Shown here: positions 1 to 64,000 of the stretch, piece after piece
How positions within the stretch are numbered: position 1 is the stretch's first letter
Layout of the letters: every line of letters starts with the position of its first letter
Assembly: GCA_029962745.1 (NCBI GenBank)
Contig: CM057151.1
Span: 35,144,938-35,208,937 of the forward strand
Reading direction: 5' to 3'
DNA: 64,000 nt
Origin: Echinometra lucunter
Lineage: Eukaryota; Echinodermata; Echinoidea; Camarodonta; Echinometridae
The notes under the pieces: generated by a model
What the model saw: the letters and a program-made list of their open reading frames with translations, nothing else
Told to the model about the DNA's origin: nothing
Databases searched by the model: none
Program-made: the position numbers and the translations under genes

Positions 1-439
1 AGGTTTAAACCCCCTCATGGTTTTTTAGTCCATAGTTTAAACCCCCCCCCCCCCCCCATGGTTTAAAACCATGGACTAAAATAAACCACTGTTGTGAATT
101 CCGGCCAAAGAATTCATGTGTTGTGCGTATACGGTATGGTACGGGCCGGTCATGTCAGGGTATCGATGCATATAATATAGCCTAGCCCTGCTAGGCGCGG
201 ATCAGATCTTACCATAGAGATCCTATGAATTAATCTCTATGGATCTTACATACGCACGCGCTTGAAATGAGATCGAGGGCTTTCGACAAAAGGCGGGAAA
301 TCTTTCACAAGTTTTTCAGTGCTTCCTAAATTCTTGAGTTGGTCGCCTTTTTATTGAAATCTATCATTTTTTATTATTATATTAAGTTATTTCAGATTCG
401 TGCGTGAGAAATTTCATGATTAGCGTGAGAGCGTGAGAA

Positions 440-539
440 ATGGGTGAAATGCGTGAGTCTCATGCTCAATGCATGAGTGTTGGCAGCCCTGAGGTAGGTT
501 CTAGTGCACCAAAAAACATACTCAGCGAAAGCAGTAGAG
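440..539 (+). CDS. possible first coding exon of MSH4 (weak)
   Basis: An ATG at 440 opens a Ser-rich frame. It can end at GAG/GTAGAG (539) or GAG/GTCTAA (545) in phase 1, which is what the exon at 2909 requires, giving a tail ending ILSESSR. Against this, the 5' part (GCGTGAG-rich, to about 495) looks like a dispersed repeat end and there is no homology to fix it. RNA evidence would settle it. Confidence 0.2.
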
Positions 540-1739
540 GTAGAGGTCTAAGCATAAATGAGTCTCACTCAACATCATTAGAAATCGACACCATTAGTCA
601 AGGACAGAAAATGGCAGTTTCTTAACTTTTAATGTTAAGTTAAGAAACTTTGACGTACTTAAGCCAATACATAAGCTTTCTTTGTTCAATTTGATAACTG
701 ATTTGATTTTTATTTAAGATAATGAAGTCAATGGTCCATATTTTGCTGCAGAAATTCTTATTTACACCACAGAGAAAAAGTTGCATGGGGGTGCCCGTCT
801 CACCAGAGCCATTTTTCTAGATGGGTCTGGTGAGCTTCCACCCTATGTAAAACGTGTACAAAATGCAGGTTTTTGTAGGAGATTGTACTCTGCCTTCATT
901 TTTTTGACATGGCATTTGATCATCACTTTTGACAGATTTTATGGGTTTCTACAGAATATTATTACTTTTCATAAAGTATTGGTGTGTAAAGTATGAAATT
1001 TAATATTGATTTTGTTTACTTAGTCACAAATATGGCGCTAAATGCTCGCCATATGATAGGTGGCCGCCCACAGGGGTAGGGGCGGCCGCACACAGGACCC
1101 CCAACACTGTTTTGAAAAATGGACACTACTGACCAAATGATTGGTCAATAATTTTAAGTTTGCCTTCTATTTAATTAGCAAGTATTTGGACTCTGCATTG
1201 ATGGTATTGAACTATGTGTGAGTCTTTGATTGATAAATATAATCAGCAAATTCCCTTTAAGCAGCTGCACACCAGAGCCTGTACTCTAGTCTAATCTGTA
1301 TAAAAAAAAAATGCATAGCCCTAGCCTAGCACTTGGGTTCGCTGCTACTCACTCTCGTGTGATGCGATGCAATGCAGCATGCAGCATGCATGACACACAC
1401 CATCCATATAGAGAGAAAGAAGGAAGAGGAAGAAGAGAGGAAGAAGCCAAACACAGAGTCGCTAACGTGACGATGCAGGGTCGGTGTGAGGCTTGGTCAG
1501 TGTTCGGTCCATTAGAGCACACAGGTTTATGTTATGTTATATATATCCGCTGTTTGTACTAGTTTGTGTCTTCTTTCTTTATTTTTACTGTTTAACTATT
1601 TTTACAACTCTTATTTATAGGGGGCTGCAATCTACAAGCTCGGCTTTTCAGCAGTCCCCTCCATTACCAACCTTTTTTCAGGCTCTTGTACATGGGAACT
1701 ATTTATATACGAATCCACTGTTAAGTTTCATTTTTTTAC

Positions 1740-1830
1740 CTTGTACAATGCATACTTTGTATTCTGTTTATATTATGTTGGAAATGGAAAATAAACGAAA
1801 TGAAATGAAAAATGAAATGAAATGTTTTTT
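1740..1830 (+). repeat. non-LTR-like 3' tail with GAAATG repeats
   Basis: A sequence ending TGGAAATAAACGAAATGAAATG with several GAAATG repeats resembles the 3' tail of a non-LTR element. A similar GGAAATAAATGAA tail occurs near 56685. Only the tail is visible. Confidence 0.35.
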
Positions 1831-2367
1831 TGTAGTTGTCGGCAAAGCGTCTAATGTTCGTCTATTCACAATTATATCCTACATCTTAAATTTATCTAGC
1901 TAGGATTGGTCGAGAACTTCTCATGTGACTAAAAATGATTTCACCATGAAAGAAAAATGGATATGGTGTGACGTCAATCTTGGTATATTTTCCGCTATAC
2001 CAAGATTCTGACGTCATTTTTGACGATAACGAGATATTTAGCTATCGATATCCGATAATATGAGACTGAGCCAAACTCCTGCATATGCTCCTGCGCTGTA
2101 TGTGCATTGCATTGTACGTGCATTGCATAGTATGACGACGGCAACGCGTAATGGCATGTAAATATTTACAACAGATAACTGAAACATGAAACTAGAGACA
2201 TTGTAAATGTGTTCAGGTTTTCCAGTTTTCATCGTTTCTTGTTTACCTCAAGTTTTCATCCTTATTGTTGGATTGTTGGCTTTAAGCAATGACCTTGTGT
2301 GACTAGGCAAAAATTAACAAACATGGTCAATTGACTTTTTTATTATTACTTTTTTATATATGATAGG

Positions 2368-2597
2368 ATGGGGGGTTGGGTGTCCGGACACGTAACAAAA
2401 ACGAAGCCTTCTTTTTTGTCTTTGGATTAAACAAAAACTATGCATTGATTTGTGCTAATCATCATCAATATTTGTTCTCTACAATATTGTCTAACAGTTT
2501 GTGCTAAAACATTGAAGAGATTTGCTTGTGATTTTTTTAAATTGGCTGTTTAAAATCGACTGTCCGGATACTCAACCTGTCCGGACATCCAACAACT
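2368..2597. mobile_element. MITE with GTCCGGACA terminal repeats
   Basis: The left end GGTTGGGTGTCCGGACACG is inverted at the right end CTGTCCGGACATCCAACAAC. About 230 bp, AT-rich inside, no coding capacity. It lies upstream of the first recognised MSH4 exon. Confidence 0.6.
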
Positions 2598-2631
2598 GGG
2601 TATACATTTTGTCTCTTGTGTATAGGATATA

Positions 2632-2716
2632 AATCAAATATGCCATGCACCCCTTTCGAAGTACCAGCTGAAATCAACTAGAACTTCTCAGAGAAGTGCA
2701 TGGTATATTTGATTAC
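2632..2716. repeat. short hairpin repeat
   Basis: AAATCAAATATGCCATGCAC and its inverse GTGCATGGTATATTTGAT bracket about 50 bp. Probably a very short MITE or a foldback remnant. Confidence 0.45.
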
Positions 2717-2908
2717 TAACAAACGGGCCTAACTTTGGGCTGATTCGTGGCATGGAACTGCCCACTGGGATTTTTGCAAGCATTGCATGAAGACTGAATT
2801 ACTGAAGTGCCATCTACACACCAAGCCCGAAAAACTTTTGAACATTAGAGTCTAACATTAGTTAGGAACATTAAGTCTTAACAAATTGCCATTTTAATTA
2901 ATCCGCAG

Positions 2909-3152
2909 ATTTTGAAATCTATGGAACAGGCAGCACAAAGACCCCTGCTGATTCTAGGCTTCTGAACCGATCACTAGTATGGAGCACAACAGGACCCTCC
3001 ACATCTGTATCACGAAACACTGGTGGGAGCAGCTCTGGAGAATATGGCATGATGAGTATCAGTAACTCTGCTATGTCAATCCTGGCTAACAATACCTCTC
3101 AAATGTCATCAGCTACATATAGGGCACCGCCGAGAGTTAGCAGTTCAGGAAG
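2909..3152 (+). CDS. MSH4: MSH4 exon a (first recognised)
   Basis: Acceptor CCGCAG, donor AG/GTACAT. It encodes a poorly conserved Ser/Thr-rich N-terminal tail ([17 protein letters not shown] and following). It begins with two bases that complete a codon, so it cannot contain the start codon unless the acceptor is wrong. Confidence 0.7.
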
Positions 3153-6100
3153 GTACATGTTTGACTTCTGATGTCATTATGCTAATGATCTAAATGAAAG
3201 TTAAAGATACAGTTAACCCAGCAAATTAATGGAAAATGATTGGCATATGAACAAACAGTCTCATCATAGAAACTGCCGCATTATGCTATCAAATATGATA
3301 GTATAATGCTATCATATGTGACATGGTTAAAGTGACTTTTAATGGGAAAAAAAATCTTGGGGATATCCCATTATCTACATAATAACCTAAACTGTTGACT
3401 TCTGACCATGATCACAGGCATGAGGCATAGTACACCCTGCTTACAACTCTATGGCAATTTCAGATCAGTTCGATGCCTTGGCCATTTGCCACCTCGCCTG
3501 TTTCCCAGCTGGGCCATTCAGTGTAATCCAACTTGTTTTGTTTAGTCTGGGTGTTGGCCAGCAGTGCTTTTGTTGGTATGACTGTGATATAGCAGGTCTT
3601 AACTGATTTCTGTACTTAGATCATGGAGTTACACCCCTCTCACATCAAGCAGTGGTAGACTGAGGACTCCTGGAAGGACCCCTGGAAGAACCCCGGGGTC
3701 TAGGAGTACCGTTTTTGGCAGTTCAAGTACAGCTCTTGGTGTCAACCCACAGTCCTCTGTTCTTGTAGGTATGTGTCTTTGTAAGAACAAAACTATTCAA
3801 TTTATACTGGGAATATTTTGATTAGGGGATACTTGATCTAGTGTATGGCAAAATTGTGATAGGAGAGTAGTTGTAAAATCAAGAGTCGAAAGCACTATCA
3901 AATTGGATTTATTGTTCTTGCTATCTAAGGTAGATATGAAACTCTTAAAGACAATATGATGAGACTTCTTTCTCTTTCTTTTCTTCCATCTCCTTTTCTT
4001 TTTGTGTCTAGCTGTATGCCTTTCTCTAGCCCTGCCTGTACCCCCCCCCCCCCATCCATCTGTCTTCTCTCTTGATGTGCTTTTTGCAAATGTTGGCACT
4101 TTCATTTGGGACACACACAAGCACACACGCACAAATCTTTGGGGGTTATATTTCACAACTCTTGTAGCTACCAAATAGCTCATTGAATGTATACTATCAT
4201 CTTTTTTAAAACAAAAAGAGAATATAGCTTAAAACTTAGCAAATATGAAATTAAGAACTTAGATGTATTAACTCATCTTTTAATCAGACACATGACGAAA
4301 ACCCATCATATAAAACTGAAATGATTTTTGCAACTTCTAGACACCTGAGATTGCAGTAAGCCTAAATAAACAAAAGCGCTGAACAACTTAATCCCCTTGC
4401 CGGAGAAACAATCGACCTTCACAGTTTGATAAGAGAGAGAGAGGGAGAGAGAGGAAGGGAGAAAGAGAAACACACTGGGGCTGCATATGCCTAGTGCAAG
4501 CCCGAAGGGCTAGTTCATGGAGTGAAAAATGTTGCTAGAATCGCAATTTCTGGGTCATTTTGCTTCGTTTGAAGTTTAATTTTGGTTTTCATCTAAATTA
4601 TGAGTGACTTTTGGACATGGCAATATCTTAAAACAGGTGAAAGATAATTTCCTACTTCACATTTCCTTTCAGGCAGTGCGGTGTTAAGAGTTTGTTACAC
4701 TATTACGTAAGATGATGAGGAGTGCAGGTGTAATCCAAAACCCCCACCTCTCGTGCAAAGATGCTAGTACTAATAAGACTTTTAACGGGCCTTATGGATA
4801 GCGGGTAGCTATACCCCACCTAAGGTGCGTAGGATCATGTGCTAAAGTGGTGGGGTCTATTTTAAACAAGGGATTTTCGTAATGATAAAATGACTGTCAA
4901 TTAATCAGTTTTATTTGGTCAATATATTCTGCCTTTGAAAGTAAAGGTTGAACTGTTTATTCTTTATCCATATTTTGGTTATTAGCTGACAGTCAACTTT
5001 CCATACTCAGTTTTCCTTCCACTGTCTCAAATTTTGCCCTTTTCTCTTTGCATTACATTTTGTTTAGCAATTGTGGAAGGGAGAGGAATTGCACAGGGAG
5101 AGATAGGGATGGCTAGTATTGACCTAAAGCAGTCTGAGCTCATCCTTTCACAGGTACACTATGAACTCAAGCATGTACCGCTAACCTGAAGAGAGTTACT
5201 GATATTTTTTACACCAAGAAATAGAAATAACATTGTGAATTTTTCTAATCATTTCATATCAGGTTATGTTGACAGAGAAATTTACATGACAAACTATTGC
5301 AATTTTGAAATCATTGCTTTGTTTGAACTTTCCAATGTCTGTTTAAAACATTTATGACAAAGTGTACCGCACTTTTGCATGAAATTATTTTTAAGTTGAA
5401 AATATTCATTATGTAGCTTTCCTTCATGTGTTAAAGAAAGATGTTTTTGTCAAGGTCACGTGTTATGTCGTTGTCTATGTAATATTTGAATAAATGGGTT
5501 CTTCCAGCATCACAGAAATACTGTAAGTGGATTTACTGTTCCTCGTGTACGAATTCATTTTCTTACAGTTTTCAGACAGTCAGACCTATGTTAAAGTAAC
5601 AACAAAGCTTCAAGTATTGCAGCCAGTTGAGGTAAGTGTAAGACAGAAACAAGTTATATACATGACTCATTGTATAATATTGTTATATTCACCTTGCTTA
5701 TTCTAGTCAAAGGGTATCACACACATTCCTTTTTTCCCCTTCTTTTTACAAAATTGTATATATAGAGGCTTATTCAAACAAGATGAGACATCAAGATGTT
5801 TAAAAGTGCACAATCCTGATGCTGTTTTTTTCATGAAATGCCTGTAATATGCATATTTATTCATTTGTAGGTAGAATTACATGAATTATTTCATTTTGCA
5901 ATCAGTCAGTTGTATATAGAGGCTTATTCAAACAAAATGAGACATCAGATGGTTTGAAAGTGCACAATCCTGACACTGTTTCCTTCATGAAATGCCTTAA
6001 AAAAAAATGAATAGATATTGACCTACATTGAAATGGCTTATTTCATAACTTGTTTGCATGTACATCAGGCATACCTTTTTTTTTTTTTTTTTTGATTCAA

Positions 6101-9100
6101 ACTTTGTTTCTCTTATTTGTCTTCATCCTCACAGATCATTATGCCTCACACAGCATGTGAAGGAGGAGCAATGACGAAGCTTTTCAAGCTGATTAGTGAC
6201 AACTTTCAAGGTCTAGATGTGACAACAGTTCAGCGCAAATATTTCAATGAGACAAAAGGTAAGTGACCAAAAAGAGATTAGTATTGTCAAATACCTGTAT
6301 CTTTTATTAATGCCGAGCAGTACAGATTTTTCTGAAGGGCTGTAATCAACTTTCACTTCTCTAATCAACCCATTCGTGACATAGGTCCACATTTTGTGGT
6401 TTGGCCTAATATCTTTTGATGCAAAGCCCTAAAAAATCATACCAAATACATGAGCTGAAAGAGCAAAAAATTCTACACAAACTGTGCCCATTTTGGTTGC
6501 GTCAATATTCGTTGTTTGATGCTGAAATTTTTTTAAAGGAAAATAAGCATTAAAATCCTTAAATTGGCAATGTGATAGAAAGTTTAAAATCACTGTTTTT
6601 CCCTGCAAATTGGCAGCTTTTGGCTTCTCATCATAAATTGACGTTTTATAAGAAAAAATGTAGCAATAAAATAAAAATGTTGGTGTTGCCAATTTGAAGA
6701 ATAAAAGCTGATTAAATTAAGCTTTAAATAATTCCTGTCACGAATGGGTTAACCTCACTTATTCTTATTTTCCACTCCTGCATGGTTTGAATAAATATTA
6801 TTAGCATGAACTAAATTCGAAGAAAATTGAAAAATGTAACAGAAAATTGCCAATATGCACATGATGATAGTGATTATATATTTTGCATTGTTTTGTAAAT
6901 TTAGAGAGGGTAATTATTACCTCAATAAAATCACTCTTATTCATAAATGGTGCAACATACTGCTCTGTGATTATGGCTCTTTCTGCTCATGTACAATGTA
7001 TTTTTCCTAGCATTCTGGATCAAAAGATAAAGCTCGCAACAGCATCACTGATCGGTATACATGAGCTGTGCTGCTTTTTATATCAGTTGCAAAACTTACA
7101 AAAATTGCATGTGCATAATTATATATGACCTTGGTTGGTCGACCACTCGTCCTCTGGGTTGGGGGGTTGGACGTACCTGAGGTCGGACAGCTCGCCCCTG
7201 CTGAGCTGAGGGCATTTAGTTCCATGTAACTCTATGACCAAGGGTAAATTGTCTCATGAAGGGGGGGGGGAGGGAGGGGTTGTTTCAAACGTTTTATTAT
7301 ATCTGAACTCTCTATTATGAGGTTCCACTGTAGATGTAATTTGTTTTCATGTTTAGGAAGATATTCTTGTTATGAAAGCATTTTGTTATATCTGAACTCT
7401 CTATTATGAGGTTCCACTGTAGATGTAATTTGTTTTCATGTTTTGGAAGATGTTCTTGTTATTAAAGCGTTTTGTTATATCAGAACTCTCTGTTATGAGG
7501 TTCCACTATAGATGTAATTTGTTTTCATGTTTAGGAAGATGTCCAATGTAATGTGAACTTGTGACTTGGACTCAATTTTGGGGGGAGACTCGGACTCGGA
7601 CTCGGACTCTGCCTTTGAGGCTATGACTCGGAACCCGGACTCGGACTCAGAGGTGATGACTCGGACTCGGACTCGGACACAGCACTGCACGGTACTGTTA
7701 TGGGTTAAAGCAGACCTGTGATTGATTCGATCGATGCTCCATTGTACTTTTGTATTACGAGTTGAGACTGTGCAATAAAATGTCCTTCCTGTTCAGAGAC
7801 CAGATGAAGCACCACTTTACACAAATTTATGTGTGAATAATTTGGCATACACAAAAATCTAAAACATGATTATTTCCCATCTAAAGGAGTTTATGAAAAT
7901 TTAATTCATTATACAAATGTTTCCTTGTTTGCAGGACTCTCAGTTGTCAAGCAGTTGTGTGTTGCAGATTTCAGTGCTGTGGAAATGGAGATCACATCAA
8001 AGTAAGCATAAGATGAAAAAAAAAATGTTTAGTTATTTGAATTTAAATGTACAATTTTTTGTTAATTTGTTGGAGATTAGATGTTAATCAGCAGCATGCT
8101 GAAATGTTGGATTGATTGGCTTTGTTGGTATCCTGTAAATTTGAATTTTTGACAGAAAATCCTCATTATTATTGACTGATATCCTGAATATAAGTGAATG
8201 AATACATACTGGTATATACATTGTATTTTTCAGACACAGATTCCAAGACTTGAAATATCATAGGCATATTAAAAGATCAACAGTTTAAGGACATAGAATT
8301 AATGCAATTTTGATTGCAGTCCCATTTTGGAAGGCAATGCAATAGAAAAAGATATGAAAGTTAGATGTAAATTTTTTCGGTATTATTTGGCAAATGAACA
8401 TTGAAATCATTTCTTTGAAAATAATGGGCCTTTCAGTTCGAGAAAAAGTAAAATCTGCTCTAAATTGCCGTGACATTTGACCAGGCTCCAAACTATCCAT
8501 GATTTTTCTGTAACTGAAAAGCCTACCTTGCCAACTAATTTGATCCCAATATTCATATTACTATTGGAAACCTCAGTTATGAAGATTATTATATTTTAGA
8601 ATTTACATATCTTAGAATGATATGATTTCATCAGAAATAAGTTCAAATTTTGATCACAAAATAGGAAGTGGACTTTGAAGACCCCCCCAAAAAAAAAATC
8701 TATATTTTTTTTTTTTTTTTTTTGTTTGTTTTTGTTTTGTTTTTGTTTTTGTTCTTGTTAGGTACTACTGTCTAGCAGCTGCTGCTGCTCTTCTGAAGTA
8801 TGTCGAATTCATCCAGAATTCTGTTTATGCACCTAACTCACTGAAAGTGGTGTTCAGAGGGAGTGAACAGTCAACTGTAATAGGTATGTCTAGAGTATGC
8901 CCAAATATAGGCGCCCACTCCCTTGTCACCTCTTGATTATAAAGTAAGTATCCAGCAAATCTTTTCACACTCTGAATTGACAAGATTATTTACAATTTTC
9001 TAATAACTTTATGTTGATATAACTTTGATATCCTGAGAAATCAAGTGGAAAAGGAGGAGAGGGTTGCAATACATGTACATATGCCTGACTATTAAGCTAA

Positions 9101-12100
9101 TTTGCATTAATTTGTTTTGAAGTGACCAATATGTTACTCATTTTACTTTCACTCATGATACTTTTGACAAAAACTTTTTAGAACAGTCCTTCCATTTTTT
9201 TTTTTTCATTTTGAGTTTATGAATTGAATTAGAGGTATTACATTAGTGGTATGAATTTATTTTATACCACTTTCACACCAAACATATATAATGGAATAAA
9301 AGCGTTTTTTGAAAAAAACGCTTTGGTATGAACACTCGGCAAAGCGTCATATTTGAAAACGGAATCAAATATTCCGCAATCTACGTGTGAGGTCACTAGG
9401 TTTTGAGGTGTTTTGAAAATGGAATATTCCAAATATGACGCTTTATTTTTTGGTATGTACAGAAAAAAGGAAATAAAGCGGAATGAAATGTCAAAGGTCA
9501 ACCAGGTTCCCACCAAAAACCTGGAAAATGCGGGAAACGAGTGAAAGCGAGGGTATCTTCGATCGCAGCGCTAGCGAGCTGCATGGATCGGCATGGCAGT
9601 GCAGTGTACGTGCGACGCTACTAGCTGCATGGACGCGAATCATGTATGAAGAAACAAACGCGTTAGCATTCGTACATGAGTTTAAAAATTAAACTATACA
9701 TACAAATAAAAAAATAATTATTCAGTAAATTTAAACAAATTGCAATAAGTTAAGTAATAATTATACATTTTATTCTGAATAACTGATTTGTTTTGTTACA
9801 TATATCAAATAAAATAAAAAAATTATACAGCTAGAGATAGCAAAATGCATGGTGGGTAATGACGTATTTCCGCACTCTCTCACACCGTAATATTACGCTT
9901 TCGCTCAAAACGGACTTCATTGGTTCAGTGTGAACAGAAACCAGAAGCGTTTTGGAAGCGTTTTGAAAGTGAAGCGTCATGAAATATAACGGCATGGATA
10001 TTCCGTTTCGGCAGTGTGAAAACAGTATTAGATGAAAATAATCTTCCTTCCCATGTGATAAGTTTTAAAGTTTCAGGGAAGTTTTGAGAGATGTGGAGTA
10101 AGGTAGCTTAGTGAAAGGGAGTGGTACAAAAAGACGCGTCTGGAACGCGAACAATACAGACAATATCTGTTTTGCATCACTCTGTTTTGCTACAGCATGC
10201 AATCAATAATAATATGAAATATTTATATAACACCTAATTGATATTCAACTATAATTTTTTTAAAAATCAGTTATAGTATTAGCAAGATCTTTTAGTTAAC
10301 CCTCTTAAAGAAACTATGATGGGTAAAGGGGTGTTATAAAGATATGAAAGATCGGAGTAATGACTTTAAACGTAAGGTGATTAGTGATTATCTTATCTTT
10401 TCTTTGCTAGATGCAGTCACAGCAAGAAATTTGGAGTTGGTTCAAAACCGTAAAGACCCCAAGAGTGACCACACATTGTTTGGTGTTCTCAATTACACCA
10501 AGACTATGGGAGGAGGTAAATAATGTTGAAAAAAAGTTACGAAATATTTTTTTGTATTGAAGATTTTTAGATATCCACATATAAAACAAACATAAAATCA
10601 AAACATGAAGTGTATACAGTACAAGAGCTAACTGCATGGCACTTTCCTGGCTCGTAGATGTTGAAGGTTATGCATGTAGTAACCTATTCAAGATATACTA
10701 TCTAAAATGACAGATAAATATTTAAATTATGTTTCATATGACATCGAACAGAACCGTAGCCCATAGTCATAGAACATCAACCGACCTGTTTGTAAACTAA
10801 CTGCATTCCAAAGCTCATGTAGGTAGTTGGCAGGAAGCTTTGTTAAGTGCTACAAAGTAGGGCCTCATCTTTCAAATGCTAATTTGGTTCACTTGAGTAG
10901 AAGATCACTAATTTTAAAACCTGAAATCTCTGTCCTAAATCTGTAGAAATGATTGATTTTTGTCTCGCCCACCGGAGGTGAAATAGGACTAAGGGATCCA
11001 AATGGCGTCCGTCCGCCGTCCGTCGTCCGTCCGTCACAAATGTTAAAAGTTCACCTACAAGACTCTTATGACGCATAACTTGACAACTGTTGGTCCAATG
11101 GCAACCAAACTTGGATGATAGATGCACTAGGGGTACCATCATGTTGCGGTGCTGTCGGAGATCACATGGTGAGGTCAAAGGTCATTTGAGGTCTCATTGT
11201 TATAGAGTACCTGCAAGACTCTTTACATACGTTAAAGTTTACCTGCAAGACTCTCTTATGACATAACTTGGCAACTGTTGGTCCAATGGCAACCAAACTT
11301 GGGTGATTGATGCACTAGGGGTAACATCATGTTGTGGTGCTGTTGGAGGTCACATGGTGAGGTCGAAGGTCATTTGAGGTCAAATGTTAGAATTTACCTG
11401 CAGGACTCTCTTATGACAAATAACTTTGCAATCGTTGCTCCCTTTTCAACTAAACTTGGGTCATAGATGCACTTGGGGGACCTTCATGTTATAGTGGCAT
11501 CAGATGTCACATGGTAAGGTCAAAGGTCATTTTATTTCAAATGTTAAAGTTTACCTGCAAGACTCTCTTATGACACATAACTTGACAACTGTTGGTCCAG
11601 TGGCGACCAAACCTGGGTGATAGATGCACTAGGGGTAACATCATGTTGTGGTGCTTTCGGAGGTCACATGGTGAGGTCAAAGGTCATTTTAGGTCAACTG
11701 TTAGAGTTTACTTGCAAGACTCTCTTATGACAAATAACTTGCAACCGTTGCTCCCTTTTCAACTAAACTTGGGTCATAGATGCACTTGGGGGACCTTCAT
11801 GTTATAGTGGTATCGGATGTCACATGGTAATGTCAAAGGTCATTTTATTTCGAACGTTAAAGTTTACCTGCAAGACTCTCTTATGACAAATAACTTGACA
11901 ACTGTTAGTCCAATGGCGACCAAACTTGGGTGATAAATAGAAGAAGAGAAGTTTTCAATATCTTTCTGTGCTTACTGTTTTACAGCTCGTTTGATGAGGT
12001 CAAATATCTTACAACCTCCATTTGGTAAGTACTGACATGAATGATGTAATACTGAAATGTAAGGTTAACAAGAAAAAAAAGATTGTTGGGTCACTTTCTT

Positions 12101-15100
12101 TAATTTTCTGTAGGAGGAGAAGTGCAATTATTATCTGCATCTAAACCTTATTTTGAAATTATTGTTCCTTACCTTACTGGTCCTTTTCCTAGACCACCAC
12201 TTACTAAAGATGCAGTCCTATTAATTTTCAAACCAACAGTCTTTTTCAGGACTATCCAAATGATGCAAACTGCAAACCTTTTATGTTAGATATGAATTGT
12301 TTGCTATCTTTTTTTTTTCATAGATGAAGAAACAATCAAACTTCGTCTGGATGTTGTGACTGAGCTAACAGAGAGTGAAGAACTGTTTTACAACTTGCAA
12401 TCGGGTATGAAGTCTGTCATTTTGTGAAATGTGATCAAGTGCTTTGAAAAACAGTATTTTCAAATGAGTGCTTTAAATACATAGTCTTTATATATCTCTA
12501 TCTTATAATACCTCTCTGGTAGTTTTCTTTTTTAGCTGTTTGAAAGATTCCATTATATATGATTTCTCTTTAAAGTCAGTTGTAAACTATTGATATTTGA
12601 ATGTTTTGGTTCTTATATTAGAAACTGTTTGCATCTCACTTCTATTTTCTGGGCAAGGGTGTGTAGGGAACATAATGGATGTGAAAAACTGAAGTTTGAA
12701 AAATAATCATCTGATATAAAAAGGAAGTACAGAGCAAAACCACCTTTGCTCAGTTATACCCTAGTTTAATGTTACAAATCTTTCAAGCATATGTGTCTCT
12801 ATTTTGCATACTTGTATGTTATTTTAGGAAACTATTAGGAACTTCATATCATTTAATTAGAACCTGTATAATGATATGTTAGCCGTTTGGACCATAAGTT
12901 ACAGTGTGATCTGTGAAGCAGGATTATTTTTGTCTCGCCCACCGGAGGTGAAGGCGAGACTAAGGGATCCAAATGTCGTCCGTCCGTCGTCCGTCCGTCG
13001 TCCGTCCGTCGTCCGTCCGTCGTCCGTCCGTCGTCCGTCCGTCGTCCGTCCGTCGTCCGTCCGTCCGTCCGTCACAAACGTTATGAAAGATAACTTGGCA
13101 ACCGTGACTCACTTTTCAACCAAACTTGGGTTGTAGATGCACTAAGGGGACCTGCATGTTATGGTCCAGTCAGAGGTCACATGGTAAGGTCAAAGGTCAT
13201 TTCAGGTCAAACGTTAAAGTTTACGTGCAAGACTCTCTTATGACACAAAACTCTGCAACCGTGACTCACTTTTCAACCAAACTTGGGTTGTAGATGCCCT
13301 AAGCGGACCTGCATGTTATGCTCTAGTCAGAGGTCACATGGTAAGGTCAAAGGTCATTTTAGGTCAAACGTTAAAATTTACGTGCAAGACTCTCTTATGA
13401 CACAAAACTCTGCAACTGTGTGACACTGTTCAATCAAACTTGGGTTGTAGATGCACTAAGGGGACCTGCATCTTATTGTCCAGTCAGAGGTCACATGGTA
13501 AGGTCAAAGGTCATTTCAGGTCAAATGTTAAAGTTGACGTGCAAGACTCTCTTATCACATATAACTTTGCAACCGTGACTCACTTTTCAACCAAACTTGG
13601 GTTGTCGATGCACTGAGGGGACCTGCATGTTATGGTCCAGTCAGAGGTCACATGGTAAGGTCAAAGGTCATTTCAGGTCAAACGTTGAAGTTTACGTGCA
13701 AGACTCTCTTATGACTCAAAACTCTGCAACCGTGTGACACTTATCTATCAAACTTGGGTTGTCGATGCACTAAGGGGACCTGCATGTTATGGTCCAGTCA
13801 TAGGTCACATGGTAAGGTCAAAGGTCATTTCAGGTCAAACATTAAAGTTTACGTGCAAGACTCTCTTATGACACAAAACTCTGCAACCGTGTGACACTTA
13901 TCTATCAAACTTGGGTTGTCGATGCACTAAGGGGACCTGCATGTTATGGTCCAGTCAGAGGTCACATGGTCAGGTCAAAGGTCATTACAGGTCAAACGTT
14001 GAACGGTTAAAGTTTACGTGCAAGACTCTCTTATGACACAAAACTTTGCAACCGTGTCACACTTTTCAGTCAAACTTGGGTTGCAGATCACTAAGGGGAA
14101 GTGCATGTTATCATTCTGTTGGACTTCACATGATAAGGTGAAAGGTCATTGGAGGTCATATGTTACAGATGTTTTCAAATTCTTGAATTTGCTTTTCCTC
14201 TGTCATTTCTTGTATTTCAAACGTTAAAGTTTACCTGCAAGACTCTCTTATGACACATAACTTGGCACATGTTGCTGCAATAGCAACCAAATTTGGGTGA
14301 TAGATGCACTAGGGGTACATTCATGCTATTGTGCTGTTGGAGGTCACATGGTATGGTTAAAGGTCATTTTAGGTCAAACATTAAATTTTACCTGCAAGAC
14401 TTTCTTGTGACATCAAACTTGGTTAGGGATGTACTTAGGGAAACTTTTGTGTTATCTAGTCACGGGTGGGCGAGACACAATCTTCCTATTGGCTTGTTCA
14501 TTAACAATAGGTATTGAGCTGTGAATATTTAATTTTTCTTCATCAAACTGTGATTGTATTTCATCATTGTAATAGTTCTGTCTAGGTTTATTGATGTGGA
14601 CCACCTGCTGTCACTGTGTGTTCAAATCCCTAAAGAAGAGTCAGTGAAATCCTCGGAGCAAAAGATAACCAATATCATCTATCTTAAGCACACTCTGGAA
14701 CTTGTTGAACCCCTCCGTATGGCCTTGCAGTCAGGCCAGTCCAAACTACTTCAAGCCTATCACAAGGTAATAAGAGAAAGAGAGAGGGGGGGGGGAACAG
14801 TTGTTCATTTCTATTTGCAACCATTACTTTTCTTTCTTTGTAATCAGAATGCACATCTAAACTAACTTTAGTTTGCTTTTGTGAATACAAGCTAAAGGGA
14901 CTCTGCACTTGTCAATTTGAATGACACTGCAGAATTCAGATCCTTCTGATTATGACCATACATTATAACTACAGACACTGCAGGATACTCGATTTCAGCA
15001 AATCTTGGAGAAGATTGGTACAGTCATCAATGATGAAACCAGATATCAGAAAGGCACCCTTAACATGAGAACTCAGAAGTGCTTTGCAGTCAAACCTGAA

Positions 15101-18100
15101 ATTAATGGTAAGCATCATTAAACAATCTCCAGAAAAGAAATAACAAAATGTCACTCCAAGATGCAAATCAGTGCTAAAAGAATAAAACATTTTGCAAGCA
15201 TATATGTATGTCATGTGAAAAGTTGGACAAACTTTTTTGCATATTGATGATTTCCTATTAACAAAGCCTTTTTTTTATAAGGTTAATATATATGGCTTAG
15301 CAAATGATTTACATATGCAATATATTGAAATGTTTGTTATGCAATATTTTTAATAGGTTTACTTGATGTTGCAAGAAGGACCTACACAGAGCTAGTCGAT
15401 GACATTTCTGGTAATTGAAATATCTTTATACTGTAACATATCACAACATTAACCTTTTTCATAATTTATGTCTTCTTCTACATCATGCTAAACAGGAATT
15501 TACAATTCATATTTCTCAGAAATAATATGCACAATTTTCTCAAAATTTTATTTGTGACCTTATTCTAGTATAGTAGTACTAGTACTGATATAGAATATGT
15601 GTCCACTTTGGATGAAGGATGATAATGCTTTCCACTCTTCTTTGAGAAAAACAGAATTCTTCATGCTCTTCATAAAGTTCCATACACATTTTCTACTATT
15701 TTTTGCTGAGTAGCCCATTTTCGCAAACTTGTCAATGTTTATCATAGTTAAGGGGGGCAGTGTTGTGAAAATTTTGTTTTAAAATTTATATCTGGATATT
15801 AAAGGGGGTACCTAATGCTGAAACAATGTTCCTTCATTTAAAAGAGCATGATTTTATTAGCAGAAAATCATCTGCCTAACATTTAAAAAAAAGTGGTGTT
15901 GCCAAGAAAAACCCAAAATATGGAAAGATTTCATCCTATTTTTGGCCCCTCAACTGTGTCCCAGTTTCAGTTGGGTACCCACAATGACGTCATTGTGGTT
16001 ACCTTGTCGCGTAATTCTAGCAAAATGCGCACAAGGTATCGTACATATTGTACAGTCTAGTGCGCGCCACTACTGCAATGTGCGAACTGGGTAACCACAT
16101 CTACATCATACCTCATACTCAAATTCTTAGGTCAACCCTTGACAGACCACAAGTGATTTGCCAGAATGCATTGATTTTTATTGAAAATCATCAAATTTTT
16201 AATGTTATTGTTCTTAGAATTCTATACTTGATCATATATATATATAAAAAAAAATTGAACCATTGTGTAATCACTTTAAAGAATGAAAAGAACCAGTTGG
16301 TTGAATTACTGTAGCTTATCTATTGATATAGTCATAGTGAACACTCAGTTGTAAAAATGTATGTAATGTCACACTTTGTCATATTATTCTTTTGTACCTT
16401 GCTCCTCAAAATTCATTATTTTCGCAGAGATGGTTAAGCAGCTATCAGATGAACATGGTCTAATGCTCAGGACAAGTTACAGCACAGCAAGAGGTTTCTT
16501 CATACAGCTCTACTGCCGAGGCAAGTACAACATCCCTGTAGAAGCACTACCATCTGTCTTCATCAAGGTCGTGAAGGCCAAGAATATGCTGAGTTTCACA
16601 ACAACTGATCTGGTAGGTGATTTCAATCTCTGTCATTGTTTTATATTTATTGCATATGCCAGAGGTGCCTGAGCCCTACCCCTTATACCATCATTTGCGA
16701 AAGTTTAAGACAACCTTGGAATTTGTGGGTATTTCAGTAGTTTGGAATACATTCTTTTGTCTCATTGAACGATTACATAACATGTTTTCTACCATTGTTA
16801 GTAGCACAAGAGTATTACAGGGTTCCCGCGGTCATGGAAAACCTGGAAAAGTCATGGAATTTTTCATTTGTTTTTCCAGGCCTGGAAAAGTCATGAAAAA
16901 TGAAAAAATCAAGCTATATCATGGAAAAGTCATGGAAATTAATAAATTTGCTTATTTTGACCTTATGATTCAAAATTATGTATTTTGTGACTTGTTATTT
17001 TAAGCTACTTATTTTTTTCTTTCCGAGCGCTGCCAAACAGTGCAGAGAAATCAGCTCCAAATCATGTTCGGCCGACTCTCTCCCGCCATATAGCATGCAG
17101 CATGTATTTGTTTGTGTGTGATTAGGCTTTGTTTTCCACATAAAATTATTACGCAAAAAAAAAAAAGTGCCGATAGTATTTGTGTGTAGAGTCAAGTGTG
17201 AGCGTGAATCAAGGCTGTATGCCACTCAAAATGTTCCTTCAGCCCGTGCCCTACTTCTAGCATATCGCATACACATTCAAAATATTTCCCCCCAAAAGAA
17301 ACAAAAATAGTTCCACCTCCCCCCCCCCCCCTTACTCGTGCATTCAAGCTTCCGTGTACGTATGTACTGATATTTGTGGCATGATATGCGTGCGGATGAA
17401 TATCAATACATACATGCATTACACGTGAAATGAGAGTTTGTTTTTTTGTGTGCGCGACCGAGTGTGAAAATCACGGAAACTCATTCTTGAATGCCGAGAA
17501 ATATTGTTTTATATAGACTTCGTCTAATTTGGCCTCATTACAGATGTTTTGGATGATAATTTATTGGAATTATTTGGAGCATATTTTTGCGATGAGCAGA
17601 TTGAGACATGAAGATCGACACAATCGTAAGCATGTTTTCCCCAGTCCCATATAATGATTTTGGAGTGGTAATCAAGTGTGTATGTGTTGGCCGTTTTTAT
17701 TTTGTGGAAACTGAGACCGAGTGACACTCGTAATTATAATCGTGAAGATCATACGCGGAAAATTATGAACGTCACCGAGCATTTCAATTCATGGACATAG
17801 AACTATTTTCCCCACATTTACAGGATTTACATGATTTTCTTTGCTTGAGAAATAGTTATTTGGAGCTATTCATTTGTGATGTGATTTGTACATGTACCAG
17901 TTGCAGAATAATTTGAACTCGTGAAATGATGTAGGTCAACACTCGACAGATGGTTGAACGCTTGTTTTGGCTGTTTATTTTTTTATCTGTCAAGTGAAAT
18001 TACTACATTACCACAAGAATCATGCCGGGGAAATGTACATTCACGAACAAGTGGATAACAGACCCTAATTACAGTCAGTGGATTTCTAAGGATGCTGATC

Positions 18101-21100
18101 ATAGCAAGGCAAAATGTGTGATTTGCCACAAATCATTTGATGTTAGCAACATGGGTGAAGCTGCATTAAAGAGTCACATGGCAGGCAAAAAACATAAACA
18201 AAATCTGGCTGCTGTCTCTGAATCTTCAAACCCTGGAAGAATTAACACAATATCATCATATTTTTCAAGTCAGGGGAGCAAGTCATCTTCGACATTAAGT
18301 TCTGAATCTGTACCATCAACTTCAAAGGGTACCTCGAGTGCTACGGATCGAGATATGTCATCTTATCTCACCCCCGATTCTGTGTTCAAAGCAGAACTGA
18401 TATGGACCATGAAACTGATAGATTCTCATAACTCGTATAACTCTGCAAAGAACATTTCCAGTCTATTCGGTTTGATGTTTCCAGACAGTGAAATCGCATC
18501 TAGATTTACATGTGGGGAGGATAAATCAAACTACCTAGCTACATTTGGATTAGCCCCTTACTTCACTGCCCGTATGAAGGATAAAATACGGGGTGCTGAT
18601 GAGTATGTACTGCTATTTGATGAGAGTTTGAACAAGAGCATGCAAATGAAGCAATTAGACATTCATGCAAGATTTTTTGACTCTGGAATTGTAACTACTC
18701 GTTATATTGGATCAGAATTCATGGGACATGCTACAGCCAACGACCTTCATGACAGGATTTTGCCAGTTATTCAAGACTTGGGCACCAGTAACCTAGTACA
18801 ACTATCAATGGATGGTCCAAATGTCAATTGGAAACTCTTCGAACTTCTCTGTGAAGATGTCAGTAAAGAGCACAAGAAAAGCCTCTTGAACATTGGAAGC
18901 TGTGGCATGCACGTAATGCACAATGCATTTCGTAGTGGTTGCATAGGATGTGGGTGGGAGATAGAAGAAACTTTGTGTAGCTTGCATCGTCTTTTCAAGG
19001 ACTCTCCCGCCAGAACAGAGGACTTTGAAAAAGTTACCAACTCAACAACCTTCCCCTTGAAGTTTTGCAGACATCGATGGTTAGAAAACCAGTCTGTCAT
19101 GGCCAGAGCACTGGAGGTAAAGCCAAAATTAGATCAGTATGTTCAGGCAGTGGAAAGGAACCAAGCCCCAAATCCCAAAACGAAGACATGTGAAACTGTC
19201 CGGAGTGCTATCAAGGATCCCCTGTTCGAAGCAAAGGGGGAATTCTTTCTCTCCATTGCGAGAGAAATAGAACCATTTCTGGCAGATTATCAGACAGTCA
19301 GCCCCATGATTCCATTCATTGGAACAGACATTGTCAAAATTCTGAAGAGCCTGATGAGGAGGTTTGTGAAGGATGATATCTTAGCTGCAGCAAGTACGCC
19401 ACTTAGAATCAGTAAGCTAGAGCTGAAAGATGAGAATCTAAAAGACACATCACAAGTTGACATAGGGTTTGCCACAAAGCAAGCAGTCACAAAGGCAAAG
19501 AAAAAAGTCAGTGAGAGAGTCATCTATCAGTTCAGAAATGACTGTCGCAAGTTTCTACTGAATGTGACTAAGAAACTCTTGGAGAAATCGCCAATCAAGT
19601 ATAGTCTTGTACGCACTGCAAAATGGATGGATCCAGAAGAAATACTGAAGGATGGGGCCTCCTGTGAAACAGCTCTTACGGCAACCCTACAAGTCTTGGT
19701 GAATAGTCAGTATGTGAATGGTAGGGACTGTGATAGAATCCTTAGTGAGTATAGGGAAATGATGGCAGGAGAAGTCGTTGACCTTCACAGTTTCAAGAGG
19801 AAGGACATGAGGTTGGACAAGTTCTATGCAGGTGTTGGAGAAAGCAAACAATTAATGAACTTGTGGACAATCATGAAACTTCTCATGTGCTTGTCACATG
19901 GACAGGCAGATGTTGAAAGGGGATTTTCGGTTAACAAGGAGGTGGAAGTAGAAAATCAAAAAGAGAGAACATTGGTCGCAAGAAGGATCATTGTTGATCA
20001 CATACGTACGGCAGGAGGAGTCATGAATGTGGGAATAACCAAGGAAATGCTGTCTCATGCAAAGCAAGCTAGACAGAGGTACAGGACATTTCTGGAGGAA
20101 GAGAAGAAAAAGAGGATGGATGAACTTAAAGGGGAGAAGCGAAAGCTATTGGAGGATGAAATAGACAGCATGAAAAAGCGGAAAGTGCAGCTGGAGAAAG
20201 ATGCATGCTTCCTCCATAAAGAGGCCGACTCCACTGCGGAATTAGCAGAGAAGGGTGGAGACCTGTCACTACTGGCAAAATCCAATGCTATGCGGAGGCG
20301 TGCCCGGGAAAAAGATGCAGAGGCTCAAAATGCTGAGCAGTTAATCAAGATTAAAGAGGGAGAGCTTGTAGATTAGGTGGGTAAAATTGATTACTTTGTT
20401 TCTTTTTATGTCATGACAGTTACATGTAAATATGTTTGTCTCAGAGGTGCTTGAAACAGGTAAATTGCGAGCCATGCGAGGTTAATATTGTCATGGAAAA
20501 TTGACAAAAATGCATGGAAAAGTCATGGAAAAGTCATGGATTTTTTTTTTAATGGAAGGTGCAGGAACCCTGGTATTATGAATCCATTGAAAATAAATGT
20601 ATGTCTGAAAACTAAATATGATTGACTCTGATTTTTCCTTGAGTTTTTGCATTTTGGAAGAGTGGTCTTAAACTTTTGCAGATGATGGTGTTACCAATTA
20701 TGCTATAGACTCTGAATTGGACGAGTTATTTTACAAGAAATGTATTGATTAATGCTGGGACAGTGGAGGATTCTGGGGAGGGAAAAAAAGGTTAAACCCA
20801 TCTAACAATCTACTCAGACATGTATCTGTTTTAATGCTCATTATTCCAATTAAATATAACATCGTAAATGGCAGAAAATGTGTCAAAAGAGTTTTCGAAA
20901 TATTGCTGACTTGCCTTGTTTGTGTTTTTGAGGGCATGTTATAACTGTAATTCTGACGAATGAACTTCTGAACAATGGAAGTGCCTTATGTAGCAAAGTA
21001 TTGTATAATTTAGCTTCACATCTAACTTCTAATTCTCTCTCTTATATTTGTGCCTCACAGATCAAGATGAATGGTAAGTATTAGAGCTTATGAGTGAAAT

Positions 21101-24100
21101 ATATTGCTTATTCTTTTATAGTTAAATGGTTAAATGGTTAAATGGTTGGTTAATTTACCTGACTACTAAGAAAGTATGTGTATGCTTGATAGTAAACAAC
21201 TAGTTGACTGACGGCTTTAAGTCCCCTCTGAAGGACCTGGTAAGGAGGATTAATACTTTACCAAAGGGCATTAGCGCATCAGATTGGTTTTGAAACCGGG
21301 TACTCCCGGTTACGAGACCACTGCTCTACGACTGAGCCACAGCACCTCCTGAGTTAAAATATTTGATTATTCTGTTATAGCTGTTAATACCTTTTTTTTG
21401 AAAGAACATGACAGATACACGATTGAGATCCTTCCAGACTCGGGAAGAACTCTTGAGAATGTAAAAATACTCCATTTTGTAATGATGACAATAACATTGA
21501 TAATGGTTGGATGTAATTTTTTTGTTTTAAATCCCAGGGGATACAAAGTCATGTATGATAGAGTAGTCAAACCTAATAGGTATCAACATCAGCAAAATTT
21601 AGTACTTACTAATTATACCCTCCCCAAACGAAGTTGAAGGGGGTATATAGCAATCAGTATATGGTTGGTCGGTCCATTGCAAATCTTGTGGATCATACGT
21701 ACTTCTTCCACAGTTTTTAAACTATGCTCATGAAATCTGGCACACACATTGGTCTTGTGGTGAGGATGTGCAAGACACATTTTTTAAATGTGTCAGAAAC
21801 TGCGTTGCCATGGTAACTGTGTATTATGGCATTAAATCAGGGAAATATTTCGGATCGAACTACTTCCCCATTTGTAGAGCAATGCTCAGGAAATTTAGCA
21901 CACGCATCACCTTCAGTGATATTTCTGGTTTTGTTTCACTTTGAAAACTTTTTCTGTTTCTTTCTCTGCAGATAGGGTACGAGAGTCACTGAATGAGATT
22001 TACCTCATGACTAATGTGTAAGTAAATCTTAATTCCAATTTTTTTCTTTTATTGATTTTGACTGCAAACCAAATGACTTGGATGAGAAGAAAAGAGACTA
22101 TGAGTTTGATAATTTTTGTCAGATATATTCATGACATAATTGTATTATTACTAATGCATGCTTGATATAAAAGCTAAAACAAATTCAGATTCTTTTTGAT
22201 TATTTATGTTGCATATTCCTTTTTGTGAAAAAGACTTGGTCATTTTCTTTCTTAATTAGTTAAATAAAATGAAGTAACTTTGATGCAAAGAAGATAAAAT
22301 CATGATACATGAAATGAAAACAAACCATTAAGATATTTTTCATTTTCTTTTCCTCTTCCATAAGTGTATTTTTAGGCTGAATATTACCAGATTACGAGAA
22401 TCATTATAAAGAACTGTTTATCACAAGATATTGCAAATGGCAAATGCAAAATTAGAAGCTGATGTAAAATTTGATAATGTAACACTTTTCACATTCATTT
22501 TGCATCACCTTTGCAGTGTTGTCAGTCAACTACTGAATGACATCCGAGAGCATGTAGGCTGCCTATACAAACTGGCTGAATGTGTCTCAGTCATTGATAT
22601 GCTTGTCTCCTTTGCTCATGCATGCACTCTCTCAGACTATGGTACGTATTCTAGTCACTGCGGTTTATGGGTAATTTTGGTTATTTTTATTGACTGCTGA
22701 GCAAGCTTGTGCATACTTGTAAAGGGGCGTTCAGATATGAGGCAACATTGTGGCGCCACAATTTAGTGTACAAGTCTATTTTTTTTTTTTTTTTTTTTTG
22801 CTACCTGGCTGAAAAAAATGCACTCCAATCAAATTCCTAAAAAGTTACTGCAGAATATGTTGTCATGAGATTGTCTGCACAAGTTTTGACAAAGTTCTCT
22901 TTTATTTCAGAGTTGATGCTTTAATGCGTGTTCATTAACATAAGTGGCACCACAATAGCGCCATATCTGAACACTAAAAATTTTGTGGCACCACAATGTT
23001 GCCTCATATCTGAACGCCCCGTTTGTGAGCAGTCAGGGAACTGAATGCTTTCACAAACAAGAACACTGCTGTCTGGATAGTAAGCAAATAATCACCGTTG
23101 GCAAAGGTGATGGACAAACTATCACTTCCGAGGCAATCTGGATGTAGCTATCTTTCCTCAGCTTCGCTTCGGAAAGATAGCGTGTACATCCAGATCATTA
23201 TCGAAATGATCATTTGTCTCGTCACATGAAACCAAAAGATGATTATTTGCTGTATATTCCACATCTGAAACCATATAACTGTGTAGGAAAAAAAAGAAGA
23301 ATATTTTACTTCTCTACAAGGAAAAATGAAGGTTTAAAAACGGAAAGAAGTTCCGACTGCACTAGATGCCTGCTTATTTAGCGCTAGCACGTATCTTGTG
23401 ACAATATACTACACACGCCCGACTTGCTTTGCCTCTCAACAAGTAAGCTAATTGTGACATCACAAAAGAAGCAAAGAATTTGACTGTGATGACAAAATGA
23501 TGGCAAAAATCATCACAGGGGTCATGCACTTTTATTTTGCACGTACTCAAAACTATTGATAACATATGATGACTCTATGGACTGAAGCGATCAGCGAAAC
23601 ACAAAACTGCCATCACTGCAAGGTCATGCACTTTTCTTCTTTCTGATGATTGATGGGGAAACTACACTTTATCACGTTATTCAGTTTTCGACCAATCCTA
23701 CAGCAACATTCTTAGTACGTGGAATATATCGAGAGAATACTTAGAAATCCCTTCTGCAAACAGTGGATAAAACTTTCTTCAGCTTTTGAAGAGTAATGTG
23801 GTTAAGCTGATGAACCCTATGCCCGAGATGATTTGGGCTAAGGTGTATGGAAAATGCATGTTATACTGAAATGAAACCATACATTAAGGTACTTTGAATC
23901 AGTAGACAAAGGTTGTTCAGAAAACTATATTCCAGCCACATGTGGATGGTGATAAACATTTTACTGCTGCACTGATTAGACCTTGCTTTCTTTAGCTGAT
24001 GTGAAACCACTGTTCCTTTGAAGGTTTCTTTCCATGAAGGTAAATCATTTGAAGTCAAAAGACGGTTGTTTTTAGGACTGCACTGTATACCATCCAAGAA

Positions 24101-27100
24101 TGTAGACATCCCCAGTTACCTGCTGCACATTATAATTTAAGCTATCTTAAGCTGATGTGAAACCATTTCAGAGGTTTAGGGCTTCTATCCATAAAGTTAA
24201 GATCATTCAATGCTCTGGAGGAGGATACTTTGCATTGGGCATAGTTACATTGCTACTCCCTAACCTACAGAGTGCACTAAAATAGCCAACAGCATCACAC
24301 TCTTCAGTTGCTTGATTTTTATTTATTTTACTTTTTTTTTTTCTTTTTTTTTGGGGGGGGGGGGAGATTATTTGTTTGTTTGTTTGTTTGGTTGGTTCTT
24401 TGTTTATAAGATTAAGATCACATATATCATATGGATCAATATCTGACTACATTATCTGACAAATGCTCAGATGCCTGTGCAAGCAGAGTTTGGATGCAAC
24501 TGATCAATTAGGTAATAAGCTTAGGCTTACATATATCATAAGATTAAGACCATTGAATACATTGTCTCAGAAACATGCAGATATGTGTTAAAATAGCCTG
24601 TGCTATCTTCAACTGATATAAAAACAACCAGTAGCACTTTGGAAGAGACTAGATATTTAGATCACAAGACCAAGCTCGATTAGATCATAAGATCAAAACC
24701 AGGCCCCCTATAGCTCCGCCATTTTGTTCAAATTCATTAGAAGGCTGATCTAAGCATGCATCAATATTCATGACCAAAATTGAATAATTCATTTCTTAAT
24801 AAGATGCTTCCCACAAGTAGCATGCGTTTGTACATGTTTTGAAACATTACGCCCATCAGCTTACTGCATGCGCAATAAATGCTCAACAAATGCGCAACTG
24901 ATTTGCAACAAAAGCACATCATTAAATCAGAGTGTCACAATAAACTGATACACATAATAGATATGAATAATGCAACAGTGTTATCAATATCATGGCAATA
25001 ACGGGTGCTTATCGGCCCCTTCAAATGAACCGAAAGAGGTGGGGCCTCATGCCATTCGCATATTGATATCCGCGCGTGCTGCTTTCTGTCTAGTAAATTT
25101 ATTATTATGTCTATGATCAAAACCAACGGATTAAACATATTGTATAATCTTACAAGCACACTGATGTGGTCATTTAGGTAATGGGTTTAATTGACTTATG
25201 ATCAAGATTACTGTGAACAAGATCATTGAGTACACTCCTACATATTTGGTTTTGCCTCTGCATATATGTTTTCTTTCTTTTTTTTCATCATCTTCTCTAT
25301 GCAGTGGGACCAGACTTAATTTTATTATTACCAGTAAATTTATTATGTCTATGATCAAAACCAACGGATTAAACATATTGTATAATCTTACAAGCACACT
25401 GATGTGGTCATTTAGGTAATGGGTTTAATTGACTTATGATCAAGATTACTGTGAACAAGATCATTGAGTACACTCCTACATATTTGGTTTTGCCTCTGCA
25501 TATATGTTTTCTTTCTTTTTTTTCATCATCTTCTCTATGCAGTGCGACCAGACTTTACCGATACCCTAGCTATCAAGCAGGCCAAGCATCCTATCTTGGA
25601 CAAGATCTCTTATGATCCACCAGTTCCAAACAACATTGTAAGATTATGTGTGTGTTTTTTTCCTAGTATTGTTTTTTGTTTTCTGTTTTGGGTTTTTTAA
25701 AAGTAACTTTCGAAATATGTTGGCATTCAGCATGCATTCATTTCAGTGTTGTATCAATTTGATTTTAAGTGCCCTGTCTCTTGATTACCAGGTTTAACTT
25801 CACTGTGGATTAAGTTTGGTATATTTTTGTCTCATTGTACCATTTTAATAACCATGCTATTGACCTCTGCACAGCATTTGCAGCAGAGTCTCCGTTGCAA
25901 TTAACCCATAGAGGTACAGTGTCACCTTTAGGAGATGCTTTTGCAGTATCTGTTGGTTCAGAATGTTAGGCAGCACATATCATACATGAGCAGAAAGAGA
26001 AAAATGCACTGACAAATTTGAGCCCATTCCCATCGCTGTATGGTGTGGCGTTCTCGAATTAGAGCAGTTTAATTGTAACTAATCATTAAACTCTTTAAAT
26101 TGGCAACGCAGTGAATAACATAATCACTATTTCTGTGTTCAAATTGGCAATTTCTGATTCAATTTTACAATTTAATTTTGGTTAATGTTATATCCATATT
26201 TATTTTTTTTCAAGTTATGTAAATGTGGAAAAAAATAATTTGTATTGCCAATTTGAGGATTGAAGATGATTAATTTAGACCTCTAGAAAGCTCTGTACTG
26301 CTATGGGTTAAAGCTTGGCTAGGTATTTAACCGAGGGTTAATATTTAGATCAGACTTAAACATCAGTTAAATAATCCCCCTCTGTCAGAACGCCAAGGAG
26401 ACTTAAACCACACTTAGACCAGAGGTGAGGTTTAAGTGTGGTCCAGTGAACCCAGGGTGAAATTTTCTTTCAGGTTTTAACTTGAACCTGCTATCAGTAC
26501 AGACCAATGTTTACACTTTGATGTAGAGAGAAAAAAGGAGGCACGATACCCTAAAAGCATTAGGCTTGTGCCCGGGGGGGGGGGGGGTACTCGACCCCAA
26601 AAGTGGTAGGTATGTGCCGCGGGCGAGATAAAAAAACGGGGGCTTTGGAATGGGCTTATTGTGAAAAGGAGGGTCTTCGGAACGGGCTTCGCAACTACAA
26701 ATGTTTGTGAAAACGGGGGTCTTTGGAATAGTTCGCATGCGCGTGAGTGCGTATGTATCCCTATGGAACGGGCATACGTGCATGCAGCTAGCCCGGCGGC
26801 ATGATTTTTAGGGCTTTGCATCATAAGATTTAAGGCCAAACCACAAAATGTGGACCTCTGTCACGAATGGGTTAAGACATACACCATGTGAAATACTTTT
26901 TAGAGAAACAAATAAAAAGGAGGAGACAAGAAAGAAGAGAAAAAGAAAGAAAAGAAAGAAAGGGATAGGATGTGAGAGACAGGAACGGAGTTTACTTTGG
27001 TATATAGATTATATTTGTTATAAGTTATTCAAGGTGTGGAAGAAAAGAGGAACTTGGGACTTCATTGGGATTTGTCTTTATATTTATTTCCAGTATGCAT

Positions 27101-30100
27101 CAGAGGAGAGCAACTTCATTGTCATCACTGGTCCAAATATGGTCAGTATGAACATTTCCCTTCGTTTTACTTTACTGCATTACATCAAAATATATCTGCC
27201 ATTGCTAAGAGATCACTATAACGGTGTTTTCTTGAGGCTTTAACATATATACTAATGTGTCTATGTGACATTTACAATGAAAGACATGAATGGTTGAGAG
27301 AGAATTTATTGCAGCAGGGTGGGTAGGAAAACATAGCATGATATCTGACTCCAGAAGCTCTGCTCCTACTAAGTTTACATCATTCACTGTGATTGTATGC
27401 TTTGTGATGTTAAAACATTTTACTGCAGTGGATAATTTTGTTATGTGTCAACTTGTCAAACTTCTGAGGCCACTTTATTGTCCTACCTATCTATAGAGTG
27501 GCAAGTCCACCTACCTGAAGCAGATAGCCCTGCTGCAGATCATGGCTCAGATTGGTTGCTTCATCCCAGCAGAATATGCTTCCTTCAGGATCTGTGATCA
27601 AGTCTTCTCAAGGATTGGATGTGATGATGACATTGAGACCAATGCTTCTTCCTTTACACTAGAGGTATGAATACTAGAGTGCCTTTTCCATCGGTCATTT
27701 CAGTTTTTTCACTTCATTATTCAGGTAGGAGAGATAACATGGACAATTTGAGGTGAAATATAGTATGATATTAACTTTCCACATGTATTTGAAATTCAGA
27801 GTAAGTCGCCCAAACTTATTTTGTTTCTGTTGGATTGAATAAATGGTCCCAACAGCTAACATTCTACAAAAAGGTTTGATATAGGGGTCCCTTTTCTGAT
27901 CAAAGACTTCTGTTACATCATGTTATAGATGTTTTACCAGATTACTATCTTTTACTACTTTTCAGTAAGTTCCTTTGATTTATAATAAATTTTTCAATGA
28001 AGACTGCTTTTAAGTGTTTGTGAATTGATCTTGTATTCAATTTTTCATATCTCATATCTCTCTGTCCATTAGATGAGAGAAGTGAATTACATTGTTCAGA
28101 ACTGTACACATGAATCTCTGGTTATTGTTGATGAACTTGGAAGAGGTGGGTGTAATTACTTCAGAATGTTTGGGACCAGCCAGAGGTCTGAAATTAGCAA
28201 TCTTTAGGTGTCCCCAAACCCTTACTGTGCAGACCCACTGTGCTTAAGCATTTTTAGTATGCAGGCATTTAGAAGCTTTCCTTTCTTTTACTAATGGGCA
28301 GTATAATACAGTGGTATAGAAGCTGCTACACCAATATTTAGATTAATCTTAATATCATACATTCAGTAGTCGCTTGAATTTACTTATATTTGTTGTACCA
28401 CTTACATACCTGCCAACTGTTCCTATTAAATAGGAATATTCCTATTTTGGGGGAATGAAAATTGCTATTTTAGCCCGTGTGTTCCTATTTCTGTACAAAT
28501 TTGTCTGTAGTATTGAATAGGAAAATAAGGAATGTTCCTGTTTTTGAAAAATTTTTGAATAATTTGTTCCTATTTCTTGGCTGTCAGGGTTGGCAGGTAT
28601 GGACTTAGTGCCTTATCCATGAAGTTCCATGCAGAGTATTATTGTATACATTAGATTTGTCAATATCAGAAGAGCTTGGCATCCTTCGTAGACATGAAGT
28701 GAGAACATTTATTGTGATGTTAGCTGATCATAGAAAGAATGAAATCTCTCTCTCATCTTCATGTGTGAGGCCAAGGAAAAGTTTAGATAATGCAGAAAAC
28801 AATCTTTTAAAGTCAAATTATATAGTCTTAGCTCCTGTACAGTTTTGGTAGCAAAATGAAAATTGGCATGAAACTAACTAAATATAGTTTCACATTGTCC
28901 ATCTTGCATAAGAAGATACATGAGTTAGATTGTGTGATATCCAGTCATAATTTCCAGTGAATTTTAGTGTAAATGTCTGAAAGGAATGCAATGGAACAGT
29001 TACACTCTGCCTTACGCTATGACCCTTGCATCTGACTGCTCCCCACATAACATTAATACCTCTTAGAACTCTGCTTGGTTTCACACGTGTGCAGGCGCTG
29101 TGTGATGCACATGGGATGTTGTTGACTTTCAATTGCAGGGACCGTAAACAAAGTTGATTTTGATTGTAAAATACACTCACTTAAATGAGTTTTTATGTAA
29201 TATCCTTCGCATCATAATAATTATGGGATACATTCTTTCATATCGTCTGGCAATGAATTCAAATAATGAAAGATACTTTTATTAGAATTTCCAAAACTAT
29301 ACATTATCTTTTGTAATGGCACAAGAAGGGATTTGCAGTGTTGCGAATCGTCACTACTTTGTTACTCTTCTGGAAATTCCTACCATTAAATAAAAGGGTC
29401 TCAGGTACTAGTGGTGATGAAGTTATAGGGATCTGTTGTGCCATTTGTGAATTCAGACTCAGTTTCAAGGCATTCTCATTCTTTGAAACACACTTTAGAG
29501 ACTTCACAAACCTTATAAAGATTTGTAGGAGGTACTAGCAGTACTGAAGGTATAGGGATCTATCAAGCCCTCTGCAAATGCAAGACACAGTATCAAGACA
29601 TTCACATTCTTTGAACACACTCACCAACTGAAAGTTATTGATAATGATGACTTTTAGATTTATAAGTAGTGAAGAAGGGGAATCTACTTGTATTATGCCC
29701 TCTGTGAATATCTCCTCAGTCTCAAGGCATTCACACTCTTTGCAACACACTTCCTAAAACTCATCAGCCATATCTTTATGCTTTTATCAAGGTACCAGTA
29801 GTGATGAAGGAGTAGGGATCTGTCATGCTATCTGTGAATACCTTCTCAGCCTCAAGGCATTCACATTCTTTGCCACACACTTCATGGAACTCACCAGTCT
29901 GGATGCTCTCTACCCCAATGTTGAAAAGTAAAGACCTATTCACATGTAGTGGCAAACCCTGTGGTAAACCAGCAGTTTTCTTTGTGCGTAAATGAATGGT
30001 ATTTTAGGAGACAAAACAAAAACCTGCAGAGGTAAAAATTGTCTTTTGTTCTTACTGGTGGCAAAAAGATGTAAACCAATCAAATTCTTATAAAGTTAGA

Positions 30101-32243
30101 AAATGCACCTTCACAAGCATTTTATTTGAATGTGAATTATGTATGCGGAGTCATCATAAGTTGTATGGTTTACCACACCATAAGTGAACACCTAAAAATC
30201 TGAAGGGGTTTTCTAAGGGGGTTTGTTACTGGATGTATGAATGAGCCATTAGTTCCTTGTTCTGCTTCATTTAATGAGCAACCAACAAAGATTCATATAA
30301 TAATGTTCTGCTTCATTTAATGAGCAACCAATAAAGATATCGTTGCCTGGCTGGCAGAAGGGCGGTAAAGCGCGCGCACTGTATCTTCACGTATCGTGCG
30401 TTAGAGCTCCTGTCCTTCCGCCAGCTGGGGAGAAGTATAAAATTGCACACCCGCGTTACTGCCCTTCTGCCAGCTGATTGTATGATAGAAGAATGTTCTG
30501 CTTCATATAATGAGCAACCAACAAAGGTATGATTATATGATAGAAGAATGTTCTGCTTAATTTAATGAGCAACCAACAAAGATAAGATTATATCACTTTC
30601 GCCACAAGGCTTCAATGGCAGTTCATGCTTTGGGGTTTTTTGTTTGTTGGTTTTTTGTTTTTTTTTAGCTTTTCACTATTTATAATTCTGATTTTGTAAT
30701 TGAATTATATCACAAAGTTTGTTTCTTTTTTTAAAAACTTCTTTCAGTACACTATGAATGAGTGGATGAGAAGAAGAAAGATTAGTAATAGAAATATATG
30801 TATGAAGATGGTTTAGCCTGATAAGATTAATTTTTGTCACGGCTAGTATCAAAAGGAAATCCAGATGTGTCAGCCATTGCCTTGGAGGAAAACAAAACAA
30901 ATAAGAAAGCTGTACTGATGGAAATGAAATTATGTAAATGATAGCAAAAAATATGAGCTTTTTGAAATCACCATATATGTGTATAGGAAATTCATATCAA
31001 TATTCATATTCTTCCAGCTACCATTTCCAAGTAGAGCAGTGTACAGCTGAGGGAATGGACAGCAATAGACTCAACTACACACACATTCTATCAAGAGGGA
31101 GAACAACAGAGCAGTACTATGGTAAAACATTCATTTCACTAGCACCTTGAATGCCTAGGAGAAGACCTGGAATGGTTTTAATAATTACTGCCTCAGTCAC
31201 ACTTTTAAACCTACTCCAACGGACTCAAAACTGAAGGATTCTTCAGCAAATTACAGCAAATGTAATTTCTTACTTAGTTTTGATGGTCTCTTCAATGCAA
31301 CCTTGGTGTATTAAAGTCCCTTCATGCGGGCATGATTTAGCTTTTACAAACGTGTGTTAGATGAACTCTGGTGAGACAAGTTATCAATTATTTTATTAGC
31401 ATTTATCCTTGTGTATCTTGGTATTATTCATAGTATCCATCTTTAAATTTCACAGATCAGTGTTGAAATTCATGACAAATTCAAGGTCCTTGTAAAACAA
31501 TATGGCAATGTAGATGTGGTATTAAAGTTTTGGCACTGAAAAAGTCAAACTCCTGTAGATGCCACACATTATTAGGCAAAATAAAACTGTTATTGAAAAA
31601 AAAAAGTAGTTTATATTTTATTTTAAAATGCCTGTCTCTTATTTACAGGTATCAAGTTAGCAGAAATATCCACTCTACCACCTTCAATCGTCAGAGAGGC
31701 CAAAGCACTGTCCCAAAGATTGGCACACGAAAGAAAGGTAAGCACCTTTTCCACTTAAAAAAAGGATTTGGTTTGCATATTTAAAACTAGTCTGAAAGTT
31801 GTTAATTTACAGTAAAGCCATTTAGCTTTAATATTGAAGAGCTGCCAAGCAGCACTGAATGTTCAGTAATTCATATTAAATTTTTAAACCAGTAGTTTTA
31901 TACAAAAGCTTGTGCATTATTCTCTTGAATCTTTCTGTGAAATATTTGTTCCCACAACAAGATTCCAATATTAAATCATTAACTATAGTACCATTTTTTT
32001 TCCCCAGTATAAATCGCAGCTTTGTATTATGACTCATTGTATACGCAAGATATATTGTACAAACAAAACAACAAAAAAAAACAGAAACATGAAGGTGTGA
32101 ATGTAATTAAATGCTTTTTCTTTTCTGATAGATATACTAAAACTTGAGGTTATTGATTGCCCAAAGTAGGGTAACTGCAGGAGGCTTTAATTTCGTTTAC
32201 AACATTCAAACATTTTTTTTCTTGTATTTATATATATATATGT

Positions 32244-32279
<36 letters not shown>

Positions 32280-32654
32280 GTAATATTGGATGTAGAGTGT
32301 AATATTGCTGCCATTAGAAAACAAGATGAACAACATGCTCATTCTTTGTACTGCATTAGCATGCAGTATTTGCACTCTACAAAACTAAGTTAATTCTGTC
32401 CATTGAAATTCACGATTACCCCTCTGTAAAATCAAGTTTAAACACCAAAATTTTAATCTTTCCTCTATCATGCTTTCCCACAGACCCAACAGGACTCTGT
32501 CAAAGAGTACCAGAAGATGAGACCACTGTTCCGATTGGCCAACAGGCTGATCCAAGCTGCAAGGAGTTCCAAGTTAGACCAGGCTGGTCTGAGAGAGTAT
32601 CTTAAAGCACTCAAGGAGAACTACTTCAAGGAGATGGGGTCATCTGAGGAATGA
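2909..32654 (+). CDS. MSH4: MSH4, meiotic MutS homologue 4 (25 coding exons, 5' end incomplete)
   Basis: MSH4 pairs with MSH5 in a meiosis-specific clamp that binds recombination intermediates in the nucleus and promotes crossovers; it is not a mismatch-repair protein. Twenty-five exons were placed by matching translations to known MSH4 and checking GT-AG sites and phase: 2909-3152, 3620-3768, 5068-5153, 5569-5631, 6135-6258, 7935-8001, 8762-8883, 10411-10515, 11986-12024, 12324-12404, 14576-14766, 14975-15107, 15357-15410, 16428-16612, 21061-21073, 21972-22017, 22517-22641, 25543-25637, 27094-27141, 27497-27664, 28073-28145, 29792-29927, 31018-31121, 31649-31737, 32484-32654. They sum to 2711 nt, two partial-codon bases plus 903 codons including stop; human MSH4 has 936 residues. 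The order is Ser/Thr-rich tail, MutS connector, core/lever, then ABC ATPase with Walker A GPNMSGKST and Walker [10 protein letters not shown]. The first exon starts in phase 1, so an upstream exon is needed. Confidence 0.95.
3620..3768 (+). CDS. MSH4: MSH4 exon b
   Basis: Acceptor TACTTAG, donor GTAG/GTATGT. It encodes more low-complexity N-terminal tail with a repeated [12 protein letters not shown] stretch, ending in SSVLVA just before the conserved VEGRG block. Phase fits both neighbours. Confidence 0.8.
4434..4470. repeat. GA-rich microsatellite
   Basis: An interrupted GAGAGA/GGGAGAGAGAGG tract inside the intron between MSH4 exons b and c. Confidence 0.6.
5068..5153 (+). CDS. MSH4: MSH4 exon c
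   Basis: Translates to [20 protein letters not shown] and then QSELILSQ, a near match to the first conserved block of animal MSH4 (the start of the MutS connector). Acceptor GTTTAG, donor CAG/GTACAC. Confidence 0.93.
5569..5631 (+). CDS. MSH4: MSH4 exon d
   Basis: Twenty-one codons starting [15 protein letters not shown], matching the connector region. Acceptor TTACAG, donor GAG/GTAAGT, phase 0 at both ends. Confidence 0.92.
5756..5995. repeat. intronic tandem duplication, about 155-bp spacing
   Basis: The segment starting TATATAGAGGCTTATTCAAA and ending TTCATGAAATGCCT occurs at about 5756-5850 and again at about 5911-5995 with a few substitutions. It lies between MSH4 exons d and e. Confidence 0.7.
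6135..6258 (+). CDS. MSH4: MSH4 exon e
   Basis: Encodes [20 protein letters not shown] through [12 protein letters not shown]; the last segment is a strong MSH4 signature. Acceptor CTCACAG, donor AAAG/GTAAGT. Confidence 0.94.
6369..6748. mobile_element. piggyBac-like MITE (CCCATTCGTGACA ends)
   Basis: CCCATTCGTGACA at the left is inverted as TGTCACGAATGGG at the right, followed by TTAA; the left flank is TCAA, a one-base change. The CCC-type ends and TTAA target are typical of piggyBac-derived elements. The terminal 67 bp recur in opposite orientation at 26805-26871. Confidence 0.6.
7291..7548. repeat. 89-bp minisatellite, about 3 copies
   Basis: Units start GAACTCTCTATTATGAGGTT at 7305, 7394 and 7483, exactly 89 bp apart, each ending TTTTCATGTTTAGGAAGATG. 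Few differences between units, so recent expansion. Confidence 0.85.
7582..7690. repeat. GGACTC hexanucleotide repeat
   Basis: Two blocks of imperfect GACTCG/GGACTC repeats. Read on the minus strand they give a spurious Ser-Glu repeat frame. Intron between MSH4 exons e and f. Confidence 0.75.
7935..8001 (+). CDS. MSH4: MSH4 exon f
   Basis: Encodes [20 protein letters not shown], continuing the connector domain. Acceptor TTTGCAG, donor CAAA/GTAAGC. Confidence 0.92.
8762..8883 (+). CDS. MSH4: MSH4 exon g
   Basis: Encodes [20 protein letters not shown] and [18 protein letters not shown], one of the best conserved MSH4 blocks. The acceptor is TTGTTAG after a long T/TTTTG tract. Confidence 0.94.
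9245..10030. mobile_element. non-autonomous DNA element with AAAGCG-rich ends
   Basis: The left end near TTCACACCAAAC...AAAAGCGTTTT and the right end GAAGCGTCATG...GGCAGTGTGAAAA are roughly inverted. AAGCGTC/AAGCGTTTT motifs repeat at both ends and the centre is AT-rich. Boundaries are approximate. No coding capacity was recognised; short frames inside are not supported. Confidence 0.45.
10411..10515 (+). CDS. MSH4: MSH4 exon h
   Basis: Encodes [20 protein letters not shown] and [14 protein letters not shown], the start of the MutS core. Acceptor TTTGCTAG, donor GGAG/GTAAAT. Confidence 0.93.
10953..11945. mobile_element. GTCTCGCCCACC element with a 157-bp tandem array (truncated copy)
   Basis: It starts TTTTTGTCTCGCCCACCGGAG, then AAGGGATCCAAATGGCGTCCGTCC, then about six units with GACTCT at 11061, 11249, 11404, 11561, 11718 and 11874 (155-157 bp spacing for the regular ones). 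The right terminal repeat seen at 14466 is absent. It ends about 40 bp before MSH4 exon i. Confidence 0.8.
11986..12024 (+). CDS. MSH4: MSH4 exon i (39 bp)
   Basis: Short exon encoding [12 protein letters not shown] (human: RLRSNILEPL). Its acceptor lies only about 45 bp beyond the 3' edge of the upstream 157-bp repeat array. Confidence 0.9.
12324..12404 (+). CDS. MSH4: MSH4 exon j
   Basis: Encodes [20 protein letters not shown] and FYNLQS, core domain. Acceptor TTTCATAG, donor CGG/GTATGA. Confidence 0.92.
12927..14482. mobile_element. GTCTCGCCCACC element with a 157-bp tandem array (complete copy)
   Basis: TIRs: left ATTTTTGTCTCGCCCACCGG, right CACGGGTGGGCGAGACACAAT. After the left end comes an 11-bp GTCGTCCGTCC repeat, then 157-bp units with GACTCT at 13231, 13388, 13545, 13702, 13859 and 14024, then more diverged units. 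There is no transposase, so it is presumably moved in trans. It fills most of the intron between MSH4 exons j and k. Confidence 0.85.
12980..13072. repeat. 11-bp GTCGTCCGTCC minisatellite
   Basis: About eight head-to-tail copies of an 11-bp unit form the 5' module of the surrounding element. They give a spurious [14 protein letters not shown] frame that is not a gene. Confidence 0.85.
14576..14766 (+). CDS. MSH4: MSH4 exon k
   Basis: Encodes [20 protein letters not shown], then [20 protein letters not shown], core/lever region. Acceptor GTAATAG, donor AAG/GTAATA followed by a G-rich tract. Confidence 0.94.
14975..15107 (+). CDS. MSH4: MSH4 exon l
   Basis: Encodes [20 protein letters not shown] and [13 protein letters not shown], near identical to the human block. 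Acceptor CTACAG, donor AATG/GTAAGC. Confidence 0.94.
15357..15410 (+). CDS. MSH4: MSH4 exon m
   Basis: Encodes [17 protein letters not shown], a highly conserved core segment. Acceptor TAATAG, donor TCTG/GTAATT. Confidence 0.93.
15803..16275. mobile_element. TTAA-flanked MITE, family AGGGGGTACC, copy A
   Basis: TTAA lies at both 15799-15802 and 16276-16279. The body from AGGGGGTACCTAATGCTGAA to CATTGTGTAATCACT matches 46870-47338 along its whole length. It carries a GTACCCACAATGACGTCATTGTGG palindrome with a CRE-like TGACGTCA. Intron between MSH4 exons m and n. Confidence 0.75.
16428..16612 (+). CDS. MSH4: MSH4 exon n
   Basis: Encodes [29 protein letters not shown] and the end LSFTTTDL (clamp and lever). 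Donor CTG/GTAGGT; the following 4.4 kb intron carries the hAT transposon. Confidence 0.94.
16818..20572 (+). mobile_element. hAT-like DNA transposon with an intact transposase frame
   Basis: The left end CAGGGTTCCCGCGG (16818) is inverted at the right end GCAGGAACCCTG (ends 20572). Both are flanked by GTATTA (16812-16817 and 20573-20578), probably the remains of an 8-bp target duplication. Subterminal CATGGAAAAGTCATGG motifs repeat near both ends. The element is 3755 bp, sits in the sense direction in the intron between MSH4 exons n and o, and contains the 784-codon gene at 18022. Confidence 0.85.
18022..20376 (+). CDS. hAT-like transposase with BED-type zinc finger, 784 aa
   Basis: The transposase would act in the nucleus to bind the element's ends and cut and paste it. 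The start is the first ATG, a few bases after an in-frame region without upstream coding. Residues 11-58 form a BED/C2H2-like finger: W11, W20, C32-x2-C35, H52-x5-H58 with [18 protein letters not shown] Ser/Thr-rich linker follows (about 64-112). The RNase-H-like core has acidic candidates in VLLFDESLN and LSMDGPN and a [10 protein letters not shown] segment. Near residue 630 is [17 protein letters not shown], the hAT C-terminal dimerisation signature. The last 100 residues are a Lys/Glu-rich coiled coil, an unusual extension. It is one uninterrupted exon with no stops, unlike most elements here, so the copy is young or under selection. The closest relatives cannot be named without a search. 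Confidence 0.85.
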   Translation: MPGKCTFTNKWITDPNYSQWISKDADHSKAKCVICHKSFDVSNMGEAALKSHMAGKKHKQNLAAVSESSNPGRINTISSYFSSQGSKSSSTLSSESVPSTSKGTSSATDRDMSSYLTPDSVFKAELIWTMKLIDSHNSYNSAKNISSLFGLMFPDSEIASRFTCGEDKSNYLATFGLAPYFTARMKDKIRGADEYVLLFDESLNKSMQMKQLDIHARFFDSGIVTTRYIGSEFMGHATANDLHDRILPVIQDLGTSNLVQLSMDGPNVNWKLFELLCEDVSKEHKKSLLNIGSCGMHVMHNAFRSGCIGCGWEIEETLCSLHRLFKDSPARTEDFEKVTNSTTFPLKFCRHRWLENQSVMARALEVKPKLDQYVQAVERNQAPNPKTKTCETVRSAIKDPLFEAKGEFFLSIAREIEPFLADYQTVSPMIPFIGTDIVKILKSLMRRFVKDDILAAASTPLRISKLELKDENLKDTSQVDIGFATKQAVTKAKKKVSERVIYQFRNDCRKFLLNVTKKLLEKSPIKYSLVRTAKWMDPEEILKDGASCETALTATLQVLVNSQYVNGRDCDRILSEYREMMAGEVVDLHSFKRKDMRLDKFYAGVGESKQLMNLWTIMKLLMCLSHGQADVERGFSVNKEVEVENQKERTLVARRIIVDHIRTAGGVMNVGITKEMLSHAKQARQRYRTFLEEEKKKRMDELKGEKRKLLEDEIDSMKKRKVQLEKDACFLHKEADSTAELAEKGGDLSLLAKSNAMRRRAREKDAEAQNAEQLIKIKEGELVD
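21061..21073 (+). CDS. MSH4: MSH4 exon o (13-bp microexon)
   Basis: The bases ATCAAGATGAATG lie between CCTCACAG and GTAAGT and encode IKMN plus one base. This bridges LSFTTTDL to [11 protein letters not shown] exactly as IKMNE does in human MSH4. Skipping it would shift the frame. Confidence 0.9.
21275..21350 (-). repeat. tRNA-derived SINE head
   Basis: Read on the minus strand, GGAGGTGCTGTGGCTCAGTC followed by GTAGAGCAGTGG is a good polymerase III box A. A degenerate box B lies at CCCGGTTTCAAAACC. There is no tRNA cloverleaf good enough for a gene. Intron between MSH4 exons o and p. Confidence 0.6.
21614..21945. repeat. fragment of a dispersed repeat (ATACCCTCCCCAAACGAAG type)
   Basis: It begins with the self-complementary ATACCCTCCCCAAACGAAGTTGAAGGGGGTAT and continues with two diverged blocks sharing GAAATCTGGCACAC / GAAATTTAGCACAC. 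The 3' limit is uncertain. Confidence 0.4.
21972..22017 (+). CDS. MSH4: MSH4 exon p (46 bp)
   Basis: Encodes [14 protein letters not shown] (human RCQESLREIYHMTY). Acceptor CTCTGCAG, donor ATGT/GTAAGT. Confidence 0.92.
22517..22641 (+). CDS. MSH4: MSH4 exon q
   Basis: Encodes [20 protein letters not shown] and [16 protein letters not shown], the strongly conserved segment before the ATPase domain. Acceptor TTTGCAG, donor TATG/GTACGT. Confidence 0.95.
22722..23022. mobile_element. MITE with GGGGCGTTCAGATATGAGGC ends
   Basis: Near-perfect inverted ends of about 36 bp: GGGGCGTTCAGATATGAGGC... and ...GCCTCATATCTGAACGCCCC. A related element with the same end motif lies in the srGAP gene at 46047-46403. 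Intron between MSH4 exons q and r. Confidence 0.8.
25091..25558. repeat. 238-bp tandem duplication covering an MSH4 splice acceptor
   Basis: Copy 1 (about 25091-25318) and copy 2 (about 25332-25558) are almost identical. Both run from TAGTAAATTTATTA-like sequence through the polypyrimidine tract and TCTATGCAG into the exon start. GCAG occurs at 25301-25304 and 25539-25542, offset 238. Copy 1 loses exon homology about 14 bases after the AG. Confidence 0.9.
25543..25637 (+). CDS. MSH4: MSH4 exon r
   Basis: Encodes [20 protein letters not shown] and [11 protein letters not shown]. Its acceptor TCTATGCAG and about 210 bp of upstream intron are duplicated just 5' (see 25091-25558); only this copy carries the full exon. 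Confidence 0.94.
25905..26307. mobile_element. piggyBac-like MITE (CCCATAG ends, TTAA flanks)
   Basis: CCCATAGAGGTACAG and CTGTACTGCTATGGG are inverted, with TTAA at 25901-25904 and 26308-26311. The body contains AAATTGGCAA segments shared with 6369-6748. A third copy at about 46519-47360 has been interrupted by another element. Intron between MSH4 exons r and s. Confidence 0.8.
26568..26871. repeat. G-rich repeat fragment followed by a MITE end
   Basis: CCCGGGGGG-type sequence with GGGTACTCGACCCCAAAAG and repeated GGAACGGGC/GGAATGGGC words up to about 26780. After it, 26805-26871 is the reverse complement of the 6369 MITE end, closing with GGG-TTAA. It appears to be one insertion into another; the other MITE end was not located. 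Confidence 0.45.
27094..27141 (+). CDS. MSH4: MSH4 exon s (first half of Walker A)
   Basis: Encodes [16 protein letters not shown]. The intron splits the Walker A P-loop between GPNM and SGKST. Acceptor TTTCCAG, donor ATG/GTCAGT. Confidence 0.95.
27497..27664 (+). CDS. MSH4: MSH4 exon t (second half of Walker A)
   Basis: Starts [20 protein letters not shown] and ends [14 protein letters not shown]. It supplies the catalytic P-loop Lys/Ser-Thr and the DDDIE (Q-loop to signature) region of the ABC ATPase. Confidence 0.95.
28073..28145 (+). CDS. MSH4: MSH4 exon u (Walker B)
   Basis: Encodes [20 protein letters not shown] followed by ELGR, the Walker B motif. Donor GAG/GTGGGT. Confidence 0.95.
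28404..28601. mobile_element. MITE with CATACCTGCCAAC ends
   Basis: CATACCTGCCAACTGTTCCTATT on the left and the inverse TTGGCAGGTATG on the right. The interior is built from repeated TTCCTATTT/GGAATGTTCCT words. About 200 bp. Intron between MSH4 exons u and v. Confidence 0.7.
29405..29791 (+). pseudogene. three decayed tandem copies of MSH4 exon v
   Basis: Copies start at about 29405, 29532 and 29660, spaced 127-132 bp and abutting the functional exon at 29792. Copy 1 follows a plausible acceptor (GTCTCAG) and stays open through [19 protein letters not shown], but its switch motif reads FETHF instead of FATHF and no donor is visible at the right place. Copy 2 starts [14 protein letters not shown] and reaches a stop at the FF position. 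Copy 3 is frameshifted after about eight codons. The unit is essentially the exon itself, so this is local tandem amplification, not retroposition. Confidence 0.85.
29792..29927 (+). CDS. MSH4: MSH4 exon v (D-loop and ATHF switch), functional copy of a tandem set
   Basis: Encodes [34 protein letters not shown] and LDALYPNVE, the segment after Walker B with the ATH switch histidine. It is the last and only intact member of four head-to-tail copies (29405, 29532, 29660, 29792). Acceptor TATCAAG, donor AAAA/GTAAAG. Confidence 0.94.
29935..30197. mobile_element. diverged MITE (TTCAC...GTGAAC ends)
   Basis: Left ATTCACATGTAGTGGCAAACC with TGGTAAACC, right GTATGGTTTACCACACCATAAGTGAACAC, inverted but imperfect. 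A partial relative with the same GTGCATAAATGAATGGTA internal words lies at about 60235-60420 in srGAP. Confidence 0.5.
30255..30590. repeat. minisatellite of about 41-57 bp with a MITE inserted in it
   Basis: Four units with TTCTGCTTCATTTAATGAGCAACCAA(C/T)AAAG start near 30258, 30306, 30495 and 30549. Between units 2 and 3 lies a GC-richer block with inverted ends (30353-30472). Confidence 0.7.
30353..30472. mobile_element. short MITE with CTGGCAGAAGGGC ends
   Basis: Left CTGGCAGAAGGGCGGTAA, right inverse TTACTGCCCTTCTGCCAGC. About 120 bp and GC-rich compared with its surroundings, inserted into the AT-rich minisatellite. Confidence 0.7.
31018..31121 (+). CDS. MSH4: MSH4 exon w
   Basis: Encodes [20 protein letters not shown] and [14 protein letters not shown]. 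Aligns with the human HFEVQHVKN...YTYKLSKGLTEEKNYG region. Acceptor CTTCCAG, donor TATG/GTAAAA. Confidence 0.92.
31649..31737 (+). CDS. MSH4: MSH4 exon x
   Basis: Encodes [20 protein letters not shown] and SQRLAHERK (human LKAAEVSSLPPSIVLDAKE). Acceptor TTTACAG, donor AAG/GTAAGC. Confidence 0.93.
32236..32278. repeat. AG dinucleotide microsatellite
   Basis: A TATATATATA run followed by about 20 AG units in the last MSH4 intron. Confidence 0.8.
32484..32654 (+). CDS. MSH4: MSH4 exon y (last coding exon)
   Basis: Encodes [20 protein letters not shown] through [10 protein letters not shown] and a TGA stop at 32652-32654. This is the C-terminal helical tail that contacts the MutS partner in the family. 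Decayed copies follow it. Confidence 0.92.
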   Translation, partial: TQQDSVKEYQKMRPLFRLANRLIQAARSSKLDQAGLREYLKALKENYFKEMGSSEE

Positions 32655-32689
32655 TAGTATTGAGAAACAAGAATGTACATGAGAGCTAC

Positions 32690-32960
32690 CTTCCAACTTG
32701 ACAACAAGACTGATCCAAGTTAGACTGTGCCATTTTAAGAGAGTGCCTTAATGCTCTCAAAAGAGAGCTTCTTGTATTTGAAGATGGGATCTGCATAGGA
32801 ATGACAGTATCAGGCAGCTTGAACCTGCAACCATGGTTCCTACTGGCCAACAGGTTGATGCAAGCAGGACCGGAATGGTTGCAAAGACTGCCAAGGAAAG
32901 TCACTTCAGGTACATGGGATCTACATCATCTGCTGCTGAGGAAATATCTGAATCAAAGCG
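32690..32960 (+). pseudogene. decayed tandem copies of the last MSH4 exon
   Basis: The exon word TTGGCCAACAGGCTGATCCAAG (32535) recurs as TTGACAACAAGACTGATCCAAG at 32698 and CTGGCCAACAGGTTGATGCAAG at 32843. Each is followed by diverged versions of the rest of the exon, including GATGGGATCTGCATAGGAATGA near 32785 and TACATGGGATCTACATCATC near 32914. They lie downstream of the stop, in what should be 3' UTR. Confidence 0.75.
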
Positions 32961-33394
32961 ATTCCACGTATCTACAATAGATTCATCCAAACAACAAGGA
33001 ACTCATAAGTTCGACCAAGCTTTACTTAGTGAGTACCACGGAGAGTCATGTCAAGGTGGTGTTATCTGCAGAGGAATAAAGAGTCATGAGGACTTCATGT
33101 ATCTGGAAAAAGCAGTCTGTCTAAATGGGTCTTATATTCATCTAAGCAGCAAGAAGTACCAAGACTCAAAGATTCTCCCTTAATTGCTCCTCGTACTTCA
33201 TACCATCTTGATTATCTCCTTTGCCTGTTCATTGTTTGAGCAATTTTCTCTCATTGGCTAGCAATTTCTCTGTCCATGCCTCTGGATATCTCTTCTAGAG
33301 AATGTGTAATGTGTGCAGCTAATATTACACTGTAGATACATTTGTCTAGTTAATTCAATATCATTATTGTACAGTTGGCATAATAATCATAATT

Positions 33395-33610
33395 TTAGAT
33401 CAGCATTTCTGTAGTAACAACGTACATGTGGAATAACTTGCCATTGGAAATCAGGACATCCCCAACTGTAGAAACATTTAAAATAAGGCTCAAAACATAT
33501 CTTTTCACCTTGTTCTTATTCTCTTTAAGCATATCAGTTCTTCAGCGCAGAAGAATATATGTATATAGGTTCTGCGCTCTATAAATTGATTGATTGGTTG
33601 ATTGACATGT
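33395..33610 (+). mobile_element. 3' end of an L2/CR1-type LINE
   Basis: The + frame reads WNNLPLEIRTSPTVETFKIR then LKTYLF, the typical C terminus of L2/CR1-type ORF2 proteins, followed by a short 3' UTR ending TCTGCGCTCTATAAATTGATTGATTGGTTGATTG, a short-unit repeat tail. Only the last ~200 bp remain (5' truncation). Confidence 0.75.
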
Positions 33611-33684
33611 TTTAATATATAAGGAATGTTTTCATATTTTATGCATTATGTGAATGTAAGGGCTCTCGTTCACATACATGTGTG

Positions 33685-34250
33685 TTAAAATGTCCAATGA
33701 GGATGAGGAAAGCAATCTTGAACCACAAAGGTCCTAAATGTACTTATTTCTCTGCCTAGTGTAGGATACAGAAATATGGAGCACATTACGCTTATTCTCC
33801 TCCGGCATTTTTCCTTGGAGTATTCAAACAAAGCATAAACTGGAGTTCTGGTCATGCAATCGTAATGTGAAAGAAACTCTTCCAAAGCAACTGGGAGAGT
33901 CAGTTTAGTTGTATATAAACATAGGTGTCTAGTGTAAAATTTGGAGATTACCGGTATTGAATTGATAAATTCACTTACTTTCCCCAGAAGGTACTTGCAC
34001 TGCACAAAGAAATGAGTATGTGGGACCACACAAATCTGGCATGAATGGTACCCCAAACTTTTCAGCTTTTTCTTGTCATATTTCCAATATGAGGGCATTT
34101 GAAAAGCAGTCCTTTCTTGGGGACATTTTTACTATGATATTCTTTCTAACTGATAATGAAAGAATGAGAAAGCTCACAAGTTATTTTCACCTTTCCTGGA
34201 ACTCAAGCTTCTCTTTGAGGGTTGTACAATTTTCAGTTGGAGGAATGTTG
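33685..34250. repeat. dispersed repeat family R1, copy 1
   Basis: Contains GAGTTCTGGTCATGCAATCG, GTGAAAGAAACTCTTCC, GTACTTGCACTGCACAAAGAAATGAG and TTTCCAATATGAGGGCATTTGA. The same words in the same order occur at 50245-50600, 53340-53720 and 63785-64000. Confidence 0.75.
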
Positions 34251-34889
34251 TTTTACCCTATACAGTTTCTCTCCCCCCCCCCCCCCCCCCCAGTTAAGTG
34301 AAACATAAATCAATAGAATGAAAGGTGATATAACCCACTTTTAGCAAATTAACTCAACACTAAATAAAAATAAAACAAAAATGTATATCGGAGCCCAGTA
34401 TTTCCAAGCAACTCTGAGTGATGTCGTGAAGTTAAGTTCAAGGATCATGAAACACATAGCATCACTTTCTTTAAAACTTGTGAGCAAAATAATATTTCAT
34501 TAATGTTAATCTACTAGAAAGCAGTCAGTATATTAAAGGGGAAATGGAATTGTCAGCAAAACTGATAGTTCTTGCTGATGTTAGTCATATTATGCTGATT
34601 CTGTCACAGTTTGACTGTATGCACGACAGAGAATCTTACAAACATTTGGGACTCACAGTGAATAAATTCCCTTTCATATTTCATTAGCCCAAAACTTGTA
34701 ACTGGTTTAGGTTACATTTTATGGTGCAGCTGTTACTTCATACGAGTACACAAAGATTTCACATACATGTTAGTTTCCAATATTTATTTGCCTCTTCTAC
34801 TTGAGTGAATATTGTCATTACAGAGAATATCCCTGAAGAACATCATGGACTGTGTACAAATGTGATACTGTTGTAGAAATATATTTGAA

Positions 34890-35527
34890 ATACTGTATAA
34901 GCCAATATTTTCGCGTACAGATATTTTCGCGAATCACAGGCTCACAGACATTTTCGTGAGTCGTTGATTTCGCGAGCACAAGAGCAGTTAGCAGGACAGG
35001 ACTTGCAGTAAACTTATTTGTACATGAAAGAGCCATATTGGCAGATCCGAAGGATTTGTTTTTCAATTTTTTTGGTTGCCAATACCATCACACTCGTAGC
35101 TTGCGATAAACAAAAAAAAAAATCAGTCGTAATACCCCTGATTTCTTGATTTATAGCGCATTTTCAGCCACTCTCTTTCTTACCATCCCACAAAGGCCCT
35201 GCATGCTTTGGAAAAATGGCACCGATTTCGCACTTTTGGTAGCAAAATTGAGCTTCTTATAGGGGTTTTTGAGGTGACTACGGAACTAACTTGTGGTGAG
35301 TGACAATTTCTCTGTGTGTTGTGATGTACATGTTACATACACACGGAGGACTGCTGGGCACTTTCCACATACATGTAGTGCATGCATGGCAATATGGCAA
35401 CAATGCACCGATGGCGAGCGAGAGCTAATTATGTGCGGATATTTTCGCATCAACTTCATGATTGGTGAGTGACTCGCGAAATTCGAGAAAATAAAACCAT
35501 CGCAAAAATTTCAGCTCGTACAGTAAC
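34890..35527. mobile_element. MITE with TACTGTA ends and TTTTCGCGA-rich subterminal repeats
   Basis: Left TACTGTATAAGCCAATATTTTCGCG, right CGCAAAAATTTCAGCTCGTACAGTA. TTTTCGCG/CGCGAAA motifs cluster at both ends in inverted orientation. Short frames within it are not considered genes. Confidence 0.6.
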
Positions 35528-38500
35528 AACAAATGAAACACAAGAGAGAGGTTTCTTTTTAGATGCATATTGTGCTTTAGTGTTATTTCAAGCCAATCCT
35601 CAAGATTTCATAGAAATACAAAGTATTCATCACTATACCCCTTATGACAGCTGGAATCTTTGAACCAGAGAAAAGAAGTGCACTATGAGATGATTAAAAA
35701 CGAAAAGCACATAAAACAAGAAATAAACTCAAAGGTATGGCTTTGTTTTTTACATACAGTATGTAGGAAAAGAAAAAGGACTGTACATCAAAGTTTAACA
35801 TATATATTAAAAAAAATCATATACTGTGTTTATTATGCACATATTCAAAATATATATAGCAAATTTCTTCTTGCACCTTAGAATAATAAATCCTAACTTC
35901 TATTTTTCAATATAATGCATTCTAATTCGAATGTAGTTTTCTTTTGCACAATATACAATTAACCAGCATATGACTTCATATCAAGAAGTTGATGTTCCTT
36001 ATTAAATGGGAACACAAATTCCACCAACTCTGGTAATGTATTGTTATATTGCAAATATTAAATGTAGAATATCTGAATAATGACCACAATAAATGAAATT
36101 CAAATGAAATCCAATTCAACTTGTATGTAGGGCTGGGGACCTGCAAAGAAGTTTACATCAATGCTAGCAGGTGTGTTTAGTATTTTATTCTAGTTTATGT
36201 GACATCACACACAAAGGGATCTAGTCTATTATACTATGAACACACTACCTTAGTACAAAGAAACTCATTAATTACCTCAATTAAAACACTCGTGCATGTT
36301 ATTTGATACTATTTTAAGGTGTCACTTAATTCATTTTTTTATCAAAATACTTTGATTTAGTATGATTTGCAAAAGGAAGCACCGCATTTTATACCAAAAA
36401 AGGCATAGATAATATTTTACAATTTGAACACTGGTACTGGGTTTAATCCATTTTGCATTCAGCACAAAGAATATAACCATAACAGAAAAAACATACACAG
36501 AAATAATATTCAACTCTTGTTCACTTAAATACCTATTAGAAATGCAGCTTAAATTTGAACATCAATTACATTTGAATAAAATATATACAAATCAGAGGAA
36601 AATAGGTGAATGCTTCCTAACAGTACATCATACCTAATTCATTTTATTTAAGCTAAAATTGCTTCCAAAATGTTTCATAAATATCCACTATTCTTCATCG
36701 TATCATATATATACTTTCAAATAAAGATTTAATTTGATAAATCCTCACAAAGACAGGAAAATTATACTTTCAAAAATGGAAGTGCAGTTCTTAGCTGAAA
36801 CTCACCAGAGTCCAGGACAAATATATCACTTTATTTGGGCAGTTCCAAAATACTCATTTCCCATTTCTACAAAATGTATTTACAAAAGAACTGCCATTTC
36901 TGACTGTGTATTGGTGTTTAACATGTACATAATATGAACAATTAACAATATGTAATACATACACTCCCCAGTAGTAATTTTGCAATTAAATAGCTTGACA
37001 CTTTCCGATAGGTGGACGTACAATAATGGTGATACTGTTTTTTTATAACAAAATATATCTGTTATTATTTATGTGCTGGAATGCTTAGACTGAGACCACA
37101 CATTTCATCCTTAATGGACAAATTATCGATTTCACACGTTCTTCAATCACTATTCATTAAAGTGTCTCACCTGTACTTCTGCTAATTTCTGATTTAATAA
37201 AAAAAAATATTAAAAAATAAAAAAAATCAGACTAACACTCGAGGCTTAGTTCAATACAACAAAAATAGAGCAATACAGGTTATCTGTTATCATTTCCAGA
37301 TCTAATACATTTCTTGCCTCAGCTAGAGGTCAAAGATTTCAAAAGTATCTTTAAAATAATGAAAATTTAAATTTGTAGATTTCACACTTGAAATCTTTTT
37401 TTCATAATTCACACTTTTCGAAATGCATAATGATTGCAAAGCTAATGACTGAAAGTTAATTTTCACAATCCAAAATCAAGAGAAAACTTATTGTGATCAG
37501 AAGGATGGGATCAATCATACTGGATTGTGAAATCTGATCTCTGCCAGATCGCTACAGAGGCAACTTTGAATATTGCATCAAATCTCAGTTCACAATTCCT
37601 GTGGCATTTTACACTTTCCATTCATTTTCAATTACTTTAAAAAAATGATACGTTTAAATTCATATAGAACTGAAAACTTAAAGCTCTTTCATTTTGTCAT
37701 TCATTCAATGACCAATAAGTGTAAAAGACAGTGAATGCATGGATTAATACTTAACTGCAAATTAGAAAACTTGCATTCAGTACTTATTCCGAAATGCTGC
37801 ATGCTGTATATGCAAGTGGGAGATAACAAACATGTGCCAAATGTTAATTAAGTAATGTTTTGATTGTAGATTTCAGACTTGAATTTTTTTTTTCTTTCAT
37901 AATAATTCAAACTTTTCAAAATGCATATCCATAGAACAATTCAATTGCTAACATGATATCACTGAAAATAACAAAAACATTTGTTGCTTTTTAAGAAATT
38001 GCAAAGACTTGCATGTATTGTGCATAGCAAACAATTTCTTACATTTTCTCATCTGCAAATACTGCACAGAACTATAACATTCAGTTGTAAATATCTTTTC
38101 ACAAATCAATTTCATCAAAATTCATTGACAATGCATAATTCAGGAATGCAGATAACTTAAGAATGTACACAGAAGAAATCTACATGATACTGTACAACTA
38201 ATTCCATTCCTTTCTTTTCCATTACATCTATTCAGCATGACCATTCCATAGGTGCACACATAGACAATATGCAGCACAACACAACCCAAATCCCTCAACA
38301 TACATAATTCATATCTATACCATCTTGGTCACTCATAAAGTGAAACTTAATGGGAACAGCTGAGAAGTATTTACATACCAAATTTCTCTTTAAATATTTC
38401 TATATCCTAGACCCTACCCTACAGTAATATTCTTGTGGCTGCTGCAATGCACAACTGATGCTAAGTACTTTCATAATGAATATAATGAATGAAAAATCAA

Positions 38501-38604
38501 CCCTGTGTCAACTGTAATCAAATGAAAATACAAGAAAATATCAAAACAAAAAACAATGTGGTTATCTAGATAACAATTATTGAAAATAAAAATGGGTTTA
38601 TACA

Positions 38605-38606
<2 letters not shown>

Positions 38607-38672
<66 letters not shown>
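38607..38672. repeat. GA microsatellite with a poly-G end
   Basis: About 26 GA units followed by ten G. In the presumptive srGAP 3' region. Confidence 0.85.
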
Positions 38673-38673
<1 letters not shown>

Positions 38674-39011
38674 AGGGGAGAGAAGGAAAGAAAAGACAAT
38701 AAGTTTGGCACAATATCAGAGGCACCTTTGGGGTGTTTGGGTTGTTACTGCTGCTTGCACAACACATAGGAGTAATTCTTGGTGGAATATTACAAGAAAA
38801 CAGAATGCTCTTTATAAAAAAAAAAATACATGGGTGAGCACATGGAATTTCATATCTTGCTTACAATAATTCAGCAATTGTTATACAAGTGCAGGTCACG
38901 ATCTGATTAAAACAGAAGTATGTGGATGTTATATCAAGCTCTATGGCTAATATTCATTGAGGGAACACATGCCCCAACACCAGTCTAGGTTTAAACTTGG
39001 ATTAAAGGGGA

Positions 39012-39422
39012 AGAGTAAAGCCCAGCGCACACTATACGATCCAATTGTGACCTGATTTTATAATAAATGGCATTTTGCATTAAATAAAGTTTAAACAAGT
39101 AAAATTATCTTATTTGAAGTTTGGGATAATGATAGGAATACCAAAATCGAAATTGTGGTTCACTGCAAGCCTTCTTAGTTGGAGTAAAGGCCACATCAGC
39201 TTCAAATTGTAGCCAACTGCAAGACTATTGTGACGTCACTTTGAGTTTGCTTTTATTCCTACAGGGAGGCTCGCAATAGCCCAGAATTTCAATCTTAGTA
39301 TTCATATGACTATTCGGAACATATTAAAATTTTACACGTTTGAATGTTCATATCAAATGCTATAACAAAATTTTCCGAAATCAAATCGCAGACGGATCGT
39401 GTAGTCTGCACCTGGCTTAAGT
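39012..39422. mobile_element. MITE with AGCCCAGCGCACACTATACGATC ends
   Basis: The left motif is matched by the inverse GATCGTGTAGTCTGCACCTGGCTTAA at the right. The interior is AT-rich without frames. Confidence 0.6.
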
Positions 39423-39939
39423 CAACTGATTTTATGGTGTGCAAAGTATCAAGCCCTTCATTCCATTGACTGTAATACTGAAACTAATAGAAATATATCA
39501 TGTCAATATGAATTTCTCAAAAGCATTGCATAACTTGAAATATTTCTCATAATTTTGTGACAGAATTACAATAATTGGTAAAGAATGAAAAGCTTCAAAC
39601 TTCAAGCTAATATAAACCAGTGGTTTATTAAAGATAAAACAGGTTTAACTTATGACTTCTTAAGATTAGACCCTCGACACCTACAGTACTCTGTACACAA
39701 TAAATTACCTAAAAGAAATGGAAATTGCATGATATTTTACATGCTTTACTATGAATTCAAATAAATTTTCACAGTAAAACACAACAACATATGAATCCCC
39801 AACGAAAACAGACCAAAGATAGCAGAGCACAAAACGTCCATACCACTTGGAGCCATTCAAGGGATAACAGAAAAAGGTTTAGGGTAGGAGAAAAGCATGA
39901 TAAATGATTTGACAGCATTCAAAAAAAAGTCCATAATGA

Positions 39940-40291
39940 TTACAGAGTTTGTGATTTTGATGGTGATGCATTCCTAGTGTTGAAAGATGTCCGCGGACGG
40001 TTCGGTCGAGGTTTGACAGGCGGGGGCTTCTTCACCGATCCTGATGATGGCGATGATGCTGACCCAGTGGGTGTGGTGGGAGTGGATGATGATGGTCCTG
40101 CCAGACCGACTAACCCCCTCGGGGGCATGGGGGCAGAGGAATGGAAGGAATGGGGTTTGACGACATCCCGTACTATGTCTGGTGTTGATGCAGAGTCACT
40201 GGCATTGTCGCTGAGGTGGCGGATGTGATCGGGGCTGGCTGTTGTGGAGGAGGAGGTACTGGTGGCCAGACTACCTGGTAACGATTTATCC
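39940..40291 (-). CDS. SRGAP: srGAP last exon (Ser/Pro-rich C terminus)
   Basis: Acceptor GTGCAG at 40292-40297. Encodes DKSLPGSLATSTSSSTTASP, a middle region with PPRGLVGLAGPSSSTPTTP, and GSVKKPPPVKPRPNRPRTS before a TAA at 39942-39940. The basic PxxP stretch resembles the C-terminal motif of vertebrate srGAPs and could bind SH3 domains. Phase matches the SH3 exon directly. Confidence 0.82.
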
Positions 40292-43200
40292 CTGCACGCA
40301 ATGCAGATAAGAAATGCAGAAAGTTAGAAAGCTCGGAGCAAATGTCCCTGTAATGCATCTCTTACGATTTGCTTATCTCGTAATCAGATTTCTGTATTGT
40401 AGCAGATTTTCATAAATGCGGGTGTGTATTCAAGCAAAGTTTCACATGCTGTTGAGGGGGGGGGGGGGGAATTCCAATGGCTGAATTGTGTGCAGTACAT
40501 GGGAAACTCGAACAGAGATGAGTTAAAGGAAACTACACACTGAACTAATGATTTTGGATTGTTATTTTCATAACAATTCATAATAATCCAAAATTAAGAG
40601 AAAACTAATATCACATGATCAGAAGGATGAGATTAATCATATTGTGAAATCTGATCTCTGCCAGAACACTACTACAAAGGCAACTTTCTTAATATTACAT
40701 CAAATCTCATTTCACAAGTCTTTTGGCATTTTACACCTTCCATCCATTTTCAATTGCTCCCCCCCCCCCCTAAAAAAAATTTAAAAATAAATAAATAAAT
40801 AAATAAAATAAAAAAATCAATCAATCAAATCATGTGATTGTTCCATGTATCCTTCCCTAGATGTCTAAATAGCATTTAAAATCTACAGAAGCAGAAAGAT
40901 TGCAAGTGCATCTTTTTTTCAAAATGGAATGACTATCTTTGGTGTAAACTTGTGACAATGCATGATCATAGACACACCTACATACCTACCCAAAGAAAGT
41001 CTCATTACTAAAAATGTATTTCTACTCTAAATTACTTGTCAAGTTCTCATTCATTCACAATGCTAACAGTACCATGCTTTCCCTGGGCTAAATTTTAAAG
41101 AACTTGAAAATGACTGGCTTTTGCCTGACCAATTTGCATCAGGAAATCTAAAGGCAGGGAGAATCTAGGTTGCATTCCAACTTAAAAATCTGGGACTGTA
41201 TTCAATTCAGTGCACAGAGTAAGTCGGTATCTTACTTAAAATTTTACTTGGCTAAGTAAAATGGTCAAACTGTATTCACATCATATTCAACCATTTCACT
41301 TTAGCAAACTAACCCAAGGCAAAATACTTACTCATAACCATTGTGACATATTAAAGTCCATTCCAAATAATGCACAATAAAGCCAATGTTGCATTATATT
41401 GAAATTTACTTGTGCTCAGCATACCATGACTGCGTATGCCAGCCAATCAGACTTCCAAAGTAATTTGCTTAAATCTGCTGGGTGACTTTTTTAGGCTAAG
41501 GTAAATAATTAGCCAAAAGATTCAATTGAATACCAAATTAAGTATTTTACTAAAGCTGAAAACTGAGTAAAATACTTAAAATTCTGATTTAAGTATCAAA
41601 TTGAATATCTGTCCAGATCGAACAAACAGAACACAATTTAAACAACACATCTAAGTGTCAAGCTAAAGTAACCTTCCAAAAGAGCATAGTTTCTGGTTCA
41701 TCAACACAGGATTCTTTCTTTGATTAGGAGAAGTGAGATTACAAGGAGAGACTGATTTATTAAGGAGGCAAGCAACCACAAATGCATATTCCTATAACTG
41801 TACTACAAAAATCTCAAACTCGTTCCCAACTGAAATCAAAGGTAACGGAATAAATAGCAATACAGTGTATTTCCCATATGATGCTATGTCTGCACCCTTT
41901 GCTGTTCAAACATTATGCACTTTCTTATTTAGACTGATGCATGAAAATAATTTTTGTAAACAGTTTTTGTTGAAACCCCTTTAGTAATCTCACACAAGGT
42001 GAAAGCGACTTATACACAATAAAGGAGATCATAATAAAATGCATCTTTTAATTTCCACAAATATCAGTCAATTGAAAGCAGATGTATAATTAAAATGAAT
42101 CTACTCATAGCAATATGTGTATGGTAGGTGAATAGAATTATGAATCATTCAGAATTCTCTTCCTTTTACACATATGTTTGCATGTCCTTTTGTGCACTAA
42201 CTGAATGTAGTGTAAATGATGTATATGTTATGCTTTTCACATATTTTGAATTGCAACATGAAAATTAGTTTGCTTTTTTAATTCTCACAGAATAATCAAC
42301 AAGTTTGAACAAATGAGATCAAGTTTTGGAAAAGGAGGGAATGAAGTTAGTATTATAATAGAAAAGACAATATCAGGGATTGATATAACAAGTGCAGTGC
42401 GATAAAGGATATATGAAGCATATTACTTCAGTCCATAATTAAAGATGCTTTCAATATCTCATAAAATATGATAAAAAATAGGTGAATATGGTCAATGTTG
42501 ATTGCAAAAATTAGTATATTCCCACCTTCCAAACATCAAATTTTTTGAAGACTTGTCTTCATTCCTTCACACTATCAATTCAGGAGGTGCAACTCATTAT
42601 TGATACTATAATTGCAAAGTGCAGCTTGTCATTGACATTTTAAAATAGTTGCTGTATTCATGAAAAAAATTTTGGTGTACACTATTTTTATTTTGAAAAA
42701 TTATTTGGAATGAATCCATACAATATTTCTAGAGCTTGACAAAAGCATGTAAAGAAATGAGAGGCTAGCTGCACATGTGCTATTGCAATAAATAACTAAT
42801 GAATGTGACAAGGAAAATATTAATATTTTTTTTTCCGGGGCTACTTTTTGAGCCCATCCTCCCAAATTTTCTACATTGTATTACAGTTTACAATGGACGA
42901 TATGAGAATTTCAGGGGCTCTTTTTTAGTTTTCCAGGGCTCTTTTTGGTGTTTCGGGGGCGAATTCGCCCCGAGCCCCTGTGTATTTTTTTCCCTGCGAA
43001 ATGAGAGGATAAAAAACTACAAAATATAAGCTACACAATATTTTCTCTGATAAATGTAAGAAGATATTTTGCATTTAATTTACTATCGCTATTAGTTTTT
43101 TGATAGATGTGACACTGTACCACATCTAAAAAATGAACAATAGATAACTAAGCTCACACAAACATTTCCCTTTCGACTTTAAAAATGTCTGTTTTTGTAT

Positions 43201-46200
43201 TTAAACTTCATTTAATCCATATTCCAATCAAAACGCTGTAAGATTTCTTATGCAGACCTCCCACCGAATCACAGCAAAGGATCTTTCATAATGTCCACAT
43301 TTTCTCATTTCATTGTAACATTTCCTTAATTAATTTTCTTATTTCAGGAGAAAAAAAATTTCCTTTAAATCTCAACAAGATTAGTGGAATGATTATGTAT
43401 TCAATACAGGAATTTAGCTCCACCTTACCACCTTAAACAGTAATTCATGCAGTCTTATAGGGTGAATATAAAGCATGCTTGTTTCTATTGTTAGCTGTAA
43501 AATAAAGATTATGCAGGGTGTAGGCATATGGTACCACCTCACCTTGTACTTCTCTTTACAATTGAATCATAACTGAGCTCTGTCAGGGATAAATGAGTAA
43601 AAGCGGCAGCCATTCAGTTAAGATATATTAGTCTGTTCTGCTCCACAGTTTCACAGATATCAAAGCATGAAAAAAGAATGATGTTCAGCATTATCCAATT
43701 ACTGCAATCATGCTTCATGCTGAATACTGAGAATACACAGACATCTTAATTCAGGTCATCAATATGGGACACATGCAAAAGCAACTCCTACAATGGATAA
43801 CGGATAATAATTTTGATTCTTTTTTTTTTTTTTTTAAAGCATGAAAGGTATTGAATTGTGTACTTTTCAAGAAAATTGGGATTCTACAGACTGGGCCTTT
43901 AGGGGAGCATTCGGTAACTTTCATGCAAATGTCCAATAACATGCAAATTTGAACAGCCAGTCTTGGTCCTGTCTTATTCAAATGAGACTGCTGTTTGTTC
44001 TTTTTTTATAATTAACAGCTAAAATTTCTTTCGCATGCGTGAAATTTTAAAATCTTATTCAAAACATAATTTTTTGAAGGAAACAGTGAAAGGAGATGAG
44101 AAACAAAAAACTCCCGATCACCCATGGACCCAATATGCCCCAGCACCTTTACCAACACCCAATCTTAAGAGCTATAAAGCATCACCCTTCCGCAACTTAT
44201 GTAAGTTTACTATCTGCATACATTCAAGAGGAATTAAATTTCAAAGAGATTCTCATACAGAATTCAAACAGTTCTCATGTGCCGTAGAGCCACAAAACTA
44301 AAACAAAACATTCATACTCGTGTTTTTTTAACATCATTATCTACGCCATGGTATATATTATGATGATCTCTAGCAAAGAAAGTCTAGTTAGCAGAATTTT
44401 TGTGGCACTTTCTGGACCTTATGACATTGCCCAAGCCCTACAGAAATGCCACTCAAAATCAATACCAAGCTTTCTTAAGCCTAACAGCCATTGCATGCAT
44501 TCAGTTTGACTATGATCAAACATTGGAAAACAACTGCATTTGGGTTTGAACGTGGAAAATTTGTACAGTGAAAATCATCCAAAATGAAGTTTTAAGGGCT
44601 GCCTTGGAAGTAAATTGACTGCATAGTGTATCATTCAGGCATGTCCCACTATGAACATGGCAGACAAAGAAAGTGGACAAAATAAACAACCTCTCATTCT
44701 ACCCTTCACAATGGTTCTGGTAGTCAAAAGCACATCCCTTCACAGCTATTATGTTTAATCATGTAGTTCCAGGTGAATATGCATGTGACACCTGTTCCAC
44801 ACATTTTAGACAATAGCAGTGAAGAGATGTGCATTTGACTACCAGAACCACTGTGAAGGGTAGAATGAGGGGTTGTTTATTTTGTCCGCTTTCTTTGTCC
44901 GTCACGTTCATAGTGTCCCCTAGTCCAGTTAGTATTGAGTTTTAGGTTAGGCTAATTGGTCCAGCAATTTAGAGTTAGGAAATGTGTCAAGAAATGACCA
45001 ATGACCAAAGCATGTGTGGTACAAGCCTACAAGATGATGAATTGGAAAGTTACATCTACGATGGACCATGCATCGATGAGAGTGAATAACACTTACATTT
45101 CTGGTAAAGTGATGTACGTTTGCTGGACAAGCCCCTGTTGGTCCCCTAAAGCACCCTTCCACCACTGCTCATCAGCCCTTGCAAAGAGCTTTAGAGAATC
45201 CCCCTTGGTAAAAGTCAGCTCATCAGGAGTTTTCCCTATGTAGTCTTCCTTGGCTGTTGCAAAGATAGGCACTGAGAGAGAAAGAAAGAAGAGAAAGAAA
45301 GAGAGAAAGAAAGAGAGATTGGGGGAGGAAGCAGTAGGTTAATATCAAAGGCAATAGTATTTCTTTTCAAACAGCTTTGAAATGTATTATATATCTGCAT
45401 TTTTTTTAATTTAATTTTTTTTTTGGGGGGGGGGGGGGGGGGTAATTCATATGAAGTAAAATTACCCAATTCTAGCAGCTTCTCACTTTTAACCATTATT
45501 TTGTTTTGTCCATTTTGTCTGTTTTGTCTAATGTGAATGTACTTGCATCTTTTCTACATGTTTTTGTTATGTATATGCTGGTGGAAAGCAAATTTCCACA
45601 AATTTATGTGGATGAGTCTCAATAAATTATGAATTATCAATTATCAATTATTTAGTCAATCTGCTATTCTAGGACCCTATTGAAGCATTTGGGAACCCCA
45701 AAATTAAAATGTGTCTTGACTCGGTGTATAGGAAAACATCTATCATCACTTAGTACTCGTGACCTTCACAGGGTTCCCACAGAAATTTGAAAGCCAAATT
45801 CCACTAATTTCTACAGCCCAATTTTGCCTTTTCCAAAAACCAAGAAGTAACAATTTTGTATGGGTAGTGGCATCCAAGCAGCATACAAATACCACGCAGT
45901 GATATAGGAAGGCTGCCAAAGCCACACAGCCCAGACCCATCATCAACTATCCTGACTTTCCATGACTTTAGAAGAGGTTTTTTTTTCACTTTTATATGAC
46001 TTTCCATGACTTTACAAAAGACTTTATTCTTTTCCATGACTTTTAAGGGGTGTTCAGAAATGAGGCGACATGTCCCCACAATAAATCCCCGCAACATTTC
46101 TAGTGTTCAGATATGATGGGACATTGTGGCGCCACTTATGTTAATGAATGCGCATTAACGTGTCAACTCTCAAATAAAAGAGAATTTTTGTCCACACTTT

Positions 46201-49200
46201 CACAGAAAAACTCATGACAACATATTTCGCGCTAACTTTTTTTAGGATTTGATTGGCGTGCATTTTTTTGCAGCCAGGCAGCAAAAAAATAATGTGTCCT
46301 GCCTTGGTGACATTTTTGTGTCGCCTTATACCCCACTGACTTGTACACTAAAATGTCGCAGAGATTTTCTGCGGGGACATGTCGCCTCGTATCTGAACAC
46401 CCCTTTAAGGTGTTTCCATAACCGTGGGAATCATACATTCATCTTTAGCAGGCAGTATGGTACACTTGCTGAAGGGAGTCAGGAGGATATTAACTCTATA
46501 TAGAATGAGATGGGTTAAACCCATAGCAGTATACAGTGTCTCCATGTAGTAGCACTTCTGCAATACCGGTATTTTCAAATCCAGAATGGTAAGAATAAAA
46601 TATTATGAGCAGAAGAGAAAAATACAAAAAAAACATTTAAAATGTTCTATTCTCAGTGTGTTGTACTGTTCACGAATTAAAGCAATTTCTATTGTAGTCA
46701 AACATTAAACTCTATAAATTAGCAACTTTTCTGTTGAATTTTTAAAACTTTTTAATTCACATTGGTTCATTTTATGCATTTATGTATTTGTTTTTAAATT
46801 ATGAAAGGATGGACATGAAAGTAATTTGTGCCAGTTTCAGGAGGGAAAGTTGATTACTTTGGACCTTAAAGGGGGTACCCTATGCTGAAACAATGTTAGT
46901 TCATTTTAAAAGAGCATGATTTTATTAGCAGAAAATCATCTGCCTAAAATTTTTTAAATGTCGTGTTGCCAAGGAAACCCCCAAATGCGGTAAGATTTCA
47001 GAATATTTTTGACCCCTCAGCTGTGACCCAGTTTCAACTGGGTACCCACAATGACGTCATTGTGGTTACCTTGTCGCGCAATTCTAGCAAAAGGCACGCA
47101 AGGTATAATACATATTGTACAGTCTAGCGCGTGCCACAACTGCCATGCGTGAAGCTGGGTAACCACATCTACGTCATACCTCATACTCATATTTTTAGGT
47201 CAACCCTTGACTAATCAGAAATAATTTGCCAAAATGCATTGATTTCGATTTAAAATCATCAAATTTTGAATGTTATTGTTCTTAGAATTCTATTCTTGAT
47301 CATACATCAAAAAAATTTGAACCATTGTGTAATCACTTTTAAAAAGTCTGTACTGCTATGCCGCAGTCCAATGACACAAAGAAACAACTCTGATTTTTTT
47401 TTTCAAAAATTGACTTTTCTTGATTAGGGGTACTATTTTTGTATGCATGCTCTACATGATGATGAAGAAATTAAGGTCACATGACCCCCAATTTTGAAAT
47501 ATAGACACAACAAAAGGAGCTGCTCCATAGATTTCTACATAAAACATTGACATATTTTCTTCATTTACTATGAAACTCATTCTACAAAGCAATGCTTTTT
47601 TTTTGCTTTTTTTTTTTTTTGCATTTCAGTAGAATTCCTAGGTCAGATCAGAACTGGACACAAAAGGAAGCAAACATTTTTAGAGCTTCAAGTGCACAAA
47701 ACCTGATGAGGAAACTGCTTTATTGCTCTTTTTTCTGCATTATGAATCATGTTAGTGAAATAATGAAAGTAATATAATCTATAACACATCTTGAAAGTCT
47801 AGTAACTATGGCAATGAAAGATGGAATGTTACATGATGGGTAAGACTTACTATCATTGTTCCCATCTACTTCATCTGCAACTGACTCTGGTATAGTCTCT
47901 AAGCTTCCAGTGGGACTGAGAAAAAAAGAAAGAAAGAATAATGTTATGATACAACTTTTCTATTGAATACTCACTAAATCTTGCTCTGGTGATGATTCCT
48001 CCAGTCAACATCGTACATCCAAACAATAAAAAAAAATAAATTATTCCTCAACCTTACCCTTACCCTAACCTTAACCCTCAACTTACACCTAACCTAACCT
48101 AATAGTCAGATGCCATCCTAACCCTAAGCCTACATCTTCAACACAATAAGGGCCTCAGCAACTGTTGCCAAAGCTCATGTCAGAGCGCATGCCATCCAAG
48201 CAAATGTTGGGACACCCCAGTTATGGGAATATGAACCCAGGAGAACAGAGGTACAAAAATAAGCACAGACAACAAGATCAGTGGCATGGCAGGAAAGGCT
48301 TCAGATGAGTTCCACATTTAACGCTAGTCATGTACAATGACACAGTTTAACAAACCTACTCCCATAGGCTCTAAATGTGAATGTCCACATGGTACTATTG
48401 GAAAAAAAAAGACTAAAACATGTGTACTAGTTTTTACTATTCCTAAGATAGCCACAATCTAATCTATCCTTTGTCATGTGACCTTATTTGCACTAATGGT
48501 GTATTCCTGGCATCTGGAATTTAATACCTGATATCAGCAGTGTTGCATCCCTGGTACAGGGGGCCAGGTGTGGGTGGAAAGATCTCATTCTGGAAGAGAA
48601 TCATGGTGTCGACAAGGTCGTTGATATTGGCCTGGTAGTAGACCTCATCGTAACCTCCTGGAGGTCGTATGAGAGTCGGCCCAAAACATAAGGCCAGGTT
48701 GTGAGAGTCCATCATGTGCTCATCACTGTACTGAGAAAGGCTGGCGGAAAAAGATGGTGTGGTAAGGAATGGTCAGAGGGAGAAGATAGAACAGTTTAGC
48801 TACACCTTGAAGGTTGTATCAGAACAAGCCAAACATTATGCTTCGCCCCTACTAAATCAAATATTAGAATATCAACACTCCTTCTAGAGTTCCTGTTATC
48901 CTGTTATCCTAGTTCCTAGTTATAGTTGCAGGATCAATGGTCATTTGTGAGTACCACGGCACTAACAGCCTTTGGCATGACATTAATCTACACTTGCCAC
49001 ACTTGACCCATTTGTAGTAAGTGGGTACCTGGTACGAATTATTCCTTGAAAGCCGGGATGATAATAATATTCAAAGTCCTTTGGAAGCACTTATAGACGT
49101 TACATTATACTACGAAATGCACTATACAAGAACAATGCAATATAATTATTATCATTATCAATTTTTTAGCAAAAAATGATATCCATTCAGGCAAATACTT

Positions 49201-52200
49201 GAAATGTGCTCATAAATATGTAATTATTCATTTATGCACCATTTTTATTTGAACAGTGCATTCAATGATATAAAGGTCTTAAATTTTCTTTATCCAAAAG
49301 GGAAAAAATATATGGAGCTTCTCCACAACTTTGAGAGTGATCATTCTGAAATGCAAAGTGAAGGAGAGAGAGAGAGAGAGAGAGAGAGAAATTAACCATT
49401 CTTAAAAACCACAATCATTACATGTATTCTGTTTATAGTTGGATGTATATTTTCCTAAACAAATTGAAATATTCCAGGGAAGACTAGCAGAAAGAATGAG
49501 CACTTACTTCTTGAGGAAGGCAAAGAGATATCTCATGATAACCATGACTGATGTTGGCACCTTAGTAATCAGCTCTGCAAGCTTATCTATTCTCTCCTTC
49601 CCTGTTGGCAGTTCTATAGAAACAACAAATCAGACATGACATCAATATCTCACTGGACATTATTTCGTTTGATATGAATTTCATGGGCTTTCTACTAAAC
49701 AACTTCTATAAGGCTCTCATCTCACTAGAAAGGCAATCATGGCAACCATGGCGATCTGTGAAAATTTTGGAAAGCATGGCAGAATCGCCCTCCAACTCCA
49801 TATTTTACCTGCGCGGTGATTGCATTGCTGATGATTTAACAATACCAGTCAGGATGCACGGATGGGATGCGCAGAAATATAACTGAGGAAAAATCGTCTT
49901 GGGAAAGCAGGGGCGATAGGAGCCACTTTCAGTGTGCTTGAAGTACACTTTAGGCATTGCTGATATGTTAGAGCTACGGGCATGTTGTTTTTAATATGCT
50001 CTTAAGACGATTGTAGCGCTCTTGGCGACCTTGGCGCTCTTGCTACAGAAGCTTTGGACAAGTTCAAAACTTAGTGGTGGCAAGAAAGGCTCATGATACA
50101 ACTGAGAAGACTGGAAAGGCTCAAGCCACGATCCACCATGCTTTGTCGATTTTTGAGGATCGCAGCGGAATCGCCTTCTAGTGAGATGGGGGTATAACAT
50201 CAAATTTAGGTAGAAATGTCATAAATGTACTTTCAAGAGTTAAAGTTGAGCTTTGGTCATGCAATTACAGCGTGAAAGAAACTGACTCGAAGCAACTGGG
50301 GAAGGGAGATGAGTTGTCCATTACAAAAAGGCATCAAATGTGAGAATTTGGAACCATCAAATAGATAAAAAACAAAAATATTGACTCACTTTCTCCCCAA
50401 AGCATATGCACTGTATAAAGAAATGAGTGCATGGGAACGCACACCAAGAATGTTTGGCCTGAACTATTGAACTTTCCCTCCTTTAATTTCTAATATGAGG
50501 GCATTTGAAGAGCAATCCTTTCCAGGGAACTTTCTTAAAAAGAATGAGAAAGCTTTCTCTTGAAATTTTTCGCCTTAAAATGCTTGTTCCTTTCTTAAAT
50601 TGGGCATAACATAGTGTCCATGTGAGAAACTCCACAATACAAGTTTCTTTCAGGAATAAACAACAGAGCAAATTTCAGTATTAATAGCTTTAGCAAAGGC
50701 TCCTCAGTAACACGTTCGGTAAGGGGTCCAGATTGAAATTCCTGGCTATGTTAGTACTGAGCCCTGCATGAAAAATGAAAAATTTGGGGGATTCGGACCT
50801 AAATTAGTAATAATAATAATAATATGCAACATTTATATAGCGCGTAATACAAATGTTTCTAAGCGCTGCATATCATTACCCCGGCTTTAGCACGGCTACC
50901 CTGATCAGGCGCTCGAGCATTCAAGGAATTTCTTCCTACCGGGTACCCATTTACTACACCTGGGTGGAGAGTGACAAATGTAGATAAACATCTTACCAAA
51001 GGACGCGAGTGCTGCGGCGGGATTTGAACCCCGCACCCTGTGGTTCAAAGTCCGGAGACTTATCCACTGATCCACAACAACTTTGGGGGCAACAAGTCCT
51101 AAGTACATGTTCGTGTCAAGCTTTGCTTTAAATAGGGTACCAATATACATACAAAGGATTCCTTCCAACCACATAGAGTACCTACATGTAGCTAGGTTAG
51201 CAGTGGCAAATGTAATGCTCAGGGCTGGTATTCAATTCAATTCAATACTTGGATTAAGTAAAACTTTTACTGAGTATTTTACTTGGCTAAGATATTTGCT
51301 CAAGTCATATTCAATTCAATACTTTGACTTTTACTTTAGTAAGCCAACTTTAAGCCAAAATTCTTACTGATAAGCATTGTGACGTCATATTTTCAATGCG
51401 CAATTAACATGTAGCATCAAAATATGCTCGAGTACGCTATGATATAATTCCGCGCAGCTCATGATGACTGCGTATAAATACCTATGCCTGCCAATCAAGG
51501 CCCCAAAATAATTGGCTTAAGTCTCCTAGATAGGTGTCTTAGATTTCGAGTAAAATACTTAGCCAAAATATTGAATTGAATACCAATTTTGCTAAGTATT
51601 TTATCTAAGTAAAAAACTAGGACAAATACTCATATTTCCGGCTTAAGTATCTAATTGAATACCGGCCCTGGAACATAAGTTTCAAAGTTACAACCTCCCC
51701 ATTTCCTGTCTAATGTTCAAACCACTCCACTGTGGCACATCTTTAATTTCATAACCACTCTTGTGTCCTTTGGCAAGACATCAATCTACATTTGCTACTC
51801 TTAAACATGTGTAATAAGAGGATATCTTTTAAAACTAATTGCTCGAAGTATGCTTTGAACCGTAAGTGATTGCAGTAACTACAGGCATGAAATGTTTACC
51901 AAAGTTCTTTGGAAAGGTATAAGAGGAAGTATGATGTGATGTGCTACATGTATACAAGAAAAAAAGCATCATTATAATCATCAGCAATTTAATGCAAGTC
52001 ATGTCGGAGATACTTACTGATGCATTCCATGAATTCATCAAATAGATCGATAGGGAAGAGTGGTTCTGGAAGCTCTCTGAAGTACGCCTTAAGGACACTA
52101 GCAACTACATTCACATCGCCTGCTTCTCCAAGACCATAGATGGGATCTTTGCCTACAAGAAAAACAGATTTTTAACACATAAACTATGCCTTTCATAACT

Positions 52201-55200
52201 CTGCAGTAACTATTTGGACATTATACTATTCTCAAATGAGTTCCACCGGACATGCCATTTGCCAGGACTGCTCTGCATCAAAGTGCCTTCACTGAAATTG
52301 CCAACTTCAATCTGGGACTTAACATTATACACAACAACTTATTCCTTAAAAGCTAAATCTTACTAACCATCCTAAAGACTTCTTCAGATATCTAGAGGCA
52401 AACACATGTGGAACCCCCCCCCCCTCCTGGAGTTTTTTTTTTTTCTTCAACAACACCATTTATGATAATGAAATGCACATAAAGGCATCAATGACAGTTT
52501 GAACGCCCTCAAATAAAAGCCAATTTATTCCCGTAATTGTTTCTATTCATCTTGAGTTGCATTATTCTAAGTGGGAAAACACAGCCCTGGATTCTCTTAT
52601 ATTCTACAAAAAATCACAAGGTGACCTAGAGACTAGATGATGTCATATCATCTCTCTACATCATATTCACAATATCATAGTATGTACAATGTACTACATG
52701 TATGTAGGGTAAGTCCACACCATTTATTCCCTATGTACAGTATCAACCACATCTACAAGTATAGTATATCTGACGACCGTATGAAGAGATAGTTCTGCTA
52801 TTGAGCTTGAATAGGATAAAATAACAGATGAAAAGATATCTTAACATAACTTTAGGTTCATAATTCCATACTACATATAAATAATACTTGGAAATGTATG
52901 AGACATACCATGCAATGCGATATTCAGCAACAAGTATTAGGCCAGTTAATAGTATCGAGGACAAAGACAGAATTTTTCAATACACCATTATCTCACTCAT
53001 TAAGTTTGCTTAACAGGAATGAATAGGCGTGTTGGTCTTTTGTTAGCAAGTTTTTAATTGCTCTAATGCTGGTTTTGGTTACAACTGTGCATGATGGTTT
53101 TTTGGACGTCAATCAATAGCATAGTAATAATATTATTAACTTATTCTGTCCTGCCAATTTCTGTACCAATTGAAATATGTAAATTTGTCATTAATAGTAA
53201 TTTTCTTTTTCTCAAGTCCATAGATTACAAAATACAAAACATATTCTGTTCAATTTTAAAGTACATTATTTCAAGCAATTTGGAAATATTCAATTTTCTT
53301 TTCTATAATGGTTTCAATGAAATATAGAGTCTAGTACACCACCCTTTAAAGATAAACTATAGGTCATATGATTGTGATGTGAAAGAAACTGTTCTACAGC
53401 AAATGGGAAAGTCAGATTAGTTGTGCATACAGACAGGTGTCTAATATGAGATTTGGGGATTATCACACTGATAAGAAATTCAATAAATCTTCCAAAAGGT
53501 ACTTGCAATGCACACAGAAACAAGTTCATGGGACCACACACAAATACAGCAAGAATGTTCGCCCAACTTTTCAGCAATTTCTGGTCATATTTCCAACATG
53601 AGAGCATTTGAAGAGCAATCCTTTCTAGGAGACGTTTTTTTTACTGTTGATATTCTTTCTAACTGACATGGAAAGAATAAGAAAGCTCATAAGTCAATTT
53701 TTATCTTTCCCAGAACTCAAACTTCTCTATAAAGCACTATATAGTAATTCAATTCAATTCAGTTCAGTTTAATTCAATTCATCTATTCAACTCCAATAAA
53801 AAAATATATATAAATATACAAAATACATATATAAATCATTCCTTCACAATCTCATCAACAAAATAAAGGTACAAAGCAGATTCATAATTTTTTTTTTTTT
53901 CATGGAATCAAGGGTACCATGAAAGACCAGAGGAGTCTTGTCTAGACATTGTTTGAACTTTGACCTCATACAATACACACCTTGTTCAAACTTTTCCTTC
54001 ATATCATTGATCTCTAGATGAGAACCTGGTAGACGGAAAATACCATGATGATGTAGGCCTGCAGAAAAAGCAAGTTATGAAGAAATATGGTGAAATATGG
54101 TGAAATATGGTGAAATATGGTGAAATATGGAACAAAAATACTGCCGTCTAATGAAAAAAGAAAGCAACTCTGATTTTTTTTTCAAACTTGACTTTTTCTT
54201 GATTTGGGGTACCATTTTGTATGTTCTACATGATGATGAAGAAATTGAGGTCACATGACTCCCATTTTCCGAAATACAGACATATCAAAAGGGAAGCAAT
54301 TCTATGGACTCCCTCCTAAAACAGTGACATGTTTTCTTCATTCACTAAGAAACTCAGTCTACAGAGTTGCTTCCTTATAAAGTCATAAAAGTCATGAGCT
54401 CTGACAGCAATCTTGATATAAAAAGTTTTTAAATCATTGAGACGAGACGAATATAATGTCTGACACATAATGCTATTCTCTGGCTTTCTACTATCATTTT
54501 GTTGCTTCTATTATGAAACCAGACTCTACTAATATATATGTATATGTATTCATTGTCTTATTTATAAATTCACAAGGATAACATGTGTGGGTGATTAAAG
54601 TTTCAATTCATTCTGAGTAATACTGTGTGTCTCAAAAAAAAACGTAACACTTTTGAAATGGTTGCCAAATTGAGCATATGTAATTTTATGAAGAAATGTC
54701 GATATGTATAGAAAGCTGAAGGACCAACCTTTCATATGATATGAAAAATTGGAAAAAAAATCATGCTTCGATGAACAGTGTTCACTTAAGTTAGAGGTAT
54801 GAAAATGTGCCTGCGAAGGATTTTTCCTTCCAATTTTGGACAGGTAAGTTACTTGTAGCTTACAAAATAAGGTCGATATGAGATATTCATGATCGATGGA
54901 TCAACAGGATATTTTGAATACCTTGAATACCATTCCTTTTTCTCTGTTATTTATCAATCCCGAAACACCACCGCCCACCCCCCCCCCCACACACACACAC
55001 GCACACACACTTCCACACCCATCTTATTGTATCATTGATCTGGTAGATGATTTACGGAAGAAAACAGATAAAGAAAAGGCAAGGGGTAGGTGATGGGATG
55101 GGAAAAGGTTGTGGGGGAGGAGAGTGGGTTGCATGTCGATTATGATTTTGAATATTTCAATTAAACATTTTCCAATTCTTCCTTCATCCTGTTCACATCT

Positions 55201-58200
55201 ACCAGATCAATGATACATTAAGATGGGAGTGGAAGTTGGTGTGTGTGTGTGTGTGTGTGTGTGTGGCATGGGTGGTGTTTGGGGATTGATAAATGACAGA
55301 GAGAAAGGACTGGTATTCAAAACATCCTTTTAACTCTTAATCCATCGATCATGAATATCTCATATCAAATTTATTTCGTATGCTATACCTGTCCAAAATT
55401 GGAAGGAAAAATCCTGCGCAGGCCCATTTTCATACCTCTAACTTAAGTGAACCCTGTTCATCGAAGCATGATTTTTTTTCAATTTTTTCATTTCATATGA
55501 AAGGTTGGTCCTTTAGCTTTCCATACTTATTGACATTTTTTCATGAAATAATATATGCTCAATTTGGCAACCATTTCAAAAGTGTTACGTTTTTTTTGAG
55601 ACACACGGTATACATTATACTTGTATATATATACACAGTGTAAATTCAAAGTTCATTTACTGTAAACTTAAAAAGATTTCTTTTTGTTTCATCCTGTGTC
55701 TTGTCTCAATAGATTTCCTACATTCTTCACTGGTATTTCTCTAAATGTACACTACTGATTTGACAGTTTCTTTCTTTTCCATAATGTTGTACAATTTTTG
55801 TCATGCTATTCACCATGGATATGTATATTGTGCCTAGAAATTAAACAAACCTAAACAAATAGTGTAATTATGTGACTTACCATACACTGAGATGAAATCT
55901 ATACAACTAAGGACGATGGGTGGAATTTCATAATGTCCAGACTGCAATTAAAATGTAAAAAACAAAAACAATATTACAAAAAAAAAACAACAATATAAGG
56001 CAAGAATTCACAAAGCAAATACAAATCAATGAATCAGCTGTAATTTGGCAGGTATACATATCTATATCCTTTTTTGAATCTGCAACCTGAATTCTTTCAT
56101 ATAATTTTCAAACTCCACTGCTAACTTCAACTTCCTTTATATACTGTATCAACTATGTGATTTACAACTTTGGGAATTTATGTATAAATATACTACAATA
56201 CTACAAAATCTTTGTAATTGGTACATGTTAAATGATTCTGTTCATAATTATAATACCAGGAACTCACAACAACTTCATAGCATACATTTTAAAACAGCCC
56301 TTGGGCAAAAAAGTATTAGGTATAGAAGGCAAGTCCTCTGAAATGGGTTAAGCAGTGATTTAAAACATTCTGCATCACTCCAAAGTTTTAAAAGGAATTT
56401 TAAAAAACCCTTATTGTTAAAATGCAATTCTCTTCTTAGGCCTACAAATCAATAGTGTAAATGACCCCCCCCCCTCCTTTTACAATTTTACATTATACTT
56501 ATGACTTGTGGGAATAACCCCAAGAAGCAAATCTGCTTTTTTACCCCCTCCATATACTAGATTATTAATTACTATTCCATTTGTATGTTTGTTTCTCATG
56601 TATTTTTCCTTCTCTCTTTTATTTTATGATATGTAAATTCATAAATGTGTATTGTATTTTGAACATTTTGTATGTCTTTTTACTAGTACTGGAAATAAAT
56701 GAATTTTGTTTTAATTCATCTATTGCAGTATAAAAAACATTGTACATGGTGTCCTTGCAGCTGAATTGGGTACAATTTACATTTGAGTGACACAATTGAA
56801 TGAATTAAAGGAAATGAAAGTGGATTCTTGAAGTCGGCTGTCATAAGCAAAGAGATAAGGTTGGTGAAGACTGACCACCTGAAACCTGATAATGCCATCA
56901 TATCACCTTCAACCAAGTAACATATCTTGGAGTGAGTTTCGATTTCAAACCGCACAATGGTGCAGCACATAACAGAAGTGGCTTGCATTTCCACTTTAAG
57001 TCCGAACAGAATCCGCAAGAATGTGAATAGGCACATTAATGAGCCACTCGTTCACATCTTTGTGGCAACCCAACTAGACATGTGAATGCAACTTAATTCT
57101 GGAGGGTGTTTCATAAAGAGTTAAGTCAGACTTAAAGTCATGCGTAAGCGCCAATGCACATCCGGTATTTAACGCATAATCTCATTGATAGACTTCCCAA
57201 TAGCAGGCGTAACAAGAGCATGATCTGACCAATGCAGTGATGCATAATATACAGCATGCAACTACGAATTTAAGCGCAACTTTAAGTCCAACTTAACTCT
57301 TTGTGAAAGACCCCCCCCCCCCCCGATCTGTTATAGTATACAGACTTCCATGACTGTAAATTGTGGCTGGAGGGTAACAGTATCTCTACCAAGAAAGTCC
57401 TATTCTGCAACATCTTCACTGGTTGCCATCTATCAGAGGATCATCTATGAACTATGGAGGCATTAGATGTTTAAAATACAGGACAATAAAGCACCATCCT
57501 GACAAAGGCAGCATTAACCAGCATTTGTTGTGTTATTAGGTGAGTAAGCTTTCCTGACAAATAATTCAGTTGCAGACCTTGGGGTGACAGAGCCTTCTAT
57601 CTTCTCTGGACTTGAAGCTTCTTGCATTCTCCCTACTCTACCAACTGTTCTTTCTTATCTTTTCTCCTTTCTTTAGTCTCTTTATTTTCCCTCTCCCAGT
57701 TTGCCTTTGCTTCAATTAAGAGTATAATATCTATTCACCTGTCATTTTCATGTTTTTCACATTTAAAGTTTACGTTATGCTACCCATGTCAGAATCACAT
57801 TGTATGTTAAGATCCTTGTGCATCCAGTCAGGTTTGGGAAGGACGGCCTGTGGGTGGTGCCCATTTAGTTGATCAGGGCCCCATTTCATAAAAAGTTGCT
57901 ATGATGGCAACTTTCATTATAAAAGCCAATCAGGAAGCAGAATTCTCACTGTTGCCATGGTAGTTACCATTCCAGTAGGAGTTGTTATCATAGCAACTTT
58001 TTATGAAACAGGGCCCTGTTCTTTACCCAGACTACCTGGTCAGGTGTGCAAGGGTCTATGAAATTATCGCATTTCTTTTAATTTGATTGTACGTTCATTT
58101 TATTTTGCTTCTTGATTTCTGAAAGTACTAACAATGATAATAACAACAATAATAATAATAATGATAATAACCTTCCACAGTTTATAAAGAAGGCCCAGTC

Positions 58201-61200
58201 CCTTTCAATAGCTATGCTGATTCTAAATAACATATATGAATACCAGTGAGCTGATGGTGTAGGAAAAAAATCTTAAGACTACTCAGTATGCATTTTACGT
58301 AGGTTTCCAATACTTCACATAAAGTACTTTCCACATGCACACAGAGTCAAACAACTGAAATAAATAAATATACATATAATATGTTAGAATGTCCACTAAC
58401 TCTTCACAACAAAAAGTATTTTGTGAGACATCTTTCTATTGCAAATGCCATGGCCATCAAGCAAAAGTAGATACCAGGCCTCAAAAGAAGCCTTAATCAC
58501 CCTCATGTGTCTACAGAAATCTACTTTCTTCCGCTCCTTGTTCATCTATCAAAGAGTTCACATCATCACTTTAATATGTTGAGCGCCATGAGTGTCAGGA
58601 CCTGGCAGATACTGGCGCTATATAAGCATCGCTATTATTATTACAGCTCACCAACTTGGTACTTAACAGCACACTCGATTGCATGTTTGCTTTCTTTAAT
58701 GGTCTACCTCTCACTATCTTACCTCTATGCCAAGCTTAAAGGTAGACAACTGAATTCTTACAGTTAGAATTTTATACATCAGTACATAGCTTAAAATTTA
58801 GAGTTTAAAAATATTAAACTGAGAAAATCATTAGCCTGAGATTTAGTTCAGCTTAAGTGACATGTCATGGAAGTGTTTATTCTAAACCCTTTGCTGGTTA
58901 ATTTTTTGAACAATTGGCATGACATATTCTTTAGAGTTGAAATTTTATTTCAGATGCTTGGTTGCACAGTTTATATTGGTCTCATTACTAAACTGAGCAC
59001 AGAGTATTCCACGAACATGTATATTACAGACAGGGGACATTTTTTGTGTGTCTTTGTTTTAGAAAATTAAGTGGAGCTGTTCTCAGTCCCAACAAATTTT
59101 TCATTGTCTGAACTCTTATGTGGAGTTTCCTTGAACCACAGAATAAAAGAGGTTAAAATTTTACTCACTTCAAGATAGTTCTGCAGGTCAGCTCCAAACA
59201 AAGGCATGTACATTGAACCTGGACGTTCTGTCAGCTTCCCTCCAGTCTTCTGAATGTGATTGTTTGGTCTAATTGGAGAAGGAGATATAAGGATACAACG
59301 GTGTAAGAGTTCACATGTTAGGAGAAAGTGGGCACAAGAGGTAAAGAGGGGGGACAGAGAGAGGAGGTAATGACAGACAGAGAGAGAGAGAGACAGACAG
59401 GCAGACAGACAGACAGAGAGAGACAGAGAGACAGACAGATACCTGTTATAGACCAATAAGGTGAGAGGGAATTCGTGAGTGGCAGAGATAAGGAAGTGAA
59501 GAGGAACAGGGATAGATGGAGAGAAAGAGGTAAAAAGAGGGGGAGGGGAAGAGAGAGAGAGAACAAGAGAGAAAAAGAGCGAGGGGAGGGGGAAGATGAG
59601 AGTCTTAAAGTTTGAAGGGAAAAAAATTATTCTTTTTTTTTTTTAACAAATGGGATTTTCAACCCATGTTGGCTCTGAAGCATGTAAATCTAGATAAAAT
59701 TACCGAGACTATACAAATAGAACTATACAATTTTTCCTCTTTTTAGTGAGGTACATAGATTTGAAGCAAAATGTAGCACATAAAGACCTACCCTGTACTG
59801 ATAACTCCTCTTGAGTCACTAGCTGTTAAAGAGAAAAAAGAGAAAGACAACAAATAAAATGGCTGCCAATGGCCTCTCACCAATATACCTCATCAACAGA
59901 AAGGAAGGATACAAATTACCCCATAAATAACATGGAATTACATTATCTTAATTCACACATCAAGCACACATTCAATATATGAAAAATGTAACAAAGCTCC
60001 AACATGACTTTCTCCTCATCGATATCTACCGATGAAAATTAATTCCAGTCAGAATGGCCCATTTATAACCTCTCATACGAGTATTCCTATGATGGAAAAT
60101 GAGATATTTACAGTACCTGATCCTAGAGCTTCTTTGATGATATCTCTCCTAGATTTCATTCTTGCTAAGGCATTACCCTTCTCTAGTTGCTCCTTGAATT
60201 TCTGAAAGGAACAAAAACATCAATACAAAATGATACAACATACAAGTGCTTATTCACATATGAAGCAGCTAACCCCCAAATATTTTTGTGCATAAATGAA
60301 TGGTACATGTATATGAGGGATGGGGGGAAAATTTGCAGAGGCAAAAATCATATTTTTTACCTCCCGGCAGTAGAAAGGTGTGGACAAATCAAAGTCTTAG
60401 AGAGTTAAAATAATCAAAATATATCTCACGTTTGTCTGCACAACTTCTAACGAAATTCTTGTTCATGTGAGCGTTAACTATCTGACGCATCAATGCATCT
60501 CATTATCATAAGTGGCGCAGTAAAAAAAAAAAAAGCAGGTTTTCCAGGGGAGGGGGGGGGGGGGGGTGTGCTGCTAGATAACCGAATGAGCCTTGATTGT
60601 TAAAGGAATTGGAAATTCTCGCATTTCACAATGCATGCACCACCAAGGTCCGTACCATGGGAGGCCTATTTTCCCACTCACAGGTCGACAACTATTTCCA
60701 AGATAGAGGACGAAGCGAGTAAGAGTTTGATCATTCAGAGAAATATTTAACTGACCGAGGTGTCCCAAGCGCAGGCAAGAAGGACAAGTTAGCATAACAA
60801 GCAGTGAGAGCCCAGGGAAAATATGAAGTATTAGAAGTGTGCAATCACTTAGAATCGGAGCAGAGAAGGCGACTAGTGCCAGGTGTATATGGTACTGTTT
60901 TCGACCCATTAACGTGCTAGCGTGACTATCGGAAATGAACCAAAACAGGGCGCTAGGACTGTGAAATGCGAGAATGGAAAAGGTGGTATTTGACTTCTAG
61001 GTCAACAACTGCACGTCTCTCGAAATGCATACATTTTTTATTATTTAAGTAAAATCAGATGAACCTTGCTTATTCAGAAAACAAACCTTTTGACTGAGTG
61101 AAAACACCTCTATAAAACCTGAAGCTACCAACAATGTCTTACTTTACTAAACCCTGCCACCCGATATTTTCTCCACAATCATTTTCTATAATCTTGTATT

Positions 61201-62015
61201 TCAGCCATTCATGAGAATATATTCTATCACACCAATTTTACTTCAAGCCTGTCACAGTCTATGTGAGCTGATAAAGGCAAACAGGTATAATCGATGCCAT
61301 GACTGCAACCTAACGCTGAAAAGGGGTCAAGAAAAGTTGTGTAATCATCATTTTTATCAACATCTACAGTGCATGCCATCATATACAGGATGAGGGGGGA
61401 GGCTGGGTTAGGGTTAGGGTTACCCCCCCCCCCCCTAAAGTACCGCCCCTGGCGGGGGGGGGGGGGGGTGTTGGGGTGGGGACAAAATCTAGTCCAAGAG
61501 CACATCCATTACTTTGAGAATTGTTATCAAACAATGCAGATGGTGAGTCCTATCGCTATTTCTAATAACCTTGGTTGTTTCATAGGTCAATTAAGAATGT
61601 GCTTACTACCGTATATGTTCCACTGCATCATTCTGTGAATGGTATCCCACACTAGACAAACCATTCACTCATCTCTTTCATCCAAACAAGAAAAATCTCT
61701 TGACATGACCTTGTACCAATCAATGGTTCCATCTGGTTTGTCACATGAAGATATTTTTCATTGCTGGATGCAATAAATGGATAAAAGCTTCATATCGTAC
61801 GAGAATTGCCCTAATGCTTTAGAGTCACTTACCCCAAGATAGTACATTTCTTTCTCCTGGGTTGCTTTGATGCGTCTCATAGAGGGCGCCCTTGATAGGT
61901 CTGATGAGGAATCGTGTGTCCTGAGGCTCCTGAACTGTGCCACTACCTCCTCTTCATTAGGATTGCTATTGTCTTCCTCCCAACTGGCTTGCATCTCCTT
62001 CAGTGTCTTGTTGAT
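39940..62015 (-). CDS. SRGAP: SLIT-ROBO Rho GTPase-activating protein, C-terminal 12 exons
   Basis: srGAPs shape membranes with an F-BAR domain, switch off Rac/Rho/Cdc42 with a RhoGAP domain and bind Robo or actin regulators with an SH3 domain, acting at the plasma membrane in neurite and cell migration. Twelve minus-strand exons join in phase into 527 codons plus stop: 62015-61833, 60201-60117, 59822-59792, 59268-59169, 55941-55881, 54058-53981, 52152-52018, 49613-49508, 48740-48528, 47915-47851, 45271-45097, 40291-39940. The order is a post-F-BAR linker and helix, RhoGAP (arginine finger in GIFR, CFGPTL), SH3 (ATAKEDYIGKTPDEL, EQWWKG), and a Ser/Pro-rich tail. The exon at 62015 starts in phase 0, so the F-BAR exons are upstream, outside the window. 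The C terminus is short compared with vertebrate srGAPs. It should represent the gene before the vertebrate SRGAP1-3 split. Confidence 0.93.
41180..41605. mobile_element. MITE family GGTATTCAATT, copy 1 (diverged)
   Basis: GACTGTATTCAATTC at the left and AAATTGAATATCTGTCC at the right are inverted. The interior (TTACTTGGCTAAG, CTTTAGCAAACTAA, ACTTACTCATAACCATTGTGACAT) matches 51220-51672 in order. Confidence 0.65.
44643..44921. mobile_element. foldback MITE, about 93-bp arms
   Basis: The arm starting GTCCCACTATGAACATGGCA, running through AAATAAACAACC to GTCAAAAGCACATC, is repeated inverted from GATGTGCATTTGACTACCAG to GTTCATAGTGTCCCC. The loop is about 90 bp. Inside the last srGAP intron. 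Confidence 0.85.
45097..45271 (-). CDS. SRGAP: srGAP exon (SH3 domain)
   Basis: Encodes PIFATAKEDYIGKTPDELTF, TKGDSLKLFARADEQWWKGA and GLVQQTYITLPE: ALYDY-like start, tandem Trp and closing Tyr of an SH3. The polypyrimidine tract is a long CTTT/CTCTCT microsatellite. Donor AAAT/GTAAGT. Confidence 0.9.
45272..45320. repeat. GAAA/GAGA microsatellite forming a splice-site pyrimidine tract
   Basis: AGAAAGAAAGAAGAGAAAG repeats. On the minus strand they are the CT-rich tract immediately before the SH3 exon acceptor. Confidence 0.8.
45769..46433. mobile_element. non-autonomous hAT relative with an inserted MITE
   Basis: Left CAGGGTTCCCAC matches the 16818 hAT end. The right end ACCGTGGGAATC is a decayed inverse. 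The right half holds several CCATGACTTT words, the inverse of the AAAGTCATGG subterminal motif of the autonomous copy. It is interrupted at 46047-46403 by another MITE. Confidence 0.6.
46047..46403. mobile_element. MITE with GGGGTGTTCAGAAATGAGGCGAC ends, nested
   Basis: Inverted ends GGGGTGTTCAGAAATGAGGCGACATGTCCCC and GGGGACATGTCGCCTCGTATCTGAACACCCC (both described by their key words), flanked on both sides by TTTAA. Same end family as 22722-23022. Confidence 0.8.
46519..47360. mobile_element. piggyBac-like MITE (CCCATAG family) split by a second TTAA element
   Basis: It starts TTAA-ACCCATAGCAGTATACAG and follows the 25905-26307 copy as far as TTTGGACC. The 46870 element then intervenes, and the copy resumes with AAAGTCTGTACTGCTATG at about 47343. 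The right TTAA is lost. Confidence 0.7.
46870..47338. mobile_element. TTAA-flanked MITE, family AGGGGGTACC, copy B (nested)
   Basis: Full-length match to 15803-16275, with TTAA at 46866-46869 and 47339-47342. Inserted into the piggyBac-like MITE described at 46519. Confidence 0.8.
47371..47600. repeat. dispersed repeat R2, copy 1
   Basis: The run AACTCTGATTTTTTTTTTCAAA, ACATGATGATGAAGAAATTA and GGTCACATGACCCC matches 54150-54378 in the same order and orientation. Confidence 0.7.
47851..47915 (-). CDS. SRGAP: srGAP exon (RhoGAP to SH3 linker)
   Basis: Encodes PTGSLETIPESVADEVDGNN and D, an acidic linker like that before the vertebrate SH3. Acceptor TTCTCAG, donor GATA/GTAAGT; phase fits on both sides. 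Confidence 0.85.
48040..48135. repeat. degenerate telomere-like CCCTAA tract
   Basis: CTTACCCTTACCCTAACCTTAACCCTCAACTTACACCTAACCTAACC and later CCTAACCCTAAGCC (given as words) are degenerate CCCTAA/CCTAA repeats inside an srGAP intron. Confidence 0.55.
48528..48740 (-). CDS. SRGAP: srGAP exon (end of RhoGAP)
   Basis: Encodes LSQYSDEHMMDSHNLALCFG then PTLIRPPGG and FQNEIFPPTPGPLYQ. The acceptor was set at CCGCCAG rather than the internal TTTCTCAG because only the former keeps the phase and the conserved NLSQYSDE. Donor CAG/GTATTA. Confidence 0.93.
48930..49175 (+). repeat. SINE/LINE-like 3' fragment
   Basis: GACATTAATCTACACTTGCCAC, GTAGTAAGTGGGTACCTGGTA, TTCCTTGAAAGCC and a tail resembling AGCACTTATAGACGTTA...ACTATACAAGAACAATGC with ATTATTATC. 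These words also occur, inverted, in the SINE at 50804-51082. Confidence 0.5.
49367..49391. repeat. GA microsatellite
   Basis: About 12 GA units in an srGAP intron. Confidence 0.8.
49508..49613 (-). CDS. SRGAP: srGAP exon (RhoGAP)
   Basis: Encodes LPTGKERIDKLAELITKVPT then SVMVIMRYLFAFLK, matching human LPRVVIVVMRYLFAFLN. Acceptor TCTATAG, donor AGAA/GTAAGT. Confidence 0.94.
49715..50192. mobile_element. MITE with CTCATCTCACTAGAAAGGC ends
   Basis: Left CTCATCTCACTAGAAAGGCAATC is inverted at the right as GCCTTCTAGTGAGATGGGG. The subterminal GGCGATCTGTGAAAATTTTGG and the word ATTTTTGAGGATCGC are also roughly inverted. Short frames inside it are not genes. Confidence 0.65.
50245..50600. repeat. 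dispersed repeat family R1, copy 2
   Basis: Contains CTTTGGTCATGCAATTACAGC, GTGAAAGAAACTGACTCG, GCATATGCACTGTATAAAGAAATGAG and TAATATGAGGGCATTTGAAGAGC in the same order as the other R1 copies. Confidence 0.7.
50804..51082 (-). mobile_element. tRNA-derived SINE, apparently full length
   Basis: Minus strand: box A TGGATCAGTGGATAAG, box B GGTTCAAATCC (perfect consensus), then a body with GGTACCCGGTAGGAAGAAATT, AATGCTCGAGCGCCTGATCAGG, a conserved-tail AGCGCTTAGAAA...GCGCTATATAAATGTTGC and an (ATT)n tail at about 50806-50823. About 280 bp. Confidence 0.85.
51220..51672. mobile_element. MITE family GGTATTCAATT, copy 2
   Basis: CAGGGCTGGTATTCAATTCAATT at the left and AATTGAATACCGGCCCTG at the right are clean inverted ends. 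The interior has ACTTTTACTTTAGTAAG and related TAAGTA words. Better preserved than the 41180 copy. Confidence 0.8.
52018..52152 (-). CDS. SRGAP: srGAP exon (RhoGAP middle)
   Basis: Encodes KDPIYGLGEAGDVNVVASVL, then KAYFRELPEPLFPIDLFDEF. Contains the conserved Lys and Arg of the KxYFREL motif. Acceptor TTGTAG, donor TCA/GTAAGT. Confidence 0.94.
53340..53720. repeat. dispersed repeat family R1, copy 3
   Basis: AGGTCATATGATTGTGATG, GTGAAAGAAACTGTTCTAC, AGGTACTTGCAATGCACACAG and CCAACATGAGAGCATTTGAAG appear in the same order as in the copy at 33685. The minus-strand frame translates similarly to that of copy 1. Confidence 0.75.
53981..54058 (-). CDS. SRGAP: srGAP exon (RhoGAP arginine finger)
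   Basis: Encodes LHHHGIFRLPGSHLEINDMK and EKFEQ. The Arg of GIFR is the catalytic arginine finger of RhoGAP domains. Acceptor TTCTGCAG, donor AAG/GTGTGT. Confidence 0.94.
54150..54378. repeat. dispersed repeat R2, copy 2
   Basis: Same order of words as 47371-47600: GCAACTCTGATTTTTTTTTC, CATGATGATGAAGAAATTGA, GGTCACATGACTCCC. No terminal repeats recognised. Confidence 0.7.
54621..55610. mobile_element. 990-bp foldback element, arms of about 400-490 bp
   Basis: TACTGTGTGTCTCAAAAAAAAA...CGTAACACTTTTGAAATGG at the left is inverted as CCATTTCAAAAGTGTTACG...GAGACACACGGTA at the right. The pairing continues inward to GTATCATTGATCTGGTAGATG / CATCTACCAGATCAATGATAC around a 150-bp loop. The two arms have acquired unlike microsatellites at matching positions (poly-C plus CA at 54977-55010, GT at 55242-55265). 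There is no open frame for a transposase. Confidence 0.88.
55881..55941 (-). CDS. SRGAP: srGAP exon (start of RhoGAP)
   Basis: Encodes SGHYEIPPIVLSCIDFISVY, matching human SGQVIPLIVESCIRFINLYG. Acceptor ATTGCAG, donor TATG/GTAAGT. Confidence 0.92.
57103..57325. mobile_element. MITE with GGGTGTTTCATAAAGAGTTAAG ends
   Basis: The inverse CTTAACTCTTTGTGAAAGACCCCC lies at the right, followed by a poly-C run. AGACTTAAAGT / ACTTTAAGTCC is also inverted. Confidence 0.75.
57877..58018. mobile_element. 142-bp foldback MITE with CAGGGCCC ends
   Basis: CAGGGCCCCATTTCATAAAAAGTTGCTATGATG is inverted as ATCATAGCAACTTTTTATGAAACAGGGCCCTG (given as ends). Almost a complete palindrome with a loop of about 60 bp. 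Confidence 0.88.
58505..58645 (+). repeat. 3' end of a LINE/SINE with ATT tail
   Basis: CTACTTTCTTCCGCTCCTTGT... then TGAGCGCCATGAGTG and CTGGCGCTATATAAGC with ATTATTATTAC: the same kind of GCGCTATATAA tail seen at 50804 and 33395. Confidence 0.6.
59169..59268 (-). CDS. SRGAP: srGAP exon (just before RhoGAP)
   Basis: Encodes PNNHIQKTGGKLTERPGSMY and MPLFGADLQNYLE, the last part matching human KLFNGDLETFV before the GAP domain. Acceptor AATTAG, donor GAA/GTGAGT. Confidence 0.88.
59366..59580. repeat. GA/GACAGA microsatellite region
   Basis: Interrupted AGAGAG and GACAGACAGACAG tracts in an srGAP intron. They give spurious Ser-Leu frames on the minus strand. Confidence 0.8.
59792..59822 (-). 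CDS. SRGAP: srGAP 31-bp microexon
   Basis: Encodes SDSRGVIST between split codons. Acceptor TTAACAG, donor CAGG/GTAGGT. Phase fits both neighbours exactly, though the segment itself is not conserved, so it is somewhat less certain. Confidence 0.7.
60117..60201 (-). CDS. SRGAP: srGAP exon (helical segment)
   Basis: Encodes KFKEQLEKGNALARMKSRRD and IIKEALGS, matching human KLREYLEGSNLITKLQAKHDLLQRTLGEG. Acceptor TTTCAG, donor TCAG/GTACTG. Confidence 0.88.
60235..60420. repeat. partial MITE, related to 29935-30197
   Basis: Shares TTTTTGTGCATAAATGAATGG, GCAGAGGCAAAAATC and AATCAAAGTCTTA with the element in the MSH4 intron. One end is at TATTCACATATGAAGC; the other is not clear. Confidence 0.45.
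60613..60976. mobile_element. MITE with AATTCTCGCATTTCACA ends
   Basis: GAAATTCTCGCATTTCACA and the inverse TGTGAAATGCGAGAATGG border a moderately GC-rich body. The 111-aa frame inside it on the minus strand has no recognised similarity and is not annotated. Confidence 0.65.
61403..61470. repeat. TTAGGG triplet with poly-C and poly-G tracts
   Basis: GGTTAGGGTTAGGGTT followed by 14 C, a short spacer, then 17 G: a very short interstitial telomere-like repeat and a sequence able to form a C/G hairpin. Confidence 0.6.
61833..62015 (-). CDS. SRGAP: srGAP exon 1 of those in window (post-F-BAR linker)
   Basis: Sixty-one codons beginning INKTLKEMQASWEEDNSNPN and containing SSSDLSRAPSMRRIKATQEK then EMYYLG. 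Aligns with the human linker ending RRANQQETEQFYFMKL. Donor GGG/GTAAGT. Confidence 0.88.
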
Positions 62016-63083
62016 CTTTAGAGAAAACAAATAAATTCATCTTCAATACATACTGCACAATACAGTTCAAGCTCAAACATAATATATTCCGATTCTCATC
62101 GACCATAATAATGAGAAAACAATTAAAGTATATACTTAAGGATGTATCTATACATGATAACAGAAAAATGAGGAGAATGTGAAAACTCTGCAAAGTTTTG
62201 TGCAGTATGTAGCGTATCTCAAGGCATGCAAAATGTTAGAATAAAAGAGATTACGATTGTTTTGAAGGCCTCACTGAAACCACATACCAAGAATCATCTT
62301 TCGTGTGAAATTCAGAACAAGATCAAAAGTTGCTTTTGGGGTGAGAAAAACAGAATTTCGAAATAATCCCTGAGCTAGAAGTAGCCATTTTTAAACATTA
62401 AAAGAAAGCATGATGAATGTCATTTGTCACCCAGACTATTAAAGATGTTGGATAATCATCAGCATGGATAATCTCATGTCATCCTTATCAAAAACACAGA
62501 ACCAATTAACCTTCATTCCCTGGCAACTGCAATTAATCACTACCAAATGTGGTATCATATCTTAGTTTCATATACAAGTACACAACAACTGTCCGCTGTG
62601 CCAACCCCCCCCCCCCCCTCAGCTTGATATCTTGCATGTATATCCTTACCAATATAACAATATAAAATACCAAATAATTATATTCATTGCTAGTGAATCT
62701 CAATCCCCATCTATTGCATATGGATCTACCATTCCTTCCGAACAGGACTGCCAAGCTGTGCGACCCCCCCCCCCCCCCACACACACACACACACATGTAC
62801 ACCTAAATATCTTATGTCATCATTATCAACTGTGGGTAATAAGTTAATACTCATTCCTCCTAAATTTCAATTAAGCAATCTCTACCTACACATAGTATCA
62901 TATCACATATGCATACATTTACATATTACATCAACTATCTGTTACATACAGCACTGCCATGCATGCATGCTGTATTGGTATTAACCCCCCTTGTATCTTA
63001 CAAGACAAATGTACAGGAGTCCATGTTGAAACTTTCTTGCACATAGATATGCTTAACTTTTTTGTGTGTGTGTTTGTGAAATG

Positions 63084-63522
63084 TCACTTGGTCTACTCCC
63101 ACTTTGTCTAATGCCCGTTTGGCCTCATCCCACATTGTTGTAATCCCATTTGGTCCACAACCACTTTGTCTAATAATCATTTGGTCTAATTGCCACTTAG
63201 TCCATTTACCATTTCATCTAATTTCCAGTTAGGCTATCTCCATTTAGTCCAACATCCTCTTGGTCTAACAAAACTTAGTCTGATTGGACGAACTGGTAAT
63301 AGACCAAATAGTCATTAAACGAAATGAGGAAAACTAAGTAGACAAAGTGGTAATTAGACCATTTGATCATTAGACAAAATGACAAATAGCCAAAGAGGGT
63401 ATTAGACCAAGTGATGATTGGCCAAAATGGCAATTAGACCAAAATGACAGTAGACTGAATGGGTTTAGCCATAGGTGTTAGACAATCTGGCAATTAGACC
63501 AACTGGTAGTAGTCCAATTGGT
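63084..63522. repeat. long palindrome built of short GGTCTAAT words
   Basis: The left half repeats words such as TTTGGTCTAATTGCCA, CACTTTGTCTAAT and CATTTAGTCCA every 15-22 bp. The right half repeats their complements (TGGCAATTAGACCA, AAAGTGGTAATTAGACC). The switch is at about 63290. Confidence 0.85.
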
Positions 63523-63784
63523 TATAAACTTTTTTTTTTCTTTCATCCTCAATAGTTTTTTTTTTTTGGTTGCTTATTTGTACGTTTCAAATAGAAAAAG
63601 GGAGCCAGCTAGCTATTCATTCATGTGTGAACAAGCCTTGAATGGTTTCAAAATAAGTGTTCTTGTAACTTGACAGATGCTGTGTTTAATAGACCCTGAC
63701 AGGAGCAGGCACGCAGGGATGGTTACAGAGTCTGTCTCGCTTCATCATTGCCCAAGGGTTATCACGTGCTATAATTAAGTATAA

Positions 63785-64000
63785 AGTCAAGTTCTGGTCA
63801 TGCAATTACACCATGAAAGACACTGTCTGGAAGTAAATGGGAAAGAGTGATTAGACCAGATGTAAGAATCGGTGTATTTTATGAGATTTTGGGATCTTCA
63901 AAAAGATGAGAAATTGCCTCCATCTTGCTGAAAGTCAAATGCACTGCACATGAGACACAAATGTGCCATGAAAGTTTGGTCCAAAATCTGCAGCTTTTCC
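63785..64000. repeat. dispersed repeat family R1, copy 4 (cut by window edge)
   Basis: AAGTTCTGGTCATGCAATTACACC, GAAAGACACTGTCTGG, AAATGCACTGCACATGAGACACAA and AAAGTTTGGTCCAAAATC follow the R1 order. Confidence 0.65.

Follow-up and report, generated by a model that had tools for sequence, protein, structure and literature searches.

Three decayed partial copies of an MSH4 exon upstream of the intact exon: probable intronic relics of an old tandem duplication in an urchin

Tandem exon duplications have been described as homologous exons lying next to each other, head to tail, in one gene, some of them unannotated (Ivanov and Pervouchine 2022, PMC9013439, as far as the available part of that article goes), and the array of MSH4 exon copies reported here is arranged likewise. 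The same part of the article gives the share of exonic nucleotides with a homologue in their own gene at an identity of at least 80% as about 2% in human, 0.08% in D. melanogaster and 0.06% in C. elegans. Since the human share differs from those of fly and worm, no value can be taken for granted in urchins. Compared with the duplications in the accessible text of PMC9013439, the MSH4 copies differ in that they abut without introns, are truncated, donorless and decayed, and in that mutually exclusive use of them was unseen. The classification tool Exonize (PMC12343006) is meant, among other things, to detect intragenic exon duplicates that are degenerate or missing from the annotation, such as the MSH4 relics, and the available sections of that paper contained no MSH4 case.

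The closest published anatomy that we found, going by the extract of PMC4974935 at hand, is that of the potato RdRp gene, where a tandem genomic duplication spans the 3′ splice site and a new intron was reported. The likeness would lie in the creation of a second acceptor and in the exonic part of the upstream copy turning intronic. The MSH4 array differs in having no demonstrable shared polypyrimidine tract and in giving no sign of a new intron. A reproductive gene is concerned as well in the Senegalese sole, where exons II and III of the sex determination gene dmrt1 were duplicated intragenically and the duplication was present in cDNA, but was unseen in the other fish analysed by the same authors (PMC7605655, available portion); the MSH4 copies, unlike those of dmrt1, are decayed. 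No earlier description of an MSH4 exon array was found among the open-licence PMC papers listed. Neither a new splicing mechanism nor a new MSH4 function is shown by it, and it appears to be an ordinary relic of exon duplication.

The host gene lies on the + strand, from about 2.9 to 32.7 kb of the window, by which we mean the whole 64-kb stretch of DNA that was analysed. It is MSH4, judged by a match of the intact exon region to MutS domain V (PF00488, MutS_V, Pfam, E 2e-10) and by best-match orthology. A search of a protein database with a hand-joined query of its exons gave 1906 matches, and at the top of the best 120 of these 1906 stood the MSH4 proteins of Diadema setosum, Asterias rubens, Acanthaster planci, Amphiura filiformis and Lytechinus pictus. 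The predicted product is identical to that of Lytechinus pictus in 572 of 619 residues without a gap, and to that of Diadema in 659 of 772 residues with one gap. By these matches the source is most probably a sea urchin closer to Lytechinus than to Diadema. The refined exons, from about 5064 (an exon whose own 5′ border is approximate) up to and including the stop codon at 32652-32654, contain 773 codons free of stops, and all 22 introns of the refined model are of the GT-AG type. The following parts of the gene are needed here, with splice borders marked by a slash:

~2896-3048 and ~3618-3764, + strand: N-terminal exons of MSH4, rough placement only
16612, + strand: MSH4 donor
21061-21073: MSH4 microexon of 13 nt, ATCAAGATGAATG, coding for IKMN plus one base
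25543-25637, + strand: MSH4 exon
28073-28145, + strand: Walker B exon (..VIVDELGRG) with donor GAG/GTGGGT, placed by tblastn with Diadema and Lytechinus MSH4
31018-31121, + strand: next MSH4 exon after the array (YHFQVEQ..), placed by tblastn
32484-32654, + strand: coding part of the last MSH4 exon with the stop codon, placed by tblastn

The microexon has good splice sites and is flanked by introns of 4.4 kb and 0.9 kb, and the full MSH4 frame is open once it is included. The original prediction had named the gene and the repeated exon, with its GTSSDEG and FATHF motifs, and was right on both counts; the exon is the one after Walker B. Its "D-loop" we take to be the segment after Walker B and its "switch" the histidine of ATHF.

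Three relics are arranged head to tail immediately 5′ of the intact exon, which is the one that follows DELGRG and carries GTSSDEG...FATHF. That they are homologous and how they are ordered was read directly from the DNA, as were their frames, their splice motifs and the pattern of substitutions. The four units are:

29403-29529, + strand: unit 1, AG/GTACTAG.., exon-like over about 29405-29510, an open frame and then a stop
29530-29658, + strand: unit 2, relic with GTSSTEG.., a frameshift and an in-frame stop
29659-29789, + strand: unit 3, relic with a net +2 shift near its start and FATHF in another frame
29792-29927, + strand: unit 4, the intact MSH4 exon of 136 nt, acceptor ..TATCAAG/GT, donor AA/GTAAAG (Pfam, tblastn)

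The exon starts fall at 29405, 29532, about 29661 and 29792, and the units begin at 29403, 29530, about 29659 and 29790 when the AG is included. The extent of 29405-29927 given for the array by the original prediction was thus correct, its start becoming 29403 if the AG of the first unit is counted. We compared the intact exon with its flank (29780-29940) by blastn with the whole 64-kb window, accepting E values up to 0.01. Besides the match to itself, three matches were obtained (80.6% over 93 nt, E 3e-20; 78.6% over 103 nt, E 4e-19; 75.3% over 93 nt, E 6e-11), and the window contained no further copies detectable in this way. This result means that the array is not due to chance and is not a repeat dispersed within the 64-kb window. 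The array is real, and the predicted homology of the upstream units to the exon, head to tail, was borne out by the alignment of the four units and by the three significant blastn matches. Tandem Repeats Finder with a minimum score of 40 did not call it.

A single sequence stands behind the observation, as would be the case for an assembly artefact or the collapse of a repeat. The units, however, differ by about 22-40% and carry distinct indels, a pattern that misassembly of one locus does not yield, which leaves this explanation next to no probability.

The repeated segment comprises the AG at the exon start and reaches some 105 nt into the exon. The units were said to be almost exactly the exon, which does not hold: they measure 127-131 nt, the exon 136 nt (29792-29927), and alignable homology ends about 105 nt into the exon. 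Homology to its 3′ end and donor was undetected in all three upstream copies. Only the tail of unit 3 gave a weak signal against the 3′ end of the exon, with p = 0.0095, a value that includes 10 nt already known to be homologous and becomes 0.13 without them. In the tails of units 1-3, homology to the sequence 5′ of unit 1 was likewise undetected (p = 0.54, 0.59 and 0.97). The AG/GT is retained at units 1, 2 and 4; in unit 3 an AG is absent at the aligned exon start. No intron-sized spacer lies between the units. Without the 3′ end and donor of the exon, the three upstream units cannot be interchangeable exons, and to call the array a tandem set of exons was an overstatement. Adjacent, head-to-tail homologues within one gene are present, full-length copies with acceptor and donor are not, and the continuous frame that mutually exclusive exons need is lost in copies 2 and 3, both frameshifted. 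The array is a tandem exon duplication in the loose sense only and falls outside the stricter definitions by splice sites and frame.

The copies are decayed to different degrees. Copy 1 was predicted to have a CAG before its exon start, an open frame and FETHF in place of FATHF, and all of this is seen in the sequence: CAG precedes GTACTAG, the frame is open from the exon start through ...KICRRY, and the alignment to the exon is free of gaps over about 105 nt. Its match to MutS_V reached 18.5 bits (E 0.0021), below the curated cut-off of 30.2 bits, and its residues at conserved positions, including G7V, L18R and A28E, were shared by none of the 120 homologues listed. Copy 2 retains GTSSTEG, then loses the frame and stops, and copy 3 retains FATHF out of frame, owing to the net +2 shift near its start. 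Of the statement that only the last copy keeps GTSSDEG and FATHF, the part that concerns the in-frame pair of motifs and the donor stood, whereas the out-of-frame FATHF of copy 3 is an exception to it. The spliced frame of unit 4 stays open into the next exon.

We consider the array to be an old, decayed tandem duplication of a partial MSH4 exon, the upstream copies of which are neutral intronic relics, and give this reading a probability of about 0.86. At least twice among the ancestors of this sea urchin, the AG and some 105 nt from the start of the exon behind Walker B would have been duplicated in tandem. The intact downstream copy, having kept the 3′ end of the exon and the donor, would have stayed the coding exon, and the upstream copies would have ended up in the intron, to be spliced out with it and to drift without detectable constraint. 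The working 3′ splice site would as a result now lie 387 nt downstream of that of the first unit. We infer that splicing of the intron always takes the relics out with it and that, of the acceptors, the first is ancestral. The copies were presumably produced by replication slippage or unequal exchange, like the other tandem arrays of the window.

Whether the relics could be spliced was judged from the acceptor and donor motifs. An acceptor matrix was built for the real site from the 21 other MSH4 acceptors, and all 101 AGs of the intron were ranked. The real acceptor (29792) scored 3.5 and ranked fourth of 101; in leave-one-out scoring, the 22 accepted MSH4 acceptors ranged from −1.0 to 16.7. 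The acceptor of copy 1 at 29405 scored −2.2, rank 24 of 101, below each of the 22 accepted ones. Ranks were little different with an earlier set of 21 introns (copy 1 30th of 97, the real acceptor fourth). The other candidate acceptors of the relics scored −1.4 at 29529 (rank 20), −4.9 at 29532 (rank 36) and −1.0 at 29658 (rank 18), and two AGs within unit 3 scored −0.4 at 29670 (rank 16) and 1.2 at 29720 (rank 10), again of 101. From 29403 to the real acceptor there are 29 AGs, and 28 of them meet a stop before the real exon ends. Three sites deserve a line each:

after 29404, + strand: donor-like site CAG/GTACTA, score 5.4
after 29531, + strand: donor-like site GAG/GTACTA, score 5.3, second in the array only to the one after 29404
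29768-29791, + strand: segment behind the sole stop-free relic acceptor (the AG before 29768), use of which would place eight further in-frame codons (AISLCFYQ) ahead of GTSSDEG

The two donor-like GTs, which speak against the relic reading, outscore the real exon's own donor (−0.2), and the one after 29531 belongs to the top 6.2% of the 1795 GTs at 2-33 kb.

These motifs bear on the proposal, made in the original prediction, that copy 1 could act as a poison exon or an alternative one. If 29405 were used as an acceptor, with or without a cassette end at 29531, MSH4 would be truncated shortly behind Walker B and its dose lowered. The CAG at 29402-29404 and the good donor-like site after 29531 (5.3) are compatible with such a use, and either reading terminates at or shortly past ..KICRRY; the 127-nt cassette (29405-29531), if spliced, shifts the frame and stops in the next exon. 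The acceptor, on the other hand, is the weak one described above (−2.2, 24th of 101, below all 22 accepted acceptors), the substitutions in copy 1 look neutral, and no database protein containing copy 1 was found at lengths of about 271-861 residues (one candidate, which did not score) and 68-217 residues (no candidate), although a transcript targeted for decay would be hard to see there. The searches missed ordinary MSH4 too, and because of this, and because the species' own proteins are not known to be among the entries, their negative outcome is weak evidence. We conclude that the proposed role of copy 1 is unsupported and a regulated poison exon improbable, with only a slim chance that copy 1 is spliced at a low level as the 127-nt frame-shifting cassette in control of MSH4 dose. 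If it were, the dose of a meiotic crossover gene would be controlled by a dead copy of its own ATPase-switch exon.

Even less probable is a minor alternative 3′ splice site at 29768, in unit 3, by which some transcripts would gain the eight codons before GTSSDEG. It is the sole open in-frame AG among the 29 in the relics, yet it is weak (−3.0, rank 28 of 101) and lies 24 nt from a better acceptor. In addition, none of the 120 MSH4 homologues listed showed a gap or insertion inside the exon, in an alignment that does not test the junction itself. Intron gain by duplication of AGGT was another candidate that we set aside: the units do begin with AGGT, but the 5′ end of the intron (GTGGGTGTAATTAC..) has, by eye, no likeness to the unit start.

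The substitution pattern was compared with that of simulated pairs consisting of one neutral copy and one constrained copy (omega 0.05), with transition bias and the total change matched, and with substitutions only. Copy 1 differs from the intact exon by 10 synonymous and 16 nonsynonymous changes over 35 codons, copy 2 by 7 and 13 over 26 codons, the indel-bearing 3′ part being left out. The nonsynonymous fractions of 0.62 and 0.65 compare with a neutral expectation of 0.64-0.68 (SD 0.08-0.09). For copies 1 and 2 an omega of 0.25 is disfavoured, 0.97-0.99 of the simulations lying at or below the observed value; with an omega of 0.5 this proportion was 0.74-0.91, and such a half-neutral rate is compatible with all three relics. 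That copy 1 has neither a stop nor gaps over about 105 nt would speak against neutral decay, but the absence of a stop is no rarity in a neutral sequence: 59-64% of the neutral simulations of copy 1, limited to substitutions, had none, and a simpler simulation gave stop-free proportions of 0.59-0.81 for 25 to 10 changes. A simple dN/dS of 0.28 (0.22/0.78) had looked low and made purifying selection on copy 1 a candidate; a simulated neutral copy gives the same total, and the candidate was dropped.

In copy 3 the counts were 6.5 synonymous and 5.5 nonsynonymous changes (P = 0.04-0.07 under neutrality), over 24 of about 35 codons. This gives a weak hint that copy 3 may have been constrained before it decayed, a signal that is favoured by the choice of the better-aligned part, the frameshifted 5′ part having been left out. 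As far as the substitutions allow one to say, a neutral copy next to a constrained exon is a good match for copies 1 and 2 and a borderline one for copy 3, and the relics look like products of neutral decay.

The lean of the 24 aligned codons of copy 3 towards synonymous change and its preserved FATHF stretch, together with the compatibility of copies 1 and 2 with an omega of 0.5, would also be expected if the copies had formerly been in use as variants of the exon before they decayed. We regard this as unlikely, though less so than a poison exon: none of the three relics has the exon 3′ end or a donor, there are no intron-sized spacers, and neutrality fits copies 1 and 2.

An old tandem duplication is also what the relationships among the units point to. 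Aligned and placed on a quartet tree, copies 1 and 2 group against copies 3 and 4, as ((1,2),(3,4)), with lnL −398.2 versus −404.0 for both alternatives, that is 5.8 units better and given here as a likelihood difference with no bootstrap. The branch of copy 4 measures 0.05 substitutions per site, those of copies 1, 2 and 3 measure 0.13, 0.28 and 0.21. With branches of 0.13-0.28 versus 0.05 for the intact copy, and with frameshifts in copies 2 and 3, the divergence between copies and the decay of the upstream ones agree with what had been predicted. Copy 1 has N (AAC) at a residue where Diadema and Lytechinus have N and copies 3 and 4 have S, which points in the same direction as the tree; copy 2 has AAC at this codon in the by-eye alignment only, MAFFT placing the stretch differently. 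By the tree and the branch lengths, the array is most likely old and the product of two or more rounds of growth.

Other tandem duplications touch exons of the same gene:

25102-25555, + strand: tandem duplication, period 238, 99% matches (Tandem Repeats Finder, blastn)
32714-32810, + strand: decayed copy of the last exon, like 32568-32660 (71%, blastn), 3′ of the stop codon
32821-32865, + strand: decayed copy of the last exon, like 32513-32557, 3′ of the stop codon

The duplicated segment at 25102-25555 holds an intron end and an exon start: within the 238-bp unit lie the polypyrimidine tract and acceptor of the MSH4 exon 25543-25637, together with its first 13 nt. An identical copy of tract and acceptor is present at 25305, and its use would shift the frame and lead to a stop. 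This duplication has the anatomy of the potato RdRp case, as far as the available extract of PMC4974935 describes it, and is possibly recent or polymorphic. One gene carries both an old duplication and a near-identical one (238 bp, 99%), a pairing that could help to date such events across urchins. Behind the last exon, a weak further match to it extends to 33037.

Exon-touching arrays made up three of seven tandem arrays in MSH4, versus 1.4 expected by random placement (P = 0.14, not significant); the seven were picked post hoc as calls of Tandem Repeats Finder in the gene with a period of at least 50, overlaps merged, plus two decayed arrays that had not been called. Small tandem duplications are thus common in MSH4, and some strike exons by chance. 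Background duplication accounts for the exon array. The gene clearly illustrates how a tandem duplication that reaches an acceptor can be absorbed, the last copy remaining exon and the earlier ones turning into intron.

Other features of the window concern mainly the introns. Over positions 1-64000, no Rfam family at its gathering threshold and no tRNA (ARAGORN) was detected. An insertion resembling a DNA transposon occupies 16687-20689 in an MSH4 intron and is bordered by inverted repeats of 28 nt (89%), the longest of 16 pairs. It contains an open frame of 783 codons (18025-20373) that gave no match to Pfam models at E up to 0.01 or to NCBIfam models at E up to 1 and has an N-terminus that looks zinc-finger-like by eye. 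A tandem satellite of about 157 bp forms two blocks in MSH4 introns at 11046-14165, both of them preceded by simple repeats of the CGTC type.
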